From the NCBI RefSeq assembly GCF_011397635.1, contig NC_064756.1:16943817-17007816 (forward strand): DNA of 64,000 nt. Direction: 5' to 3'. The notes under the pieces were generated by a model, which ran no database searches, had not been told where the DNA came from, and saw nothing but the letters and a program-made list of their open reading frames with translations. How positions within the stretch are numbered: the first letter of the stretch is position 1; each line of letters opens with the position of its first letter. The DNA comes from Epinephelus fuscoguttatus (Eukaryota > Chordata > Actinopteri > Perciformes > Serranidae). Both the position numbers and the translations under genes were made by a program. Positions 1-64,000 of the stretch are shown in pieces.

Positions 1-660
1 TTTTGCATTCACTGTTCATTGCACTTGTACTCACTTTCTAATAACTGACTGATTTGCTTTCTGTGAAATATTTACTCATATGTTACTCAACTGAATGTAT
101 CAATAATCAGTGTATAATCAGAATCAAGAAACACATAATCATTGTTAATCATGTTTTGTTGTTACCCTAGTTAGGAGCTAAAAATGATGGTGTATGCCTT
201 CACCATCTGTGCTCAAGTTGGTGTGTTTGCACTCAGGTGATGTCATGATGTTCTGAGTTTAAGAGACAATGGTGGCAGAAGTAGAGCGTAGTGATCTGAG
301 GGCTCTGCCAACAAGGCCTACAATGGGAGGGGAATGTGAACAGCATGAAAGTGAATGCAATATTGAAACAACTGAGTCTGCTCCAGGGTCCAGCTCAGTG
401 TGTGCGTGTGTGTGTGTGTGTGTAACTCACAGTTAATCTATTTCACTTTGAACTCTGATGGACTGCATTTTATTTACTGGTAAAGTGTGGGTAAAGATCT
501 AACGAAACAAGCCTGAAGAAGGATTTTTATTCCACATTTCTTTCCCTGTAAAACCAATATTGTGATTTATGTAATGCAAGTTCCTATTTAATATCATTTA
601 TTCAATAAAAATAAACATGTTTCATCTCACTTCCTTCTCTTCTTGTTTATTAATATCCTG
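1..660 (+). pseudogene. 3' end of a plus-strand Ig-PAN-lectin family gene copy (copy D)
   Basis: This stretch matches, on the plus strand, the 3' non-coding end of genes A, B and C, which lie on the minus strand at 20890-21544, 45640-46250 and 55022-55670. It includes the shared GT microsatellite near 400-422 and an AATAAA signal. The coding exons would lie left of the window, so nothing can be said about whether the gene is intact. In this family the stop codon lies upstream of this region, so I read it as 3' UTR. Short open frames running through the GT repeat are not conserved and I do not treat them as coding. Confidence 0.6.
604..609 (+). terminator. Poly(A) signal AATAAA of copy D
   Basis: AATAAA lies at the position equivalent to the signals of copies A, B, C and E, about 180 bases beyond the microsatellite in the shared 3' UTR. 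Confidence 0.5.
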
Positions 661-881
661 TCTCTATTTTGAAGCCAGTTGCATGCATGCCTAGTACAAT
701 GATATCAATCTGTTGGTTTGATTTCACTGAAATACACTCTAAAGATCAACATTATCCTCTCATAACATCATTGCAGTCATTACATTTTGTGTATTTAGCC
801 TAAATTTAACCAATACTTTCATCAGAAATCATTTCATGTCGACACAGCTCCAGAGACCCACCATCATTAACCCTAGGTGAG

Positions 882-1281
882 ATCTTACCTGAATGTTTCA
901 TCACATTCCTGTTAATAGTTCACCCAAAAAGTCAGAATAACAATGGCATCAATTTACATAAAGCAGTTCTTACTTTATCATAGTATGCCATATACACAAT
1001 TACAGTGTTAGTGTGCATCTGTGCAGACCTCAGTGTTTTAAGTCATCCATCATAATAACATCAGTTAGCCATCTTTCTTCTATCTTACCTGAATGTTTCA
1101 TCACATTCCTGTTAATAGTTCACCCAAAAAGTCAGAATAACAATGGCATCAATTTACATAAAGCAGTTCTTACTTTATCATAGTATGCCATATACACAAT
1201 TACAGTGTTAGTGTGCATCTGTGCAGACCTCAGTGTTTTAAGTCATCCATCATAATAACATCAGTTAGCCATCTTTCTTCT
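882..1281. repeat. Perfect 200-bp tandem duplication
   Basis: Bases 882-1081 and 1082-1281 are the same 200-base unit repeated head to tail, with no difference that I can see. The unit contains the intronic element of about 170 bp that recurs near 20450-20640, 21855-22020, 22315-22480, 22780-22945, 28083-28215 and 45180-45360. The homologous inverted arm at 20400-20640 has only one copy. The duplication is therefore younger than the inverted duplication, or is an assembly artefact. Confidence 0.85.
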
Positions 1282-1928
1282 CATTTAACAAAATTAGGTT
1301 ACTGGTAACTTAAATTATTGGAACAACATGTAGAGAAAATACACATCTGGTAAATACTTTATGCATCCTTGTTTTTAGAATACCTACAGAGTTAGGTCCC
1401 ATCAGTCTCAAACCAGTCCAGTTGAATATTGGGTAACAATTCAGTGGCGTCACATTTAGTTATGTTGAAGAAAAAGGTGCAACTATGTTCATTTAGTTGT
1501 GAGTGTTAAAATGTTTTTACATACAGTAGTCCTAACTGCAGTTTTTATATATGTATATATATCATCAGAATCAGATGTAGATGCTTTACTATAAACTATG
1601 CTCCATCTCACTGGAGATTTGATTTTACTGTTAGCAGTTTTACACCAGGTACATGGAAAGGCACTGCTAAATAAAGACTGCCATCCTATGGCCACTTATG
1701 ATAGTGCAGCTTTTGTTGGTAATAATATCTGTGATGCATCTTTATTCTCAGTTCATTTAATCATGAATCATGTTACACACCAATGCTCAATGCCAGTAGA
1801 CTACATGTGAGGTGATTACCATGGGACTACAGCAGAGACTCCAGCCTGCAAACATACATTTGTTATTAATATTTGGGGTTGCTTGTATTAAATGTCGTGC
1901 AGCTTTGGACAGATCAAACAATCCTGAC
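1282..1928 (+). repeat. Family-internal non-coding segment, left arm of an inverted repeat
   Basis: This stretch matches 19782-20440 in reverse and the segment between stalk and lectin exons in genes B (about 47100-47350) and C (about 56510-56760). It contains a recurring 70-codon open frame (1598-1810) that is conserved only as far as the DNA is. Gene B splices in frame without it, so I leave it as intronic. The segment stops abruptly where the BEL/Pao LTR begins. Confidence 0.5.
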
Positions 1929-2347
1929 TGTAGAGCGACTATCCAAAAGCAAAAATATAGTCGCCAAGAGGCTAAGTAGGGGAAAAACTTTACTTGTTGG
2001 ACGCGCTGGCATGTCAATAAATCTTCGCTCCAAAGATGTTGCGTTTTACATATTTATTGCTGATAAAACAAATGTGAAACAACTTCCCAAAGTCTAAAAA
2101 CAATTCCTTTTGCTAGTGTTGAGCGATCAAAAGCATCAAAGCGATCAAAGCGGTCAGCAAAAGTGAGACTTCCCCCCTCATCCTCTCAGTTCATTCATAA
2201 GAGCCGCCCGGTGAAGAACGGCTGATTTTACTACTATCGCTGCTGACGTACCACCAACACCACGTGACACATCCTTGTAAGTGACCAAATATGGCATGCA
2301 AAGAAACTTAATACAAAATACTACAATAACAATAACTGGCACCTACA
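1929..2347 (-). repeat. 3' LTR of the BEL/Pao element
   Basis: The LTR runs from TGTAG to CTACA on either strand, giving inverted 5-bp ends. It matches 10840-11259 with about ten differences. A purine-rich tract lies just inside it on the minus strand, as expected for a polypurine primer. The left flank is lectin-array sequence. Confidence 0.9.
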
Positions 2348-4479
2348 TTCCGGCCCCATAATTATTACAGTTGCCCCAGTAATAATTACAAATACATAAC
2401 CCACATAAGCAAACAATACAATTTATCGGGCCCTTTACATTTATCCTTTTTTGTGTATATTTTTTGCAAGGTGTCCATAGTCCATTGTATGTATAAAGTT
2501 CATGGTAGATCTTGATCCAATCTTCTTGAGCCATGTCATGTCAAGTCATGTCTAGGACAGAGGTTACCAGCACATGTCCTAAGTGAGTCATCACTCACGT
2601 CAAGTCTAAGTCAAACAAGTCAAAACAGCCTTCAACACTGTTCCGACTCCTGAAGAAGACAGATCTTGGTCACAGGTCTACTAAGAACGCTGGTCTGGGT
2701 CTTAATTTTGACCTGCCGCACTAATCCTCTTCTGTCTGGCACCGCCTCAGTGACTCTTCCAATGACCCAGGAATTCCGAGGAGCGGAATCGTCCACTATT
2801 AGCACGATATCCCCGAGAATGAAGTTCCTCTTGACCTTTGTCCACTTCTGGCATTCCTGTAGTTGTGGCAAATACTCCTTAGTCCACCTTTTCCAAAACA
2901 AATCAGAAATATATTGGACCTGCTTCCATCTGCGACGTGCATAACTGTCCTCCTTGTGAAACAGACCAGGTGGTAAACAGGGCTTGGTTTTGAGAAGTAG
3001 AAGATGGTTGGGTGTCAGTGCTTCCAAATCATTTAGGTCAGTGGATTCCTTGGTAAGGGGTCTGCTATTGAGAATAGACTCAACCTCACAGAGGACTGTC
3101 TGGAGTCCCTCCTCATCCAAACTTTGTGCTCTCAAAGTGGCATTAAGAACCCCTCTAATGGAACGAATCAACCTCTCCCATGCTCCACCATGGTGTGATC
3201 CGGTAGGAGGATTAAAGGTCCACTTGATTCCTTTCAATGAGAGTGTGTCGTTGATCTGTTCCAGGTTCCATCCGTCAATGGCTCGTTTCAACTCACGCTC
3301 TGCACCAATGAAATTAGTGCCATTGTCTGAGCGGAGCTCCTTAACCTGTCCTCTTCTTGCGATGAAGCGTCGCAAGGCATTAATGAAAGAATCTGTGTCT
3401 AAAGATGAAGCAACTTCAATGTGCACTGCTCTTATCACCAAACAGGTGAAGATGACTCCATATCGTTTGACAAGACTCCTTCCACGCTTGATGTCAAAAG
3501 GTCCAAAATAGTCTACCCCGACGTAACTGAAGGGAGGTTCATCTGGTGAAACCCTGTCGACAGGCAAGTCTGCCATTTGCTGTTGACCAGTGGCTCCATG
3601 TAGCCTGCGACAGACAACACATTTGGATAAAATCCTTCTTATGGCAACACCCGCAGCAGGAATCCAATAGCGTTGACGTAGCCTCGACAGCACATGGTTC
3701 CTGCCACCATGGCCGACCTCTTGATGAATGTGGCGTATGATGAGGTCTGAGATGTGAAGCTCTTTAGCTATGATAGCTGGGTGTTTAGACTCTTCAGGCA
3801 TAGCCACCTTACTAAGCCGACCTCCAACTCTCAAAACGCCATCCTCCAGTATCGGATTGAGCCTGTATATGTGACTGTTTCCTTTCACACTCTCTCTCCT
3901 CTGAAGGCAAGAAAACTCTTCCGCGTACTTTTGTATCTGACAGAACTTGATTATTTCTAGTTCACTGGTTTTGATTTCTTCCAATGAGAGGGGACCACGA
4001 CACACCTCAACATCCTTGTGCTGCTTTGCATTTGATGCAGACTGAGAAAAATGGACATCAACTTCCTTTCTTTTCCTGATATTCAATAGCAGAGCCTTAA
4101 GCCTTAGTATCCAGGCCATCACTCTTGAGAGACTTGTCCAGGATGAGCTGCGGTTTATCAAACATGTCACAGCATTGTCTTTCTCTTGTTCCACAGAAAC
4201 AATAGCAGAAACCTTGACTTCCGGGTCTCCAGACAGTGGCTCTCCCAAGTCATCTGGATCAACAGGCCAAGCTTCCTTTGGTTGCGGGAGAAATGGGGGA
4301 CCACACATCCACATTTCATTCTTTAGAAAAGATTCCACTCTCACACCTCTGGAGGCAAGATCTGCCGGATTGTGCATTGTAGGCACATACCTCCATTGAG
4401 ATGGATTAGACATCTTGAGAATCTCTGTGACTCTGTTGGCTACAAAGACACGAAACCTCGAAGTCTCATTTTTGATATA

Positions 4480-4750
4480 CAGTACAGGCCAAAAGTTTGG
4501 ACACACCTTCTCATTCAATGCATTTTCTTTATTTTCATGACTATTTACATTGTAGATTCTCACTGAAGGCATCAAAACTATGAATGAACACATGTGGAGT
4601 TATGTACTTAACAAAAAAAGGTGAAATAACTGAAAACATGTTTTATATTCTAGTTTCTTCAAAATAGCCACCCTTTGCTCTGATTACTGCTTTGCACACT
4701 CTTGGCATTCTCTCCATGAGCTTCAAGAGGTAGTCACCTGAAATGGTTTC
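4480..4750. repeat. Left terminal inverted repeat of the Tc1 element
   Basis: Pairs with 5832-6102. The inner part of this TIR is the reverse complement of the transposase C-terminal codons, so the left end carries an antisense copy of the gene's 3' end. Confidence 0.9.
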
Positions 4751-4892
4751 CACTTCACAGGTGTGCCTTATCAGGGTTAATTAGTGGAATTTCTTGCTTT
4801 ATCAATGGGGTTGGGACCATCAGTTGTGTTGTGCAGAAGTCAGGTTAATACACAGCCGACAGCCCTATTGGACAACTGTTAAAATTTATATT

Positions 4893-5939
4893 ATGGCAAG
4901 AACCAATCAGCTAACTAAAGAAAAACGAGTGGCCATCATTACTTTAAGAAATGAAGGTCAGTCAGTCCGGAAAATTACAAAAACTTTAAATGTGTCCCCA
5001 AGTGGAGTCGCAAAAACCATCAAGCGCTACAACGAAACTGGCACACATGAGGACCGACCCAGGAAAGGAAGACCAAGAGTCACCTCTGCTTCTGAGGATA
5101 AGTTCATCCGAGTCACCAGCCTCAGAAATCGCAAGTTAACAGCAGCTCAGATCAGAGACCAGATGAATGCCACACAAAGTTCTAGCAGCAGACCCATCTC
5201 TAGAACAACTGTTAAGAGGAGACTGCGCGAATCAGGCCTTCATGGTCAAATAGCTGCTAGGAAACCACTGCTAAGGAGAGGCAACAAGCAGAAGAGATTT
5301 GTTTGGGCCAAGAAACACAAGGAATGGACATTAGACCAGTGGAAATCTGTGCTTTGGTCTGATGAATTTGAGATCTTTGGTTCCAACTGCCGTTTCTTTG
5401 TGAGACGCAGAAAAGGTGAACGGATGGATTCCACATGCCTGGTTCCCACTGTGAAGCATGGAGGAGGAGGTGTGATGGTGTGGGGGTGTTTTGCTGGTGA
5501 CACTGTTGGGGATTTATTCAAAATTGAAGGCACACTGAACCAGCATGGCTACCACAGCATCCTGCAGCGACATGCCATCCCATCCGGTTTGCGTTTAGTT
5601 GGACGATCATTTATTTTTCAACAGGACAATGACCCCAAACACACCTCCAGGCTGTGTAAGGGCTATTTGACCAAGAAGGAGAGTGATGGAGTGCTGCGGC
5701 AGATGACCTGGCCTCCACAGTCACCGGACCTGAACCCAGTCGAGATGGTTTGGGGTGAGCTGGACCGCAGAGTGAAGGCAAAGGGGCCAACAAGTGCTAA
5801 ACACCTCTGGGAACTCCTTCAAGACTGTTGGAAAACCATTTCAGGTGACTACCTCTTGAAGCTCATGGAGAGAATACCAAGAGTGTGCAAAGCAGTAATC
5901 AGAGCAAAGGGTGGCTATTTTGAAGAAACTAGAATATAA
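4893..5939 (+). CDS. Tc1-family transposase, intact, DD38E spacing
   Basis: 348 residues, uninterrupted. The ATG at 4893 is chosen because it begins MARTNQLTKEKR, the usual start for the family; the frame is open upstream to 4794 but that part lies in the leader. The N-terminal half (about 1-120) has two helix-turn-helix units of the paired-like DNA-binding type, with a GRPR-like motif at about 59-62. The catalytic domain shows D157 (in LWSDE), D245 (in QQDNDPKHT) and E284 (in SPDLNPVE). There are 38 residues between the second Asp and the Glu, against 34 in Sleeping Beauty-type Tc1, matching the DD38E (Intruder) sibling group. The glycine-rich box KHGGGGVMVWG is present. The enzyme cuts and pastes the element at TA sites. 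The last 36 codons, stop included, lie inside the right TIR. Activity is inferred only from intactness. Confidence 0.93.
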   Translation: MARTNQLTKEKRVAIITLRNEGQSVRKITKTLNVSPSGVAKTIKRYNETGTHEDRPRKGRPRVTSASEDKFIRVTSLRNRKLTAAQIRDQMNATQSSSSRPISRTTVKRRLRESGLHGQIAARKPLLRRGNKQKRFVWAKKHKEWTLDQWKSVLWSDEFEIFGSNCRFFVRRRKGERMDSTCLVPTVKHGGGGVMVWGCFAGDTVGDLFKIEGTLNQHGYHSILQRHAIPSGLRLVGRSFIFQQDNDPKHTSRLCKGYLTKKESDGVLRQMTWPPQSPDLNPVEMVWGELDRRVKAKGPTSAKHLWELLQDCWKTISGDYLLKLMERIPRVCKAVIRAKGGYFEETRI

Positions 5940-6102
5940 AACATGTTTTCAGTTATTTCACCTTTTTTTGTTAAGTACATAACTCCACATGTGTTCATTC
6001 ATAGTTTTGATGCCTTCAGTGAGAATCTACAATGTAAATAGTCATGAAAATAAAGAAAACGCATTGAATGAGAAGGTGTGTCCAAACTTTTGGCCTGTAC
6101 TG
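5832..6102. repeat. Right terminal inverted repeat of the Tc1 element
   Basis: Pairs with 4480-4750, ends in CTGTACTG and is followed by the TA target duplication. It overlaps the 3' end of the transposase gene. Confidence 0.9.
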
Positions 6103-9100
6103 TATTTCAGAGCAGAGGTACTGTCTGACCAGAAAACAGAGTCTTGTAGCTTCATCCTCAACTCCCTTCTCCACAGCTTATCCATATGAGCCGCCACCAC
6201 AGCTGCTGTCAGTTCCATACGTGGGATTGTCACAGGCTTTAAAGGTGCCACCCTGGACTTTCCCATTATGAAGGCACTGTGTGCCAAACCTTGGTGATTG
6301 TGCAACAGTAGGTAGGTGACGGTCCCATATCCCTCTTCGCTTGCATCCGCAAAATGATGTAACTGTGCAGCAGTTATTTCTCCAAAGTTAGGAGGTTTCA
6401 AACATCTGCTGGTGCTGAAGCCATTCAACGTTTGTAGCTCTTTCACCCAGCCCGTCCACTCCTGGGCAGCAGATGCTGGTATAGTGTCATCCCATCCCAG
6501 CCCTTTGCGGCACAGGTCTTGAAGGATCCTTTTAGCTGTGAAAATCACAGGAGACAAAATTCCCAGAGGATCATAGAATGAACTGACGGTTGAAAGGATT
6601 CCTCTACGTGTCAATGGCCTATCTGGAAAGGTTACACAGAATCCAAAGGTGTCAGACTGCGCGCACCATCGCACTCCCAGTGCTCTCTCCACTGGTAGGA
6701 TATCCTGGTCCAGATCTTAGGTCCTTGACCTCCTTTGTCCTTTCCTCCTCTGGTATTGCAGCACACAGCGGCTGTTACTTATCCACTTGGTTAAATTGAA
6801 GCCTCCCTTGGCACATATCCTCCTTAGGTCCTCATACAGGCATATAGCTTCCTGTTCTGAGGCCACAGAAGCGAGGAGGTCATCAACATAAAAACTGTGC
6901 ATGATGGTTTCAAACACCTGCTGGCTGAAGAGCTCTTTGTTATCTTCGGCGCACCTCCGGAGAGCAAAATTAGCACAGCTTGGGAAAGATGTAGCCCCAA
7001 ACAGATGGACAACCATCCTGTACTCCACCATACACTGGCTAAAGTCTCCATTGGGCCACCATAGAAATCGTAACAGGTCTGCATCTTCCTTTGGCACTCG
7101 AACCTGGTGAAACATGGCCTCGATGTCGGACATGAGAACAATAGGTTCTTTCCTGAACCTAGTTAAGACGCCAATCAACATGCTTGTGAGGTCTGGTCCT
7201 TGCAGGAGATGTGCATTGAGTGAGGCCCCTTTGAATGATGCTCCACAATCAAAAACAACACGCATCTTCCTTTTTTGAGGATGGTATACCCCATGATGAG
7301 GGATATACCAAACCTTGCCATCACTGCGCTTCAGATCTGTGTCTGGCACTCTTTCTGCAAATCCACTTGCTATGAGGTCGTTCGTGAATGCAATGTAGTC
7401 CCTGTGGAATGATGGCTCCCTAACAAACCTCCTCTTCAAATTAAGAATATGTTGCTCGGCAACTATGCGGTTGTTAGGCATGCTTAAATTTCTGTCTTTA
7501 AGAGGCAAAGCAATGCTGTAATGGCCATCAACCAGTTTCACAGACCTGTCAGCCATTTCCAAGAACCTGCAATCCTCCCTTGACATCCCCAACAGTTCAT
7601 CTTGGTTGTTCTCAGGGAAGTCTGTCTTAAACTGTTTATTCCAGAGCTCGTCAAGTGTGATGGCTGAAATTCTATTGATGGTAACTGCTGACTGGCACCC
7701 GGGACTATCAGTGCATCCACAAAGTGGTCCATTTACTGTCCAACCCAGCATCGTCTTGACAGCATATGGCCCTCCATCCACACTCCTAATAACCTCCAGG
7801 GGCTCCAAAGCACTGGGGACATTTGTGCCTATCAGAATCTCCACATCTGCATCTATTTCTGGCAAGCAGAGATGTTTCAAATGAGGCCATTTTCCCAAGT
7901 CCTGCTGTCGTGGGATGTTGCCTGCTGTCGACAGGCATCTCATGTTGTATGAAGAGCTTTGGTATTTCACAATACACATCACTGTCCAATCCAGCAATTT
8001 CCAAATAAGATGCAATACCACTGTCAACAACTTTATCTTGGCCCATGGTGCGCAAAAGAATCCTTGTTTTCCTCCCAGGGAGACCCAGCTTGTCCATCAG
8101 ACTCACGGTGCAGAAAGATGCAGTGCTTCCTGGGTCCAAAAAGGCATATGGACCCAGGAAGCACTGCATCCTGGGTCCAAAAAGGCATATGTTTCAACTG
8201 CCCTTTGCCCCTTACTTGACTTGACTCTGACTGGTACAATGGCAAGTTTACAGTCCTGGTCACCGGCCCCAGTGAGACCGCTAGTTCGTATTTCAACCAT
8301 ACCACTGTCCGCTGCCTTTGCTGAGATGCTATTTTCCTTCTCTGCCTCCACTTCATTTTCCTTTTGATGGATGTGCAAAAGGCTGCGGTGTCGTGAGCCA
8401 CATTTTTGGCATGAAAGACGCTTCCTGCACTCTTTGCTGATGTGCCCAGTGCACAAACACCCAAAGCAAACTCCATTAGTTTTCAGGAAATTCATCTTTT
8501 CACTGTGAGCTTTCCTCTCCAATAGAGTGCATGACTTCAATGTGTGTCCACAGCACTTACAGTAGAGGCAAGCCTTCTCAGATCCATCCGCTTTGTTATC
8601 TGGTGGAGCCCTTTTTTTTAACTGTTGTAACAGTCATGCCAAAACTGCTCCCCCTAACCTTTGAACGAGGCATGGATTTTGTTCTGCCACCTTCCTTGAC
8701 TGCCGCCAGTGTTGGAGCATCCTGTATGTCTCCAAATACAGGCAATAGCAATCTTCACTTGACACTCAATGAAGTTTACAATATCAACAAACATGGCTCT
8801 GCGCCGACCCCTTTCCTGTATGTCACAAGCTGTAGTACGCCACTTGTCCCTTAGCTTGTATGGTAGCTTCTTGATCACAGTGAGCATATTTGCTGATGTA
8901 TTCAAATCACACAGGTTATATACATCCTTCATGGCATTACAACATCCACGTAAGAACAAACTGTATGCTTGTAAAGCCTTTGCACCTCTGATTTAATTGA
9001 TGACCATGAAAATATTTTATTCATGTAAGCCGATGCTATTACATGATCATTTCCAAAATGCTCATGAAGCAAAGCCTTTGCTGTGGCATATCCATTTCCA

Positions 9101-10839
9101 TCAGTCATATGTTGACAGCTTCTGACTAACTGTTGTGGCTGCCCCCTGGTGTATTGCTCTAGGTAGTGAAGGCAGTCACTCCCATTGTTGGTCTTCAGTT
9201 CTATTGTTTGTTCAAATGACTGCATGAAAGCATGATATTGCAGTGGATTGCCGTCAAAGATCTGAATGTCCCTTTTTGGCAATGATGCTAGACTTTGTTG
9301 ATGCACCAGCATTGATGTTATTTCATTTTGTTTTTCCATAATAGACATCATGTTATGTTCACTACTGTTCCTAGAAAGGGGTGCATTCTTGTTTTTCAGA
9401 TGAGACACTGGGGGCGCTGCATAATTTGGAGCTGTGATCTGTGGTTTTATTGGCATTGAGGACCCCTGCTGGGTCCTGACAGCTTCTTCAAATTGTTTTG
9501 CCTTTGCACCTCCAAATATGCACGGTCCTCTTCCATCCATTTCATCTTCACATGGTAGAAAAGGCTCTGCATGGATATTAAGTCCCTTCTCAAAATAAGA
9601 CTCCATGCCATCCAGTTTCTTAGAAGAAGCACTCATCCTGCTCGATCCAGCAGTTCTCAAAACATTTACTTTTGCCATGGATGCAGCTATTTCTGCTTCA
9701 AGTTGAAGCTGTTCTTTTCGTTTCCTTATTTGCTCTTCCTGCTCTTCAAGAGCATGTTTTTCTTTGAGCAACTTTTGCCGAGCCAGTAAAGCAGCCATTT
9801 CAGCCTCAGCTCTGAGGCGTGCAGATGCAGTAGATGAGACATTAGACCTTGTGCCATGTTTCACGCTGCCTTTATTTGAAATGCTGTCAAATGGCGTTAT
9901 TTCATCATGATCATCATTATGAGGATTTTGGTGAAATTGAAGCTCTTTTCCATTTTCCACATCCCACTGTGCTTCCTTTTCCACTGCTGAGGCCTCCTGC
10001 TGCTGTGACCTTCCAGACATGTGAGTTTCCGACAAGGGTTTATTTGGAGGTATGTTGGTTATTTTAAACCATGCTTCAACATCCTTAATGCATTCTTCCT
10101 TATGTTTATTGACCTTTGAAAACCATTCATTTTGTTTTTGTTGTTCATCAGTGGGAATTAACAGTATCAGAGATTCACGTAAAGCAGTAGCATCATCAGA
10201 TAATTGCATCAAGACATTTGACCAGTGAAACATTTTTTTCATCCCTCATGAGCTCTTTGAGAAACAAAATCAGACGTTTTATTTCATCCACTTTCCTTTT
10301 ACGCTCCTTTTGAATTGATTCAATTTTATTCATCATGGCCTTTTCCGTGAGAATTATTTTTCTTTTCTCCTCAAGTTTGCCAACAATTGAACCAGCATTT
10401 GTGGCACTCATTTTGCATGCACAGAAAAATGATCACGAAGAGAATCCGATGCAAAACCAGCAATATCAACAGCCACAGAAGTCGCTCATAACTTTATGAA
10501 ATCCAGCACTGCGCAGCAAACCACTGACTTGCCACAGTCCACTCCAAACATTGCATCAACCTCTCATCGCGACAATCAACACACCGAGACAACACACAAA
10601 TTTCAATTCGGCAGCAACCAGTTCAAACTGTTTCCAACAGACCAACATAACAGCAGAACTAAAACAGGTTACATACCGCTCTGATCACCATGCGATGTTG
10701 CCCGGCTGATGCGATGTGTGAGGCTTCCTGGCTGGAATCAATCATTCAATTTCCATCCATTTGCTCCGCGTCCAAAGCGTGGCTTGATGAGTCCCTCGCA
10801 GCTCCAATTCAACTCAATTTGTCTTGTTTTTGCTGACAA

Positions 10840-11259
10840 TGTAGAGCGACTATCCAAAAGCAAAAATATAGTCGCCAAGAGGCTATGTAGGGGAAAAACT
10901 TTACTTGCCGGACGCGCTGGCATGTCAATAAATCTTCGCTCCAAAGATGTTGCGTTTTACATATTTATTGCTGATAAAACAAATGTGAAACAACTTCCCA
11001 AAGTCTAAAAACAATTCCTTTTGCTAGTGTTGAGCGATCAAAAGCATCAAAGCGATCAAAGCGGTCAGCAAAAGTGAGACTTCCCCCCTCACCCTCTCAA
11101 TTCATTCATAAGAGCGGTCTCGGTGAAGAACGGCTGATTTTACTACTATCGCTGCTGACGTACCACCAACACCACGTGACACATCCTCGTAAGTGACCAA
11201 ATATGGCATGCAAAGAAACTTAATACAAAATACTACAATAACAATAACTGGCACCTACA
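10840..11259 (-). repeat. 5' LTR of the BEL/Pao element
   Basis: The second LTR copy, 420 bp, about 97-98% identical to 1929-2347, with the same TGTAG...CTACA ends. The base after it starts the leader of the Gypsy element. The five bases flanking the two LTRs do not match each other, so no target duplication is visible. Confidence 0.9.
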
Positions 11260-14200
11260 ACTGCCCTGCCGTCATCAGCTCGTCAGCTGTGTAGCAACAC
11301 CACCACCTGCAGGAGGTTACTGGTACATAACCCCAGGCACTGTGATAACAACAATAATAAAGCCAGAGCAAAGACTGTGATACATTGCATCTCCATTATT
11401 GCACAGAAAAGAAGATCAGTTAAAAAAGAGACTATTACAAAAAAAATTAGAAAAGAAGAAAATAAGGTTGATAAGCAAATAAATTAGTAAAAAAGTAAAA
11501 TAAAAAGAAGAGGACAAAAGAGACAAGAAAATAACTTTCAAGAAAATAATAAAATGACTGAAGAAGGAGCTACAGCGGGCCTTTCTGAGCCTGACCGAGC
11601 CCCATCATGGTTGCAAGCTTTGTTGGATCACCAAAATCAAAGCCTGCAAATGATGCTGGCTCCAGTCCTCACACACATAACTGGAGGAAATTCAGCTGCA
11701 CAGCAAGCCTTACCACCACCTGCTGTTTCCAGTGGAGATAGGGGTGAGATCTTACGGCGGCCCTCACAGGACAGGCATGATGCAGCACCTTTAGCCTCTT
11801 GGGAGATACCAGTAAGACCAAGAGATCGCACTGGTGGGTCCTTTGCAGCTGAGTTGGAAGTCATCAACAGGCAGGCACACAGCCCTGGCCTCACCAGGAG
11901 GAGTGCCAATCCTGAACCTGACGTCAGATGGAGAGATAACAGAGAGACTGAGCGTGAAACCTCGCGTTTGGTGTCCTACCATGACGAGCAGAGGCTAAAT
12001 AGCACAGTCAACAACAGTCAGCTGGCCATGCAGGAGGTGCATAGACCTAAACTTGCCATATTTGACGGAAATGATGACTGGGACTCTTTCTTGCTGCCAT
12101 TTGAGCGCCAAGCCAGGAAGCATGGATGGACTGCTGCAGAAAGAGTGGACAGGCTGCATGAGTGTTTGAGAGGAGCAGCAATATGATATGTCTGCTCACT
12201 GCCAGAACGTACCAGGGAGGATTATGTTCTCTTGGTGGAGCAGCTCACTCAGTGTTTTGGTAGAAAAGACCCTCCTACCACAGTAAGGAGAAAGCTGGGG
12301 GAACTCAGACAAGGGAAAGAGACATCTGCTGAATTTGCAGAAGAGGTGCAGCACCTTATTACCCTTGCATACCCAGGCGTGGATCTCCAGCTGCAAGACC
12401 AACTGGCAACTGATGCTTTCCTAAAGGGTCTAAGAAACCAAAAGGTGGTCTATGAAGTTATGAACAGAGATCCACGCTCCCTTGCAGAGGCTCAACAGCG
12501 TGTAGAGGCCCACGAACATAATTTCAGAGCCACCATGGGGGGTGAAACTGAAATAAAGAACAGAGCCAGGCATGTTTCTTGGGCCAGCGATGGGGACACC
12601 TGTGATGATGTCACTGCTACTGCTCGGAGGGTGCAGACCCCACAGTATGTGACTACAGATCAGTTCACTGCACTGACAGACCAAGTCAAGACCCTTGTTC
12701 ATACAGTAGAGAAGCTACAGCTGCAGTTTGAACACTTTCAGTCCACCCATATGGAACACCAGCAGACTAGAGCAACAACACAACCTCCCTGCGGGCTGGA
12801 GAGGAAGCAGAGCCATCCTCAAATGCAGCCCAGCCGAATGCGCTCCCAGTCACCAAGCCCAACCCGTGGAGCAGTTGGCCCGTGTTTCAAATGTGGAGAA
12901 TCAGGACATTTCAGGAGGGACTGCATGAGGTCACCAAGTCCGATAAATGTACGCGACCATAGTGACAAAGACCTAGGCCAACAGTTGCACTCGGGAGTAA
13001 CACTAAATCGAGATAAACAACCACAAGGACTACAGATTGGCTGCACCAAAAATAAGGGCGAGAGTCTGCAGATTCCTGTGACTGTGAACGACATCCCTAC
13101 ACAGGCCGTGGTGGACACTGGGGCTCAGACCACTGTCATCTCTGAGGAGCTGTATCAGAGTCTCTCAGGGATCAGCCCGAACAACCTACCTGAGACGTAC
13201 CTTCTCAATGCAGGAGTAGGAGATGGCATGAAGGCAAAATGCGGGCCGAAGGTCACCTTTAAAATTGCATCCAAATTGATCGACTGGGATGTACATGTGG
13301 CCCCCATACGTGACTCTGTTCTCCTAGGATATGATCTGATGAAGGCTCATGATGTTGTCGTCTACGCCCGTGGTAAAGTTTTTATTGGTGACGAACTTGT
13401 GCCCTCCAAGGTGGTAACAGATGGAACAGACTATTGTGTCGCCAGAGTGACCCTGGGAGAGACCACCACCATACCACCTACATCTGAGTGCGTGGAGTGG
13501 GGTGAGGTGGAGAACCCAAGGATAGGTGTTCCAGCTGTACTAGAGCCCTTGACCATCACAGAAGCTGTAGCCTCTGGAAGTGTTGCCGTCACTATGGAGA
13601 AGCGGGTGCCAGTCAGGCTATGCAACTTCTCTACCAGAAAAGCAGCGCTGCCAAAAGGAGCATGTCTTGGGCTCTTAGTTGAAGCTTATCCTGAGGAGCC
13701 ATCATACTCACCTGAGCAGAGTGCAGGGTTCTGCGTAGAGAAAGAGTCAGAGAGTGCGCCATCACTGAGGGTAGGAAGAGTAGCAACCATTTCTGATCTT
13801 CCTGACCATCTCCGAGGGTTGGTTGGTGCTACTAGTGAGGTGCTCACTGAGGAGCAGCACCAGCGTTTTCTCCAGCTGCTGCTAACTTACCAATCTCTCT
13901 TTGCAAAGAGTGACTCTGAGCTGGGCTACATGTCTGCCATCACGCATAAGATTGACACAGGATCGGCCAAGCCTGTGCGCCAGCCAATGAGAAGGACACC
14001 CCTTGGTTTCCAAGGTGAAGAGGAAAAGCATCTTCAGGCCATGCTCAAAGCAGGTGTTATCACCCCATCTACATCAGCGTGGGCCGCTCCAGTTGTTTTA
14101 GTGCGCAAAAAGGATGGAGGAGTACGGTGGTGTGTGGACTACTGCTGCTTAAACAGCCTGACAGCCAAGGATGCATATCCCTTGCCTAAGATTGAGGAGT

Positions 14201-17200
14201 GTCTTGATGTTCTTGGAGGAGCAACTATGTTTTCGACACTCGACCTTCACAGACCTCGCACAGGTCTTCAGCTGTCTCTATAACTACGGGTTGAAGTTGA
14301 AACCCTCAAAGTGTCACTTGCTTCAAGAGGAAGTCCTCTTCTTGGGCCACATTGTGGGCAGCAACGGGATCCGTCCAAACCCAGCTCTGGTCAGGGATGT
14401 ACAGCTCTGGAAGCCCCCTAGCAATGTGCAGGAGCTGCAGGTTTTCCTCGGGCTGTGTAATTACTACCGCAAGTTTGTCCAAGCATTTGCAGAACTGGCA
14501 AGCCCACTCCACTACCTTCTAAAGAAGGGTGCCACATTCCTGTGGACAGATGAGCACCAGGATGCTTTTACTCAGCTAAAGGAAAAACTAACAACTGCAC
14601 CGGTGCTAGGATACCCCACTGTTGGAGGCAAGTACATTCTTGACACTGATGCCTCATGCCACAGTATTGGGGCTGTCTTGTCGCAACTGCAGTGGGGGGA
14701 AGAGTGGGTTCTCACGTATGCTAGCAGCCACCTTACACCAGCTCAGCAGAGGTACTGTGTCACCAGACGTGAGTTGCTTGCTGTCGTGCGCTTCACCCGG
14801 CAGTTCCGCCATTACCTTCTGGGCAGGAAATTCTTGCTGAGAACAGATCATGGCAGCCTCACCTGGCTTTTTCAGTTCAAGTGCCCAGAAGGTCAATTGG
14901 CTCGCTGGTTGGAAGAGTTGAGCCAATACGACTTCAACATTGAGCATCGAGCAGGCCGCCAACACTCAAATGCTGATGCCATGTCTAGGCGAACCACAGA
15001 ACCTTTAAATGAATGTGACTGCTACCAAGCTGGAAAAAACTTGTCTGACCTGCCATGCCAAGGATGCAAGTATTGCCAGAGACTTCATGAGCAGTGGGCA
15101 AGGTTTGAAGATGACGTGGATGATGTGCTGCCGCTAGCAGTGAGGTGTATCCAGACTGGGGGTGAGACAAGTGTTAACATTCGGCCGAGGGAGACAGGTC
15201 AGTCACCTGCACCTGTGCTGGAGACTCCAGTAGTTAACTGGCTGCAGTCAATCAGCTCAGAAGAGCTAGCCAAACTCCAGAAAGCTGACCCTGTCCTCTC
15301 CACTCTCCACATGTGGAAAGAGTCTGGGACACTTCCTACTAAAGATCAGGTGGCACTGGAGAGTCCTGCAGTGAGGAAATTCTGGCTCTGCTGGCCCCAG
15401 GTCTTACTGCGGCAAGGAGTTCTCTACTATTCTTGGGAGAGAGTAGGAGCCCAACGCCCAGCTCTGCTGCTACTAGTCCCAGCGTCCATGCAACAAGAGG
15501 TTCTGCAAGCTTGCCACGATCCTCCTCACTCTGGTCATCTGGGAGAGGCAAAGACCCTCGACCGCCTACGTCAGAGCTACCACTGGTATGGAATGGGTGA
15601 GGATATCCGCCTGTTCTTAAAGAGATGTCAGCACTGCAATACATGCAAAGCGAAAGGACCAGTCAAACGAGCCAAGCTACAAAGTTATCAAGCTGGAGCA
15701 CCTCTGGACTGTCTCCATCTGGATATCCTTGGCCCATTCCCGATATCCAGCAGCGGGAACAAGTACATTCTTATCATCATTGACCTGTTCACCAGATGGG
15801 TTGAAGCCTTCCCTGTTCCAGATCAAGGGGCAGAAACGGCAGCCAGAAGGCTCGTGTACGACTTTATTGCCTGGTTTGGAGCCCCCCTCGAGTTACACAC
15901 CGACCAGGGTCGCAATTTTGAGAGCTCCTTGTTTCAGAGTGTATGCAAGCTCCTGCAGATTACAAAGACAAGGACCACCCCTTACCATCCTGCCTCCAAC
16001 GGACAGGTGGAGAGGTTCAACAGAACCTTGCTGCAGATGATTCGGTGCTATGTGGACCAGAACCAAAAGAACTGGGACGAGCATCTGCCACTACTCACCT
16101 CAGCCTATCACAGCTCACGGCACGCAGTCACTGGGTTCACACCTAACAGGCTGATGTTCGGAAGGGAGGTTCATCAACCACAGGATATCCAGTGCGGGAC
16201 AGCAGAGCTAAAATCTGACCGGATGGAGACAGCAGATTTTCTCTATAACCTGGAAGAAGGACTCAAAGAAACACAAGACACAGCGAGAGAGCATCTCCGC
16301 ATGGCACAAGAACGTCAAAAGAAGACGTATAATGTTCGAGCAAGAGAGCATTCCTACAATGTTGGAGATTTGGTTTATGTAAAGGACGACACCAAAAAGA
16401 AGGGACAAAGCCCCAAGCTTCAAGCACCTTGGACGGGCCCCCTAATTGTCTCTGCATGCCGGAGTCCTGTCCTCTACGAGATCCGGGGGAGAAAACGCAG
16501 TAAGATAATGCATCATGATCGGCTTAAGCCATACAACAGTGACGTGGTCCCTGTGTGGGTCCAGCGCCTAAGGAGCCAAGTGCTGCAGCTGTGCCAAGAC
16601 CCAGCTATACAGCCACCTGTAGTGGATGCCTCGTTGGTGCCAGAGCTGCCACTACGAGAACATACTGCTAAAGATCCAGCAGAGGATGAGGCATCTCTGA
16701 AGTCAAGTGATCTAGGGGAGACCCCTCAGCATGGAGCTCCAAAGTGTCGGCAGGAGAAAGGGCAAGAAGTCAGAGATATTTCAGAAAATGCTGTGAGAAC
16801 TTCCAGTGGGCGAGTAGTTCATAAACCAGAGAGATACAGAAAGTAGTCATGAAGAGAGACTGTCAAGTTAATCTGTTGATTTATTAAGGCATAACTTAAA
16901 GTAGGGAGTTTACTGTAATTGTTTTGAGTTTCTAAGACAGTGATGTAAGCTAACAGTAATTTCAGTTTTCAGTTTTGTGGACATGTTTATTTGAGTCACC
17001 TGTACTGAAGGGACTCAGTACTCCTGGAGGGGGGTAGTGTAAGGTAGATCACAAACATTAAGTTTGACCCTCTGTTATCCTGTCATAAGATGTGTAATGT
17101 GTTGCTAAATATAGCATGTTGATTAGTTAGTGAGTCACGTGAGCGTGCATGAGAACGTAACGAGATTACCATGTTATCAGTTTTGTTGTTGGATGTTGAA

Positions 17201-17390
17201 CGGTGCTCACGGCTCACTGCATGGACAGCCTAGCTTGCTGTTCTGTGCCCGAGCTAGAGGCCACAACCCAACCTAAAAAGCGTGCCATTGAGATGTATGT
17301 TCTGTACTTACCGGCTGAAGTCCAGTAAAGTCTACAAACGAAGATTCCTTGTTGTGTGACGTACTTTCCACCCACGCACAAAGGATTACA
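11260..17390 (+). mobile_element. Ty3/Gypsy LTR retrotransposon, fossil copy
   Basis: A plus-strand element. The parts in order are: a leader; gag (from about 11554) with a CCHC zinc knuckle (CFKCGESGHFRRDC, near 12.9 kb); an aspartic protease (VDTGAQTTVIS, near 13.1 kb); reverse transcriptase sequence (about 13.9-14.5 kb); RNase H (about 14.6-15.0 kb); integrase with an HHCC zinc-binding region and the DDE core with the HTDQGRNF and NGQVERFNRTL motifs (about 15.5-16.2 kb); a basic C-terminal region; a purine tract near 17025; and one LTR. I recognise only one LTR here. The coding region is broken in a few places (I estimate two or three) but long stretches are open, suggesting moderate age. 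The left end abuts the BEL/Pao LTR. Confidence 0.88.
17038..17390 (+). repeat. 3' LTR of the Gypsy element
   Basis: 353 bp bounded by TGTAA and TTACA, directly after a GGAGGGGGG polypurine tract, as expected for a 3' LTR. No second copy was found in the window, so the right boundary rests on the terminal inverted bases alone. Confidence 0.65.
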
Positions 17391-17461
17391 GCTCATCAAA
17401 AGGTCAGAGCACAACAATATCAAAATTCTGATTGCCAAGTTGTCTCGGGCAGTCAGCATTT

Positions 17462-18636
17462 CCTAATGTGAGACAGTCATTTCTCTAATGTGGGACAGTG
17501 AAAGGTCTGTTTAAAAGTCACCTTAATTCACACAATAAATGCTAATTTTCAAATGTGTCTGTTTACTAAAATAACCTTTAATGTTATTGCTGTTAATGGC
17601 AAATCAAACAACAGCAAATAAAATAGATAGGGTTGTAATACTGCTCCATGTTTTATTCCATAGTAGTCTACACGCCTACACACCTTTAACCCTGAGTTGT
17701 AGCATGGATTTTGGGACATTCCAGGCCCTGCAACCTCAGTTGTGGGACTCCACCAGCCCCAGCAATCTCTCTGAACTCTGCTATGGCTCCCCTCATTCTG
17801 TCTTCCCTCCAGTGGTTGAGCTTTCTTTCCCTTCTTTCTTTCTTTCCCTCTCCCTGCCTTACTCACCTTTGCCATTGTGACCTGAAATACATTCCATTTA
17901 ATAAATCAGTAATGTGATATCCTGTGCTAACTTCTGAATTTAAACATTTATCATGAACATTATTAAGAAAGTCTAAAGTCAGAAACAAAAACTCCTAAAC
18001 CATTTTAGCATTTGATACAATGATACAGCAACTCCCAGTTATTGAAAAACGTTTGCTCTTTATTTAAAATATCCCAAATAATGCATTATAACAATAAAAT
18101 CATGTAAACAACCATTGCTATTGCTCAGTATATTCAGCTACACACAGTTTTGCCTAACAGAAGCACATTTAGAGCTGTCCCACATTAGGCAAACCATTCT
18201 GTCCCACTTTAGGGAGACATGTTTCCTAAAGTTGGACAGTAGGACCTGATTGAAATTCTGAATATTGAGAATATTTTCACCACATTAGGATATTTTGTGA
18301 TGCATAAACATGTTACAAACACATTCTGATAAACAATTAGCAATATTGTTGTTTTTTTAAGAAATGTATGCCCTTAATATCAACTTTGTCTGAACACTAC
18401 GTCACTAACCTCTTGGTGGTCTTCACACAGAGTGCTTCCCGTTTGAGGGCTGCCCCGCCCCAACAAATGATTGGACATTTCAGATGTCCTGTAATTTTGA
18501 TCATGTGATGTCACAGTTTGTGTGAGCCCACAGCTACATTAACTTTCTTTTGCTAGGGGAAGACCTATCCCTGCTTAAGCTTAAGTGTCCCACATTAGGC
18601 AGTGTCCTACATTAGGCAGTGTCCCACATTAGGCGA
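17462..18636. mobile_element. Unclassified element bounded by inverted CCTAATGTGGGAC motifs
   Basis: The left end carries two copies of a CTAATGTGRGACA motif (17462-17500). The right end carries three tandem inverted copies of AGTGTCCCACATTAGGC (about 18584-18634), and inner inverted copies lie near 18175-18250. This layout of terminal inverted and subterminal repeats is typical of non-autonomous DNA transposons. I see no transposase and no clear target duplication. The interior of about 1.1 kb is AT-rich and has no gene I can support. Confidence 0.45.
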
Positions 18637-18782
18637 ATTCACCCTACTATTATCGATCGTGTTTTACACCAAATGCTACACACTAATTTCGCTCAACACA
18701 GCGATATTCTTTACAGTTCTTTTAAACTCATTCATAAACATTTCACATGACTGTGAACTCTAATTTTAAAGCGATTTGGATG

Positions 18783-19695
18783 CACAGGTGCGCACAGGTG
18801 TAGGAAACGCTGATCATCAGAGGCACGGACTAACGTTAGTATTGTAGCCTATAGACTGAAATCGTGTGACTTTAACATATCACCCGCTCACATTTTGGAT
18901 GCATTCATGTTTTTATTACGTTATTGTGAAATGTTTGCTGAATGTCACAGGGAATCGTGCTCTCCTGGCTCTCGTCTTGGCTTGACATCTCCGTGGCTCA
19001 ACGTGTCTTTGGAGGATATCAGTGGAAACTGCGATTCATTAATGTGAATGATGTCCAGACCAGTATACTGTATCATAATGTTGCAAACGACAGCTTTAGA
19101 TGAATGAAATGCAGACGCGAAGCGATCGCAATGTTTATTTACTGGTTAGCTGACAACGGGTTCACAAAGGCCACGCCCACCACACATCTGTCTCACCAGT
19201 TGATTGAACACCAGTTAATCCGGCACACCGGCGATGTTTTTATTCCCACAGCTGTTCGCACCATTTTGGTATTCCTCTGTTTACCTACAGCAGCTGACGA
19301 GGGTGTGTCGTGAGCCTGAGCCGGTGTTTGCGCTGTAGTAGTAGGTATATATAGTTGCTGTGCTGTCTTGAGGGCCTGCACGGCGGAGTGATACTCGCCA
19401 GAAAATAGTCCCAATTGATAGCAAGGTCTGACGTAATGCGGGGATGTTTTAAAATTATTGAAATAGTCTAACAAAACACATGGATACTTTTTTATTGGAT
19501 ACTTTTTTATAGGGACACGTAACCAAAACCTTTTGGTTACGTGTCCTCCGTACATCTTCAGAACTACTTTTTCTCCGGTAAACTACGGGCGATTTCTCAG
19601 AGCAGGAGGCTCGTTGAGAGTAGTGACACCGTCACATCAGAGCTATAGATGGTCAGCGTTTCACACAACTTCATGTCCAAAAACCTGAACTATCA
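18783..19695. repeat. Copy 1 of an inverted duplicate (partner 34746-35769)
   Basis: About 0.9 kb matches 34746-35769 in the opposite orientation, with sharp ends at both copies and an extra segment in the partner near 35040-35195. It holds a TATATATAG run, a 69-codon open frame shared only as DNA (19104-19313), and a hairpin at 19513-19546. It is not recognised as a gene. It could be part of an unclassified transposon or a duplicated intergenic segment. Confidence 0.7.
19513..19546. repeat. Near-perfect palindrome, 16-bp arms
   Basis: The arm GGACACGTAACCAAAA is followed by two bases and then its exact reverse complement. In the partner copy (34895-34915) only the first arm is preserved. 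Confidence 0.85.
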
Positions 19696-20907
19696 CTTTA
19701 ATGGCGCCCATACCACTAATTCATCTCGTGTACCTGTGAACCATCATCGCAGTGATGTTTTACTTTTCATTATTTGTGAAGGTCAGGATTGTTTGATCTG
19801 TCCAAAGCTGCACGACATTTAACACAACCAACCCCAAATATTAATAACAAATGTATGTTTGCAGGCTGGAGTCTCTGCTGTAGTCCCATGGTAATCACCT
19901 CACGTGTAGTCTACTGGCATTGAGCATTGGTGTGTAACATGATTCATGATTAAATGAACTGAGAATAAAGATGCATCACAGATATTATTACCAGCAAAAG
20001 CTGCACTATCATAAGTGGCCATAGGATGGCAGTCTTTATTTAGCAGTGCCTTTCCATGTACCTGGTGTAAAACTGCTAACAGTAAAATCAAATCTCCAGT
20101 GAGATGGAGCATAGTTTATAGTAAAGCATCTACATCTGATTCTGATGATATATATACATATATAAAAACTGCAGTTAGGACTACTGTATGTAAAAACATT
20201 TTAACACTCACAACTAAATGAACATAGTTGCACCTTTTTCTTCAACACAACTAAATGTGACGTCACTGAATTGTTACCCAATATTCAACTGGACTGGTTT
20301 GAGACTGATGGGACCTAACTCTGTAGGTATTCTAAAAACAAGGATGCATAAAGTATTTACCAGATGTGTATTTTCTCTACATGTTGTTCCAATAATTTAA
20401 GTTACCAGTAACCTAATTTTGTTAAATGAGAATAAAGATGGCTAACTGATGTTATTATGATGGATGACTTAAAACACTGAGGTCTGCACATACTACTGAT
20501 GCACACTAACACTGTAAGTGTGTATATGGTATACTATGATATAGTAAGAACTGCTTCACGTAATTTGATGCCATTGTTATTCTGACTTTTTGGGTGAACT
20601 ATTAACAGGAATGTGATGAAACATTCAGGTAAGATCTCACCTAGGGTTAATGATGGTGGGTCTCTGGAGCTGTGTCGACATGAAATGATTTCTGATGAAA
20701 GTATTGGTTAAATTTAGGCTAAATACACAAAATGTAATGACTGCAATGATGTTATGAGAGGATAATGTTGATCTTTAGAGTGTATTTCAGTGAAATCAAA
20801 CCAACAGATTGATATCATTGTACTAGGCATGCATGCAACTGGCTTCAAAATAGAGACAGGATATTCATAAACAAGAAGAGAAGGAAGTGAGATGAAACAT
20901 GTTTATT

Positions 20908-20913
20908 TTTATT
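20908..20913 (-). terminator. Poly(A) signal of gene A
   Basis: AATAAA on the minus strand at the same place in the shared 3' UTR as in genes B and C. Confidence 0.5.
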
Positions 20914-21100
20914 GAATAAATGATTTTATATAGGAACTTGCATTACATAAATCACAATATTGGTTTTACAGGGAAAGAAATGTGGAATAAAAATCCCTCT
21001 TCAGTCTTGTTTCATTAGATCTTTACCCACACTTTACCAGTAAATAAAATGCAGTCCATCAGAGTTCAAAGTGAAATAGATTAACTGTGAGTCTTTAAAG

Positions 21101-21103
<3 letters not shown>

Positions 21104-21146
<43 letters not shown>
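21104..21146. repeat. (CA)n microsatellite in the gene A 3' UTR
   Basis: An uninterrupted dinucleotide run. Shorter or longer versions sit at the same place in the other copies (about 401-422, 41105-41143, 45834-45858, 55234-55270). Confidence 0.9.
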
Positions 21147-21147
<1 letters not shown>

Positions 21148-21572
21148 AGCTGGACCCTGGAGCAGACTCAGTTGTTTCAATATTACATTCACTTTCATGC
21201 TGTTCACATTCCCCTCCCATTGTAGGCCTTGTTGGCAGAGCCCTCCGATCACTACGCTCTACCTCTGCCACCATTGTCTCTTAAACTCAGAACATCATGA
21301 CATCACCTGAGTGCAAACACACCAACTTGAGCACAGATGGTGAAGGCATACACCATCATTTTTAGCTCTAACTAGGGTAACAACAAAATATGATTAACAA
21401 TGATTATGTGTTTCTTGATTCTGATTATACACTGATTATTGATACATTCAGTTGAGTAAAATATGAGTAAATATTTCCCACAGAAAGCAAATCAGTCAGT
21501 TATTAGAAAGTGAGTACAAGTGCAATGAACAGTGAATGCAAAAATCAGTAGCGAAGGCATACACCATCATTT

Positions 21573-21644
21573 TCAGCTCCAGAATACCATTTGTTGGCAT
21601 TTTGGACCTACAGGACACAAAGAGACAGAACATACAGGGAAAAC

Positions 21645-21686
<42 letters not shown>

Positions 21687-22585
21687 CTGCTCCAGTAATT
21701 TCTCCGGGTAAAACTATACAAGCAATGAAATACTGCTCACCTTCTTCTTTGTCTTCCTCATCTGAGGGTTGGGGAGGGGTCGGACCAGGAGGGACTGATG
21801 TTGGGTTCACTGGAGCTGTATCGACATGAATTGATTATTAATTAAAGTATTGATTAAATTATGGATGACTTAAAACCCTGAGGTCTGCACATACTACTGA
21901 TGCACACTAACACTGTAATTGTGTATATGGTATACTATGATATAGTAAGAACTACTTCATGTAATTTGATGCCATTGTTATTCTGACTTTTTGGGTGAAA
22001 TGTATCAACAGGAATGTGAATCACTTGGGGTTAAGTTTTTAAGTGCTACCTTAAATACTTAATAATAACAATAATAATAACAATATCAATATTATTATTA
22101 TTATTTTTATTGCTGTTGTTGTTTTTGTTATTATGAGTAGTAGTAGTCATCATTATTATCTGCTCCAATGATTGCTAAAGATAAAACTATATAATAAATG
22201 AAATACTGCTCACCTTCTTCTTCCTCATCTGAGGGTTGGGGAGGGGTCGGACCAGGAGGGACTGATGTTGGGTTCACTGGAGCTGTGTCGACATGAATTG
22301 ATTATTAATTAACGTATTGATTAAATTATGGATGACTTAAAACCCTGAGGTCTGCACATACTACTGATGCACACTAACACTGTAATTGTGTATATGGTAT
22401 ACTATGATATAGTAAGAACTACTTTATGTAATTTGATGCCATTGTTATTCTGACTTTTTGGGTGAAATGTATCAACAGGAATGTGAATTACTTGGGGTTA
22501 AATTTTTAATTGTTACATTAAATACTTAATAATAACAATAATAACAACAACAACAATAATGATAACAATATCAATATCAATATTA

Positions 22586-22617
<32 letters not shown>

Positions 22618-24920
22618 TGTTCCAATCATTGCTCTGGGTAAAACTATATAATCAGTGAAATACTGCTCACCTTCTTCTTCCTCATCTGAGGATTGGGGAG
22701 GGGTCGGACCAGGAGGGACTGATGTCGGGTTCACTGGAGCTGTATCGACATCGAATTGATTATTAAAGTATTGATTAAATTATGGATGACTTAAAACCCT
22801 GAGGTCTGCACATACTACTGATGTGCACTAACACTGTAATTGTGTATATGGTATACTATGATATAGTAAGAACTACTTTATGTAATTTGATGCCATTGTT
22901 ATTCTGACTTTTTGGGTGAAATGTATCAACAGGAATGTGAATCACTTGGGGTTAAAATTTTAAGTGCTACCTTAAATACTTAATAATAACAATAATAACA
23001 ACAACAATAATGATAACAATATTATTATTATTATTATTGCTGTTGTTGTTTTTGTTATTATGAGTAGTAGTAGTCATCATTATTATCTGCTCCAATGATT
23101 GCTAAAGATAAAACTATACAATCAATGAAATACTGCTCACCTTCTTCTTCCTCATCTGAGGGTTGGGGAGGGGTCGGACCAGGAGGGACTGATGTTGGGT
23201 TCACTGGAGCTGTATCGACATGATTATTGATTGAATTATTATGAAATTATTATTAATTACATTTTTGATTAAATTTACTTTGACTTTGAGCAGAAAATTT
23301 AGATATTTTATTGTTAATGTTGTTATTATCATTATTATTATTATTTTAAATGTTAGTCATAACAGAGTCATAATGAAGGATAAGATGCCTTTTAAGAGAC
23401 CGATTTCAAATGATATTTTGTTTTTCTTTTTTGTGGGTTTTAAGGAAAAATATGAGATTAATAAAGACTGAAAAGAATTGTAGTTTATAGTTGTTTGATC
23501 TGTCCAAAGCTGCACAACATTTAGGTATACAAGTGATTTTACAGACAGAAATCTGGATAATTTAGACCATTTTTGGTTGAGCGATACTTTTTTAGATTTA
23601 AGATATATGGTGTTAATTAGTTTCCAAGTCATAGAGAAGGACGTGGTGCCTTTTAAGGGTCAGATTTCATTATGTTTTGTCCATCGTTCTGTCATATTTC
23701 AAATGATATTTTGTTTTTCTTTTTGTGGCTTTTATGGAAATAAATATGGGACTAATAAATACTGAACAGCATTACAGTTTACAATTTAACTCACCACAGT
23801 CGTTCCCTGAGACAGCATATGAATGAAGTTGTATCAGCATGTCATCTCTTGATGTCATCAGGAAACATGCTGTATTGCTGTGGGGAAAAATGCAAAGCTG
23901 ATCACAAATCTGTGTTGAATCAGATGTCCCATCAGTTATGTGTTGCTACATAGTGTTTTTAAAGTAAATATTTTTCAAATGACAGAAATATGCTGGCTCA
24001 TTATGTTTTCTATGGCCACGAGTCCACACAACAGATATTTACGGTTTATAAAATGTGAAGTATTGGCAGGTGGGATCTTCAGTACAGAGTCTCCTGCAGT
24101 CAGCAACAGTCGTCACGTTGTGTTTGGGTTGACCTTTTGCAAACGTAATATAATGCGACTCTGAACAACCTGATAAATAAAAACATAGAAGAATCCAGAA
24201 AAATAGTTAGAGTCAGAGTGCAGACAGATTTCTTTAACTTCCTCATTATTCATTTCCTCTATGTGAATTTGTTAAATCCATGTCTCCTGCAAACATGCTA
24301 ATAAAGTGTTTTAAGTGCACACATCTTATTGGGCTTCATGCCAGGAATTAAGTTCAAGTAGTAAGTGACACTCTGACAGTCTGTCATGTGGGAGACCAAG
24401 TTCATTTCAACATGAAATGATTCCCTCAGCTGTGACAATATAAGTCATCCTGCTCCTCTGACATTAGCTTCATTTAAGGAAACTGGGTATTTCGACATTT
24501 GAAAAGCGTGTGAATTTAAAAACAGAGGAACTCTAAATAATGTTTTAATATGTTTGAGGAGATAACACAGCTTGTCAAATGATTAAAGTGCTTACCTACT
24601 GACACATAAAGATGCACACATTCAGTCTTTCTGGAATCATAGCAGAGGTTGATCTGATCATTCTCTCGCGTAAAGCTGGTAATGGTCAGGTCGCTGTCAG
24701 TCACTGTGACTCCGGGGAGGCTGGCATTATTGGGCTTACACCTGCCTGAAACACACTGACACTTGCTGCCTCCTCTGCCACAGTATTTAATGGTCCGATC
24801 TTTAGGAAATGGGAAAGTGGCACTGCTTCCCTCCAGCAGCCACACCTGTCTTTCTAAAACATATGTTGCTGCAACATGACACATACCCAGCAGCAGCAAG
24901 AGATGGATGAACTGTGCCAT
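21573..24920 (-). CDS. Gene A: secreted Ig-like/PAN-Apple protein with four stalk exons and no lectin domain
   Basis: Spliced model (minus): 24920-24596, 24169-24043, 23877-23795, 23209-23141, 22739-22671, 22282-22214, 21815-21741, 21607-21573. All introns are GT-AG, and the total is 852 bases, 283 residues, with no stop inside. Residues 1-19 are a signal peptide (MAQFIHLLLLLGMCHVAA). About 20-109 is an Ig-V-like domain with six Cys (start EGSSATFPFP, later LTITSFTREN), reminiscent of pIgR/CD300 V domains but lacking the usual first Cys. About 110-178 is a PAN/Apple domain (VADCRRLCTEDPTCQYF, then SGNDC). 179-272 are four stalk repeats (PVNPTSVPPGPTPPQPSDEE). The last exon adds a short tail. 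The start ATG follows an acceptor (24925) after a 5' non-coding exon. No transmembrane segment is seen. Function is unknown; secreted recognition or adhesion is an inference. Confidence 0.6.
21644..21690. repeat. (ATT)n microsatellite
   Basis: A pure trinucleotide run in the last coding intron of gene A. Similar ATT/CAT runs accompany each stalk-exon unit (about 22060-22160, 22560-22620, 23010-23070) and the gene B introns. Confidence 0.9.
21741..23230 (-). repeat. Tandem array of about 465-bp units, each carrying one stalk exon
   Basis: Four stalk exons (75, 69, 69 and 69 bases) recur every 457-473 bases, together with their flanking introns, the 170-bp intronic repeat and an ATT-rich run. 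Every exon is symmetrical phase 1-1, so copy number can change without breaking the reading frame. Confidence 0.85.
24043..24169 (-). other. Exon 3 of gene A, first part of the PAN/Apple domain
   Basis: 127 bases between TTTATCAG and GTAAAT splice signals. It encodes GCSES... through VADCRRLCTEDPTCQYF. Equivalent exons, also 127 bases, are 48547-48673 (gene B) and 57226-57352 (gene C). The second half of the domain is an 83-base exon: 23795-23877, 48299-48381 and 56978-57060. Confidence 0.7.
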
Positions 24921-24925
24921 GGCTT
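24596..24925 (-). other. Exon 2 of gene A: start codon, signal peptide and Ig-like domain
   Basis: The acceptor GGTTTCAG precedes the exon and the donor GTAAGC follows a G left in phase 1. Homologous exons are 49050-49379 (B) and 58157-58498 (C). The C version has a short insertion near its end (SSPSRQPGL). Confidence 0.7.
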
Positions 24926-25309
24926 CTGAAACCAAAGAAAAAAGTTTACAGATTAAGGAGAGAAGTGCACAGCACACCATGGATCCAGATTTAGCTCATC
25001 TATTCATGGGAATATAATTTGCATATTTCAACTTGCAGCAACATTAGTTGGGAACGTAATATGCAATATGTTGAAGTAAAAATATTTAAGAGTCTTGATT
25101 TTTCTTGATTTTCTAATGTGACAAACATGCACCTAATGTGTAATAACACACTAATTAATCTATAATTTCCATGCACAACTTTTCTACATCAAAATAAAAA
25201 TATCTAAGTCTAAATATATCTACTTGTATTAAGCTGTTCTACATGATGAAACACCAAAATGACAGTATCCCTCTGATGTTAATGCTGTATGAATTCATCA
25301 AAAACTTAC

Positions 25310-25370
25310 CCAATAAATGAAGACTTGTGGCTCTGTAAAATGTGTTTGGAGGGTGGGTAGGGAAATGTGA
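25310..25370 (-). other. 5' non-coding exon of gene A
   Basis: A segment ending ...TTATTGG before GTAAGT, lying downstream of a TATA box and conserved in genes B (to 49763) and C (to 58882). The 5' end is estimated from the TATA distance. Confidence 0.45.
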
Positions 25371-25393
25371 ACCGGAGTCTTCACTGTGCATCA

Positions 25394-25400
25394 CTTTATA
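25394..25400 (-). promoter_or_regulatory. TATA box of gene A
   Basis: TATAAAG on the minus strand, about 85-90 bases before the donor of the 5' non-coding exon, with the same surroundings in genes B and C. Confidence 0.55.
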
Positions 25401-25520
25401 GAGCTGTTTACCTCCTCCGCCTTTTGGCCAAAGAAACACCCACACCAGAGTGCTCATTTGTTTATAGGGGATTGAGAGTGACTTTTAATTTTGGGGGGAG
25501 GTTATGTTAAGTCTAAAGAC

Positions 25521-26220
25521 CAGTGGCGTGCACAGACTTTTTGAGGGGCAGGGGCAAAAAGAAAAAAAAGGGCACATACAGCCACTGCAGAGGGCACTAA
25601 GTTCCACATGTTTTCAAGGGCACTTTCGACATGTTTACATGTTATACAAATGGCACATTATATAGCCTTAAAACAGACTAACTAGACAGACTACTCAAGT
25701 TAGTTTGTAGTTAGGATCAGCATCCATGAGAACTATGTAGATTCAACGTTGGACTGTGAAGAACACACAGAGACATGCATGTATGAAGGAAATAAATCCC
25801 TGGGGGGGTCTGGGGCTCCTCCCCCAGAACATTTTCAATTAAGTAGATGCCATTTCCTGTATTCTAGTGCATTTTAACACCATAGTAGCTCCAGATTGGC
25901 TCCAGAGATGGCACTTGAGCGTGCGCTTTGGCTCCCAGGAGGGCTCTTTAGCATGCGTTTTGGCTCCCAGGAGGGCACTTTAGCGTGCATTTTTCAACAA
26001 TTGGGCCACGAAGGGGGGCAACTGCCCCCGCTGCGTATTTAAGTGACCTTTGTCAGATTTGATGATTTAGTCACAGAATTTCCCAAAAAGTGTTTTTCTT
26101 TCACAAATGTGGAAATGAAATTGCGTTAAAATGTACAAAATAGTTAAATATATCTTGCCTGGCCGGGCAGCTCTCTGGGTGCTCAGCACCCCTAACCCTC
26201 TGATCCTAGAATCGCCCCTG
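25521..26220. mobile_element. hAT-like non-autonomous DNA element(s)
   Basis: Begins CAGTGGCGTGCACAGAC and ends ...AGAATCGCCCCTG, imperfect inverted ends of the CAGNGGCG type used by hAT elements. The left insertion site is visible by comparison with gene C, where TCTAAAGAC continues into ACTGTCAG (59081-59100). An internal GGGGGGCAACTGCCCCC may mark a junction of two such elements. No transposase frame was found. Confidence 0.5.
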
Positions 26221-27290
26221 TTGTGAATGCTGGGTGTCTCCTGATGGTGGTTGGTGGTGTCAGACAGCATTTTGACCAGAATGAGACTGTGACAGCAGTT
26301 TAACTGCTGGAAGATGGTGAAGGGGTTCAGGTGGTAGCTCATCAGTTTGATGTGTCTCCAAGTGTGCTGAGCCGACTATGGAGACGTTACTGACAGACTG
26401 AGCAGTACAGCATGAGACAAGGACAAGGTTGTTTGACAACACCCACACAAGACCGTTATCTCATCACCTTGTCTCATCCTCAGGTGTACAGCTCAGTCCT
26501 TATAACACAATAAATCAGCAAAATGTACATTTTGACTTTGATGTTAAAACCTACAATATTTTTGAGGCTTTGGATGCACACAAATCAACATTACAGACAC
26601 TTATGTGTTAACCTTTTGGTTTGTCTGTGTATTGTTTCTGTCTGACGTTCTTTGGAAACATGTTTCTTCCACTGTATTCAGTGTTTGCAACAGGATCTAC
26701 CCATATTAAAATAAATGATAGAGGTCTCTCAAAAGCTAAAAACACCAGTTCCCTGTTTCCACGAACTTCATGCAAATCCAAGTTGAGAAACCTAACAGTG
26801 AGGAGGTTTTTTCAGTCCTACAGGATGCAAATATCTGCTCTCTGGGTGATGCTTTTTAGTTATCAAGAAGGAAATGTAAATGTATTGGCTTATGTGAGCA
26901 GCGTACATGAGAAAATGCTCTTTTTGTTGAAGGTGCTAGTTGTACAGGAAAGCTGCTGAGGTCACAGTCTTGTTGACATTCAAGTCTTTTTAAAGAGAGA
27001 CCTGGTCAGGAAGGCAGCATTAAATATATTAAAAACTGTAAATTAGACGCAAAAGCACAAAATGTTTTCAATGTGTTATTTAAAAGACAAATCCATTTAC
27101 CACTTATACTGAATAACTGCCACCATTTGACTTTGGCCAGTGCAGAGTCAATGAGCTGGTTAACACGATGGACCTGAAGTATGATTCAATAATAAAGTGT
27201 AATGTATTGACAAAATTATACGAGAGTAAACAGGACGACATAAGATTGCAGATTACCAGCAACCACTTGGACAGCTGTATTACGATAATA
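26221..27290 (+). repeat. Repeat X, copy 1 (upstream of gene A), with a Tc1 relic
   Basis: A roughly 1-kb unit found at least seven times in the window. Near its start, translation on the plus strand gives a damaged Tc1 helix-turn-helix: VVAHQFDVSPSVLSRLWRRY, then RQGQG...TTPTQDRYL, with in-frame stops. X lies 0.3-0.9 kb upstream of each lectin-family promoter, in divergent orientation. The rest of X has no gene that I can support. Confidence 0.7.
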
Positions 27291-27473
27291 ACTTCAGAGC
27301 TGTCATGATGCAAATGACCGATTTCACATGCACTCACGCTGTCACAAATAATACTGACTGACATTCTGCTCCAGAAGCTTAGCTTGCTATTTGTTGCAGG
27401 GGGACAGCGTCGTGGTAATTTGCTCCAAATCCTGCCCTGCCTCTGGGTTTATTTGTAGAGCAGGAGCTGAGCA

Positions 27474-28016
27474 TCAACAGCTTTCTGGTCCTCCTTCCTT
27501 CTCTTTCTCAGTGTCAAAGATCTCTTCCTCCTGGTGACGGGGCCTCCTCAGCTTCTTCTTCTTCTTCTTGAAGTAGGCATCTTTCAGATTTTTGGGGCTC
27601 TTCGTGCCAGAGATGTCAATTTTGGTGTTAGTGGCAATGCAGAACTTCTGGCGAGCCCTGCGCAGGGGTACTCTGGTCACGACAAGAGGTCCAGTGACGG
27701 GCAGGGGACCACTTGAGAGCTGCTTCAGGAACACCACGCGCTTTCCACGGTGGTGACCAGTAAACAGAATGAGGACAGTTTCTGGGGTGATGGAGCTGCG
27801 CAGCTTCCTCTTGTGCTGACTGAAAGGCTTCTTCCCCTGGCTCTTCAGCTTATGGGGAACATCCTCTGTGGGGTAGCAGCGAGGCATTTTGCGTAGCTTG
27901 ACAACACAAGAGCCTCCATTCTTGTCTCCTCCAACTGTCTTGACAACAGTTGCCTGGGGCTTTGCATTCAGCTTTTTCTCCACCTTGGTCTCAGCGGTCT
28001 TGGTGGCAATAGTCAC
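27474..28016 (-). pseudogene. rpl6: Ribosomal protein L6 retrocopy
   Basis: An intronless 180-codon frame matching the central and C-terminal parts of eukaryotic large-subunit protein eL6: [78 protein letters not shown] and [15 protein letters not shown]. The N-terminal basic region and the last residues of L6 are missing, and the frame ends in unrelated residues, so it is a 5'- and 3'-truncated processed pseudogene. Two more damaged copies lie in the palindrome arms (32902-33241 and 36823-37162). The copy is still open, which suggests a recent origin. Confidence 0.88.
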
Positions 28017-28082
28017 TCTGCATCCCTCAAACTAACTATTTACCATCCCCTGATTTTGTTTTGAAGCTGCCAATAACTACCA

Positions 28083-28215
28083 ACATTTTGTGATGGATGA
28101 CTGAAAACCCTGAGGTCTGCACATACTACTGATGCACACTAACACTGTAATTGTGTATATGGTATACTATGATATAGTAAGAACTACTTTATGTGATTTG
28201 ATGCCATTGTTATGG
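28083..28215. repeat. Copy of the 170-bp intronic repeat of the lectin array
   Basis: Carries the shared GATGACT...CCCTGAGGTCTGCACATACTAC...TTTGATGCCATTGTT sequence found in the gene A and B introns, here outside any gene copy. Confidence 0.75.
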
Positions 28216-28849
28216 TCAGGGACCAATATGTATTAAATTATTTTAGTTAACATGCATGCTTTAAATTTAAGTTAAATATTTCCTACAGTGGCAGAGACGC
28301 ATGCTGTGAATTTCAGTTAAATATGGCCTGCACTGACAGAGGAATTTGTGGGGTTTTTTTTATTCAGTTTAAATTGATTTGGCCTCTTATGTTGTTTGTG
28401 CTGTATACTGTGTGTATACAAGCTTGCAGGGAGGCTACTGCATCCATTCATTTGTCTGTTCATTTGTTGTGTATGGATTTGTCCTGCATTTTTTTCAGTG
28501 TGCAGACATGTGGGGTGTATCATATACAGACCTTTGAATGTGTATTTATTCTTGTGTTGTATAATATGCTTTGATGCCATGCTTTCTATCTTGCAGAGTC
28601 ACTGTGTTACTTCAGTTTTGAAAGGAGCTGATGGTTTACTTGCTTTGATTTATCTTTATTCAATAAGGGAACATCATGTTACTCTTTGATGTGTATTTAC
28701 ATTTATATGGGATGTGTTCTTTATATATAGTCTATGGGAAACTGTAAATTATCTAATGATTGCAAAATCATCTAAAATCATCATTTATCTAAAATGATTG
28801 CAATTAATGATCACAAATGTTTAAATAATGACAGTGGGTCTGGTTGAAT
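28216..28849. other. Stretch without a recognised gene
   Basis: AT-rich sequence with short open frames only (for example 28323-28574) and no splice-supported coding, RNA gene or transposon end that I recognise. Confidence 0.5.
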
Positions 28850-29124
28850 GTGATAATAATGTGCAGTGGGCAGTGGAAGAACTATTGGTTTCCGTTTGTG
28901 GTGACTGCTGACTGAGATAAGGGATGAGATTAAATAGATCCTGGAATTTAGCCTGGTCTGGAGCAGGCTAGCTCCACAGATTAAATCTCCATGGTAACTT
29001 ATGTCATAACATATCCCGCTTTCCACTATACTGCTTTTGTGCAGCCGGATCACGGATAAGTTGAGCCAGGATAACCAAGATATCCCGGCCTAATCCCTTA
29101 TCCTAGTTTTGTGCAATAGGCCCC
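28850..29124. mobile_element. End of a PIF-Harbinger/ISL2EU-like element
   Basis: The right end, read in reverse, is GGCCTATTGCACAAAACTAG followed by GATAAGG and GGGATATC-type repeats. This is the style of terminus I associate with fish ISL2EU/Harbinger elements, and imperfect inverted matches (GATAAGGGAT) lie near 28917. No transposase is present. Confidence 0.35.
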
Positions 29125-29273
29125 TGGCCCTTAACCTGTCCTGCACCGTGCTCAGTCATGTCACTGTGGGAGAGGGAGGTGGGACGAGTTATCTGTGCGC
29201 ATCTCAGGTAGGTAGCGGTTGTGACTGATAGACAACAAGAGGTCATAATTTCTCAAATTATTGGGTTATCATC

Positions 29274-29349
29274 ATGAAAAGACCATCCAAGCCCTCAGGT
29301 GCGACATACAGAAAGCAGAGAAAGGAGGAGGCGGAGGTCCCAGTATCGA
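29274..29349 (+). pseudogene. First exon of an hAT/ZMYM-type transposase-like gene
   Basis: Encodes MKRPSKPSGATYRKQRKEEA..., resembling the basic N-terminus (MKRP.KPSGA..RK.RKE) of fish hAT-derived zinc-finger MYM/TTF-type proteins, and runs to a possible donor GTATGT. A possible second exon starts after TTACTTACAG at 29566 (DFDTDPTLS). Nothing downstream continues the gene, so it is a fragment. Family assignment is by memory of sequence style and is tentative. Confidence 0.35.
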
Positions 29350-29547
29350 AGTATGTCGTCTTTTATGACATTAAAAAATGCCGTTTGACTTTTCATTTGT
29401 ACGAGCTAGCAGCTTGCGAAGCTGAAATCAAGCAAAGTTGCCTAATAATGCTACTGTAGATAACGATGTGATCGATGCCAAGGATTGAGTTAAGCTGCTG
29501 AGCTGGTTTATTGTTGTTTTTATCTGGTGAACTACTGGCTGCTTAGT

Positions 29548-29888
29548 GCTCCACCTCTTACTTACAGATTTTGACACAGACCCCACTCTCAGTGCGCACA
29601 GTACAGGTGCAGGGGCAGGGCAGATGAAAAATTTTGAGGAACAGGGGTGCAAAGTGTATTTCTTTCTTGCTTGCTTGCTTGCTTTCTCTCTTTCTATCTT
29701 TTTTGCTGTATTTGTTCATTTGTTACCTCCGGAAAAAAATAGGATGGGCGCCCACTGGCGAATTTTTATTATTATTATTTTTTATTTTATTTTCATTTTT
29801 TTCCCAGCACCCACCAGACAATGTGACGCCCTAGGCGACCGCCTATATCGCCTATGCCTTAAGACAGCCCTGCTCCACCTCTTACTTA
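29548..29888. mobile_element. 307-bp insert between 17-bp direct repeats
   Basis: GCTCCACCTCTTACTTA occurs exactly at 29548-29564 and 29872-29888. Between them lies sequence ending in GGCGACCGCCTATATCGCC...AGACAGCCCT, of hAT terminal style, with simple-sequence stretches. Seventeen bases is too long for an hAT duplication (8 bp). A retrotransposed or duplicated segment is therefore also possible. Confidence 0.4.
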
Positions 29889-30754
29889 GCACATTAGATA
29901 TTGTGCTAAAGGTGGTTAATAAATGGGGACAACTGTAAAACTAATGTGTAACTATATAACTATAGTGCAACCTCTTTTATTGTAGCAATGCATAAACACA
30001 ACTAGATAATAATTCATGGTATGTTGAACACATCACTGGTGCAAGTAGTCTGTCTGCTGCAGCTACATGTTTTGCTTGTACTGTACAGTAATAGGTAATA
30101 AATCTACTCTACATCTACGGCTGGATTCAGCACACCACCTCACTACCTCACGACTTCCAGTGAGACACAGCTTGAAGCAGGTGAGTTCTGTAATTGTATG
30201 TTGCTGCTGCAGGCATGTTTCTAATGTAAATATGGCCAAATCCAGACACATTTTGGTATAATTCTATCAAATATAATATCACAATAATCACATCACTTAC
30301 ACATACAACTCATCCTGGCCTGTACATCTGGAATGTTTTTGTCCATTTGTCCGCACATGGAGGCAATGAAAGTCTATTTTTACAATGCCAATAAGTTGGC
30401 CAAAACTTTAAACATTTCTAAACCTCCACAGTGACAGAAAACAATGGGAACTGTAGCTTGCACACAGATCCTAATTTTCATTTTAATGCAATATTGCCAC
30501 ATATTTGACTTTCATTCAAGTCCATTCAAGAATACCAACAGTATCTATTATTAAAATCTGTCTGACAAACTTCTATTATTATTAAAAGTAGCACAATAAA
30601 ATATGTTTGATGACAAATACAATTTACAGAGGAAATATGACCTATCTCAAAGTATGATCAAAGTAGAGTGCAACTACCAATATTTATTCAAGTTGTCAAC
30701 AGGACATATTAAAGCTAGAATAGCTAATCCCCCTTCAAAAAAAAATCTGTTAAC
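29889..30754. other. Stretch without a recognised gene
   Basis: AT-rich DNA. I see no splice-supported frame, RNA gene or clear element end. Confidence 0.45.
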
Positions 30755-30815
30755 TAGGCGGGGGCGCCAAACCCGAATCCAACCTAGGGCACCAAAATGG
30801 CTAGAGCCGGCTGTG

Positions 30816-31771
30816 GGTGTCAGACAGCATTTTGACCAGACTGAGACTGTGACAGCAGTTTAACTGCTGGAAGATGGTGAAGGGGTTCAGGTGGTAGCTC
30901 ATCAGTTTGATGTGTCTCCAAGTGTGCTGAGCCGACTATGGAGACGTTACTGACAGACTGAGCAGTACAGCATGAGACAAGGACAAGGTTGTTTGACAAC
31001 ACCCACACAAGACCGTTATCTCATCACCTTGTCTCATCCTCAAGCGTACAGCTCAGTCCTTACAACACAATAAATCAGCAAAATGTATATTTTGACTTTG
31101 ATGTTAAAACCTACAATATTTTTGAGGCTTTGGATGCACACAAATCAACATTACAGTCACTTATGTGTTAACCTTTTGGTTTGTCTGTGTGTTGTTTCTG
31201 TCTGACATTCTTTGGAAACATGTTTCTTCCACTGTATTCAGTGTTTGCAACAGGATCTACCCATGTTAAAATAAATGATAGAGGCCTCTGTGTCCATCCA
31301 AAAGCTAAAAACACCAGTTCCCTGTTTCCACGAACTTCATGCAAATCCAAGTTGAGAAACCTAACAGTGAGGAGGTTTTTTCAGTCCTACAGGATGCAAA
31401 TATCTGCCCTCTGGGTGATGCTTTTTAGTTATCAAGAAGGAAATGGAAATGTTTGGCTTATGTGAGCAGCGTACATGAGAAAATGCTTCTTTTGTTGAAG
31501 GTGCTAGTTGTACAGGAAAGCTGCTGAGGTCACAGTCTTGTTGACATTCAAGTCTTTTTAAAGAGAGACCTGGTCAAGAAGGCAGCATTAAATATATTAA
31601 AAACTATAAATTAGACGCAAAAGCACAAAATGTTTTCAATGTGTTATTTAAAAGACAAATCCATTTACCACTTATACTGAATAACTGCCACCATTTGACT
31701 TTGGGCAGTTGAGAGTCAATGAGCTGGTTAACACGATGGACCTGAAGTATGATTCAATAATAAAGTGTAAT
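30816..31771 (+). repeat. Repeat X, copy 2
   Basis: X on the plus strand with the Tc1 helix-turn-helix relic at its start. It is interrupted at 31772 by an hAT element and resumes at 32802-32885. Confidence 0.75.
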
Positions 31772-32801
31772 CAGTGCTTAATTTGAGCCGGAACGTACTG
31801 GAACACGTACCAGGATCTTTTCAGAAAAGGTCCTGGTGCGTTCCGGAGCTAATTTGCATGGGTCTAGAACTTTTCACATCTAAAAACTACATACAGTATT
31901 GGCTGATGTCACTGGTGTTGCAGGGTATACTGGTGATGGTATAGACCGCGGACCAGCATTTTACTCGCATTTGCAACTACAAATAGTTTTGTGCGCGCAA
32001 ATTAAATCATTCAGCACACTGGTTGAGAACAGATTTCAACCAGCAGCAGAAAGGAAAATCAAATCCTGCCGGTTGTGGGTTGAACGGGGGTCACAGACAG
32101 GATACGGCAGTCAAATACGGCGGAGGCTCATAGTGCTCCGCGCCGCAACACAACGGCTTACCAGCGAGTCCGACTCCAGGTCCAGTAATTTCCCCTTCTT
32201 GGTGTCATGACTGCCCAGTAGTACCTGGACAACTGAGCCATGGCGGCACACAGGTATATGGCGTGTCAGAGGAGAAACGAGCCGTTCACATTTCTCTTTG
32301 TGGCAGGTAACGGTCCACAAACCTCACCGCACTTTAGGGACTGTTCTTTACTTATGAAGGGACTGTTCTTACTTGTCAGGGGAGGAGGGTGGCTGGATGA
32401 TTTTTATTTCATTTTGATCCCCCCTATGTTGATCACTTATTGATGCTGTTTTTGAAGTATGAATAAGTCAATAAATAATTTATTCCATTGAAATATCATT
32501 GATGTATTATAGAAAAGTGATTTATCTTTTCATAAATGACAAAAGGCACATCTGCCTAAATTTTGCTGTGGTATCCTGATACTACTCAGAACCATGATAC
32601 TTTCACTGGTATCATACCGTGGGTCCCAATTTTGGTACCGTGACAACACTAGATGTCACAACCATTCCATTCGGAGTCGCACAGTGAGGCAGCTCGGGTG
32701 CTGCTTAAAAAAGTGTTCCCCCACTTTTGGGAGTGGGGGAACACTGCTCTCTCAGAGGCCCAAAGTGTTCCCCTACTTCTAATTTTACAAATTAAGCACT
32801 G
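31772..32801. mobile_element. hAT-type non-autonomous transposon (left arm copy)
   Basis: 1030 bp with inverted ends CAGTGCTTAATTT...AAATTAAGCACTG and a perfect 8-bp target duplication AGTGTAAT (31764-31771 and 32802-32809), the hallmark of hAT. The X copies elsewhere show the empty site (for example near 27200). No transposase is encoded; short open frames (31899-32210) show no recognisable domain. Confidence 0.88.
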
Positions 32802-32901
32802 AGTGTAATGTATTGACAAAATTATATGAGAGTAAACAGGACGACATAAGATTGCAGATTACCAGAACAGCTGTATTACAGTAGAGCTGTTCATGCTGTT
32901 C

Positions 32902-33241
32902 ACGGCAAGAGGGCCAGTGATGAGCAAGGGACCACTTGAGAGCTGCTTCAGGAACACCACACGCTTTCCACGGTGGTGACCAGTAAACAGAATGAGGACA
33001 GTTTCTGGGGTCATGGAGCTGCGCAGCTTCCTCTTGTGCTGACTGAAAGGCTTCTTCCCGTGACTCTTCATCTTACAGGGAACATCCTCTGTGGGGTAGC
33101 AGCGAGGCATTTTGCGTAGCTTGATAACACAAGAGCCTCCATTCTTGTCTCCTCCAACTGTCTTGACAACAGTTGCCCGGGGCTTTGTATTCAGCTTTTT
33201 CTCCACCTTGGTCTCAGTGGTCTTGGTGGCAATAGTCACTC
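32902..33241 (-). pseudogene. rpl6: Truncated RPL6 retrocopy (left arm)
   Basis: Matches the first two thirds of the 27474-28016 retrocopy, from [13 protein letters not shown] to [16 protein letters not shown], then runs into X sequence. The C-terminal part of L6 has been removed at this junction. The same junction is present in the right arm. Confidence 0.85.
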
Positions 33242-33246
33242 CGCAT

Positions 33247-34274
33247 CAGGGCCGAACTGGGAGAATTTTTCATGCCGGGAGTCACACATTTAACCAGGCC
33301 ACCCAGCCCACACACGCACGTTCACGCACACACACACGCATGGGCACACACACAGTAGCACACGCTGGCTGAGGCAAAACAAATATGCATCCCAATATAG
33401 GCATAACAGTCACTACAACACTCACTTCAGTGTCACAGGGACACTCCGTATGAATCCAATAGTCACAGTATTATTCCATTTCACATATGGGTATTCACCA
33501 TATAACTAATCACCAGCAGTCCAGTCCAGTGCTTTTCTCTCCCCTACATGCCCCTGAAACTTCTCACCAAAATGTGCCCCTCAATACAACAGTCAACATG
33601 ACTCCTGAAATAATGCTATGATATTATGATCAAGTGAAAAACATGATTGTGTTATTTTGTCAGCAAACCATTTAGATGCCAGCTTATATTGCCAGTAATA
33701 TGTAATAGATTGTCATTACCATGTAAAAGAGGTAAATAATTAACACTCCTCTATGTATATTGGCAATGGCCAATACACTATATTCCTTTTTTCAGCCTTC
33801 AGGGAACCCTAATGAACCCCAACCTAATTCCAAGGTTGGAATATACAATAGCTTTCATGTTTGGGCTGGGATACATAACAGTAAGGCAACAGACAGCAAA
33901 ATTCACTTACACTTAATAGAATAAAGCTGTAGTGCCAAGAAGGCTATTATTACAACTACACAAGAGAGCCATTTATGTCAACTGCCAGTGCCTGGCAAAT
34001 AACTCACGGTTATGTACCACCAATGACATGCCCTGCTGTAGATATTTTTCTGTACCTTCTGCCAATTGCCCTGCACTGGCCTCTCCCTTCTGAAGCATCA
34101 GCAGAACCAACACCACCTCCACCTTTACATAGCAAACACAGAATTATAGTTGTTTTGCATACGCTATAGTTTATACTTTATACAGTATAACAGTGAATTT
34201 TTTTACTTGATTTGCACTTGTATTCGTACAGGATAATGAAATGATCTTATCCCATTTGTTGCACAAATAAATCA
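33247..34274. mobile_element. Inner palindrome segment, hAT-like left end
   Basis: Starts CAGGGCCGAACTGGGAG exactly where the 27.5-28.0 kb locus continues with unrelated sequence, so it looks like an inserted element with an hAT-style CAGGG end. It contains CA-rich simple sequence and no recognised gene, and ends at the palindrome's inner edge. Confidence 0.4.
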
Positions 34275-34745
34275 TCTCAAAAGTAGTGAAAATGTGGCTA
34301 GTAGGTCCGTGGTTTTCAAATCTCAATCCTTTTTTTAACTTCAAAACTTTTGCATTTCAAGGGCCTACATTTCTACACTGTAACTGTAAAGTCCAATCCT
34401 CAGTGTTAATTTAACTCTCTGAGAACGTACAAATGGAGCCTTATAGATGTACTATAGGGTCCATTTATCGATCATTTATCTGGCCTCAAGGAACCCTGGG
34501 GGTCTGGCAGACCGGTTACGCAGACTCTGACACACGACCACCATTAGCGCTGTCTGAACCCCTGACTGACTGCTGCTTGACAAAGTTATGCGAGGGTCCA
34601 GTTACGCCCAGGTGTTACACTACATTGTTCATGGATTTATTAATCCTCATGTGCGTCTGATCCTGTTTTACACAGTCACTGTGGAGCTGGACGTCTGTCA
34701 TTACACAGAACAGCTGTCATGACGCGCGACCATTACGCACGGCTG
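34275..34745. other. Palindrome loop, part without a recognised gene
   Basis: Single-copy within the window, between the left arm and the inverted partner of 18783-19695. Short open frames only. Confidence 0.45.
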
Positions 34746-35769
34746 TGTGTAGTTCAGGTTTTTGGACATGAAGTTGTGTGAAACGCTGACCATCTATAGC
34801 TCTGATGTGACGTGTCACTACTCTCAACGAGCCTCCTGCTCTGAGAAATCGCCCGTAGCTTACCGGAGAAAAAGTAGTTCTGAAGATGTACGGGGGACAC
34901 GTAACCAAAAGGTTTTAAGCTACAAAAAAGTATGCATGTATTTTGTTCGACTATTTCAATCATTTTAAAACATCCCCGCATTACGTCAGACCTTGCTATC
35001 AATTGGGACTATTTTCTGGCGAGTATCACTCCGCCGTGCAGGCCCGCAAGACAGCACAGCAACAGACATCAATAAGACAGTTCATCACCACGCCGTGCAG
35101 GTGCGCAGGATAGCAACGGCTAACGACAGCTTCATCGGCTGTTTCCAACAGAGAACCAGTAGGCTATTATTAGTGAGGAAAAAGATGTACTAGCCCTATA
35201 TATACCTACTACTACAGCGCAAACACCGGCTCAGGCTCACAACACACCCTCGTCAGCTGCTGTAGGTAAACAGAGGAATACCAAAATGGTGCGAACAGCT
35301 GTGGGAATAAAAACATCGCCGGTGTGCCGGATTAACTGGTGTTCAATCAACTGGTGAGACAGATGTGTGGTGGGCGTGGCCTTTGTGAACCCGCTGTCAG
35401 CTAACCAGTAAATAAACATTGCGATCGCTTCGCGTCTGCATTTCATTCATCTAAAGCTGTCGTTTGCAACATTATGATACAGTATACTGGTCTGGACATC
35501 ATTCTCATTAATGAATCGCAGTTTCCACTGATATCCTCCAAAGACACGTTGAGCCACGGAGATGTCAAGCCAAGACGAGAGCCAGGAGAGCACGATTCCC
35601 TGTGACATTCAGCAAACACTTCACAATAACGTAATAAAAACATGAATGCATCCAAAATGTGAGCGGGTGATATGTTAAAGTCACACGATTTCAGTCTATA
35701 GGCTACAATACTAACGTTAGTCCGTGCCTCTGATGATCAGCGTTTCCTACACCTGTGCGCACCTGTGCA
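34746..35769. repeat. Copy 2 of the inverted duplicate (partner 18783-19695)
   Basis: Reverse complement of 18783-19695 filling most of the palindrome loop, with about 150 extra bases near 35040-35195. The 69-codon frame on the minus strand (35237-35446) mirrors 19104-19313 at very high identity, which only reflects the recent duplication. Confidence 0.75.
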
Positions 35770-36822
35770 TTGATTTATTTGTGCAACAAATGGGATAAGA
35801 TCATTTCATTATCCTGTACGAATACAAGTACAAATCAAGTAAAAAATTCACTGTTATACTGTATAAAGTATAAACTAAAGCGTATGCAAAACAACTATAA
35901 TTCTGTGTTTGCTATGTAAAGGTGGAGGTGGTGTTGGTCCTGCTGATGCTTCAGAAGGGAGAGGCCAGTGCAGGGCAATTGGCAGAAGGTACAGAAAAAT
36001 ATCTACAGTAGGGCATGTCATTGGTGGTACATAACCGTGAGTTATTTGCCAGGCACTGGCAGTTGACATAAATGGCTCTCTCGTGTAGTTGTAATAATAG
36101 CCTTCTTGGCACTACAGCTTTATTCTATTAAGTGTAAGTGAATTTTGCTGTCTGTTGCCTTACTGTTATGTATCCCAGCCCAAACATGAAAGCTATTGTA
36201 TATTCCAACCTTGGAATTAGGTTGGGGTTCATTAGGGTTCCCTGGTATGATAATGTATGAAGGCTGAAAAAAGGAATATAGTGTATTGGCCATTGCCAAT
36301 ATACATAGAGAGTGTTAATTATTTACCTCTTTTACATGGTAATGACAATCTATTACATATTACTGGCAATATAAGCTGGCATCTAAATGGTTTGCTGACA
36401 AAATAACACAATCATGTTTTTCACTTGATCATAATATCATAGCATTATTTCAGGAGTCATGTTGTGACTGTTGTATTGAGGGGCACATTTTGGTGAGAAG
36501 TTTCAGGGGCATGTAGGGGAGAGAAAAGCACTGGACTGGACTGCTGGTGATTAGTTATATGGTGAATACCCATATGTGAAATGGAATAATACTGTGACTA
36601 TTGGATTCATACGGAGTGTCCCTGTGACACTGAAGTGAGTGTTGTAGTGACTGTTATGCCTATATTGGGATGCATATTTGTTTTGCCTCAGCCAACGTGT
36701 GCTACTGTGTGTGCGCATGTGCACGTGTGTGTGCGTATGAATGTGCGTGTGTGGGCTGGGTGGCCTGGTTAAATGTGTGACTCCCAGCCTGAAAAATTCT
36801 CCCAGTTCGGCCCTGATGCGGA

Positions 36823-37162
36823 GTGACTATTGCCACCAAGACCACTGAGACCAAGGTGGAGAAAAAGCTGAATGCAAAGCCCCGGGCAACTGTTGTCAAG
36901 ACAGTTGGAGGAGACAAGAATGGAGGCTCTTGTGTTGTCAAGCTACGCAAAATGCCTTGCTGCTACCCCACAGAGGATGTTCCCCGTAAGCTGAAGAGTC
37001 ACAGGAAGAAGCCTTTCAGTCAGCACAAGAGGAAGCTGCGCAGCTCCATGACCCCAGAAACTGTCCTCATTCTGCTTACTGGTCGCCACCGTGGAAAGCG
37101 TGTGGTGTTCCTGAAGCAGCTCTCAAGTGGTCCCCTGCTCGTCACTGGCCCTCTTGCCGTGA
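36823..37162 (+). pseudogene. rpl6: Truncated RPL6 retrocopy (right arm)
   Basis: Same truncated structure as 32902-33241, in inverted orientation, from [15 protein letters not shown] to GPLAVN, then X sequence. It differs at scattered residues (for example [16 protein letters not shown]), consistent with independent decay after duplication. Confidence 0.85.
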
Positions 37163-37264
37163 ACAGCATGAACAGCTCTGAATACAGCTGTTCTGGTAAT
37201 CTGCAATCTTATGTCGTCCTGTTTACTCTCATAATTTTGTCAATACATTACACTCAGTGCTTAA

Positions 37265-38476
37265 TTTGTAAAATTAGAAGTAGGGGAACACTTTGGGCCT
37301 CTGAGAGAGCAGTGTTTAAGCGGAACCCGAGCTGCCTCACTGCGCGACTCCGAATGGAATGATTGTGACATCTAGTGTTGTCACGGTACCAGAATTGGGA
37401 CCCACGGTACGATACCAGTGAAAGTATCATGGTTCTGAGTAGTATCAGGATACCACAGCAAAAATTAGGCAGATGTGCCTTTTGTCATTTATAAAAAGAT
37501 AAATCACTTTTCTATAATACATCAATGATATTTCAATGGAATAAATTATTTATTGACTTATTCATACTTCAAAAACAGTATCAATAAGTGATTAACATAG
37601 GGGGGATCAAAATGAAATAAATAAATGAAATAAAAATCATCCAGCCACCCTCCTCCCCTGACAAGTAAGAACAGTCCCTTCATAAGTAAAGAACAGTCCC
37701 TAAAGTGCGGTGAGGTTTGTGGACCGTTACCTGCCACAGAGAGAAATGTGAACGGCTCGTTTCTCCTCTGACACGCCACATACCTGTGTGCCGCCATGGC
37801 TCAGTTGTCCAGGTACTACTGGGCAGTCATGACACCAAGAAGGGGAAATTACTGGACCTGGAGTCGGACTCGCTGGTAAGCCGTTGTGTTGCGGCGCTGA
37901 ACACTATGAGCCTCCACCGTATTTGACTACCGTATCCTGTCTGTGAGCCCCGTTCAACCCACAACCGGCAGGATTTGATTTTCCTTTCTGCTGCTGGTTG
38001 AAATCTGTTCTCACACAGCGTGCTGAATGATTTAATTTGCGCGCATAAAACTATTTGTAGTTGCAAATGCAAGTAAAATGCTGGCACGTAGAGCTCTGTG
38101 GAAAACAAATCACTGCCGACAAGTAAAAATAAATAAATAATAACTTTCACTGCTCAAAGATACACACAAGTCTGGAAAACAAACCACTACAGCAGCATTT
38201 TGAGTGCCAGGTGGCCGGCGCACGCCGGGACGGCGCATGGACACTCACCGTCTTGCGATTGGACTTTGAACTATCATAGCTACTGTGGAGTTTTAGTACC
38301 GCGGTCTACCATTACCAGTATACCCTGCAACACCAGTGACATCAGCCAATACTGTATGTAGTTTTTAGATGCGAAAAGTTCTAGACCCATGCAAATTAGT
38401 TCCGGAACGCACGAGTACCTTTTCTGAAAAGATCCTGGTACGTGTTCCAGTACGTTCCGGCTCAAATTAAGCACTG
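37265..38476. mobile_element. hAT-type non-autonomous transposon (right arm copy)
   Basis: Inverted counterpart of 31772-32801 with the same ends and the same duplicated target, read here as ATTACACT (37257-37264 and 38477-38484). It is about 180 bp longer. The shared target shows that it was present before the palindrome formed. Confidence 0.88.
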
Positions 38477-38877
38477 ATTACACTTTATTATTGAATCATA
38501 ATTCAGGTCCATCGTGTTAACCAGCTCATTGACTCTCCACTGCCCAAAGTCAAATGGTGGCAGTTATTCAGTATAAGTGGTAAATGGATTTGTCTGTTAA
38601 ATAACACATTGAAAACATTTTGTGCTTTTGCGTCTAATTCATAGTTTTTAATATATTTAATGCTGCCTTCTTGACCAGGTCTCTCTTTAAAAAGACTTGA
38701 ATGTCAACAAGACTGTGACCTCAGCAGCTTTCCTAGCACCTTCAACAAAAAGAGCATTTTCTCATGTACGCTGCTGACATAAGCCAAACATTTCCATTTC
38801 CTTCTTGATAACTAAAAAGCATCACCCAGAGGGCAGATATTTGCATCCTGTAGGACTGAAAAAACCTCCTCACTCAC
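38477..38877 (-). repeat. Repeat X, copy 3 (partial)
   Basis: The distal half of X on the minus strand, ending where the L2 fragment begins. A second, fuller X follows on the other side. Confidence 0.7.
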
Positions 38878-39249
38878 CACAGGTAATTTGAGTTGTCAAT
38901 GATGTGTAATTGACCCAGTAGGTTCTTTCTAAAAGGTAAGAATAAAACCAACTAAAAGCAGTGTCCCTGACACCAACCCAGGTTTTGAGACGGTCAGTTA
39001 AAATGGCACGATCTATTGTGTCAAAAGCTGTACTTAGGTCTAAAAGAATTAAAATTGCGCTATCCCCCCTGTTGACTGTTAAAAGGAGGTCATTAGTTAC
39101 CTTGAGGAGGGCAGTTTCAGTGCTGTGTAAAGTTCTAAAACCTGACTGAAATTTCCCAAAGATGTTGTTGTGACACATAAAAGCTAAAAGCTGAGTGGAA
39201 GCCACCTTCTCTAAAACTTTTGATAAAAAAGGAAGTTTAGAAATTGGCT
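38878..39249 (-). mobile_element. L2-type LINE fragment (reverse transcriptase)
   Basis: On the minus strand it encodes the N-terminal half of a non-LTR reverse transcriptase: PFLSKVLEKVASTQLLAF, FGKFQSGFRTLHSTETALL, ILLDLSTAFDTIDRAIL and GVRDTAFSWFYSYL. These match the L2/CR1-group fingers and motif A (LDLSTAFDT). The frame is open but cut at both ends. It lies between two X segments. Confidence 0.8.
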
Positions 39250-40260
39250 GTACAGCTGACCAAGTGGTTGCTGGTAATCAGCAATCTTATGTTGTCCTGT
39301 TTACTCTCGTATAATTTTGTTAATAATTACACTTTATTATTGAATCATACTTCAGGTCCATCGTGTTAACCAGCTCATTGACTCTGCACTGGCCAAAGTC
39401 AAATGGTGGCAGTTATTCAGTATAAGTGGTAAATGGATTTGTCTTTTAAATACCACATTGAAAACATTTTGTGCTTTTGCGTCTAATTCATAGTTTTTAA
39501 TATATTTAATGCTGCCTTCTTGACCAGGTCTCTTTTTAAAAAGAGAGAAAAAGAGCATTTTCTCATGTACGCTGCTCACATAAGCCAACATTTACATTCT
39601 CTTCTTGATAACTGAAAAGCATCACCCAGAGGGCAGATATTTGCATCCTGTAGGACTGAAAAAACCTCCTCACTGTTAGGTTTCTCAACTTGGATTTGCA
39701 TGAAGTTCGTGGAAACAGGGAACTGGTGTTTTTAGCTTTTGGATGGACACAGAGGCCTCTATCATTTATTTTAACATGGGTAGATCCTGTTGCAAACACT
39801 GAATACAGTGGAAGAGACATGTTTCCAAAGAACGTCAGACAGAAACAACACACAGACAAACCAAAAGGTTAACACATAAGTGTCTGTAATGTTGATTTGT
39901 GTGCATCCAAAGCCTCAAAAATATTGTAGGTTTTAACATCAAAGTCAAAATATACATTTTGCTGGTTTATTGTATTATAAGGACTGAGCTGTACGCCTGA
40001 GGATGAGACAAGGTGATGAGATAACGGTCTTGTGTGGGTGTTGTCAAACAACCTTGTCCTTGTCTCATGCTGTACTGCTCAGTCTGTCAGTAACGTCTCC
40101 ATAGTCGGCTCAGCACACTTGGAGACACATCAAACTGATGAGCTACCACCTGAACCCCTTCACCATCTTCCAGCAGTTAAACTGCTGTCACAGTCTCAGT
40201 CTGGTCAAAATGCTGTCTGACACCACCAACCACCAACAGGAGACACCCAGCATTCACAAT
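39250..40260 (-). repeat. Repeat X, copy 4
   Basis: Full-length X on the minus strand with the Tc1 helix-turn-helix relic near 40030-40215. Sequence beyond it (to 40490) matches 59215-59400, the X-to-gene spacer of gene C, in reverse. Confidence 0.75.
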
Positions 40261-40490
40261 CCATTCAAAAACCATCATCCTGCCAATAGACTGGATAATT
40301 AGCTGATAAAAGGAACACAAACTCCATTCCTTATGTAGGGTATGTTCACACAGCCACTCCTGTAGGCATCGTCTTCACACTTAAAACCATTCAGACATTA
40401 AGCTGTTTTATACTGATTTAGGATGTGCTGTCAGTTTGCTTTGGCAAATCTTTTCTGGGTTCATATTTACCCTCTAATATTACACCAATA

Positions 40491-40590
40491 NNNNNNNNNN
40501 NNNNNNNNNNNNNNNNNNNNNNNNNNNNNNNNNNNNNNNNNNNNNNNNNNNNNNNNNNNNNNNNNNNNNNNNNNNNNNNNNNNNNNNNNN
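40491..40590. other. Assembly gap of 100 N
   Basis: A run of exactly 100 N, the usual placeholder for a gap of unknown size. On its left is the X-to-gene spacer and on its right the 3' non-coding part of a plus-strand family gene, so a promoter and all coding exons of a further gene copy (E) would be expected in it. Confidence 0.95.
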
Positions 40591-41345
40591 ATGTCCTGTA
40601 GATCCATCATGACGACTGCATGGGGCTCTGGAAACTACAAGAGTCACTCCACTATTCTTCTTGATATTATGTTTGAATGAATATTGGTGTTGTGGACTAC
40701 TGATTTTTGCATTCACTGTTCATTGCACTTGTACTGACTTTCTAATAACTGACTGATTTGCTTTCTGTGGGAAATATTTACTCATATTTTACTCAACTGA
40801 ATGTATCAATAATCAGTGTATAATCAGAATCAAGAAACACATAATCATTGTTAATCATATTTTGTTGTTACCCTAGTTAGGAGCTAAAAATGATGGTGTA
40901 TGCCTTCACCATCTGTGCTCAAGTTGGTGTGTTTGCACTCGGGTGATGTCATGATGTTCTGAGTTTAAGAGACAATGGTGGCAGAGGTAGAGTGTAGTGA
41001 TCGGAGGGCTCTGCCAACAAGGCCTGCAATGGGAGGGGAATGTGAACAGCATGAAAGTGAATGTAATATTGAAACAACTGAGTCTGCTCCAGGGTCCAGC
41101 TCAGAGTGTGTGTGTGTGTATGTGTGTGTGTGTGTGTGTGTGTGATCTTTAAAGACTAACAGTTAATCTATTTCACTTTGAACTCTGATGGACTGCATTT
41201 TATTTACTGGTAAAGTGTGGGTAAAGATCTAATGAAACAAGCCTGAAGAAGCATTTTTATTCCACATTTCTTTCCCTGTAAAACCAATATTGTGATTTAT
41301 TTAATGCAGGTTCCTATATAATATCATTTATTTAATAAAGATAAA
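40591..41345 (+). pseudogene. 3' end of a plus-strand Ig-PAN-lectin family gene (copy E)
   Basis: Begins at the last-exon acceptor sequence (ATGTCCTGTAG) and follows the 3' UTR of genes B and C through the GT repeat to an AATAAA at 41334-41339. The coding part is hidden by the gap, so copy E could be whole. It may be described as a pseudogene only because no coding sequence is visible. Confidence 0.55.
41334..41339 (+). terminator. Poly(A) signal of copy E
   Basis: AATAAA at the conserved 3' UTR position. Confidence 0.5.
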
Positions 41346-41369
41346 CATGTATTATCTAACCTGTTTCTC

Positions 41370-43345
41370 CTCTTATTTTGGTTTATACATATAGCAATAA
41401 GCAAGAAATGAATTGAGAAAATGGAGGAACAAGTCCACTGGGAGGCGACGTTAAAGGAACAGTGTAGGATTCATAGGATTTAGTGGCATCTAGTGGTGAG
41501 GAGTGCAGATTGTAACCAGCTGAAGGAGAGATACCCCAGGTGAAAACAGCTTTTCATGTACTGGCCAGTTTTGAGATTTTGGCCTTTTTTGCTTCTTTTT
41601 TCAGACTAGTGGAAAGAAAACATAACAATTACACATTTAGGTTCCATTCCCTTTTGCCTCTCTTCCTGCCTCTCTTCCTCCAGCTCCTCCATCTCCTCCA
41701 GTCTCTCTACTATTTGTCATCTGACAAAAAATATATTGATGCAAGACATGTGAACAGTGGGACAATTTGAGATGCAACAGTCATAGATTTCGATTGTTGT
41801 AGCCTGAGGAAAACATACTGTATGTTTTACAATTGTGTAATTCATTAAACACCATCTGAATGTATATAGGCTAAAGAACAGCCATAATGTCAACACAAGT
41901 TAGTCACCTTCATCATGTTAGACATAAATAAAATAAATCAACAAAAATGTAAATGCTCCAATACCATTATAATACAGCTGTGTGCAAAATGTTGCACTTA
42001 CACCCAATATCTATTACATAAATATGACTCAGTGTTCTGACTGGGTGTTTTTACTGGGAGCAGTGGATCTCTGTTCTCCTCTCTCCTTCACACACCATGG
42101 ATGCTGAAGATTGTCACTGAAGGAGCTATTATTTATAGTGTTTGCACTTTATTTTTTCAGACTGTTTATATCATGTCATCTGACTACGAACACTAATTTG
42201 AACTGTGTCATCACTACATGACATCTATGATTGCTGATGGAACATGTGAAGTGGAATTTCATGTTCTCTGGCATATAGGCTAATATTGATCTCATAGTTG
42301 CCAAACTTAGCTCAGCTAGTATTAGCTCGTTAGCATCTCATTATCTAGCAAAGAGTTGCCAAGGAACGCCATTCAGTTAGCCTAACATCAACAGGTGTTT
42401 GTTTAGCTTATTTACTGAACCAACCGACTCACCGTTCACACTCGGCGCTCCGCTGTGGAGCGCTAACGGTGATGCGCGTGTATGTCGTTCCCTCACGAGC
42501 TGCCGTGAGCTGTACAGTGACGCGCACCCACAAAGTCAGTGGAGAGAGTGGCGCTGGGGAGGACCAGTCACACGTTACCAAAATAACAGTAGAGCCAATC
42601 GATGAGCAATACGAGGTTAGAGGTGGGACATATGGTAGACACCAACGATTGTTAACCCTTTGTGAACCATATTGAGCGACGACAGCCAGTGTTTATATTG
42701 GTAGGGACAATACAGAAGGGGCTGAATATTGGTAGGGACATGTCCCTACCGTCCCTACCCAATCCTACGCCTATGGCTTTATTATTAACACATGCACATG
42801 ACACAACAGCTAGCTTCTCTCATTCCAATTCAAACAGAGGACAGTGGTACTGACCACCTGTAGCTAGAAAAACGTCAGCTAACTCCTACCTGACAACATG
42901 AACAGTGACCTACGATTAAATGCAGCAAAAATGAGGACTGGTAATGATAATAATGTGTTGGTACTGAGTGGTAGAAGTTAAGAAATGTGCCACATATCCT
43001 GGTTTAAGCCAGATACTTACACCACTACTGCACACCACCCATTCTGGAAGGGAGCGCATTGCTCTGTGCAGATAGAGCGCTCAGAGCCCGAGTCGGGGAA
43101 AGGTGGGAGGGATGGGGTGGATCAAACCATTTTTGAGGCAAGGGGGGTGCTGCTGTATTTTTGTTGTTAAAATATTACGTTGCAACCAAGTACTGTATGG
43201 TTTTGACACTTTTCTAGGTTAAAAGGGACATACAGTAAACACAAAATAAACTAAAACAAAATCTCTCAAATTTTAGGGGTGCTGGGATTCAATTTAGGGG
43301 TGCTCCAGCACCCCCAAAAATGGGCTAGATATGCCGATGGTCTGG
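41370..43345. mobile_element. DNA-transposon relics, hAT-like, no gene recognised
   Basis: A TTAAAGGAACAGTGTAGGAT start near 41450 resembles common fish non-autonomous element ends. GGTAGGGACATGTCCCTACC sequence near 42730 and a right end GGGCTAGATATGCCGATGG at 43320-43340 resemble hAT termini. The interior has only short frames (42399-42605, 42985-43170) with no recognisable domain. Individual boundaries are uncertain. Confidence 0.35.
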
Positions 43346-43574
43346 ATGTTCAAAGAGTTCCCGTCTAGGGTCCTTTTAACAGTCCTGCAGGGCTGAAGAG
43401 GCCTCTGCAGTCCAGACCTGCACAGTCTTAAACTCAGGTTTAGTTTTTCTGAATAGGGGCTTGTAGGCTGGGGTACATATCTTTATGATATTTTTATGTT
43501 TTTTTTTGTATCCCCAGTTGTTGTGGGACAGTTGTCGCTACCTGTTTATGTTGTTTGTGTGTTCATGTTGTAAC

Positions 43575-44361
43575 AATATTTAATGCTGCCTTCTTGACCA
43601 GGTCTCTCTTTAAAAAGACTTGAATGTCAACAAGACTGTGACCTCAGCAGATTTCCTGTACAACTAGCACCTTCAACAAAAGGAGCATTTTCTCATGTAC
43701 GCTGCTGACATGAGCCAACATTTACATTCTCCTCTTCATAACTAAGCATCACCCAGAGAGCAGATATTCGCATCCTGCAGGACTGAAAAACCCTCCTCAC
43801 TGTTAGGTTTCTGAACTTTGATTTGCATGAAGTTCGTGGAAACAGGGAGCTGGTGTTTTTAGCTTTTGGATGGACGCAGAGGCCAAAAGGTTAACACATA
43901 AGTGTCCGTAATGTTGATTTGTGTGCATCCAAAGCCTCAAAAATATTGTAGGTTTTAACATCAACGTCAAAATGTACATTTTCCTAATTTATTGTGTTAT
44001 AAGGATTGAGCTGTACGCCTGAGGATGAGACAAGGTGATGAGATAACGGTCTTGTGTGGGTGTTGTCAAACAACCTTGTCCTTGTCTCATGCTGTACTGC
44101 TCAGTCTGTCAGTAACGTCTCCATAGTCGGCTCAGCACACTTGGAGACACATCAAACTGATGAGCTACCACCTGAACCCCTTCACCATCTTCCAGCAGTT
44201 AAACTGCTGTCACAGTCTCAGTCTGGTCAAAATGCTGTGTGACACCACCAGCCACCATCAGGAGACACCCAGCATTCACAATCCATTCAAAAACCATCAT
44301 CCTGCTAATAGACTGGATAATTAGCTGATAAAAGGAACACAAACTCCATTCCTTATGTAGG
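43575..44361 (-). repeat. Repeat X, copy 5, interrupted by a solo LTR
   Basis: X on the minus strand with an internal deletion near 43880 and the Tc1 relic at 44050-44240. It runs to CTTATGTAGG, where a solo LTR has inserted, and resumes at 44963. Confidence 0.7.
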
Positions 44362-44455
44362 TGTTAGGGTTTGCACCAGTTGTCGTCTTCTTCCCTTTCC
44401 TTTGCCCTCTTATTTCCCCTTCCTATTATTTGTTCTAAGTTTGTCTTCCCTGACT

Positions 44456-44510
<55 letters not shown>

Positions 44511-44957
44511 AGCAGGTGGTGCAAGGAGCTGCAATCAAGTTGTCACACCTGCAGTCCATTTGGCACTTACCTCCACCTGTGTTTACACTAACTCCTATCT
44601 CCATCCAGCTGTTGTCAGTTCATTGCTTAACCCAGTGTGGTAAAGTGCTCAGCTCCCTGTTTGAGACCCAGTTTCTGTGTATGATTCTTCTTACCTGTTT
44701 TGTTACCTTTGCTTCTGACCACAATCTTCTCTGTCTCCAGCCAACCATCACCAAGTCATCTGCTTCAGACCTGCCTTGCCTGCTGACTCCTTCACCTGCC
44801 TCAGTCAAGCCTCAAGCTGCCATCACCCTCGCCGCCTTCACTCCGGCAGTTCAAGTATTTTCTACTCTGCCTCATTTCTATTTTAAATAAATCTTTTGAA
44901 CTGAGTTCTGCTGAGTTGTCTGCATTTTTGAGTGCACCCTTCATTTTAAATTTAACA
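44362..44957 (+). mobile_element. Solo LTR, 596 bp
   Basis: Bounded by TGTTA and TAACA with 5-bp direct repeats GTAGG at 44357-44361 and 44958-44962. The uninterrupted site is visible in other X copies (ATGTAGGGTATGTTC near 40345). A late AATAAA near 44886 fits a poly(A) signal in R. A GT microsatellite lies within. No internal retrotransposon sequence accompanies it, so it is a fossil left by LTR-LTR recombination. Family unknown. Confidence 0.75.
44458..44510. repeat. (GT)n microsatellite
   Basis: A pure dinucleotide run inside the solo LTR. The related LTR fragment at 50470 carries a longer CA run. Confidence 0.9.
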
Positions 44958-44962
44958 GTAGG

Positions 44963-45600
44963 GGTATGTTCACGCAGCCGTTCCTCTAGGCATCTTCTTC
45001 TGTATAGAAAAGAAATGTGTCATTTCAAAGGAAGAATTAAACAGCCTCTTTGACCATCACCAAGCTCATGACTTCATACTCTGGGAATTCTGGCCTTAAG
45101 TGATGTTTAGGTCAGAGGTCTAGTAAAACTACACTGATGATAATAATGATTTTTCATTATGTTAAGTGAGATTTTCCTGAATGTTCAATCACATTCCTGT
45201 TGATACATTTCACCCAAAAAGTCAGAACAACAATGGCATCAAATTACATGAAGTAGTTTTTACTATATCATAGTATACCATATACACAATTACAGTGTTA
45301 GTGTGCATCAGTAGTATGTGCAGACCTCAGGGTTTTAAGTCATCCATCACAAAATGTTGGTAGTTAAAATAATGGTGATGATGATAGTATTACAGGATAA
45401 ACTATATATTATACATATATACTGAAGCAATGAAACCAGTGAGGAAAAGGACAGTGCAGGTACCTGCTATACTACATACTGCCCACATTATTTATTTACT
45501 CATGTTGCTTATTTATTTATTGTCTATTCATCATAATAACATCAGTGAGACATTTTTATTCTCATTTTGAAAAATGACTTTTAACTGGATTCAAAACTGA
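44963..45600. other. Intergenic stretch with one 170-bp array repeat
   Basis: 45180-45360 is a plus-oriented copy of the intronic repeat (as at 882-1062). The remainder is AT-rich and has no gene that I recognise. Confidence 0.5.
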
Positions 45601-45653
45601 GGCAAGATATTAATAAACAAGATGAGAAGAAGGTGAGATTAAACATGTTTATC

Positions 45654-45659
45654 TTTATT
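45654..45659 (-). terminator. Poly(A) signal of gene B
   Basis: AATAAA on the minus strand in the conserved 3' UTR. Confidence 0.55.
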
Positions 45660-46472
45660 GGATAAGTGATAATGAACACGAACCTGCATTAAATAAATTA
45701 CAATATTGGTGAATAAAAATCCTTCTTCAGGCTTGTTTCATTAGATCTTTACCCACAATTCAACAGTAAATAAAATGTAGTCCATCAGAGTTCAAAGTGA
45801 AATAGATTAACTGTGAGTCTTTAAAGATTACACACACACACACACATACACACACACTCTGAGCTGGACCCTGGAGCAGACTCAGTTGTTTCAATATTAC
45901 ATTCACTTTCATGCTGTTCACATTCCCCTCCCATTGTAGGCCTTGTTGGCAGAGCCCTCCGATCACTACGCTCTACCTCTGCCACCATTGTCTCTTAAAC
46001 TCAGAACATCATGACATCACCTGAGTGCAAACACACCAACTTGAGCACAGATGGTGAAGGCATACACCATCATTTTTAGCTCCTAACTAGGGTAACAACA
46101 AAACATGATTAACAATGATTATGTGTTTCTTGATTCTGATTATACACTGATTATTGATACATTCAGTTGAGTAAAATATGAGTAAATATTTCCCACAGAA
46201 AGCAAATCAGTCAGATATTAGAAAGTGAGTACAAGTGCAATGAACAGTCAATGCAAAAATCAGTAGCCCACAACACCAATATTGATTCAAACATAATATC
46301 AAGAAGAATAGTGGAGTGACTCTTGTAGTTTCCAGAGCCCCATGCAGTCGTCATGATGGATCTACAGGACATGAACGAGACAGAACATACAGTGAGAAGA
46401 ACATTTCTGCTGTCAACCTGGAAAACATAACAGTTTTCAGCTGATATACCTTGGTCTCGAGAAGTGAAGTGA

Positions 46473-47785
46473 TTATGGCGAGGCCTTTCCATTCAGATCT
46501 GAAAATGAAAAGAAAGATCAACTTTGTCAACAATCTCATGTCAGAATGGGGGAAAAACCAAACAGCAGCTTACCTTGGCAGATGAAAGGCAGCTCTTTAT
46601 GGCAGTCTTCGTCCCGCCACTTGAATTCTTGTGACCCTTCCACCTGGATGACCTTTCCACAGTGGTTGTTTAAGGGGTCGACAAAAGCGCTACTGCTCCA
46701 ATGATGTTCCTTTACTCTTTCCCCTGAAATCCACTGCCAGGGGACGTTTACACCAAAGATGGAGCGCTCCAGGCCGATCCACACTCCACCATCCAAGCCG
46801 CTCTTCTTTTGTAGGACAGAGTTCACTGCGTCCTGCACTGTCTGGTTGGTGATTTGAACCAGGGTGGACTTCTCATTGTGGCAGTGCTGCAGGGCATCAA
46901 TCCAGCTTTTGTGTTCCGGGTAGAACCGGAGACCTGCATCAAAGAGGTGACACTGAGAGTTTGTGCATGTCGCAACCAGGGGTGCTGCCGGAGATTTTAG
47001 ACCCCATGAAAGAATATAATACTGGGCCCCCACAGATCATCCTTATAGGCTCCACTGTTGTAACAAACCACACCTGCAAAACCCATTTGAGGACCTGAAA
47101 TATTAATAACAAATGTATGTTTGCAGGCTGGAGTCTCTGCTGTAGTCCCATGGTAATCACCTCACATGTAGTCTACTGGCATTGAGCATTGGTGTGTAAC
47201 ATGATTCATGATTAAATGAACTGAGAATAAAGATGCATCACTGATATTGTTACCAACAAAAGCTGCACTATCATAAGTGGCCATAGGATGGCAGTCTTTA
47301 TTTAGCAGTGCCTTTCCATGTACCTGGTGTAAAACTGCTAACAGTAAAATCAAATCTCCAGTGAGAGGGAGACCTGTCTATCATTGTTGTTATTATTATT
47401 ATTATTATTATTAAAAAAAAACTAAAACTATAGCTACCATCCATGAAATACTGCTCACCTTCTTCTTCCTCTTCTTCTTCCTCTTCCTCTTCTTCTTCGT
47501 CTTCCTCATCTGAGGGTTGGGGAGTGGTCGGACCAGGAGGGAGTGATGTTGGGTTCACTGGAGCTGTATCGACATGAATTGATTAAGGTAGTGATTACAT
47601 TTTGGATGACTTAAAACCCTGAGGTCTGCACATACTACTGATGCACACTAACACTGTAATTGTGTATATGGTATACTATGATAGGGAAAAGGGAAATCTC
47701 ACTTGGGGTTAGAATTTACAGTGCAACCTTAAATACATCATCATCATCATTATTATTATTATTATTATTATTATCATTATTATTG

Positions 47786-47816
<31 letters not shown>

Positions 47817-49374
47817 CATTATCATCATTAGTAGTAGTAGTATTGGGAAAAACTATAGCTACTATAAGTGAAATACTGCTCACCTTCTTCTTCCTCATCT
47901 GAGGGTTGGGGAGGGACTGATGTTGGGTTCACTGGAGCTGTATCGACATGAATTGATTAAGATAGTGATTACATTTTGGATGACTTAAAACCCTGAGGTC
48001 TCCACATACTACTGATGCACACTAACACTGTAATTGTGTATATGGTATACTATGATAGGGAAAAGGGAAATCTCACTTGGGGTTAGAATTTAAAGTGCTA
48101 CCTTAAATACATTATTATTATTAGTAGTAGTAGTAGTATTGGGAAAAACTATAGCTACTATAAGTGAAATACTTCTTACTTTGAAATAATATTTTGTTTT
48201 TCTTTTTGTGTTTTTTAAGGAAAAATTTTACTTTGGATGTGCGTGCTCTACCCTACTAATAAATACTGAACAGCATTCCAGTTTATAGTTTAACTCACCA
48301 CAGTCGTTCCCTGAGACAGCATATGAATGAAGTTGTATCAGCATGTCATCTCTTGATGTCATCAGGAAACATGTTGTATTGCTGTGGGGAAAAATGTAAA
48401 GCTGATCACAAATCTGTGTTGAATCAGATGTCCCATCAGTTATGTGCTGCTACGCAGTGTTTTTAAAGTAAATATTTATCAAATGACAGAAATATGCTGG
48501 CTCATTATGTTTTCTATGGCCACGAGTCCACACAACAGATATTTACGGTTTATAAAATGTGAAGTATTGGCAGGTGGGATCTTCAGTACAGAGTCTCCTG
48601 CAGTCAGCAACAGTCGTCACCTTGTGTTTGGTGTCACCTTTTGCAAACATAATATGATGCGACTCTGAACAACCTGATAAATAAAAACATAGAAGAATCC
48701 AGAAAAATAGTTAGAGTCAGAGTGCAGACAGATTTCTTTAACTTCCTCATTATTCATTTCCTCTATGTGAATTTGTTAAATCCATGTCTCCTGCAAACAT
48801 GCTAATAAAGTGTTTGAAGTGCACACATCTTGTTGGGCTTCATGCCAGGAATTAAGTTCAAGTAGTAAGTGACACTCTGACAGCTGTGACAATATAAGTC
48901 ATCCTGCTCCTCTGACATTAGCTTCATTTAAGGAAACTGGATATTTGGACATTTGAAAAGCATGTGAATTTAAAAACAGAGGAACTCTAAATAATGTTTT
49001 AATATGTTTGAGGAGATAACACAGCTTGTCAAATGATTAAAGTGCTTACCTACTGACACATAAAGATGCACACATTCAGTCTTTCTGGTATCATAGCAGA
49101 GGTTGATCTGATCATTCTCTCGCGTAAAGTTGGTAATGGTCAGGTCGCTGTCAGTCACTGTGACTCCAGGGAGGCTGGCATTATTGGACTTACACCTGCC
49201 TGAAACACATTCACACTTGATGCCTCCTCTGCCACAGTATGTAATGGTCCGAAGTGAAGGAAATGGGAAAGTGGCACTGCTTCCCTCCAGCAGCCACACC
49301 TGCCTTTCATAAACATATGTTGCTGCAACATGACACATACCCAGCAGCAGCAAGAAATGGATGAACTGTGCCAT
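46473..49374 (-). CDS. Gene B: secreted Ig-like/PAN-Apple/C-type lectin protein, apparently intact
   Basis: Spliced model (minus): 49374-49050, 48673-48547, 48381-48299, 47937-47884, 47563-47459, 46933-46574, 46498-46473. All introns are GT-AG; the total is 1080 bases, 359 residues, with no internal stop. Signal peptide 1-19; Ig-V-like domain about 20-109 with six Cys; PAN/Apple about 110-178 (VADCRRLCTEDPTCQYF, SGNDC); stalk about 179-231 with a long Glu run; C-type lectin domain about 232-351 (FYPEHKSWIDALQHC, GVWIGLERS, WQWISGE, NHCGKV, WRDEDC, LPFICQ) with the four canonical Cys. The calcium-site EPN/QPD and WND motifs are not seen (WRD instead), so classical sugar binding is doubtful. 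It ends DLNGKASP with no membrane anchor. Two further 3' exons are non-coding. The combination of domains is unfamiliar to me. Confidence 0.7.
46574..46933 (-). other. C-type lectin domain exon of gene B
   Basis: A single 360-base phase 1-1 exon between TTTGATGCAG and GTAAGC. It encodes a whole short-form C-type lectin domain. Its counterpart in gene C (55984-56340) is damaged and in gene A it is absent. Confidence 0.75.
47459..47563 (-). other. Stalk exon of gene B with an expanded Glu tract
   Basis: 105 bases instead of 69, still phase 1-1. The extra codons are an imperfect GAA/GAG run encoding a continuous stretch of more than ten Glu. This is microsatellite growth within coding sequence. 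The other gene B stalk exon (47884-47937) is shortened to 54 bases. Confidence 0.7.
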
Positions 49375-49379
49375 GGCTT
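49050..49379 (-). other. Exon 2 of gene B: start codon, signal peptide and Ig-like domain
   Basis: The splice signals are the same as in gene A. The protein differs at a few positions, for example YERQVWLLEG, FPSLRTITYCGRGG and KCECVSG, which suggests change concentrated in one loop. Confidence 0.7.
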
Positions 49380-49847
49380 CTGAAACCAAAGAAAAAAGTT
49401 TACAGATTAAGGAGAGAAGTGCACAGCACACCATGGATCCAGATTTAGCTCATCTATTCATGGGAATATAATTTGCATATTTCAACTTGCAGCAACATTA
49501 GTTGGGAACGTAATATGCAATATGTTGAAGTAAAAATATTCAAGAGTCTTGATTTTTCTTGATTTCTAATGTGACAAACATGCACCTAATGTGTAATAAC
49601 ACACTAATTAATCTATAATTTCCATGCACAACTTTTCCACATCAAAATAAAAATATCTAAGTCTAAATATATCTACTTGTATTAAGTCGTTCTACATGAT
49701 GAAACACCAAAATGACAGTATCCATCTAATGTTAATGCTGTATGAATTCATCAAAAACTTACCCAGTGAATGAAAACTTGTGGCTCTGTAAAATGTGTTA
49801 GGAGGGTGGGTAGGGAAATGTGAACCGGAGTCTTCACTGTGCATCAC

Positions 49848-49854
49848 TTTATAG
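49848..49854 (-). promoter_or_regulatory. TATA box of gene B
   Basis: TATAAAG on the minus strand with the conserved 5' non-coding exon (donor after 49763) downstream. Confidence 0.55.
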
Positions 49855-49924
49855 TGCTGTTTACCTTCTCCGCCTTTTGGCCAAAGAAACACACCCACAC
49901 CAGATGACACCAGATGAAAGTGAC

Positions 49925-50282
49925 AGGTAGACAGGTCGTCCCTACAGCCATTTCCCTTTTGAATTCAGGACAGGGTAAGAGGAGTCGTACCTGACTGGTT
50001 GATATTCATGGGGCTTCTCACAGGCAGGCTGATTTTTGTTTTTTGTCTCCATGTGGTGTTATTGATGTTGGCAGAAATTGATAATACGCACTGTTTGCAC
50101 TTTCCCTATCTTGTATGGGCTATTTGAGTCGCTGCTACTGATGTTGTTTCAGCACACTGTATTATCCCCCTCTCTTAGACTTTTAATTGTATGTCTTGTA
50201 CATTTTTTATGTCTTTTTTACTTGCTGCAACACTAATTGCCCTACAGGGACACAAATAAAGCTGAATCTGAATCTGAATCTG
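49925..50282 (+). mobile_element. 3' tail of a LINE (Rex1/CR1-like), 5'-truncated
   Basis: Ends with CAACACTAATTGCCCTACAGGGACACAAATAAAG (in two parts: CAACACTAATTGCCC and AGGGACACAAATAAAG) followed by a (GAATCT)n tail. This is the pattern of fish non-LTR element 3' ends, and the upstream part resembles their 3' UTRs. No reverse transcriptase sequence remains. Confidence 0.5.
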
Positions 50283-50469
50283 AGTGGCTGTGTGAACATA
50301 CCCTACATAAGGAATGGAGTTTGTGTTCCTTTTATCAGCTAATTATCCGGTCTATTGGCAGGATGATGGTTTTTGAATGGATTGTGAATGCTGGGTGTCT
50401 CCTGATGGTGGTTGGTGGTGTCACACAGCATTTTGACCAGACTGAGACTGTGACAGCAGTTTAACTGCT
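50283..50469 (+). repeat. Repeat X, copy 6 (first 190 bases only)
   Basis: Start of X up to TTTAACTGCTG, where it joins a truncated, inverted copy of the LTR seen at 44362-44957. X then begins again at 50753. Confidence 0.7.
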
Positions 50470-50565
50470 GGATGGAGATAGGAGTTAGTGTAAACACAGG
50501 TGGAGGTAAGTGCCAAATGGACTGCAGGTGTGACAACTTGATTGCAGCTCCTTGCACCACCTGCT

Positions 50566-50650
<85 letters not shown>

Positions 50651-50752
50651 AGTCAGGGAAGACAAACTTAGAACAAATAATAGGAAGGGGAAATAAGAGG
50701 GCAAAGGAAAGGGAAGAAGACGACAACTGGTGCAAACCCTAACACCTACATA
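50470..50752 (-). mobile_element. Partial LTR related to 44362-44957
   Basis: Reverse complement of the first part of the solo LTR, including the CTCAGTCAGGGAAGAC region and a long CA microsatellite, ending at CCCTAACA before CCTACATAAGG. A fossil fragment created when two X copies recombined. Confidence 0.75.
50569..50648. repeat. (CA)n microsatellite, about 40 units
   Basis: The longest pure dinucleotide run in the window. Confidence 0.95.
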
Positions 50753-51456
50753 AGGAATGGAGTTTGTGTTCCTTTTATCAGCTAATTATCCAGTCTATTA
50801 GCAGGATGATGGTTTTTGAATGGATTGTGAATGCTGGGTGTCTCCTGATGGTGGCTGGTGGTGTCACACAGCATTTTGACCAGACTGAGACTGTGACAGC
50901 AGTTTAACTGCTGGAAGATGGTGAAGGGGTTCAGGTGGTAGCTCATCAGTTTGATGTGTCTCCAAGTGTGCTGAGCCGACTATGGAGACGTTACTGACAG
51001 ACTGAGCAGTACAGCATGAGACAAGGACAAGGTTGTTTGACAACACCCACACAAGACCGTTATCTCATCACCTTGTCTCATCCTCAGGCGTGCAGCTCAA
51101 TCCTTATAACACAATAAATCAGCAAAATGTACATTTTGACTTTGATGTTAAAACCTACAATATTTTTGAGGCTTTGGATGCACACAAATCAACATTACGG
51201 ACACTTATGTGTTAACCTTTTGGTTTGTCTGTGTGTTGTTTCTGTCTGACGTTCTTTGGAAACATGTTTCTTCCACTGTATTCAGTGTTTGCAACAGGAT
51301 CTACCCATATTAAAATAAATGATAGAGGCCTCTGTGTCCATCCAAAAGCTAAAAACACCAGTTCCCTTTTTCCACAAACTTCATGCAAATCCAAGTTCAT
51401 AAACCTAACAACGAGGAGGTTTTTTTCAGTCCTACAGGATGCAAATATCTGCTCTC
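50753..51456 (+). repeat. Repeat X, copy 7 (upstream of gene B)
   Basis: X with the Tc1 relic at 50860-51080. It is cut at 51457 by a long-TIR element. Confidence 0.75.
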
Positions 51457-52159
51457 TAAGAGGAGCTCTAAATTAAAAATATCTAATATATAAATAAAAA
51501 ACTTTTACCTGTCACTGAATTAAATGCTCGTTATGTTATACGTTTTATAAATGGGTTCTTGTTCTAGGTGACCCCCACTATGGTCATGTTAATTTTCATA
51601 CACTTTTTCTGTTGAGTTGATGATAAATTTAAAGGTAAAGTCTGCTGAAACACATAAACAAATAAGATAAAGTAAAATGAAATAGATTTGTCAAAATGTC
51701 CTTTTCAGTTTGCTGTGCACTGTTTACATACCTGATTCTCTGTGAAATGAAGGCACCATTTTTGACAGCATATAAAACTGTCATGTTCATAATCTAAACA
51801 TTTTAACAAAATCCAGTGTTATGCCAGCATGTCTTCCCTGTCCTCAATTAAGTCTTGTTGAGTTCTTTAGCAATCTGTCTGTAGAATACTTTTAATAACA
51901 CTGTCATATAATATTTTAGTTATGCTAGGCCGATTTAAAGACACAGATGTGCAGACAGATTGAAAGAGAGCAAACACAACGACAATAACATCAAAGTCTT
52001 TCAGCCTATGTGAACTTCATATTTTACAGTGTCCTGCTTGAGCTTTTTAAGTTGTCTGTCGCATTTGCTCTCTTACGCCTCCTTTTACATTATAGTTTTG
52101 TGGATGTCTTTCTTTTTTCCAGACACAACCTTCTTTTGTCTACAAGACAACAACACCTT

Positions 52160-53543
52160 TTTTTTCATTAATCTACACTCAGTACCCCATAATGACAAAG
52201 TGAAAAGAGAATTTAAAAAAGTTTGCAAATTTATTAAAAAGGAAAAACTGAAATATCACACTGGCATAAGTGTTCAGACCCTTTGCAACAACACTTGCAA
52301 AGGTGTGCACAGGTGCCTCTCATCCCCCTTGATCATTGCTCAGATGTTTCTACACCTTGACTGGAGTCCACCTGTGGCAAATGAAACTGACTGGACATGA
52401 TTTGTAAAGGCACACACCTCTCTATAAAAGGCCTCACAGGTGACAATGCATATCAGAGCAAAAACCATGCCATGAGGTCAAAGGAACTGCCTGCAGAGCT
52501 CAGAGACGGGCTTGTTCCAAGGCGCAAATCTGGGGAAGGCTAAAAAAAATTCTGCTGCATTGAATGTTCCCATAAGCACAGTGGTCTCCATAAATCTTAA
52601 ATGAAGGAAGTTTGGCACAACCAGGACTCTACCAAGAGCTGGTTGCCCAGCGAAACTGACCAATCGGCGGTGAGGGGCTTAGTGAGAGGTGACCAAGACC
52701 CAGATTGTGACTCTGACTGAGCTCCAGAGATCCTGTGTAGAGATGGGACAAAGTTCCAGAAGGACAACCATCATTGCCACCCTCCAGCAATCTGGGCTTT
52801 ATGGCAGAGTGGCTTGACGGACGCCTCTACTCAGTGCAAAACACATGAAAGCCCGCTTGGAGTTTGCAAAGCAGCAGCTGAGGGACTCTCAGAGTGTGAG
52901 AAACAAGATTCTCTGGTCTGATGAAACCAAAATTGAACTGTTTGGCTTCAATTCTAAAAGTTATGTGTGGAGGAAACCAGGCACAGCTCATCACCTGCCC
53001 AGTACCATCCCAACAGTGAAACATGGTGGTGGCAGCATCATGTTGTGGGGATGTTTTCAGCAGCAGGGACTGGGGGACTGGTCACTGAGGGAAAGCTGAA
53101 TGGAGCAAAGTATAGAGAGATCCTCAATGAAAATCTGTTCCACAGTGCTCAGGAGCTCAGACTGGGCCGAGGAAAGCACACATGACAACACAGAAGTGGC
53201 GTAGGGACAACTCTGTGAATGTTCTGGAGTGGCCCAGCCAAAGCCCTGTTTTGAACCCTATCGAACATCTCTGGAGAGACCTGAAAATGGCTGTCCACCA
53301 ACGGTCTGGTCTCAACTAAGTACTGAGTAAAGGGTCTGAATACTGATGCCAATGTGACATTTCAGTTTTTCCTTTTAAATAAATTTGCAAAAATTTCTAA
53401 AATTCTATTTTCACTTTGTCATTATGGGGTACTGAGTGTAGATTAATGTGAAAAAAAAAGAGTTTAAACGATTGTAGCATCTGGCTGCAACATAACAAAA
53501 GTGACAAAAGTGAAGGCGGTCTGAATACTGTCTGAATGCACTG
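52160..53543 (+). mobile_element. Decayed Tc1-family transposon
   Basis: The right end carries the family terminus read in reverse as CAGTGCATTCAGACAGTATT, followed by TA (53544-53545). Inverted matches around TACTCAGTACCCCATAATG-type sequence occur at both ends (52178 and 53430 regions). The outermost left tip is not recognisable. It inserted into the long-TIR element. Confidence 0.8.
52440..53330 (+). pseudogene. Dead Tc1 transposase
   Basis: Fragments of a Tc1 transposase are readable in shifting frames. The clearest (52845-53099) is [15 protein letters not shown], then [13 protein letters not shown] with the first catalytic Asp, then [14 protein letters not shown]. Later sequence resembles SPALNPIEHLWRDLK (the Glu box, near 53235-53290). 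There are multiple frameshifts and stops, so no product is possible. It belongs to a different Tc1 lineage from the intact element at 4480. Confidence 0.85.
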
Positions 53544-54317
53544 TAAACAGAGCACAGCAATCTCAGGGGAATTTTGACTATTTTATTTTATTTTATTGTA
53601 TCTTATTGATATATATGTCTGGCAGAATTTTCTCTTTAAATTTGTCATAAACTCTACAGAAAATTGTATGAAAATAAATCTGGATGTAGTGGGAGTCACC
53701 TCCAAGAAAATGGCATGAAAAGATTGATGTAAGCTATGAAGGATTTTTTTTTTTACTGAATATCTAATATATGGAAACTGTGATTAAATTATGTTGTATT
53801 TTGAGCAGAGTTTACCTTTAAATTTATCATCAACTCTACAGTGAAATTGCATGAAAATTAGTATGATCATAGTGGGGGTCACCTAGAACAAGAACACATT
53901 CATAAAATGTATAACATGATAAGCATTTTATTTAGTGACAGTTAAAAGTTTTTTTTGTTGATATTTTTTAATTTAGAGCTCCTCTTAAAAAGAGCACAGT
54001 AGAAAAACTTCTAATAATTTGTGATTGAAATTCATATAATGTGCAATACAATGCACTGTTTATTTGGTATATCAATGGGAGAAACAGGGGAGAAAGCATT
54101 GCTGAAAAGCAGGTGTCACTTCTGGCCGTTTTCACCATCTGTACTGCAATACCACGAATAGACATGCATTAAAAATCCGTGTCATGTGGATGTTATCCTT
54201 TTATTCCCACCCCATCTGAATTATGCTGCATGGACACAGTGGTCCAAGGAGTTATCAGGAACTAGTGTTTAGGTTGTTTAGTACAGTAATTAGGCATTTA
54301 ATTCTTCAAACGTGACA

Positions 54318-54593
54318 GGGGTTAGCCAGGTCAAGAGGCAGCTTGGACATTGCCAAGCTGGTCCTGGTTCTGCCCCACTCAAACGCAGATGCAGAGTGAG
54401 TCTTTTCTGCGGTGGGGCTGAATGAGACCAAAACCAGGAACAGCTTGGCCCTGGATGGAACCCTCTCGTAAATAATGATGATCAAGATGGCTGGCCTTGA
54501 GCCCTGCTTCAAGTGGAAGCCCTCTGCAACACTCATCAAGTCCTCAAAGGAGGCCACAAGCCAATATAACACTGCACACAAACAGGTCTAATT
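54318..54593 (+). pseudogene. hAT transposase C-terminal fragment
   Basis: The plus frame reads LVLVLPHSNADAE, stop, VFSAVGLNETKTRNSLALDG, then stop and IMMIKMAGLEPCFKWKPSA and SSKEATSQYNTAHK. This is the C-terminal dimerisation region of hAT transposases and hAT-derived host genes (pattern PHSNA.AER.FS...K..RN.L). Two in-frame stops are present, and no N-terminal part lies nearby. Confidence 0.75.
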
Positions 54594-54599
54594 TAGATG

Positions 54600-55010
54600 T
54601 TTACATTTAAAGGCCACGAAAAGGAGAGCTCACATGTCATAAGTAATATTATCAGTGAGTGGCTCTCATAGGTAGAGCTGTAGGTGCGTTTACAAGTGAC
54701 GAATGTGGATGAAAAATAACGGGAAGGGTGAATGATGAGCTTTAAGGTTTTCCTGAAATCTCACTGTGTATTCACATGTATCTGTATCTGCTTTGCACTT
54801 CTTTTGCACTTAGCCTCTGTAAAAATGTTCAGAATATAGATAGAAATAAAACTGGAAAGTTTGGTTTATGTGAATATTAGTGATGTGGAGATGTTTTGAT
54901 CAGAGTATGAAAAGAACCTTACTTTCAGAAAACAGCTTTTAAAGATCTGTACTGTAAAATATTGTTAACGTTAATATTGTTAAACATGTATGAACTAGAA
55001 TAAGAAGACA
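54600..55010. other. Intergenic stretch without a recognised gene
   Basis: AT-rich sequence between the hAT fragment and the 3' end of gene C. Confidence 0.45.
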
Positions 55011-55036
55011 AACAGGTGAGATTAAACATGTTTATC

Positions 55037-55042
55037 TTTATT
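55037..55042 (-). terminator. Poly(A) signal of gene C
   Basis: AATAAA on the minus strand in the conserved 3' UTR. Confidence 0.5.
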
Positions 55043-55229
55043 GGATCAATGATATTATATAGGAACCTGCATTAAATAAATCACAATATTGGTTTTACAG
55101 GGAAAGAAATGTGGAATAAAAATCCTTCTTCAGGCTTGTTTCATTAGATCTTTACCCACACTTTACCAGTAAATAAAATGCAGTCCATCAGAGTTCAAAG
55201 TGAAATAGATTAACTGTGAGTCTTTAAAG

Positions 55230-55272
<43 letters not shown>

Positions 55273-56785
55273 AGCTGGACCCTGGAGCAGACTCAGTTGT
55301 TTCAATATTACATTCACTTTCATGCTGTTCACATTCCCCTCCCATTGTAGGCCTTGTTGGCAGAGCCCTCCGATCACTACGCTCTACTTCTGCCACCATT
55401 GTCTCTTAAACTCAGAACATCATGACATCACCTGAGTGCAAACACATCAACTTGAGCACAGATGGTGAAGGCATACACCATCATTTTTAGCTCCTAACTA
55501 GGGTAACAACAAAACATGATTAACAATGATTATGTGTTTCTTGATTCTGATTATACACTGATTATTGATACATTCAGTTGAGTAAAATATGAGTAAATAT
55601 TTCCCACAGAAAGCAAATCAGTCAGTTATTAGAAAGTCAGTACAAGTGCAATGAACAGTCAATGCAAAAATCAGTAGCCCACAACACCAATATTGATTCA
55701 AACATAATATCAAGAAGAATAGTGGAGTGACTCTTGTAGTTTCCAGAGCCCCATGCAGTCGTCATGATGGATCTACAGGACATGAACGAGACAGAACATA
55801 CAGTGAGAAGAACATTTCTGCTGTCAACCTGGAAAACATAACAGTTTTCAGCTGATATACCTTGGTCTCGAGAAGTGAAGTGATTATGGCGAGGCCTTTC
55901 CATTCAGATCTGAAAATGAAAAGAAAGATCAACTTTGTCAACAATCTCATGTCAGAATGGGGGAAAACCAAACAGCAGCTTACCTTGGCAGATGAAAGGC
56001 AGCTCTTTATGGCAGTCTTCGTCCAGTCACTTGAATTCTTGTGACCCTTCCACCTGGATGACCTTTCCACAGTGGTTGTTTAAGGGTCAAAAAGCGCTAC
56101 TGCTCCAATGAGGTTCCTTTACTCTTTCCCCTGAAATCCACTGCCAGGGGACGTTTACACCAAAGATGGAGCGCTCCAGGCCGATCCACACTCCACCATC
56201 CAAGCCACTCTTATTTTGTAGGACAGAGTTCACTGCGTCCTGCACTGTCTGGTTGGTGATTTGGACCAGGGTGGACTTCTCGTTTTGGCAGTGCTGCAGG
56301 GCATCAATCCAGCTTTTGTGTTCCGGGTAGAACCGGAGACCTGCATCAAAGAGGTGACACTGAGAGTTTGTGCATGTCGCAACCAGGGGTGCTGCCAGAG
56401 ATTTTAGACCCCATGAAAGAATATAATACTGGGCCCCCACAGATCATCCTTATAGGCTACATTGTTGTAACAAACCACACCTGCAAAACCCATTTGAGGA
56501 CCTGAAATATTAATAATAAATGTATGTTTGCAGACTGGAGTCTCTGCTGTAGTCCCATGGTAATCACCTCACATGTAGTCTACTGGCATTGAGCATTGGT
56601 GTGTAACATGATTCATGATTAAATGAACTGAGAATAAAGATGCATCACTGATATTATTACCAACAAAAGCTGCACTATCATAAGTGGCCATAGGATGGCA
56701 GTCTTTATTTAGCAGTGCCTTTCCATGTACCTGGTGTAAAACTGCTAACAGTAAAATCAAATCTCCAGTGAGATGGAGACCTGTC

Positions 56786-56827
<42 letters not shown>

Positions 56828-57225
56828 CATTAGTAGTAGTATTGGGAAAATCTATAGCTACTGTAAGTGAAATACTTCTCACATTGAAATGATATTTTGG
56901 TTTTTTTTGTGGTTTTTAAGGAAAAATTGTGGGATGAATAAAGACTGAACAGAATTCCAGTTTATAGTTTAACTCACCACAGTTGTTCCCTGAGACAGCA
57001 TATGAATGAAGTTGTATCAACATGTCATCTCTTGATGTCATCAGGAAACAGTTTTTATTGCTTTGGGGAAAAATGTAAAGCTGATCACAAATCTGTGTTG
57101 AATCAGATGTCCCATCAGTTATGTGCTGCTACATAGTGTTTTTAAAGTAAATATTTATCAAATGACAGAAATATGCTGGCTCATTATGTTTCCTATGGCC
57201 ACGAGTCCACACAACAGATATTTAC

Positions 57226-57352
57226 TCTGTATAAAATGTGAAGTATTGGCAGGTGGGATCTTCAGTACAGAGTCTCCTGCAGTCAGCAACAGTCGTCACC
57301 TTGTGTTTGGTGTCACCTTTTGCAAACGTAATACCACCTGACTCTGAACAAC
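57226..57352 (-). other. Exon 3 of gene C, first part of the PAN/Apple domain
   Basis: 127 bases encoding GCSESGGITFAKGDTKHK and VADCRRLCTEDPTC, open and with conserved splice sites. Confidence 0.65.
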
Positions 57353-57612
57353 CTGATAAATAAAAACATAGAAGAATCCAGAAAAATAGTTAGAGTCAGA
57401 GTGCAGACAGATTTCTTTAACTTCCTCATTATTCATTTCCTCTATGTGAATTTGTTAAATCCATTTCTCCTGCAAACATGCTAATAAAGTGTTTTAAGTG
57501 CACACATCTTGTTGGGCTTCATGCCAGGAATTAAGTTCAAGTAGTAAGTGACACTCTGACAGTCTGTCATGTGGGAGACCAAGTTCATTTCAACATGAAA
57601 TGATTCCCTCAG

Positions 57613-57971
57613 GCGGCACGGTGGTGTGGTGGTTAGCACTCTCGCCCCACTGCAAGAGGGTTGCCGGTTCGATCCCGGGTGTAGGAGCCCTTCTGTGCGG
57701 AGTTTGCATGTTCTCCCCGTGTCAGCGTGGGTTCTCTCCGGGCACTCCGGCTTCCTCCCACAGTCCAAAGACATGCAGATTGGGGACTAGGTTAATTGGT
57801 AACTCTAAATTGTCCATAGGCGTGAATGGTTGTTTGTCTCTATGTGTCAGCCCTGCGATAGTCTGGTGAACTGTCCAGGGTGTACCCTGCCTCTCGCCCG
57901 ATGTAGCTGGGATAGGCTCCAGCCCCCCCGCGACCCTCAAGAGGATGAAGCGGTTAGAAGATGAATGAATG
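57613..57971 (+). mobile_element. tRNA-derived SINE in a gene C intron
   Basis: 359 bp with a tRNA-like head: an A-box-like TGGTTAGCACTC near 57630 and a B box GGTTCGATCCC at 57666-57676. A conserved body of the type common in fish SINEs follows, and it ends in a (GAAT)n tail. It is flanked by 14-bp target duplications AATGATTCCCTCAG (57599-57612 and 57972-57985). The empty site is visible in gene A near 24416-24429, proving insertion after the gene duplication. Confidence 0.9.
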
Positions 57972-58964
57972 AATGATTCCCTCAGCTGTGACAATATAAG
58001 TCATCCTGCTCCTCTGACATTAGCTTCATTTACGGAAACTGGGTATTTGGACATTTGAAAAGCATGTGAATTTAAAAACAGAGGAACTCTAAATAATGTT
58101 TTAATATGTTTGAGGAGATAACACAGCTGTTATCTGTGAATGTTTAAAGTGCTTACCTATTGACACATTCAGATGCACACACAGACCTGGTTGCCTGGAT
58201 GGAGAGGAATCATAGCAGAGGTTGATCTCGTCATTCTCTCGCATAAAGTTGGTAATGGTGAGGGCTCTGTCAGTCACTGTGACTCCGGGGAGGCTGGCAT
58301 TATTGGACTTACACCTGCCTGAAACACATTCACACTTGCTGCCTCCTCTGCCACAGTATTTAATGGTCCGATCTTTAGGAAATGGGAAAGTGGCACTGCT
58401 TCCCTCCAGCAGCCACACCTGTCTTTCTAAAACATATGTTGCTGCAACATGACACATACCCAGCAGCAGCAAGAGATGGATGAACTGTGCCATGGCTTCT
58501 GAAACCAAAGAAAAAAGTTTACAGATTAAGGAGAGAAGTGCACAGCACACCATGGATCCAGATTTAGCTCATCTATTCATGGGAATATAATTTGCATATT
58601 TCAACTTGCAGCAACATTAGTTGGGAACGTAATATGCAATATGTTGAAGTAAAAATATTTAAGAGTCTTGATTTTTCTTGATTTCTAATGTGACAAACAT
58701 GCACCTAATGTGTAATAACACACTAATTAATCTATAATTTCCATGCACAACTTTTCTACATCAAAATAAAAATATCTAAGTCTAAATATATCTACTTGTA
58801 TTAAGTCGTTCTACATGATGAAACACCAAAATGACAGTATCCATCTGATGTTAATGCTGTATGAATTCATCAAAAACTTACCCAATAAATGAAGACTTGT
58901 GGCTCTGTAAAATGTGTTAGGAGGGTGGGTAGGGAAATGTGAACTGAGTCTTCACTGTGCATCA

Positions 58965-58971
58965 CTTTATA
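58965..58971 (-). promoter_or_regulatory. TATA box of gene C
   Basis: TATAAAG on the minus strand at the same distance from the 5' non-coding exon donor (after 58882) as in genes A and B. Confidence 0.5.
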
Positions 58972-59214
58972 GAGCTGTTTACCTCCTCCTCCGCCTTTTG
59001 GCCAAAGAAACACACCCACACCAGAGTGCTCATTTGTTTATAGGGGATTGAGAGTGACTTTTAATTTTGGGGGGAGGTTATGTTAAGTCTAAAGACACTG
59101 TCAGTGTGTAATGTGTATACACTGTAACACAGGGTACAAGTGTGAGGAGATTTCCAAACTTTAGTTTGGCTGTTTATCTTTTCATTTTTAAGGTAAAAGC
59201 ACATGTAATGGTAT

Positions 59215-60230
59215 ATTGCTATAATATTCGAGGGTAAATATAAACCCACAAAAGATTCGCCAAAGCAAACTGACAGCACATCCTAAATCAGTATAAAACA
59301 GCTTCATGTCTGAATGGTTTAAAGTGTGAAGACGATGCCTATAGGAGTGGCTGTGTGAACACACCCTACACAAGGAATGGAGTTTGTGTTCCTTTTATCA
59401 GCTAATTATCCAGTCTATTGGCAGGATGATGGTTTTTGAATGGATTGTGAATGCTGGGTGTCTCCTGATGGTGGCTGGTGGTGTCAGACAGCATTTTGAC
59501 CAGACTGAGACTGTGACAGCAGTTTAACTGCTGGAAGATGGTGAAGGGGTTCAGGTGGTAGCTCATCAGTTTGATGTGTCTCCAAGTGTGCTGAGCCGAC
59601 TATGGAGACGTTACTGACAGACTGAGCAGTACAGCATGAGACAAGGACAAGGTTGTTTGACAACACCCACACAAGACTGTTATCTCATCACCTTGTCTCA
59701 TCCTCAGGCGTACAGCTCAGTCCTTATAACACAATAAATCAGCAAAATGTACATTTTGACTTTGATGTTAAAACCTACAATATTTTTGAGGCTTTGGATG
59801 CACACAAATCAACATTACAGACACTTATGTGTTAACCTTTTGGTTTGTCTGTGTGTTGTTTCTGTCTGATGTTCTTTGGAAACATGTTTCTTCCACTGTA
59901 TTCAGTGTTTGCAACAGGATCTACCCATATTAAAATAAATGATAGAGGCCTCTGTGTCCATCCAAAAGCTAAAAACACCAGTTCCCTTTTTCCACGAACT
60001 TCATGCAAATCCAAGTTCAGAATCCGAAACAATGTGGAGGTTTTTTTCAGTCCTACAGGATGCAAATATCTGCCCTCTGGGTGATGCTTATTAATTATCA
60101 AGAAGATAATGTAAATGTATTGGCTTATGTGAGCAGCATACATGAGACAATGCCTCTTTTGTTGAAGGTGCTAGTTGTACAGGAAGGCTGCTGAGGTCAC
60201 AGTCTTGTTGACATTCAAGTCTTTTTAAAG
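59215..60230 (+). repeat. Repeat X, copy 8 (upstream of gene C)
   Basis: X with its leading spacer (59215-59400) and the Tc1 relic at 59480-59700. The distal end is less similar and breaks up after 60230. Confidence 0.75.
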
Positions 60231-61110
60231 AGAGACCTGTCCCACAACAACTGGGGATAAAAATAATATCGAGTTAAGATCCAAAACAGGTTTCCAAATG
60301 TATCTAAAATAAAGAAAAGCTATAAATCAGATGCAAAAGCACAAAATGTTTTTAATGTGTTATATAAAGGACAAATCCATATACCACTCATACTAACGAA
60401 GCTCAGCATTAAGTTCAATCAGGAAGACTTTCTTTGTGCTCATCCACTCACAATTCTTTCCCTCCTACTCTCACTGCTTCCTCTAATCAGCTGACCATGG
60501 GTGTTCGCTCTTCTAGTTATCCAATCAAACTTTGCCATGATCCTTGTCAGCCAATCAGGATGCCACTGCAATACCTTAAACCTGCTGTCTGCTCTGCTGC
60601 TGTCAGCTGTCATTTTAGGCAGAACTGTCACGCCCTCCTCCACCACGCTCAACAAAGGCTCATTCCTCTACTTATCCAGATCATTGGCACTTCTCCATCT
60701 TCTTCTCGTCTCATCTTCACCACCTCCACCACCACCAGTGTCTAGACCCTATTCCCTATTTGACTATGGATTAATCACCCTCCTTAAATCATACCATCTG
60801 GGGGTCAGTCTCTCCTGATTGAAATACTGATTAATTGACACCATTTGACTGGTTAACACCATGGACATGAAGTATGATTCAGTAATAAAGTGTATTAATA
60901 AAATTATACAGGAATAAACAAAGTAATTTGGAACCAGTTGCAACCAGAAGGTGTCGTCATCACTGAGACAGGCTCATGAAAAACTTGACCTAAATGGCAG
61001 TAAACATGCTGACAACACAGGCGATCACATGGATTAGTGTTCCATACAGATAACAACTCATGTACACATGGGAAAAACATAGAATATAAATGCCGTTTCT
61101 GTCTCTGCAC
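60231..61110. other. Stretch without a recognised gene
   Basis: Contains short X-like remnants (around 60840-60900) and a moderately repetitive-looking segment (60400-60830) with short frames only. I could not classify it. Confidence 0.4.
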
Positions 61111-61114
61111 AGAA

Positions 61115-61556
61115 GGGCGATGATGATGAGGTGAGGATTTGCACTTCCTGTAAGAGTGGAGTTTTAAATGTCAGAATTTGTCTGTTAGTTTGGATTCTCA
61201 GTCTTAATCTGGAGCTGCACAACACAGGGAAGCCTGCAGACACCATCAGGGAGTTCCCGTTTTCCATCAGGGGTGAGGATGCAAACAATGCACACTGTCT
61301 AATTAGCTGTGGCAAAGTGTTTGGTGTGTCATTTTTGTCAGTCTACATTGCTTGTTTTAGAGCTTGAGTTAAATATGCTTCATTATATGTGTGTGTTTTT
61401 GTCTGCAGCATGAAGTACTGGAGCTGCTGCAGGGAGAAAACATTAGACTTCACCTCCTTTCTGCCCCAGCAGGACTGCACTACAGGCAGTCACCTCGGGA
61501 GGATAAATAACCTGGTCAAACGGGGAATACTCAAACTTAGATCAAAGAGTAAGAAT
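61115..61556 (+). pseudogene. CHORD-domain gene relic (chordc1/itgb1bp2-like), two exons
   Basis: After an acceptor CTCTGCACAG, the frame reads GDDDEVRICTSCKSG, close to the DDEIKIGTSCKNGG start of the second CHORD domain in CHORDC1/melusin. After a second acceptor, TTTTGTCTGCAG, the next exon (from 61409) reads [20 protein letters not shown] and DCTTGSHL, matching the MKYWSCC...DF..FL...GC..G.H end of the domain, and runs to a possible donor GTAAGA. The Cys-His centre (C.YHPG.P.FH) is not preserved between the two. It looks like a decayed, unprocessed gene fragment and not a retrocopy. Assignment rests on motif memory. Confidence 0.5.
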
Positions 61557-61560
61557 TTAC

Positions 61561-61826
61561 AATAGTGTTGGAGTCTCCAGGGATTCATGGCTGGAGCAGT
61601 ATCTGCACTTGCTGAACATGGAACGGTCTTCATCAGGTGTGAGTCAGAGCCACTGGCCTGTTGCTATTGAGGTCTTTGGGGTGACTGATACCACGCAGGA
61701 TGTTTTCCACAGCTGTGGCACTGTGCCCAGCATCTGACTCAGATTGGAAATGTGCTTCACTATCCTCCACAGCTCCTCACAGGAATTAAGAAGCCTTGAG
61801 CTTATATTTCATATAGCTGAGCTATA
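61561..61826. other. Stretch without a recognised gene
   Basis: No open frame or element end that I can support. Confidence 0.4.
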
Positions 61827-62588
61827 CTTAAAGGAAATGGCCACTTTAGAATGAAAATACAGACAGTAGCTACTTACTGACCCTCATGCCGACAAGAAGT
61901 CCAGTGTAGTTTTTTAATCCACAAAACTCGTTCGGGTTATCGGAGGATAACAGCTTTTTCCATACACTTGAAGTGCATGGAACCCACATTTTGAAAATGT
62001 AATAAAATTCCCCTAAAGCATTTCAAAAACATCAGAATGGCTCATTCATTGTAATCCAAGTGCCCTGAAGCCGCGGCATGCAAAATTGACTTGAAAAGAC
62101 GTAATTTACTCCACTTTTATAGCATCATTTCTCACCATGGTCAGTTAGCCTGCCCTGCAGGCATGCTTTGTTTACATGGCAACTTGCAGGAGACTCAAAA
62201 ATTAGCACCACCACTAGCCATCAGCTAGTCTCCCCCAAGTTGCCATGTAAACACAGCACGCCTGCAGGGCGAGAAATGATGCTACTGTATAAAAGTGGAG
62301 TAAATTCAAAGTCTTTTCAAGTCAATTTTGCATGCCGCGGCTTCAGGGCACTTGGATTACGACGGACGAGCCGTTCTGACATTTTTGAAATGCATTAGCA
62401 GAGTTTTATTACATTTTCAAAATGTGGGTTCCATGCACTTCAAGTGTAGCTGTTATTCCGGCTAGCTGTTATCCTCCGATACCCTGAATGAGTTTTGTGG
62501 ATTAAAAAACTACACTGGATTTCTTGTTGGCATGAGGGTCAGTAAGTACTGTCTGTATTTTCATTCTAAAGTGGCCATTTCCTTTAAG
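61827..62588. mobile_element. Fold-back element, nearly a full palindrome
   Basis: Ends CTTAAAGGAAATGGCCACTT...AAGTGGCCATTTCCTTTAAG, with the two arms (each about 370 bp) complementary along almost their whole length around a short centre near 62208. No coding capacity. Flanking bases GCTATACT and GCTTATCT are similar but do not form a clean target duplication. The layout fits a non-autonomous DNA transposon (MITE). Confidence 0.75.
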
Positions 62589-62824
62589 CTTATCTAACAC
62601 CTAACTGGTAGTGTGAGGTGAAATGGCATTTTTGTTTTTGTCATTTTGTAGCAAACAACATTGGTCTCCTTCTATCTTTGAACAAATGCCTCTCATCATA
62701 GGATCATTTGGATATTTTGAAGTGGGCTTATATGGGGTACTTATCCATAGTCAGTGTATTACTTACAGTATGTCAGTCTGCACGCCATCAGTTTGGAGAA
62801 GCAGGCAGGAGTCCAAGCTCAACA

Positions 62825-62969
62825 GTCCAAAATGGCGGCAGCGCCACTAGTGGCTGTTGGCAAAAGTTCAACGGAGCTTCGCCTCTTGGTCAAAGAGCAT
62901 GGATACCAAGAGGTGAAGCTCCGTTGAATTTTTGCAACAGCCACTAGGGGCGCTGCCGCCATTTTGGAC
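62825..62969. repeat. Short inverted repeat with YY1-like motifs
   Basis: Arms 62825-62890 and 62905-62969 are complementary, separated by 14 bases. Each outer end carries CAAAATGGCGGC, a close match to the YY1 consensus, in opposite orientation (62828-62839 and 62955-62966). It could be a tiny MITE or a promoter-associated palindrome. It ends 25 bases before a THAP-type start codon. Confidence 0.65.
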
Positions 62970-62993
62970 CGTTGCGCCCAGACAACATGCAAG

Positions 62994-63105
62994 ATGTCAA
63001 GGACAGAAGAGAAAAAAAGTAAAAGAAAACAGTGTAGTGCAATTAACTGCAACAACTATCAGTGGAACACCCAACCTTCCACCGTTTCCCGAAGGATCCT
63101 GACAA
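62994..63105 (+). pseudogene. THAP-domain first exon, frame-shifted
   Basis: From ATG 62994 the frame reads MSRTEEKKSKRKQCSAINCN, with the first CxxxxC pair of a THAP zinc finger (CSAINC). Shortly after, the continuing THAP sequence FHRFPKDPDK is in another frame, and it ends at a donor GTAAAA. The order C-x(4)-C...FHRFPKD is diagnostic of THAP (a DNA-binding domain of P-element transposases and host THAP proteins). One small shift separates the two halves, so it is either a dead fragment or a sequencing indel. No later exon was recognised. Confidence 0.6.
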
Positions 63106-63173
63106 GTAAAAACTCCTGAGGTGTAAGTTTTAAAGTGTTTTAATATCAATTTAATATGCCAGTTTTGTTTTGT

Positions 63174-63201
<28 letters not shown>
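63174..63201. repeat. (AT)n microsatellite
   Basis: A pure AT run directly before the next element. Confidence 0.9.
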
Positions 63202-63202
<1 letters not shown>

Positions 63203-63205
<3 letters not shown>

Positions 63206-64000
63206 TGGCGGCTGCTGGTCTTTCAAGGAGGGGAAGCTCATTTTCGGCCTACATCATAAAATGTGTCCGTTTATTTATACGTAAATTCTACCCTCTGGGG
63301 CTGCTGCGCGAGGCTAGTGTGACCGCCTGTGAGTGCTTTGGGATGGTGGAGTGGCTCACAGCAGCACCCGCTGTTTGTTGGGGACAGTAACTGCAGAGCG
63401 ACAGAAAACAGAGTCTCTAAACATGAGTACAGTCTCCAATAACACCAGAAAAAGATTGTCGCTAGTCGTTTTTTAACAAAGAAAAAGTCACTAAGAGGAT
63501 TGGAGAAGTCTCCAGATCATCTCGGAACAACGGAATGAAACTTGAAAAATGCTCCGGCGGTGGTTTATATTTCAAGATCGCTGTTTTGCTCATTTCGCTG
63601 TCAATCAAAAAGGAATTCAGCCTCAGACAGATCATCCAATCATCATGCAGAAGCCCAGCGTCCACGCCAGCCGAGGCCAGCCCACTGCCCCATAGTCCTC
63701 TAGAGACGCTGAGCGTCCGATGGGCGGGACAAAACCGAGCATTTATCCAATGACTGTCTAGTTTTGCTGCAGTGGAACAACCCACTCTATGCTTCCCCAT
63801 TGGAGTCTTTGGACGCTGAGCTTCACTGTGACTCTACGGGAATGAATGAGAAGAAAGTCGCGTCAGTGACCTGTTATAAGTAACTGATTCTGAACAAAAG
63901 TTGAACGCGTTCTAGCGCATATTTAGTCAATGAAATGTAAACACAACAGTACATATTTGACCACTTATTTTTTGACATTTTAGGGGAAGCTGAGCTTCCC
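63203..64000. mobile_element. Left part of a DNA transposon running off the window
   Basis: Begins CAGTGGCGGCTGCTGGTC, an hAT-style end. A motif AGGGGAAGCTSA recurs at 63227 and at the window edge (63983-64000), and GACGCTGAGC is repeated near 63706 and 63811. No transposase frame is seen in the part present. The frames at 63462-63800 have no recognisable domain. Confidence 0.35.

Follow-up and report, generated by a model that had tools for sequence, protein, structure and literature searches.

Among vertebrates, the lecticans (aggrecan, versican) offer one point of comparison with the locus described here: they are secreted, begin with an immunoglobulin (Ig) domain, and carry a C-type lectin domain (CTLD) near the end with a stalk between. 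They differ from it by lacking a PAN domain and by containing Link, EGF and Sushi domains, and they are not known to form a cluster of near-identical copies. In the snail Biomphalaria glabrata, some plasma proteins of the VIgL family (FREPs, CREPs) bind products of parasite larvae (PMC5433772), and the family member FREP1 is composed of Ig, PAN/Apple and fibrinogen domains (PMC7588048). In crayfish, PcLec3 combines an Ig-like domain with a CTLD and is reported to bind bacteria and to promote phagocytosis (PMC4944128). The Apple domain itself is found in the kalliklectins. Teleosts have no plasma kallikrein; their nearest proteins are skin-mucus lectins with four Apple domains, for which the interaction between Apple domain and glycan could serve immunity (PMC3835742). 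A catfish kalliklectin has eight Apple domains (PMC10499198).

Here, we analyse a stretch of 64,000 nucleotides of Epinephelus fuscoguttatus (the window, C5:16943817-17007816, where C5 is contig NC_064756.1) within the searched genome of 1.05 Gb and 26 contigs. Gene models, domain searches and whole-genome searches agree on a multi-copy family of leader-bearing PAN and C-type lectin proteins, as a first-pass annotation of this DNA had proposed. At the level of architecture, kinship aside, the fish family would resemble snail FREP1/VIgL and crayfish PcLec3. It would share with VIgL an Ig-like region, a lectin-type domain and the organisation as a variable multi-gene family, and with FREP1 also the PAN/Apple domain (PMC7588048, PMC5433772). 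In contrast to the fish proteins, the snail FREPs are mollusc proteins that end in a fibrinogen domain, PAN is not mentioned in the cited text on the CREPs, which carry a C-type lectin, and the abstract on the arthropod PcLec3 mentions an Ig-like domain and a CTLD, neither PAN nor stalk. Measured against the combination of Ig and lectin-type domain that marks VIgL proteins, the fish CTLD is confirmed, whereas the fish Ig-like region has no Ig-profile match. The array genes belong to the same Apple family as the kalliklectins, but they contain a single Apple domain plus other regions, compared to four Apple domains in the skin-mucus lectins (PMC3835742) or eight in catfish, with neither Ig nor CTLD. 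The modules and the general plan are already known. Among the literature matches listed, with their titles and abstract openings, we found no description of the Ig-like/PAN/CTLD combination, of clustered module exchange or of the exon-1 diversity island reported below, and these are new within that set.

Gene B model and domain content

Gene B is encoded on the minus strand at window 49374-46473 by seven exons of 325, 127, 83, 54, 105, 360 and 26 nt (Table 1). All exons are flanked by GT/AG splice sites, and the model yields the predicted product of 359 residues that the first-pass annotation had assembled. The model has six introns, where seven junctions had been counted. The statement that all introns are in phase 1 holds for five of them; the sixth, located within the PAN domain, is in phase 2. 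An AATAAA is found at window 45659, 813 nt past the stop.

The domain content agrees with the earlier assignment for four of its five elements. The leader is hydrophobic as judged by eye, in line with the claimed signal peptide. Pfam detects PAN_1 (PF00024) at residues 115-164 (2.2e-7, 31 bits, cut-off 21.4), with the six expected cysteines at positions 110, 133, 137, 143, 155 and 178, and Lectin_C (PF00059) at residues 239-351 (1.2e-13, 52.2 bits, cut-off 22.6). The stalk is rich in proline and acidic residues, with D or E at 22 of its 53 positions. Among the best 60 of 72 matches to PDB sequences, those to the CTLD are led by the yolk sac IgY receptor (2.2e-15), along with mannose receptor 2, and those to the PAN domain by plasma kallikrein (3e-4). 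The fifth element, an Ig-V-like domain, is discussed separately below.

Table 1. Positions of family features in the window.
Feature	Window position	Strand	Basis
Gene B exon 1: leader and Ig-like variable region, 108 codons plus 1 base	49050..49374	-	gene model
Gene B exon 2: PAN/Apple, first part	48547..48673	-	gene model, PAN_1 match
Gene B exon 3: PAN/Apple, second part, after phase-2 intron	48299..48381	-	gene model
Gene B exon 4: first Pro/acidic repeat of the stalk	47884..47937	-	gene model
Gene B exon 5: second Pro/acidic repeat of the stalk	47459..47563	-	gene model
Gene B exon 6: whole CTLD on a single exon	46574..46933	-	gene model, Lectin_C match
Gene B exon 7: last coding exon, DLNGKASP and stop	46473..46498	-	gene model
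Gene A exon 1: leader, Ig-like	24596..24920	-	
Gene A PAN exon, part one	24043..24169	-	
Gene A PAN exon, part two	23795..23877	-	
Gene A stalk, first of four exons	23141..23209	-	
Gene A stalk, second of four exons	22671..22739	-	
Gene A stalk, third of four exons	22214..22282	-	
Gene A stalk, last of four exons	21741..21815	-	
Gene A proposed terminal exon, GPKCQQMVFWS and stop, replacing the CTLD	21573..21607	-	conserved acceptor and reading frame
Gene C exon 1: leader, Ig-like	58157..58493	-	
Gene C PAN exon, part one	57226..57352	-	
Gene C PAN exon, part two	56978..57060	-	
Gene C CTLD exon, broken by two in-frame TGA	55984..56340	-	
Gene C terminal exon	55884..55909	-	
3' end of another copy	1..680	+	
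3' end of another copy, directly after the 100-N gap	40591..41378	+	

Extent of the array

The genome search with exon 1 returned 11 full copies, plus a single leader fragment, and every one of them is located at C5:16.822-17.002 Mb. Two further matches elsewhere, with E of about 0.6, were taken as chance (18 candidates, all scored). PAN exons were found in the same 11 genes, together with four distant Apple matches on C17, and the search with the PAN_1 family added one match on C22. There are six close copies of the CTLD, all within the array. The remaining 31 CTLD matches (E <=0.001) are at most 34% identical to the array CTLD, and Lectin_C is frequent across the genome, with at least 149 matches from the 150 of 558 candidates that were scored.

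The array therefore holds 11 genes with Ig-like and PAN exons in about 180 kb, six on the plus strand (g1, g2, g3, g5, g6, g8) and five on the minus strand (g4, g7, A, B, C). The copies are clustered as had been noted, with 'tandem' being a loose term for this arrangement, and the presence of genes on both strands indicates that inversions took part. The copy count is a lower bound, with two partial copies adjoining runs of N. These are the two copies that had been recognised from their 3' ends, and both are present (Table 1). A run of 5,000 N at C5:16938817-16943816 abuts the left edge of the window beside one of them, and a 100-base gap at window 40491-40590 lies beside the other. A family leader fragment 5 kb to the left of the first of these 3' ends, beyond the N run, may represent the 5' end of the same copy. 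An open frame of 1733 residues with a family leader at C5:16938742 was discarded, since it is in fact the run of 5,000 N.

A block of 274 bp is found at 12 places on C5, including window 47098-47371, with 98-100% identity and a length of 108 bp in one copy. It is located in the intron before the CTLD in the lectin genes and beyond the 3' end in g1, g2, g5 and A. We rejected a dispersed transposon as its explanation, as all 12 occurrences lie within the array. Long open frames within the array at window 2632-10245 (-), 11491-16846 (+) and 4785-5939 (+) resemble retroelement and Tc1-like transposase genes by eye. A repeated open frame with VTIATKT is present in three copies, at window 27474-28031 (-), 32859-33245 (-) and 36817-37362 (+). 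On its left flank, the array is bordered by a fish-specific NACHT-associated (NLR-type) exon (FISNA, 6.1e-10, C5:16811982-16812389) and by a coiled-coil gene which we take to be NUMA1; on its right flank, Pfam detects an M28 peptidase exon (2.9e-6) in a gene which we take to be FOLH1/NAALAD2. Three of the five flank peptides scanned gave no Pfam match. Two scans of viral contigs revealed no relative; the first gave no match at all, and the second gave five stretches with a short pattern, none of them a relative.

Gene architectures and module exchange

The boundaries of exon 1 and of the first PAN exon agree in all 11 genes, and the donor of the second PAN exon is shifted 9-12 nt downstream in g2, g4, g5 and g7. 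Beyond these exons, the architectures diverge. Genes g3, g6 and g8 are intact with Ig-PAN-CTLD and no stalk, an architecture that is also found in the broken gene C. Genes g2, g4, g5, g7 and A contain Ig-PAN-stalk, with two or four stalk repeats and no CTLD. In g1, the 3' structure is that of the stalk genes, with a damaged stalk exon and loss of the stalk acceptor. Stalk and CTLD occur together in gene B only, among the 11 genes with full exon 1. A sixth CTLD, at C5:16819180-16819539, has neither Ig nor PAN. The exon order seen by the first-pass annotation recurs in the paralogues, but the full order, which it had taken as a family trait, is realised in a single gene, and we have abandoned Ig-PAN-stalk-CTLD as the family plan. 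Similarly, the three copies described as coding, A, B and C, do contain Ig-like and PAN exons; A has no CTLD, however, and that of C is broken.

Models for eight of the 11 genes read to the expected end (g2, g3, g5, g6, g7, g8, A and B), those for g2, g5 and g7 with the second PAN exon cut 12 nt short in the model, so that their modelled lengths are 4 residues below the true value. The other three are damaged: the g1 model stops prematurely, the frame of g4 is shifted by a stalk exon of 86 nt, and C has two TGA in the CTLD exon. In all six stalk genes, the last stalk region leads to the identical point of the 3' region. There, DNA for the tail GPKCQQMVFWS, a proposed terminal exon, follows an acceptor in five of the six, while g1 reads GPNCQ. 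The tail is in frame in g2, g5, g7 and A, and the frame of g4 is shifted upstream of it.

These architectures could reflect two different products, with an ordinary gene consisting of Ig-PAN-stalk and closed by a short terminal exon of its own, a CTLD that is an alternative 3' end or has been recombined in, and gene B as a meaningless recombinant. Stalk exons or their remnant without CTLD in six of 11 genes, CTLD without stalk in three genes and gene C, the common junction to the 3' region, the encoded tail and the one CTLD exon standing alone are all in line with this reading. Yet, the CTLD exon, which begins in phase 1, lacks a separate leader, and five of the six CTLD exons follow a PAN exon in the same orientation and in matching phase. 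We consider separate products unlikely. The nearest relative of gene B changes exon by exon: it is A for exon 1, g4 for the first PAN exon, g3, g6 and A for the second PAN exon, and the orphan CTLD and g6 for the CTLD. This fits a recombinant origin of gene B.

Origin of the PAN domain and properties of the CTLD

Elsewhere in the genome, a cluster of Apple-domain exons is located at C17:32107781-32131753, which possibly represents teleost apple-domain lectin genes. In one of its Apple repeats, as judged by eye, the first exon begins in phase 1, the inner intron interrupts the domain in phase 2 immediately ahead of the fifth cysteine, and the second exon ends in phase 1. Both the resulting 1-2-1 pattern and the place of the inner intron are the same as in gene B. 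The match in intron phases, together with the skin-mucus lectins being the nearest teleost proteins, suggests that the PAN cassette of the array came from a teleost apple-domain lectin gene.

The four canonical cysteines of the CTLD are invariant in all five intact aligned copies, with gene C left out. Calcium-dependent sugar binding by CTLDs is associated with the motifs EPN or QPD and WND. By eye, neither EPN nor QPD is present in the five intact aligned copies, and WND is replaced by WRD in gene B and by WLD in the four others. The absence of EPN/QPD renders classical sugar binding doubtful.

The Ig-like region

The assignment of exon 1 as an Ig-V-like domain finds no support in the Pfam and PDB searches. 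With matches up to E 10 considered, Pfam shows no Ig family for any of the 11 copies of exon 1, and one weak match, to Adeno_E3_CR1 (0.063), occurs in one of the 11 members. The PDB profile search matched no Ig chain. When the exon-1 profile is compared with 16 V-set domains taken from this genome, a weak match over 25 columns is obtained with P 0.059, compared to P 0.3 for the CTLD control.

The canonical core of V-set domains is Cys-Trp-Cys. By eye, the core tryptophan is absent in all 11 copies, and phenylalanine is found at the position expected for the first core cysteine. Six cysteines outside the leader are invariant in all 11 copies, the region has about the length of a V domain, and inspection by eye reveals a late-strand motif ending in cysteine and, near the end, a motif reminiscent of the V-domain E-F region. 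A divergent Ig domain could still be present without the Cys-Trp-Cys core. We use 'Ig-like' for exon 1 in a limited sense, which refers to the cysteines, the late motif and the length.

Diversity is concentrated in exon 1

In the alignment of all 11 genes, nucleotide diversity pi amounts to 0.113 in the Ig-like part of exon 1, compared to 0.007 in the leader, 0.020 in the 230 bp upstream, 0.013 in intron 1 and 0.017 in intron 2. The two PAN exons show 0.044 and 0.070. (Gene C was excluded from one intron table, leaving 10 of 11 genes, and from the CTLD codon counts below, leaving five of six copies.) Variable sites make up 84 of 271 positions in the Ig-like part versus 49 of 771 in the upstream region, intron 1 and intron 2 together, for which the Fisher test gives 1.9e-22, a nominal value because the sites are linked. 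The variable region of exon 1 is far more divergent than the DNA surrounding it, as expected of recognition molecules, and the recognition role proposed for the family gains weight because diversity concentrates there. The first 100 bp of intron 3 have a diversity of 0.142, at least equal to exon 1, which counts against a purely coding explanation at that point; stalk and CTLD genes part near the start of this intron. The CTLD is weakly an island, with a pi of 0.036 in the exon versus 0.031, 0.016 and 0.017 in three flanks (five copies).

The variation within exon 1 is patchy, with peaks at nt 40-69, 100-129, 160-189 and 280-309 of gene B and nearly none at nt 70-99. Exon-1 lengths in the 11 copies are 325, 328, 334 and 337 nt. 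All differences are multiples of 3, and the resulting in-frame changes are confined to two loop-like places within the variable patches. The exon-1 proteins of the 10 other copies are 79-91% identical to that of gene B. Between g3 and g6, 33 of 274 sites differ in the Ig-like part, compared to 0 of 54 in the leader and 6 of 425 in intron 1, and the exon-1 proteins of g4 and g7 are identical save residues 20-22. Exon 1 is a mosaic: the 38 two-state informative sites form 703 pairs, of which 202 violate the four-gamete test. Agreement between neighbouring informative sites exceeds the permuted level at all three ranges tested, with 0 of 2000 permutations at 15 bp and likewise at 30 bp, and with p 0.006 at 60 bp. 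This points to an exchange of segments between copies.

Reproduction, too, typically involves secreted multi-copy genes that diverge fast, and the family could serve reproduction or the recognition of conspecifics, through egg coat, sperm or mucus signals, and not defence. No sequence feature favours such a role, and the known fish Apple lectins are described from skin mucus (PMC3835742) and, in the title of a listed reference, from fugu serum. We regard it as quite improbable.

Selection and decay

The ratio dN/dS is 0.88 for the Ig-like part, 1.13 or 1.03 for PAN with 68 or 69 codons, respectively, and 1.85 for the five intact CTLDs. None of the three regions differs significantly from 1, as 0 lies within each confidence interval of dN-dS. 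In the Ig-like part, diversity is equal across the three codon positions (0.114, 0.107 and 0.118). With dN/dS not above 1 and codon positions alike, we rejected simple positive selection in exon 1. A segment whose diversity is kept while the introns are homogenised would be a better fit than fast amino-acid change.

Values of dN/dS near 1 and three damaged genes out of 11 would also be in line with a decaying array, in which the exons drift and the introns are alike merely from recent duplication. However, drift would not raise the diversity of the Ig-like part of exon 1 to about eightfold that of the adjoining intron. In addition, exon 1 is free of stops in all 11 copies, where about 4.4 would be expected from 118 random substitutions (P 0.011), and all differences in its length preserve the reading frame. 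Such a lack of stops speaks against complete decay, and we consider the decay of the array very unlikely.

Proposed function of the family

The explanation that we prefer, and to which we give about an even chance, is a clustered family of small, probably secreted recognition proteins whose diversity would arise in the germline through duplication and the exchange of segments. The three of 11 genes that look broken or truncated count against it. In such proteins, the leader would be followed by a compact Ig-like region with loop-like patches that differ from copy to copy and may confer an own specificity to each copy. Next would come a single Apple domain of the teleost apple-domain lectin kind. 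The C-terminal part would be formed by a CTLD, by a Pro/acidic stalk with a short cysteine-containing tail or, as in gene B, by both. Apple domain and CTLD may recognise glycan or protein partners on microbes, parasites or mucus and contribute avidity, with the stalk providing spacing of the heads. The germline repertoire would be made through duplication, inversion and exchange of exon segments among copies, the latter allowing introns to stay alike and the Ig-like exon to stay diverse.

We propose only tentatively, as a possibility on the doubtful side, that the family could be the vertebrate germline counterpart of the snail Ig-lectin repertoire. It would then consist of an Ig-like cassette invisible to Pfam with CDR-like patches that are kept diverse, of leader and introns homogenised by gene conversion, and of interchangeable Apple, stalk and CTLD modules, and would supply a family of soluble receptors independent of antibodies and T-cell receptors.

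The diverse exon 1 next to near-uniform introns represents a directly testable case of diversity that is maintained alongside sequence exchange. If expressed, the array would be a jawed-vertebrate family that has arrived at the same solution as the FREPs of snails, in which Apple and lectin modules carry a variable Ig-like head, and such a family would coexist with a complete adaptive immune system.
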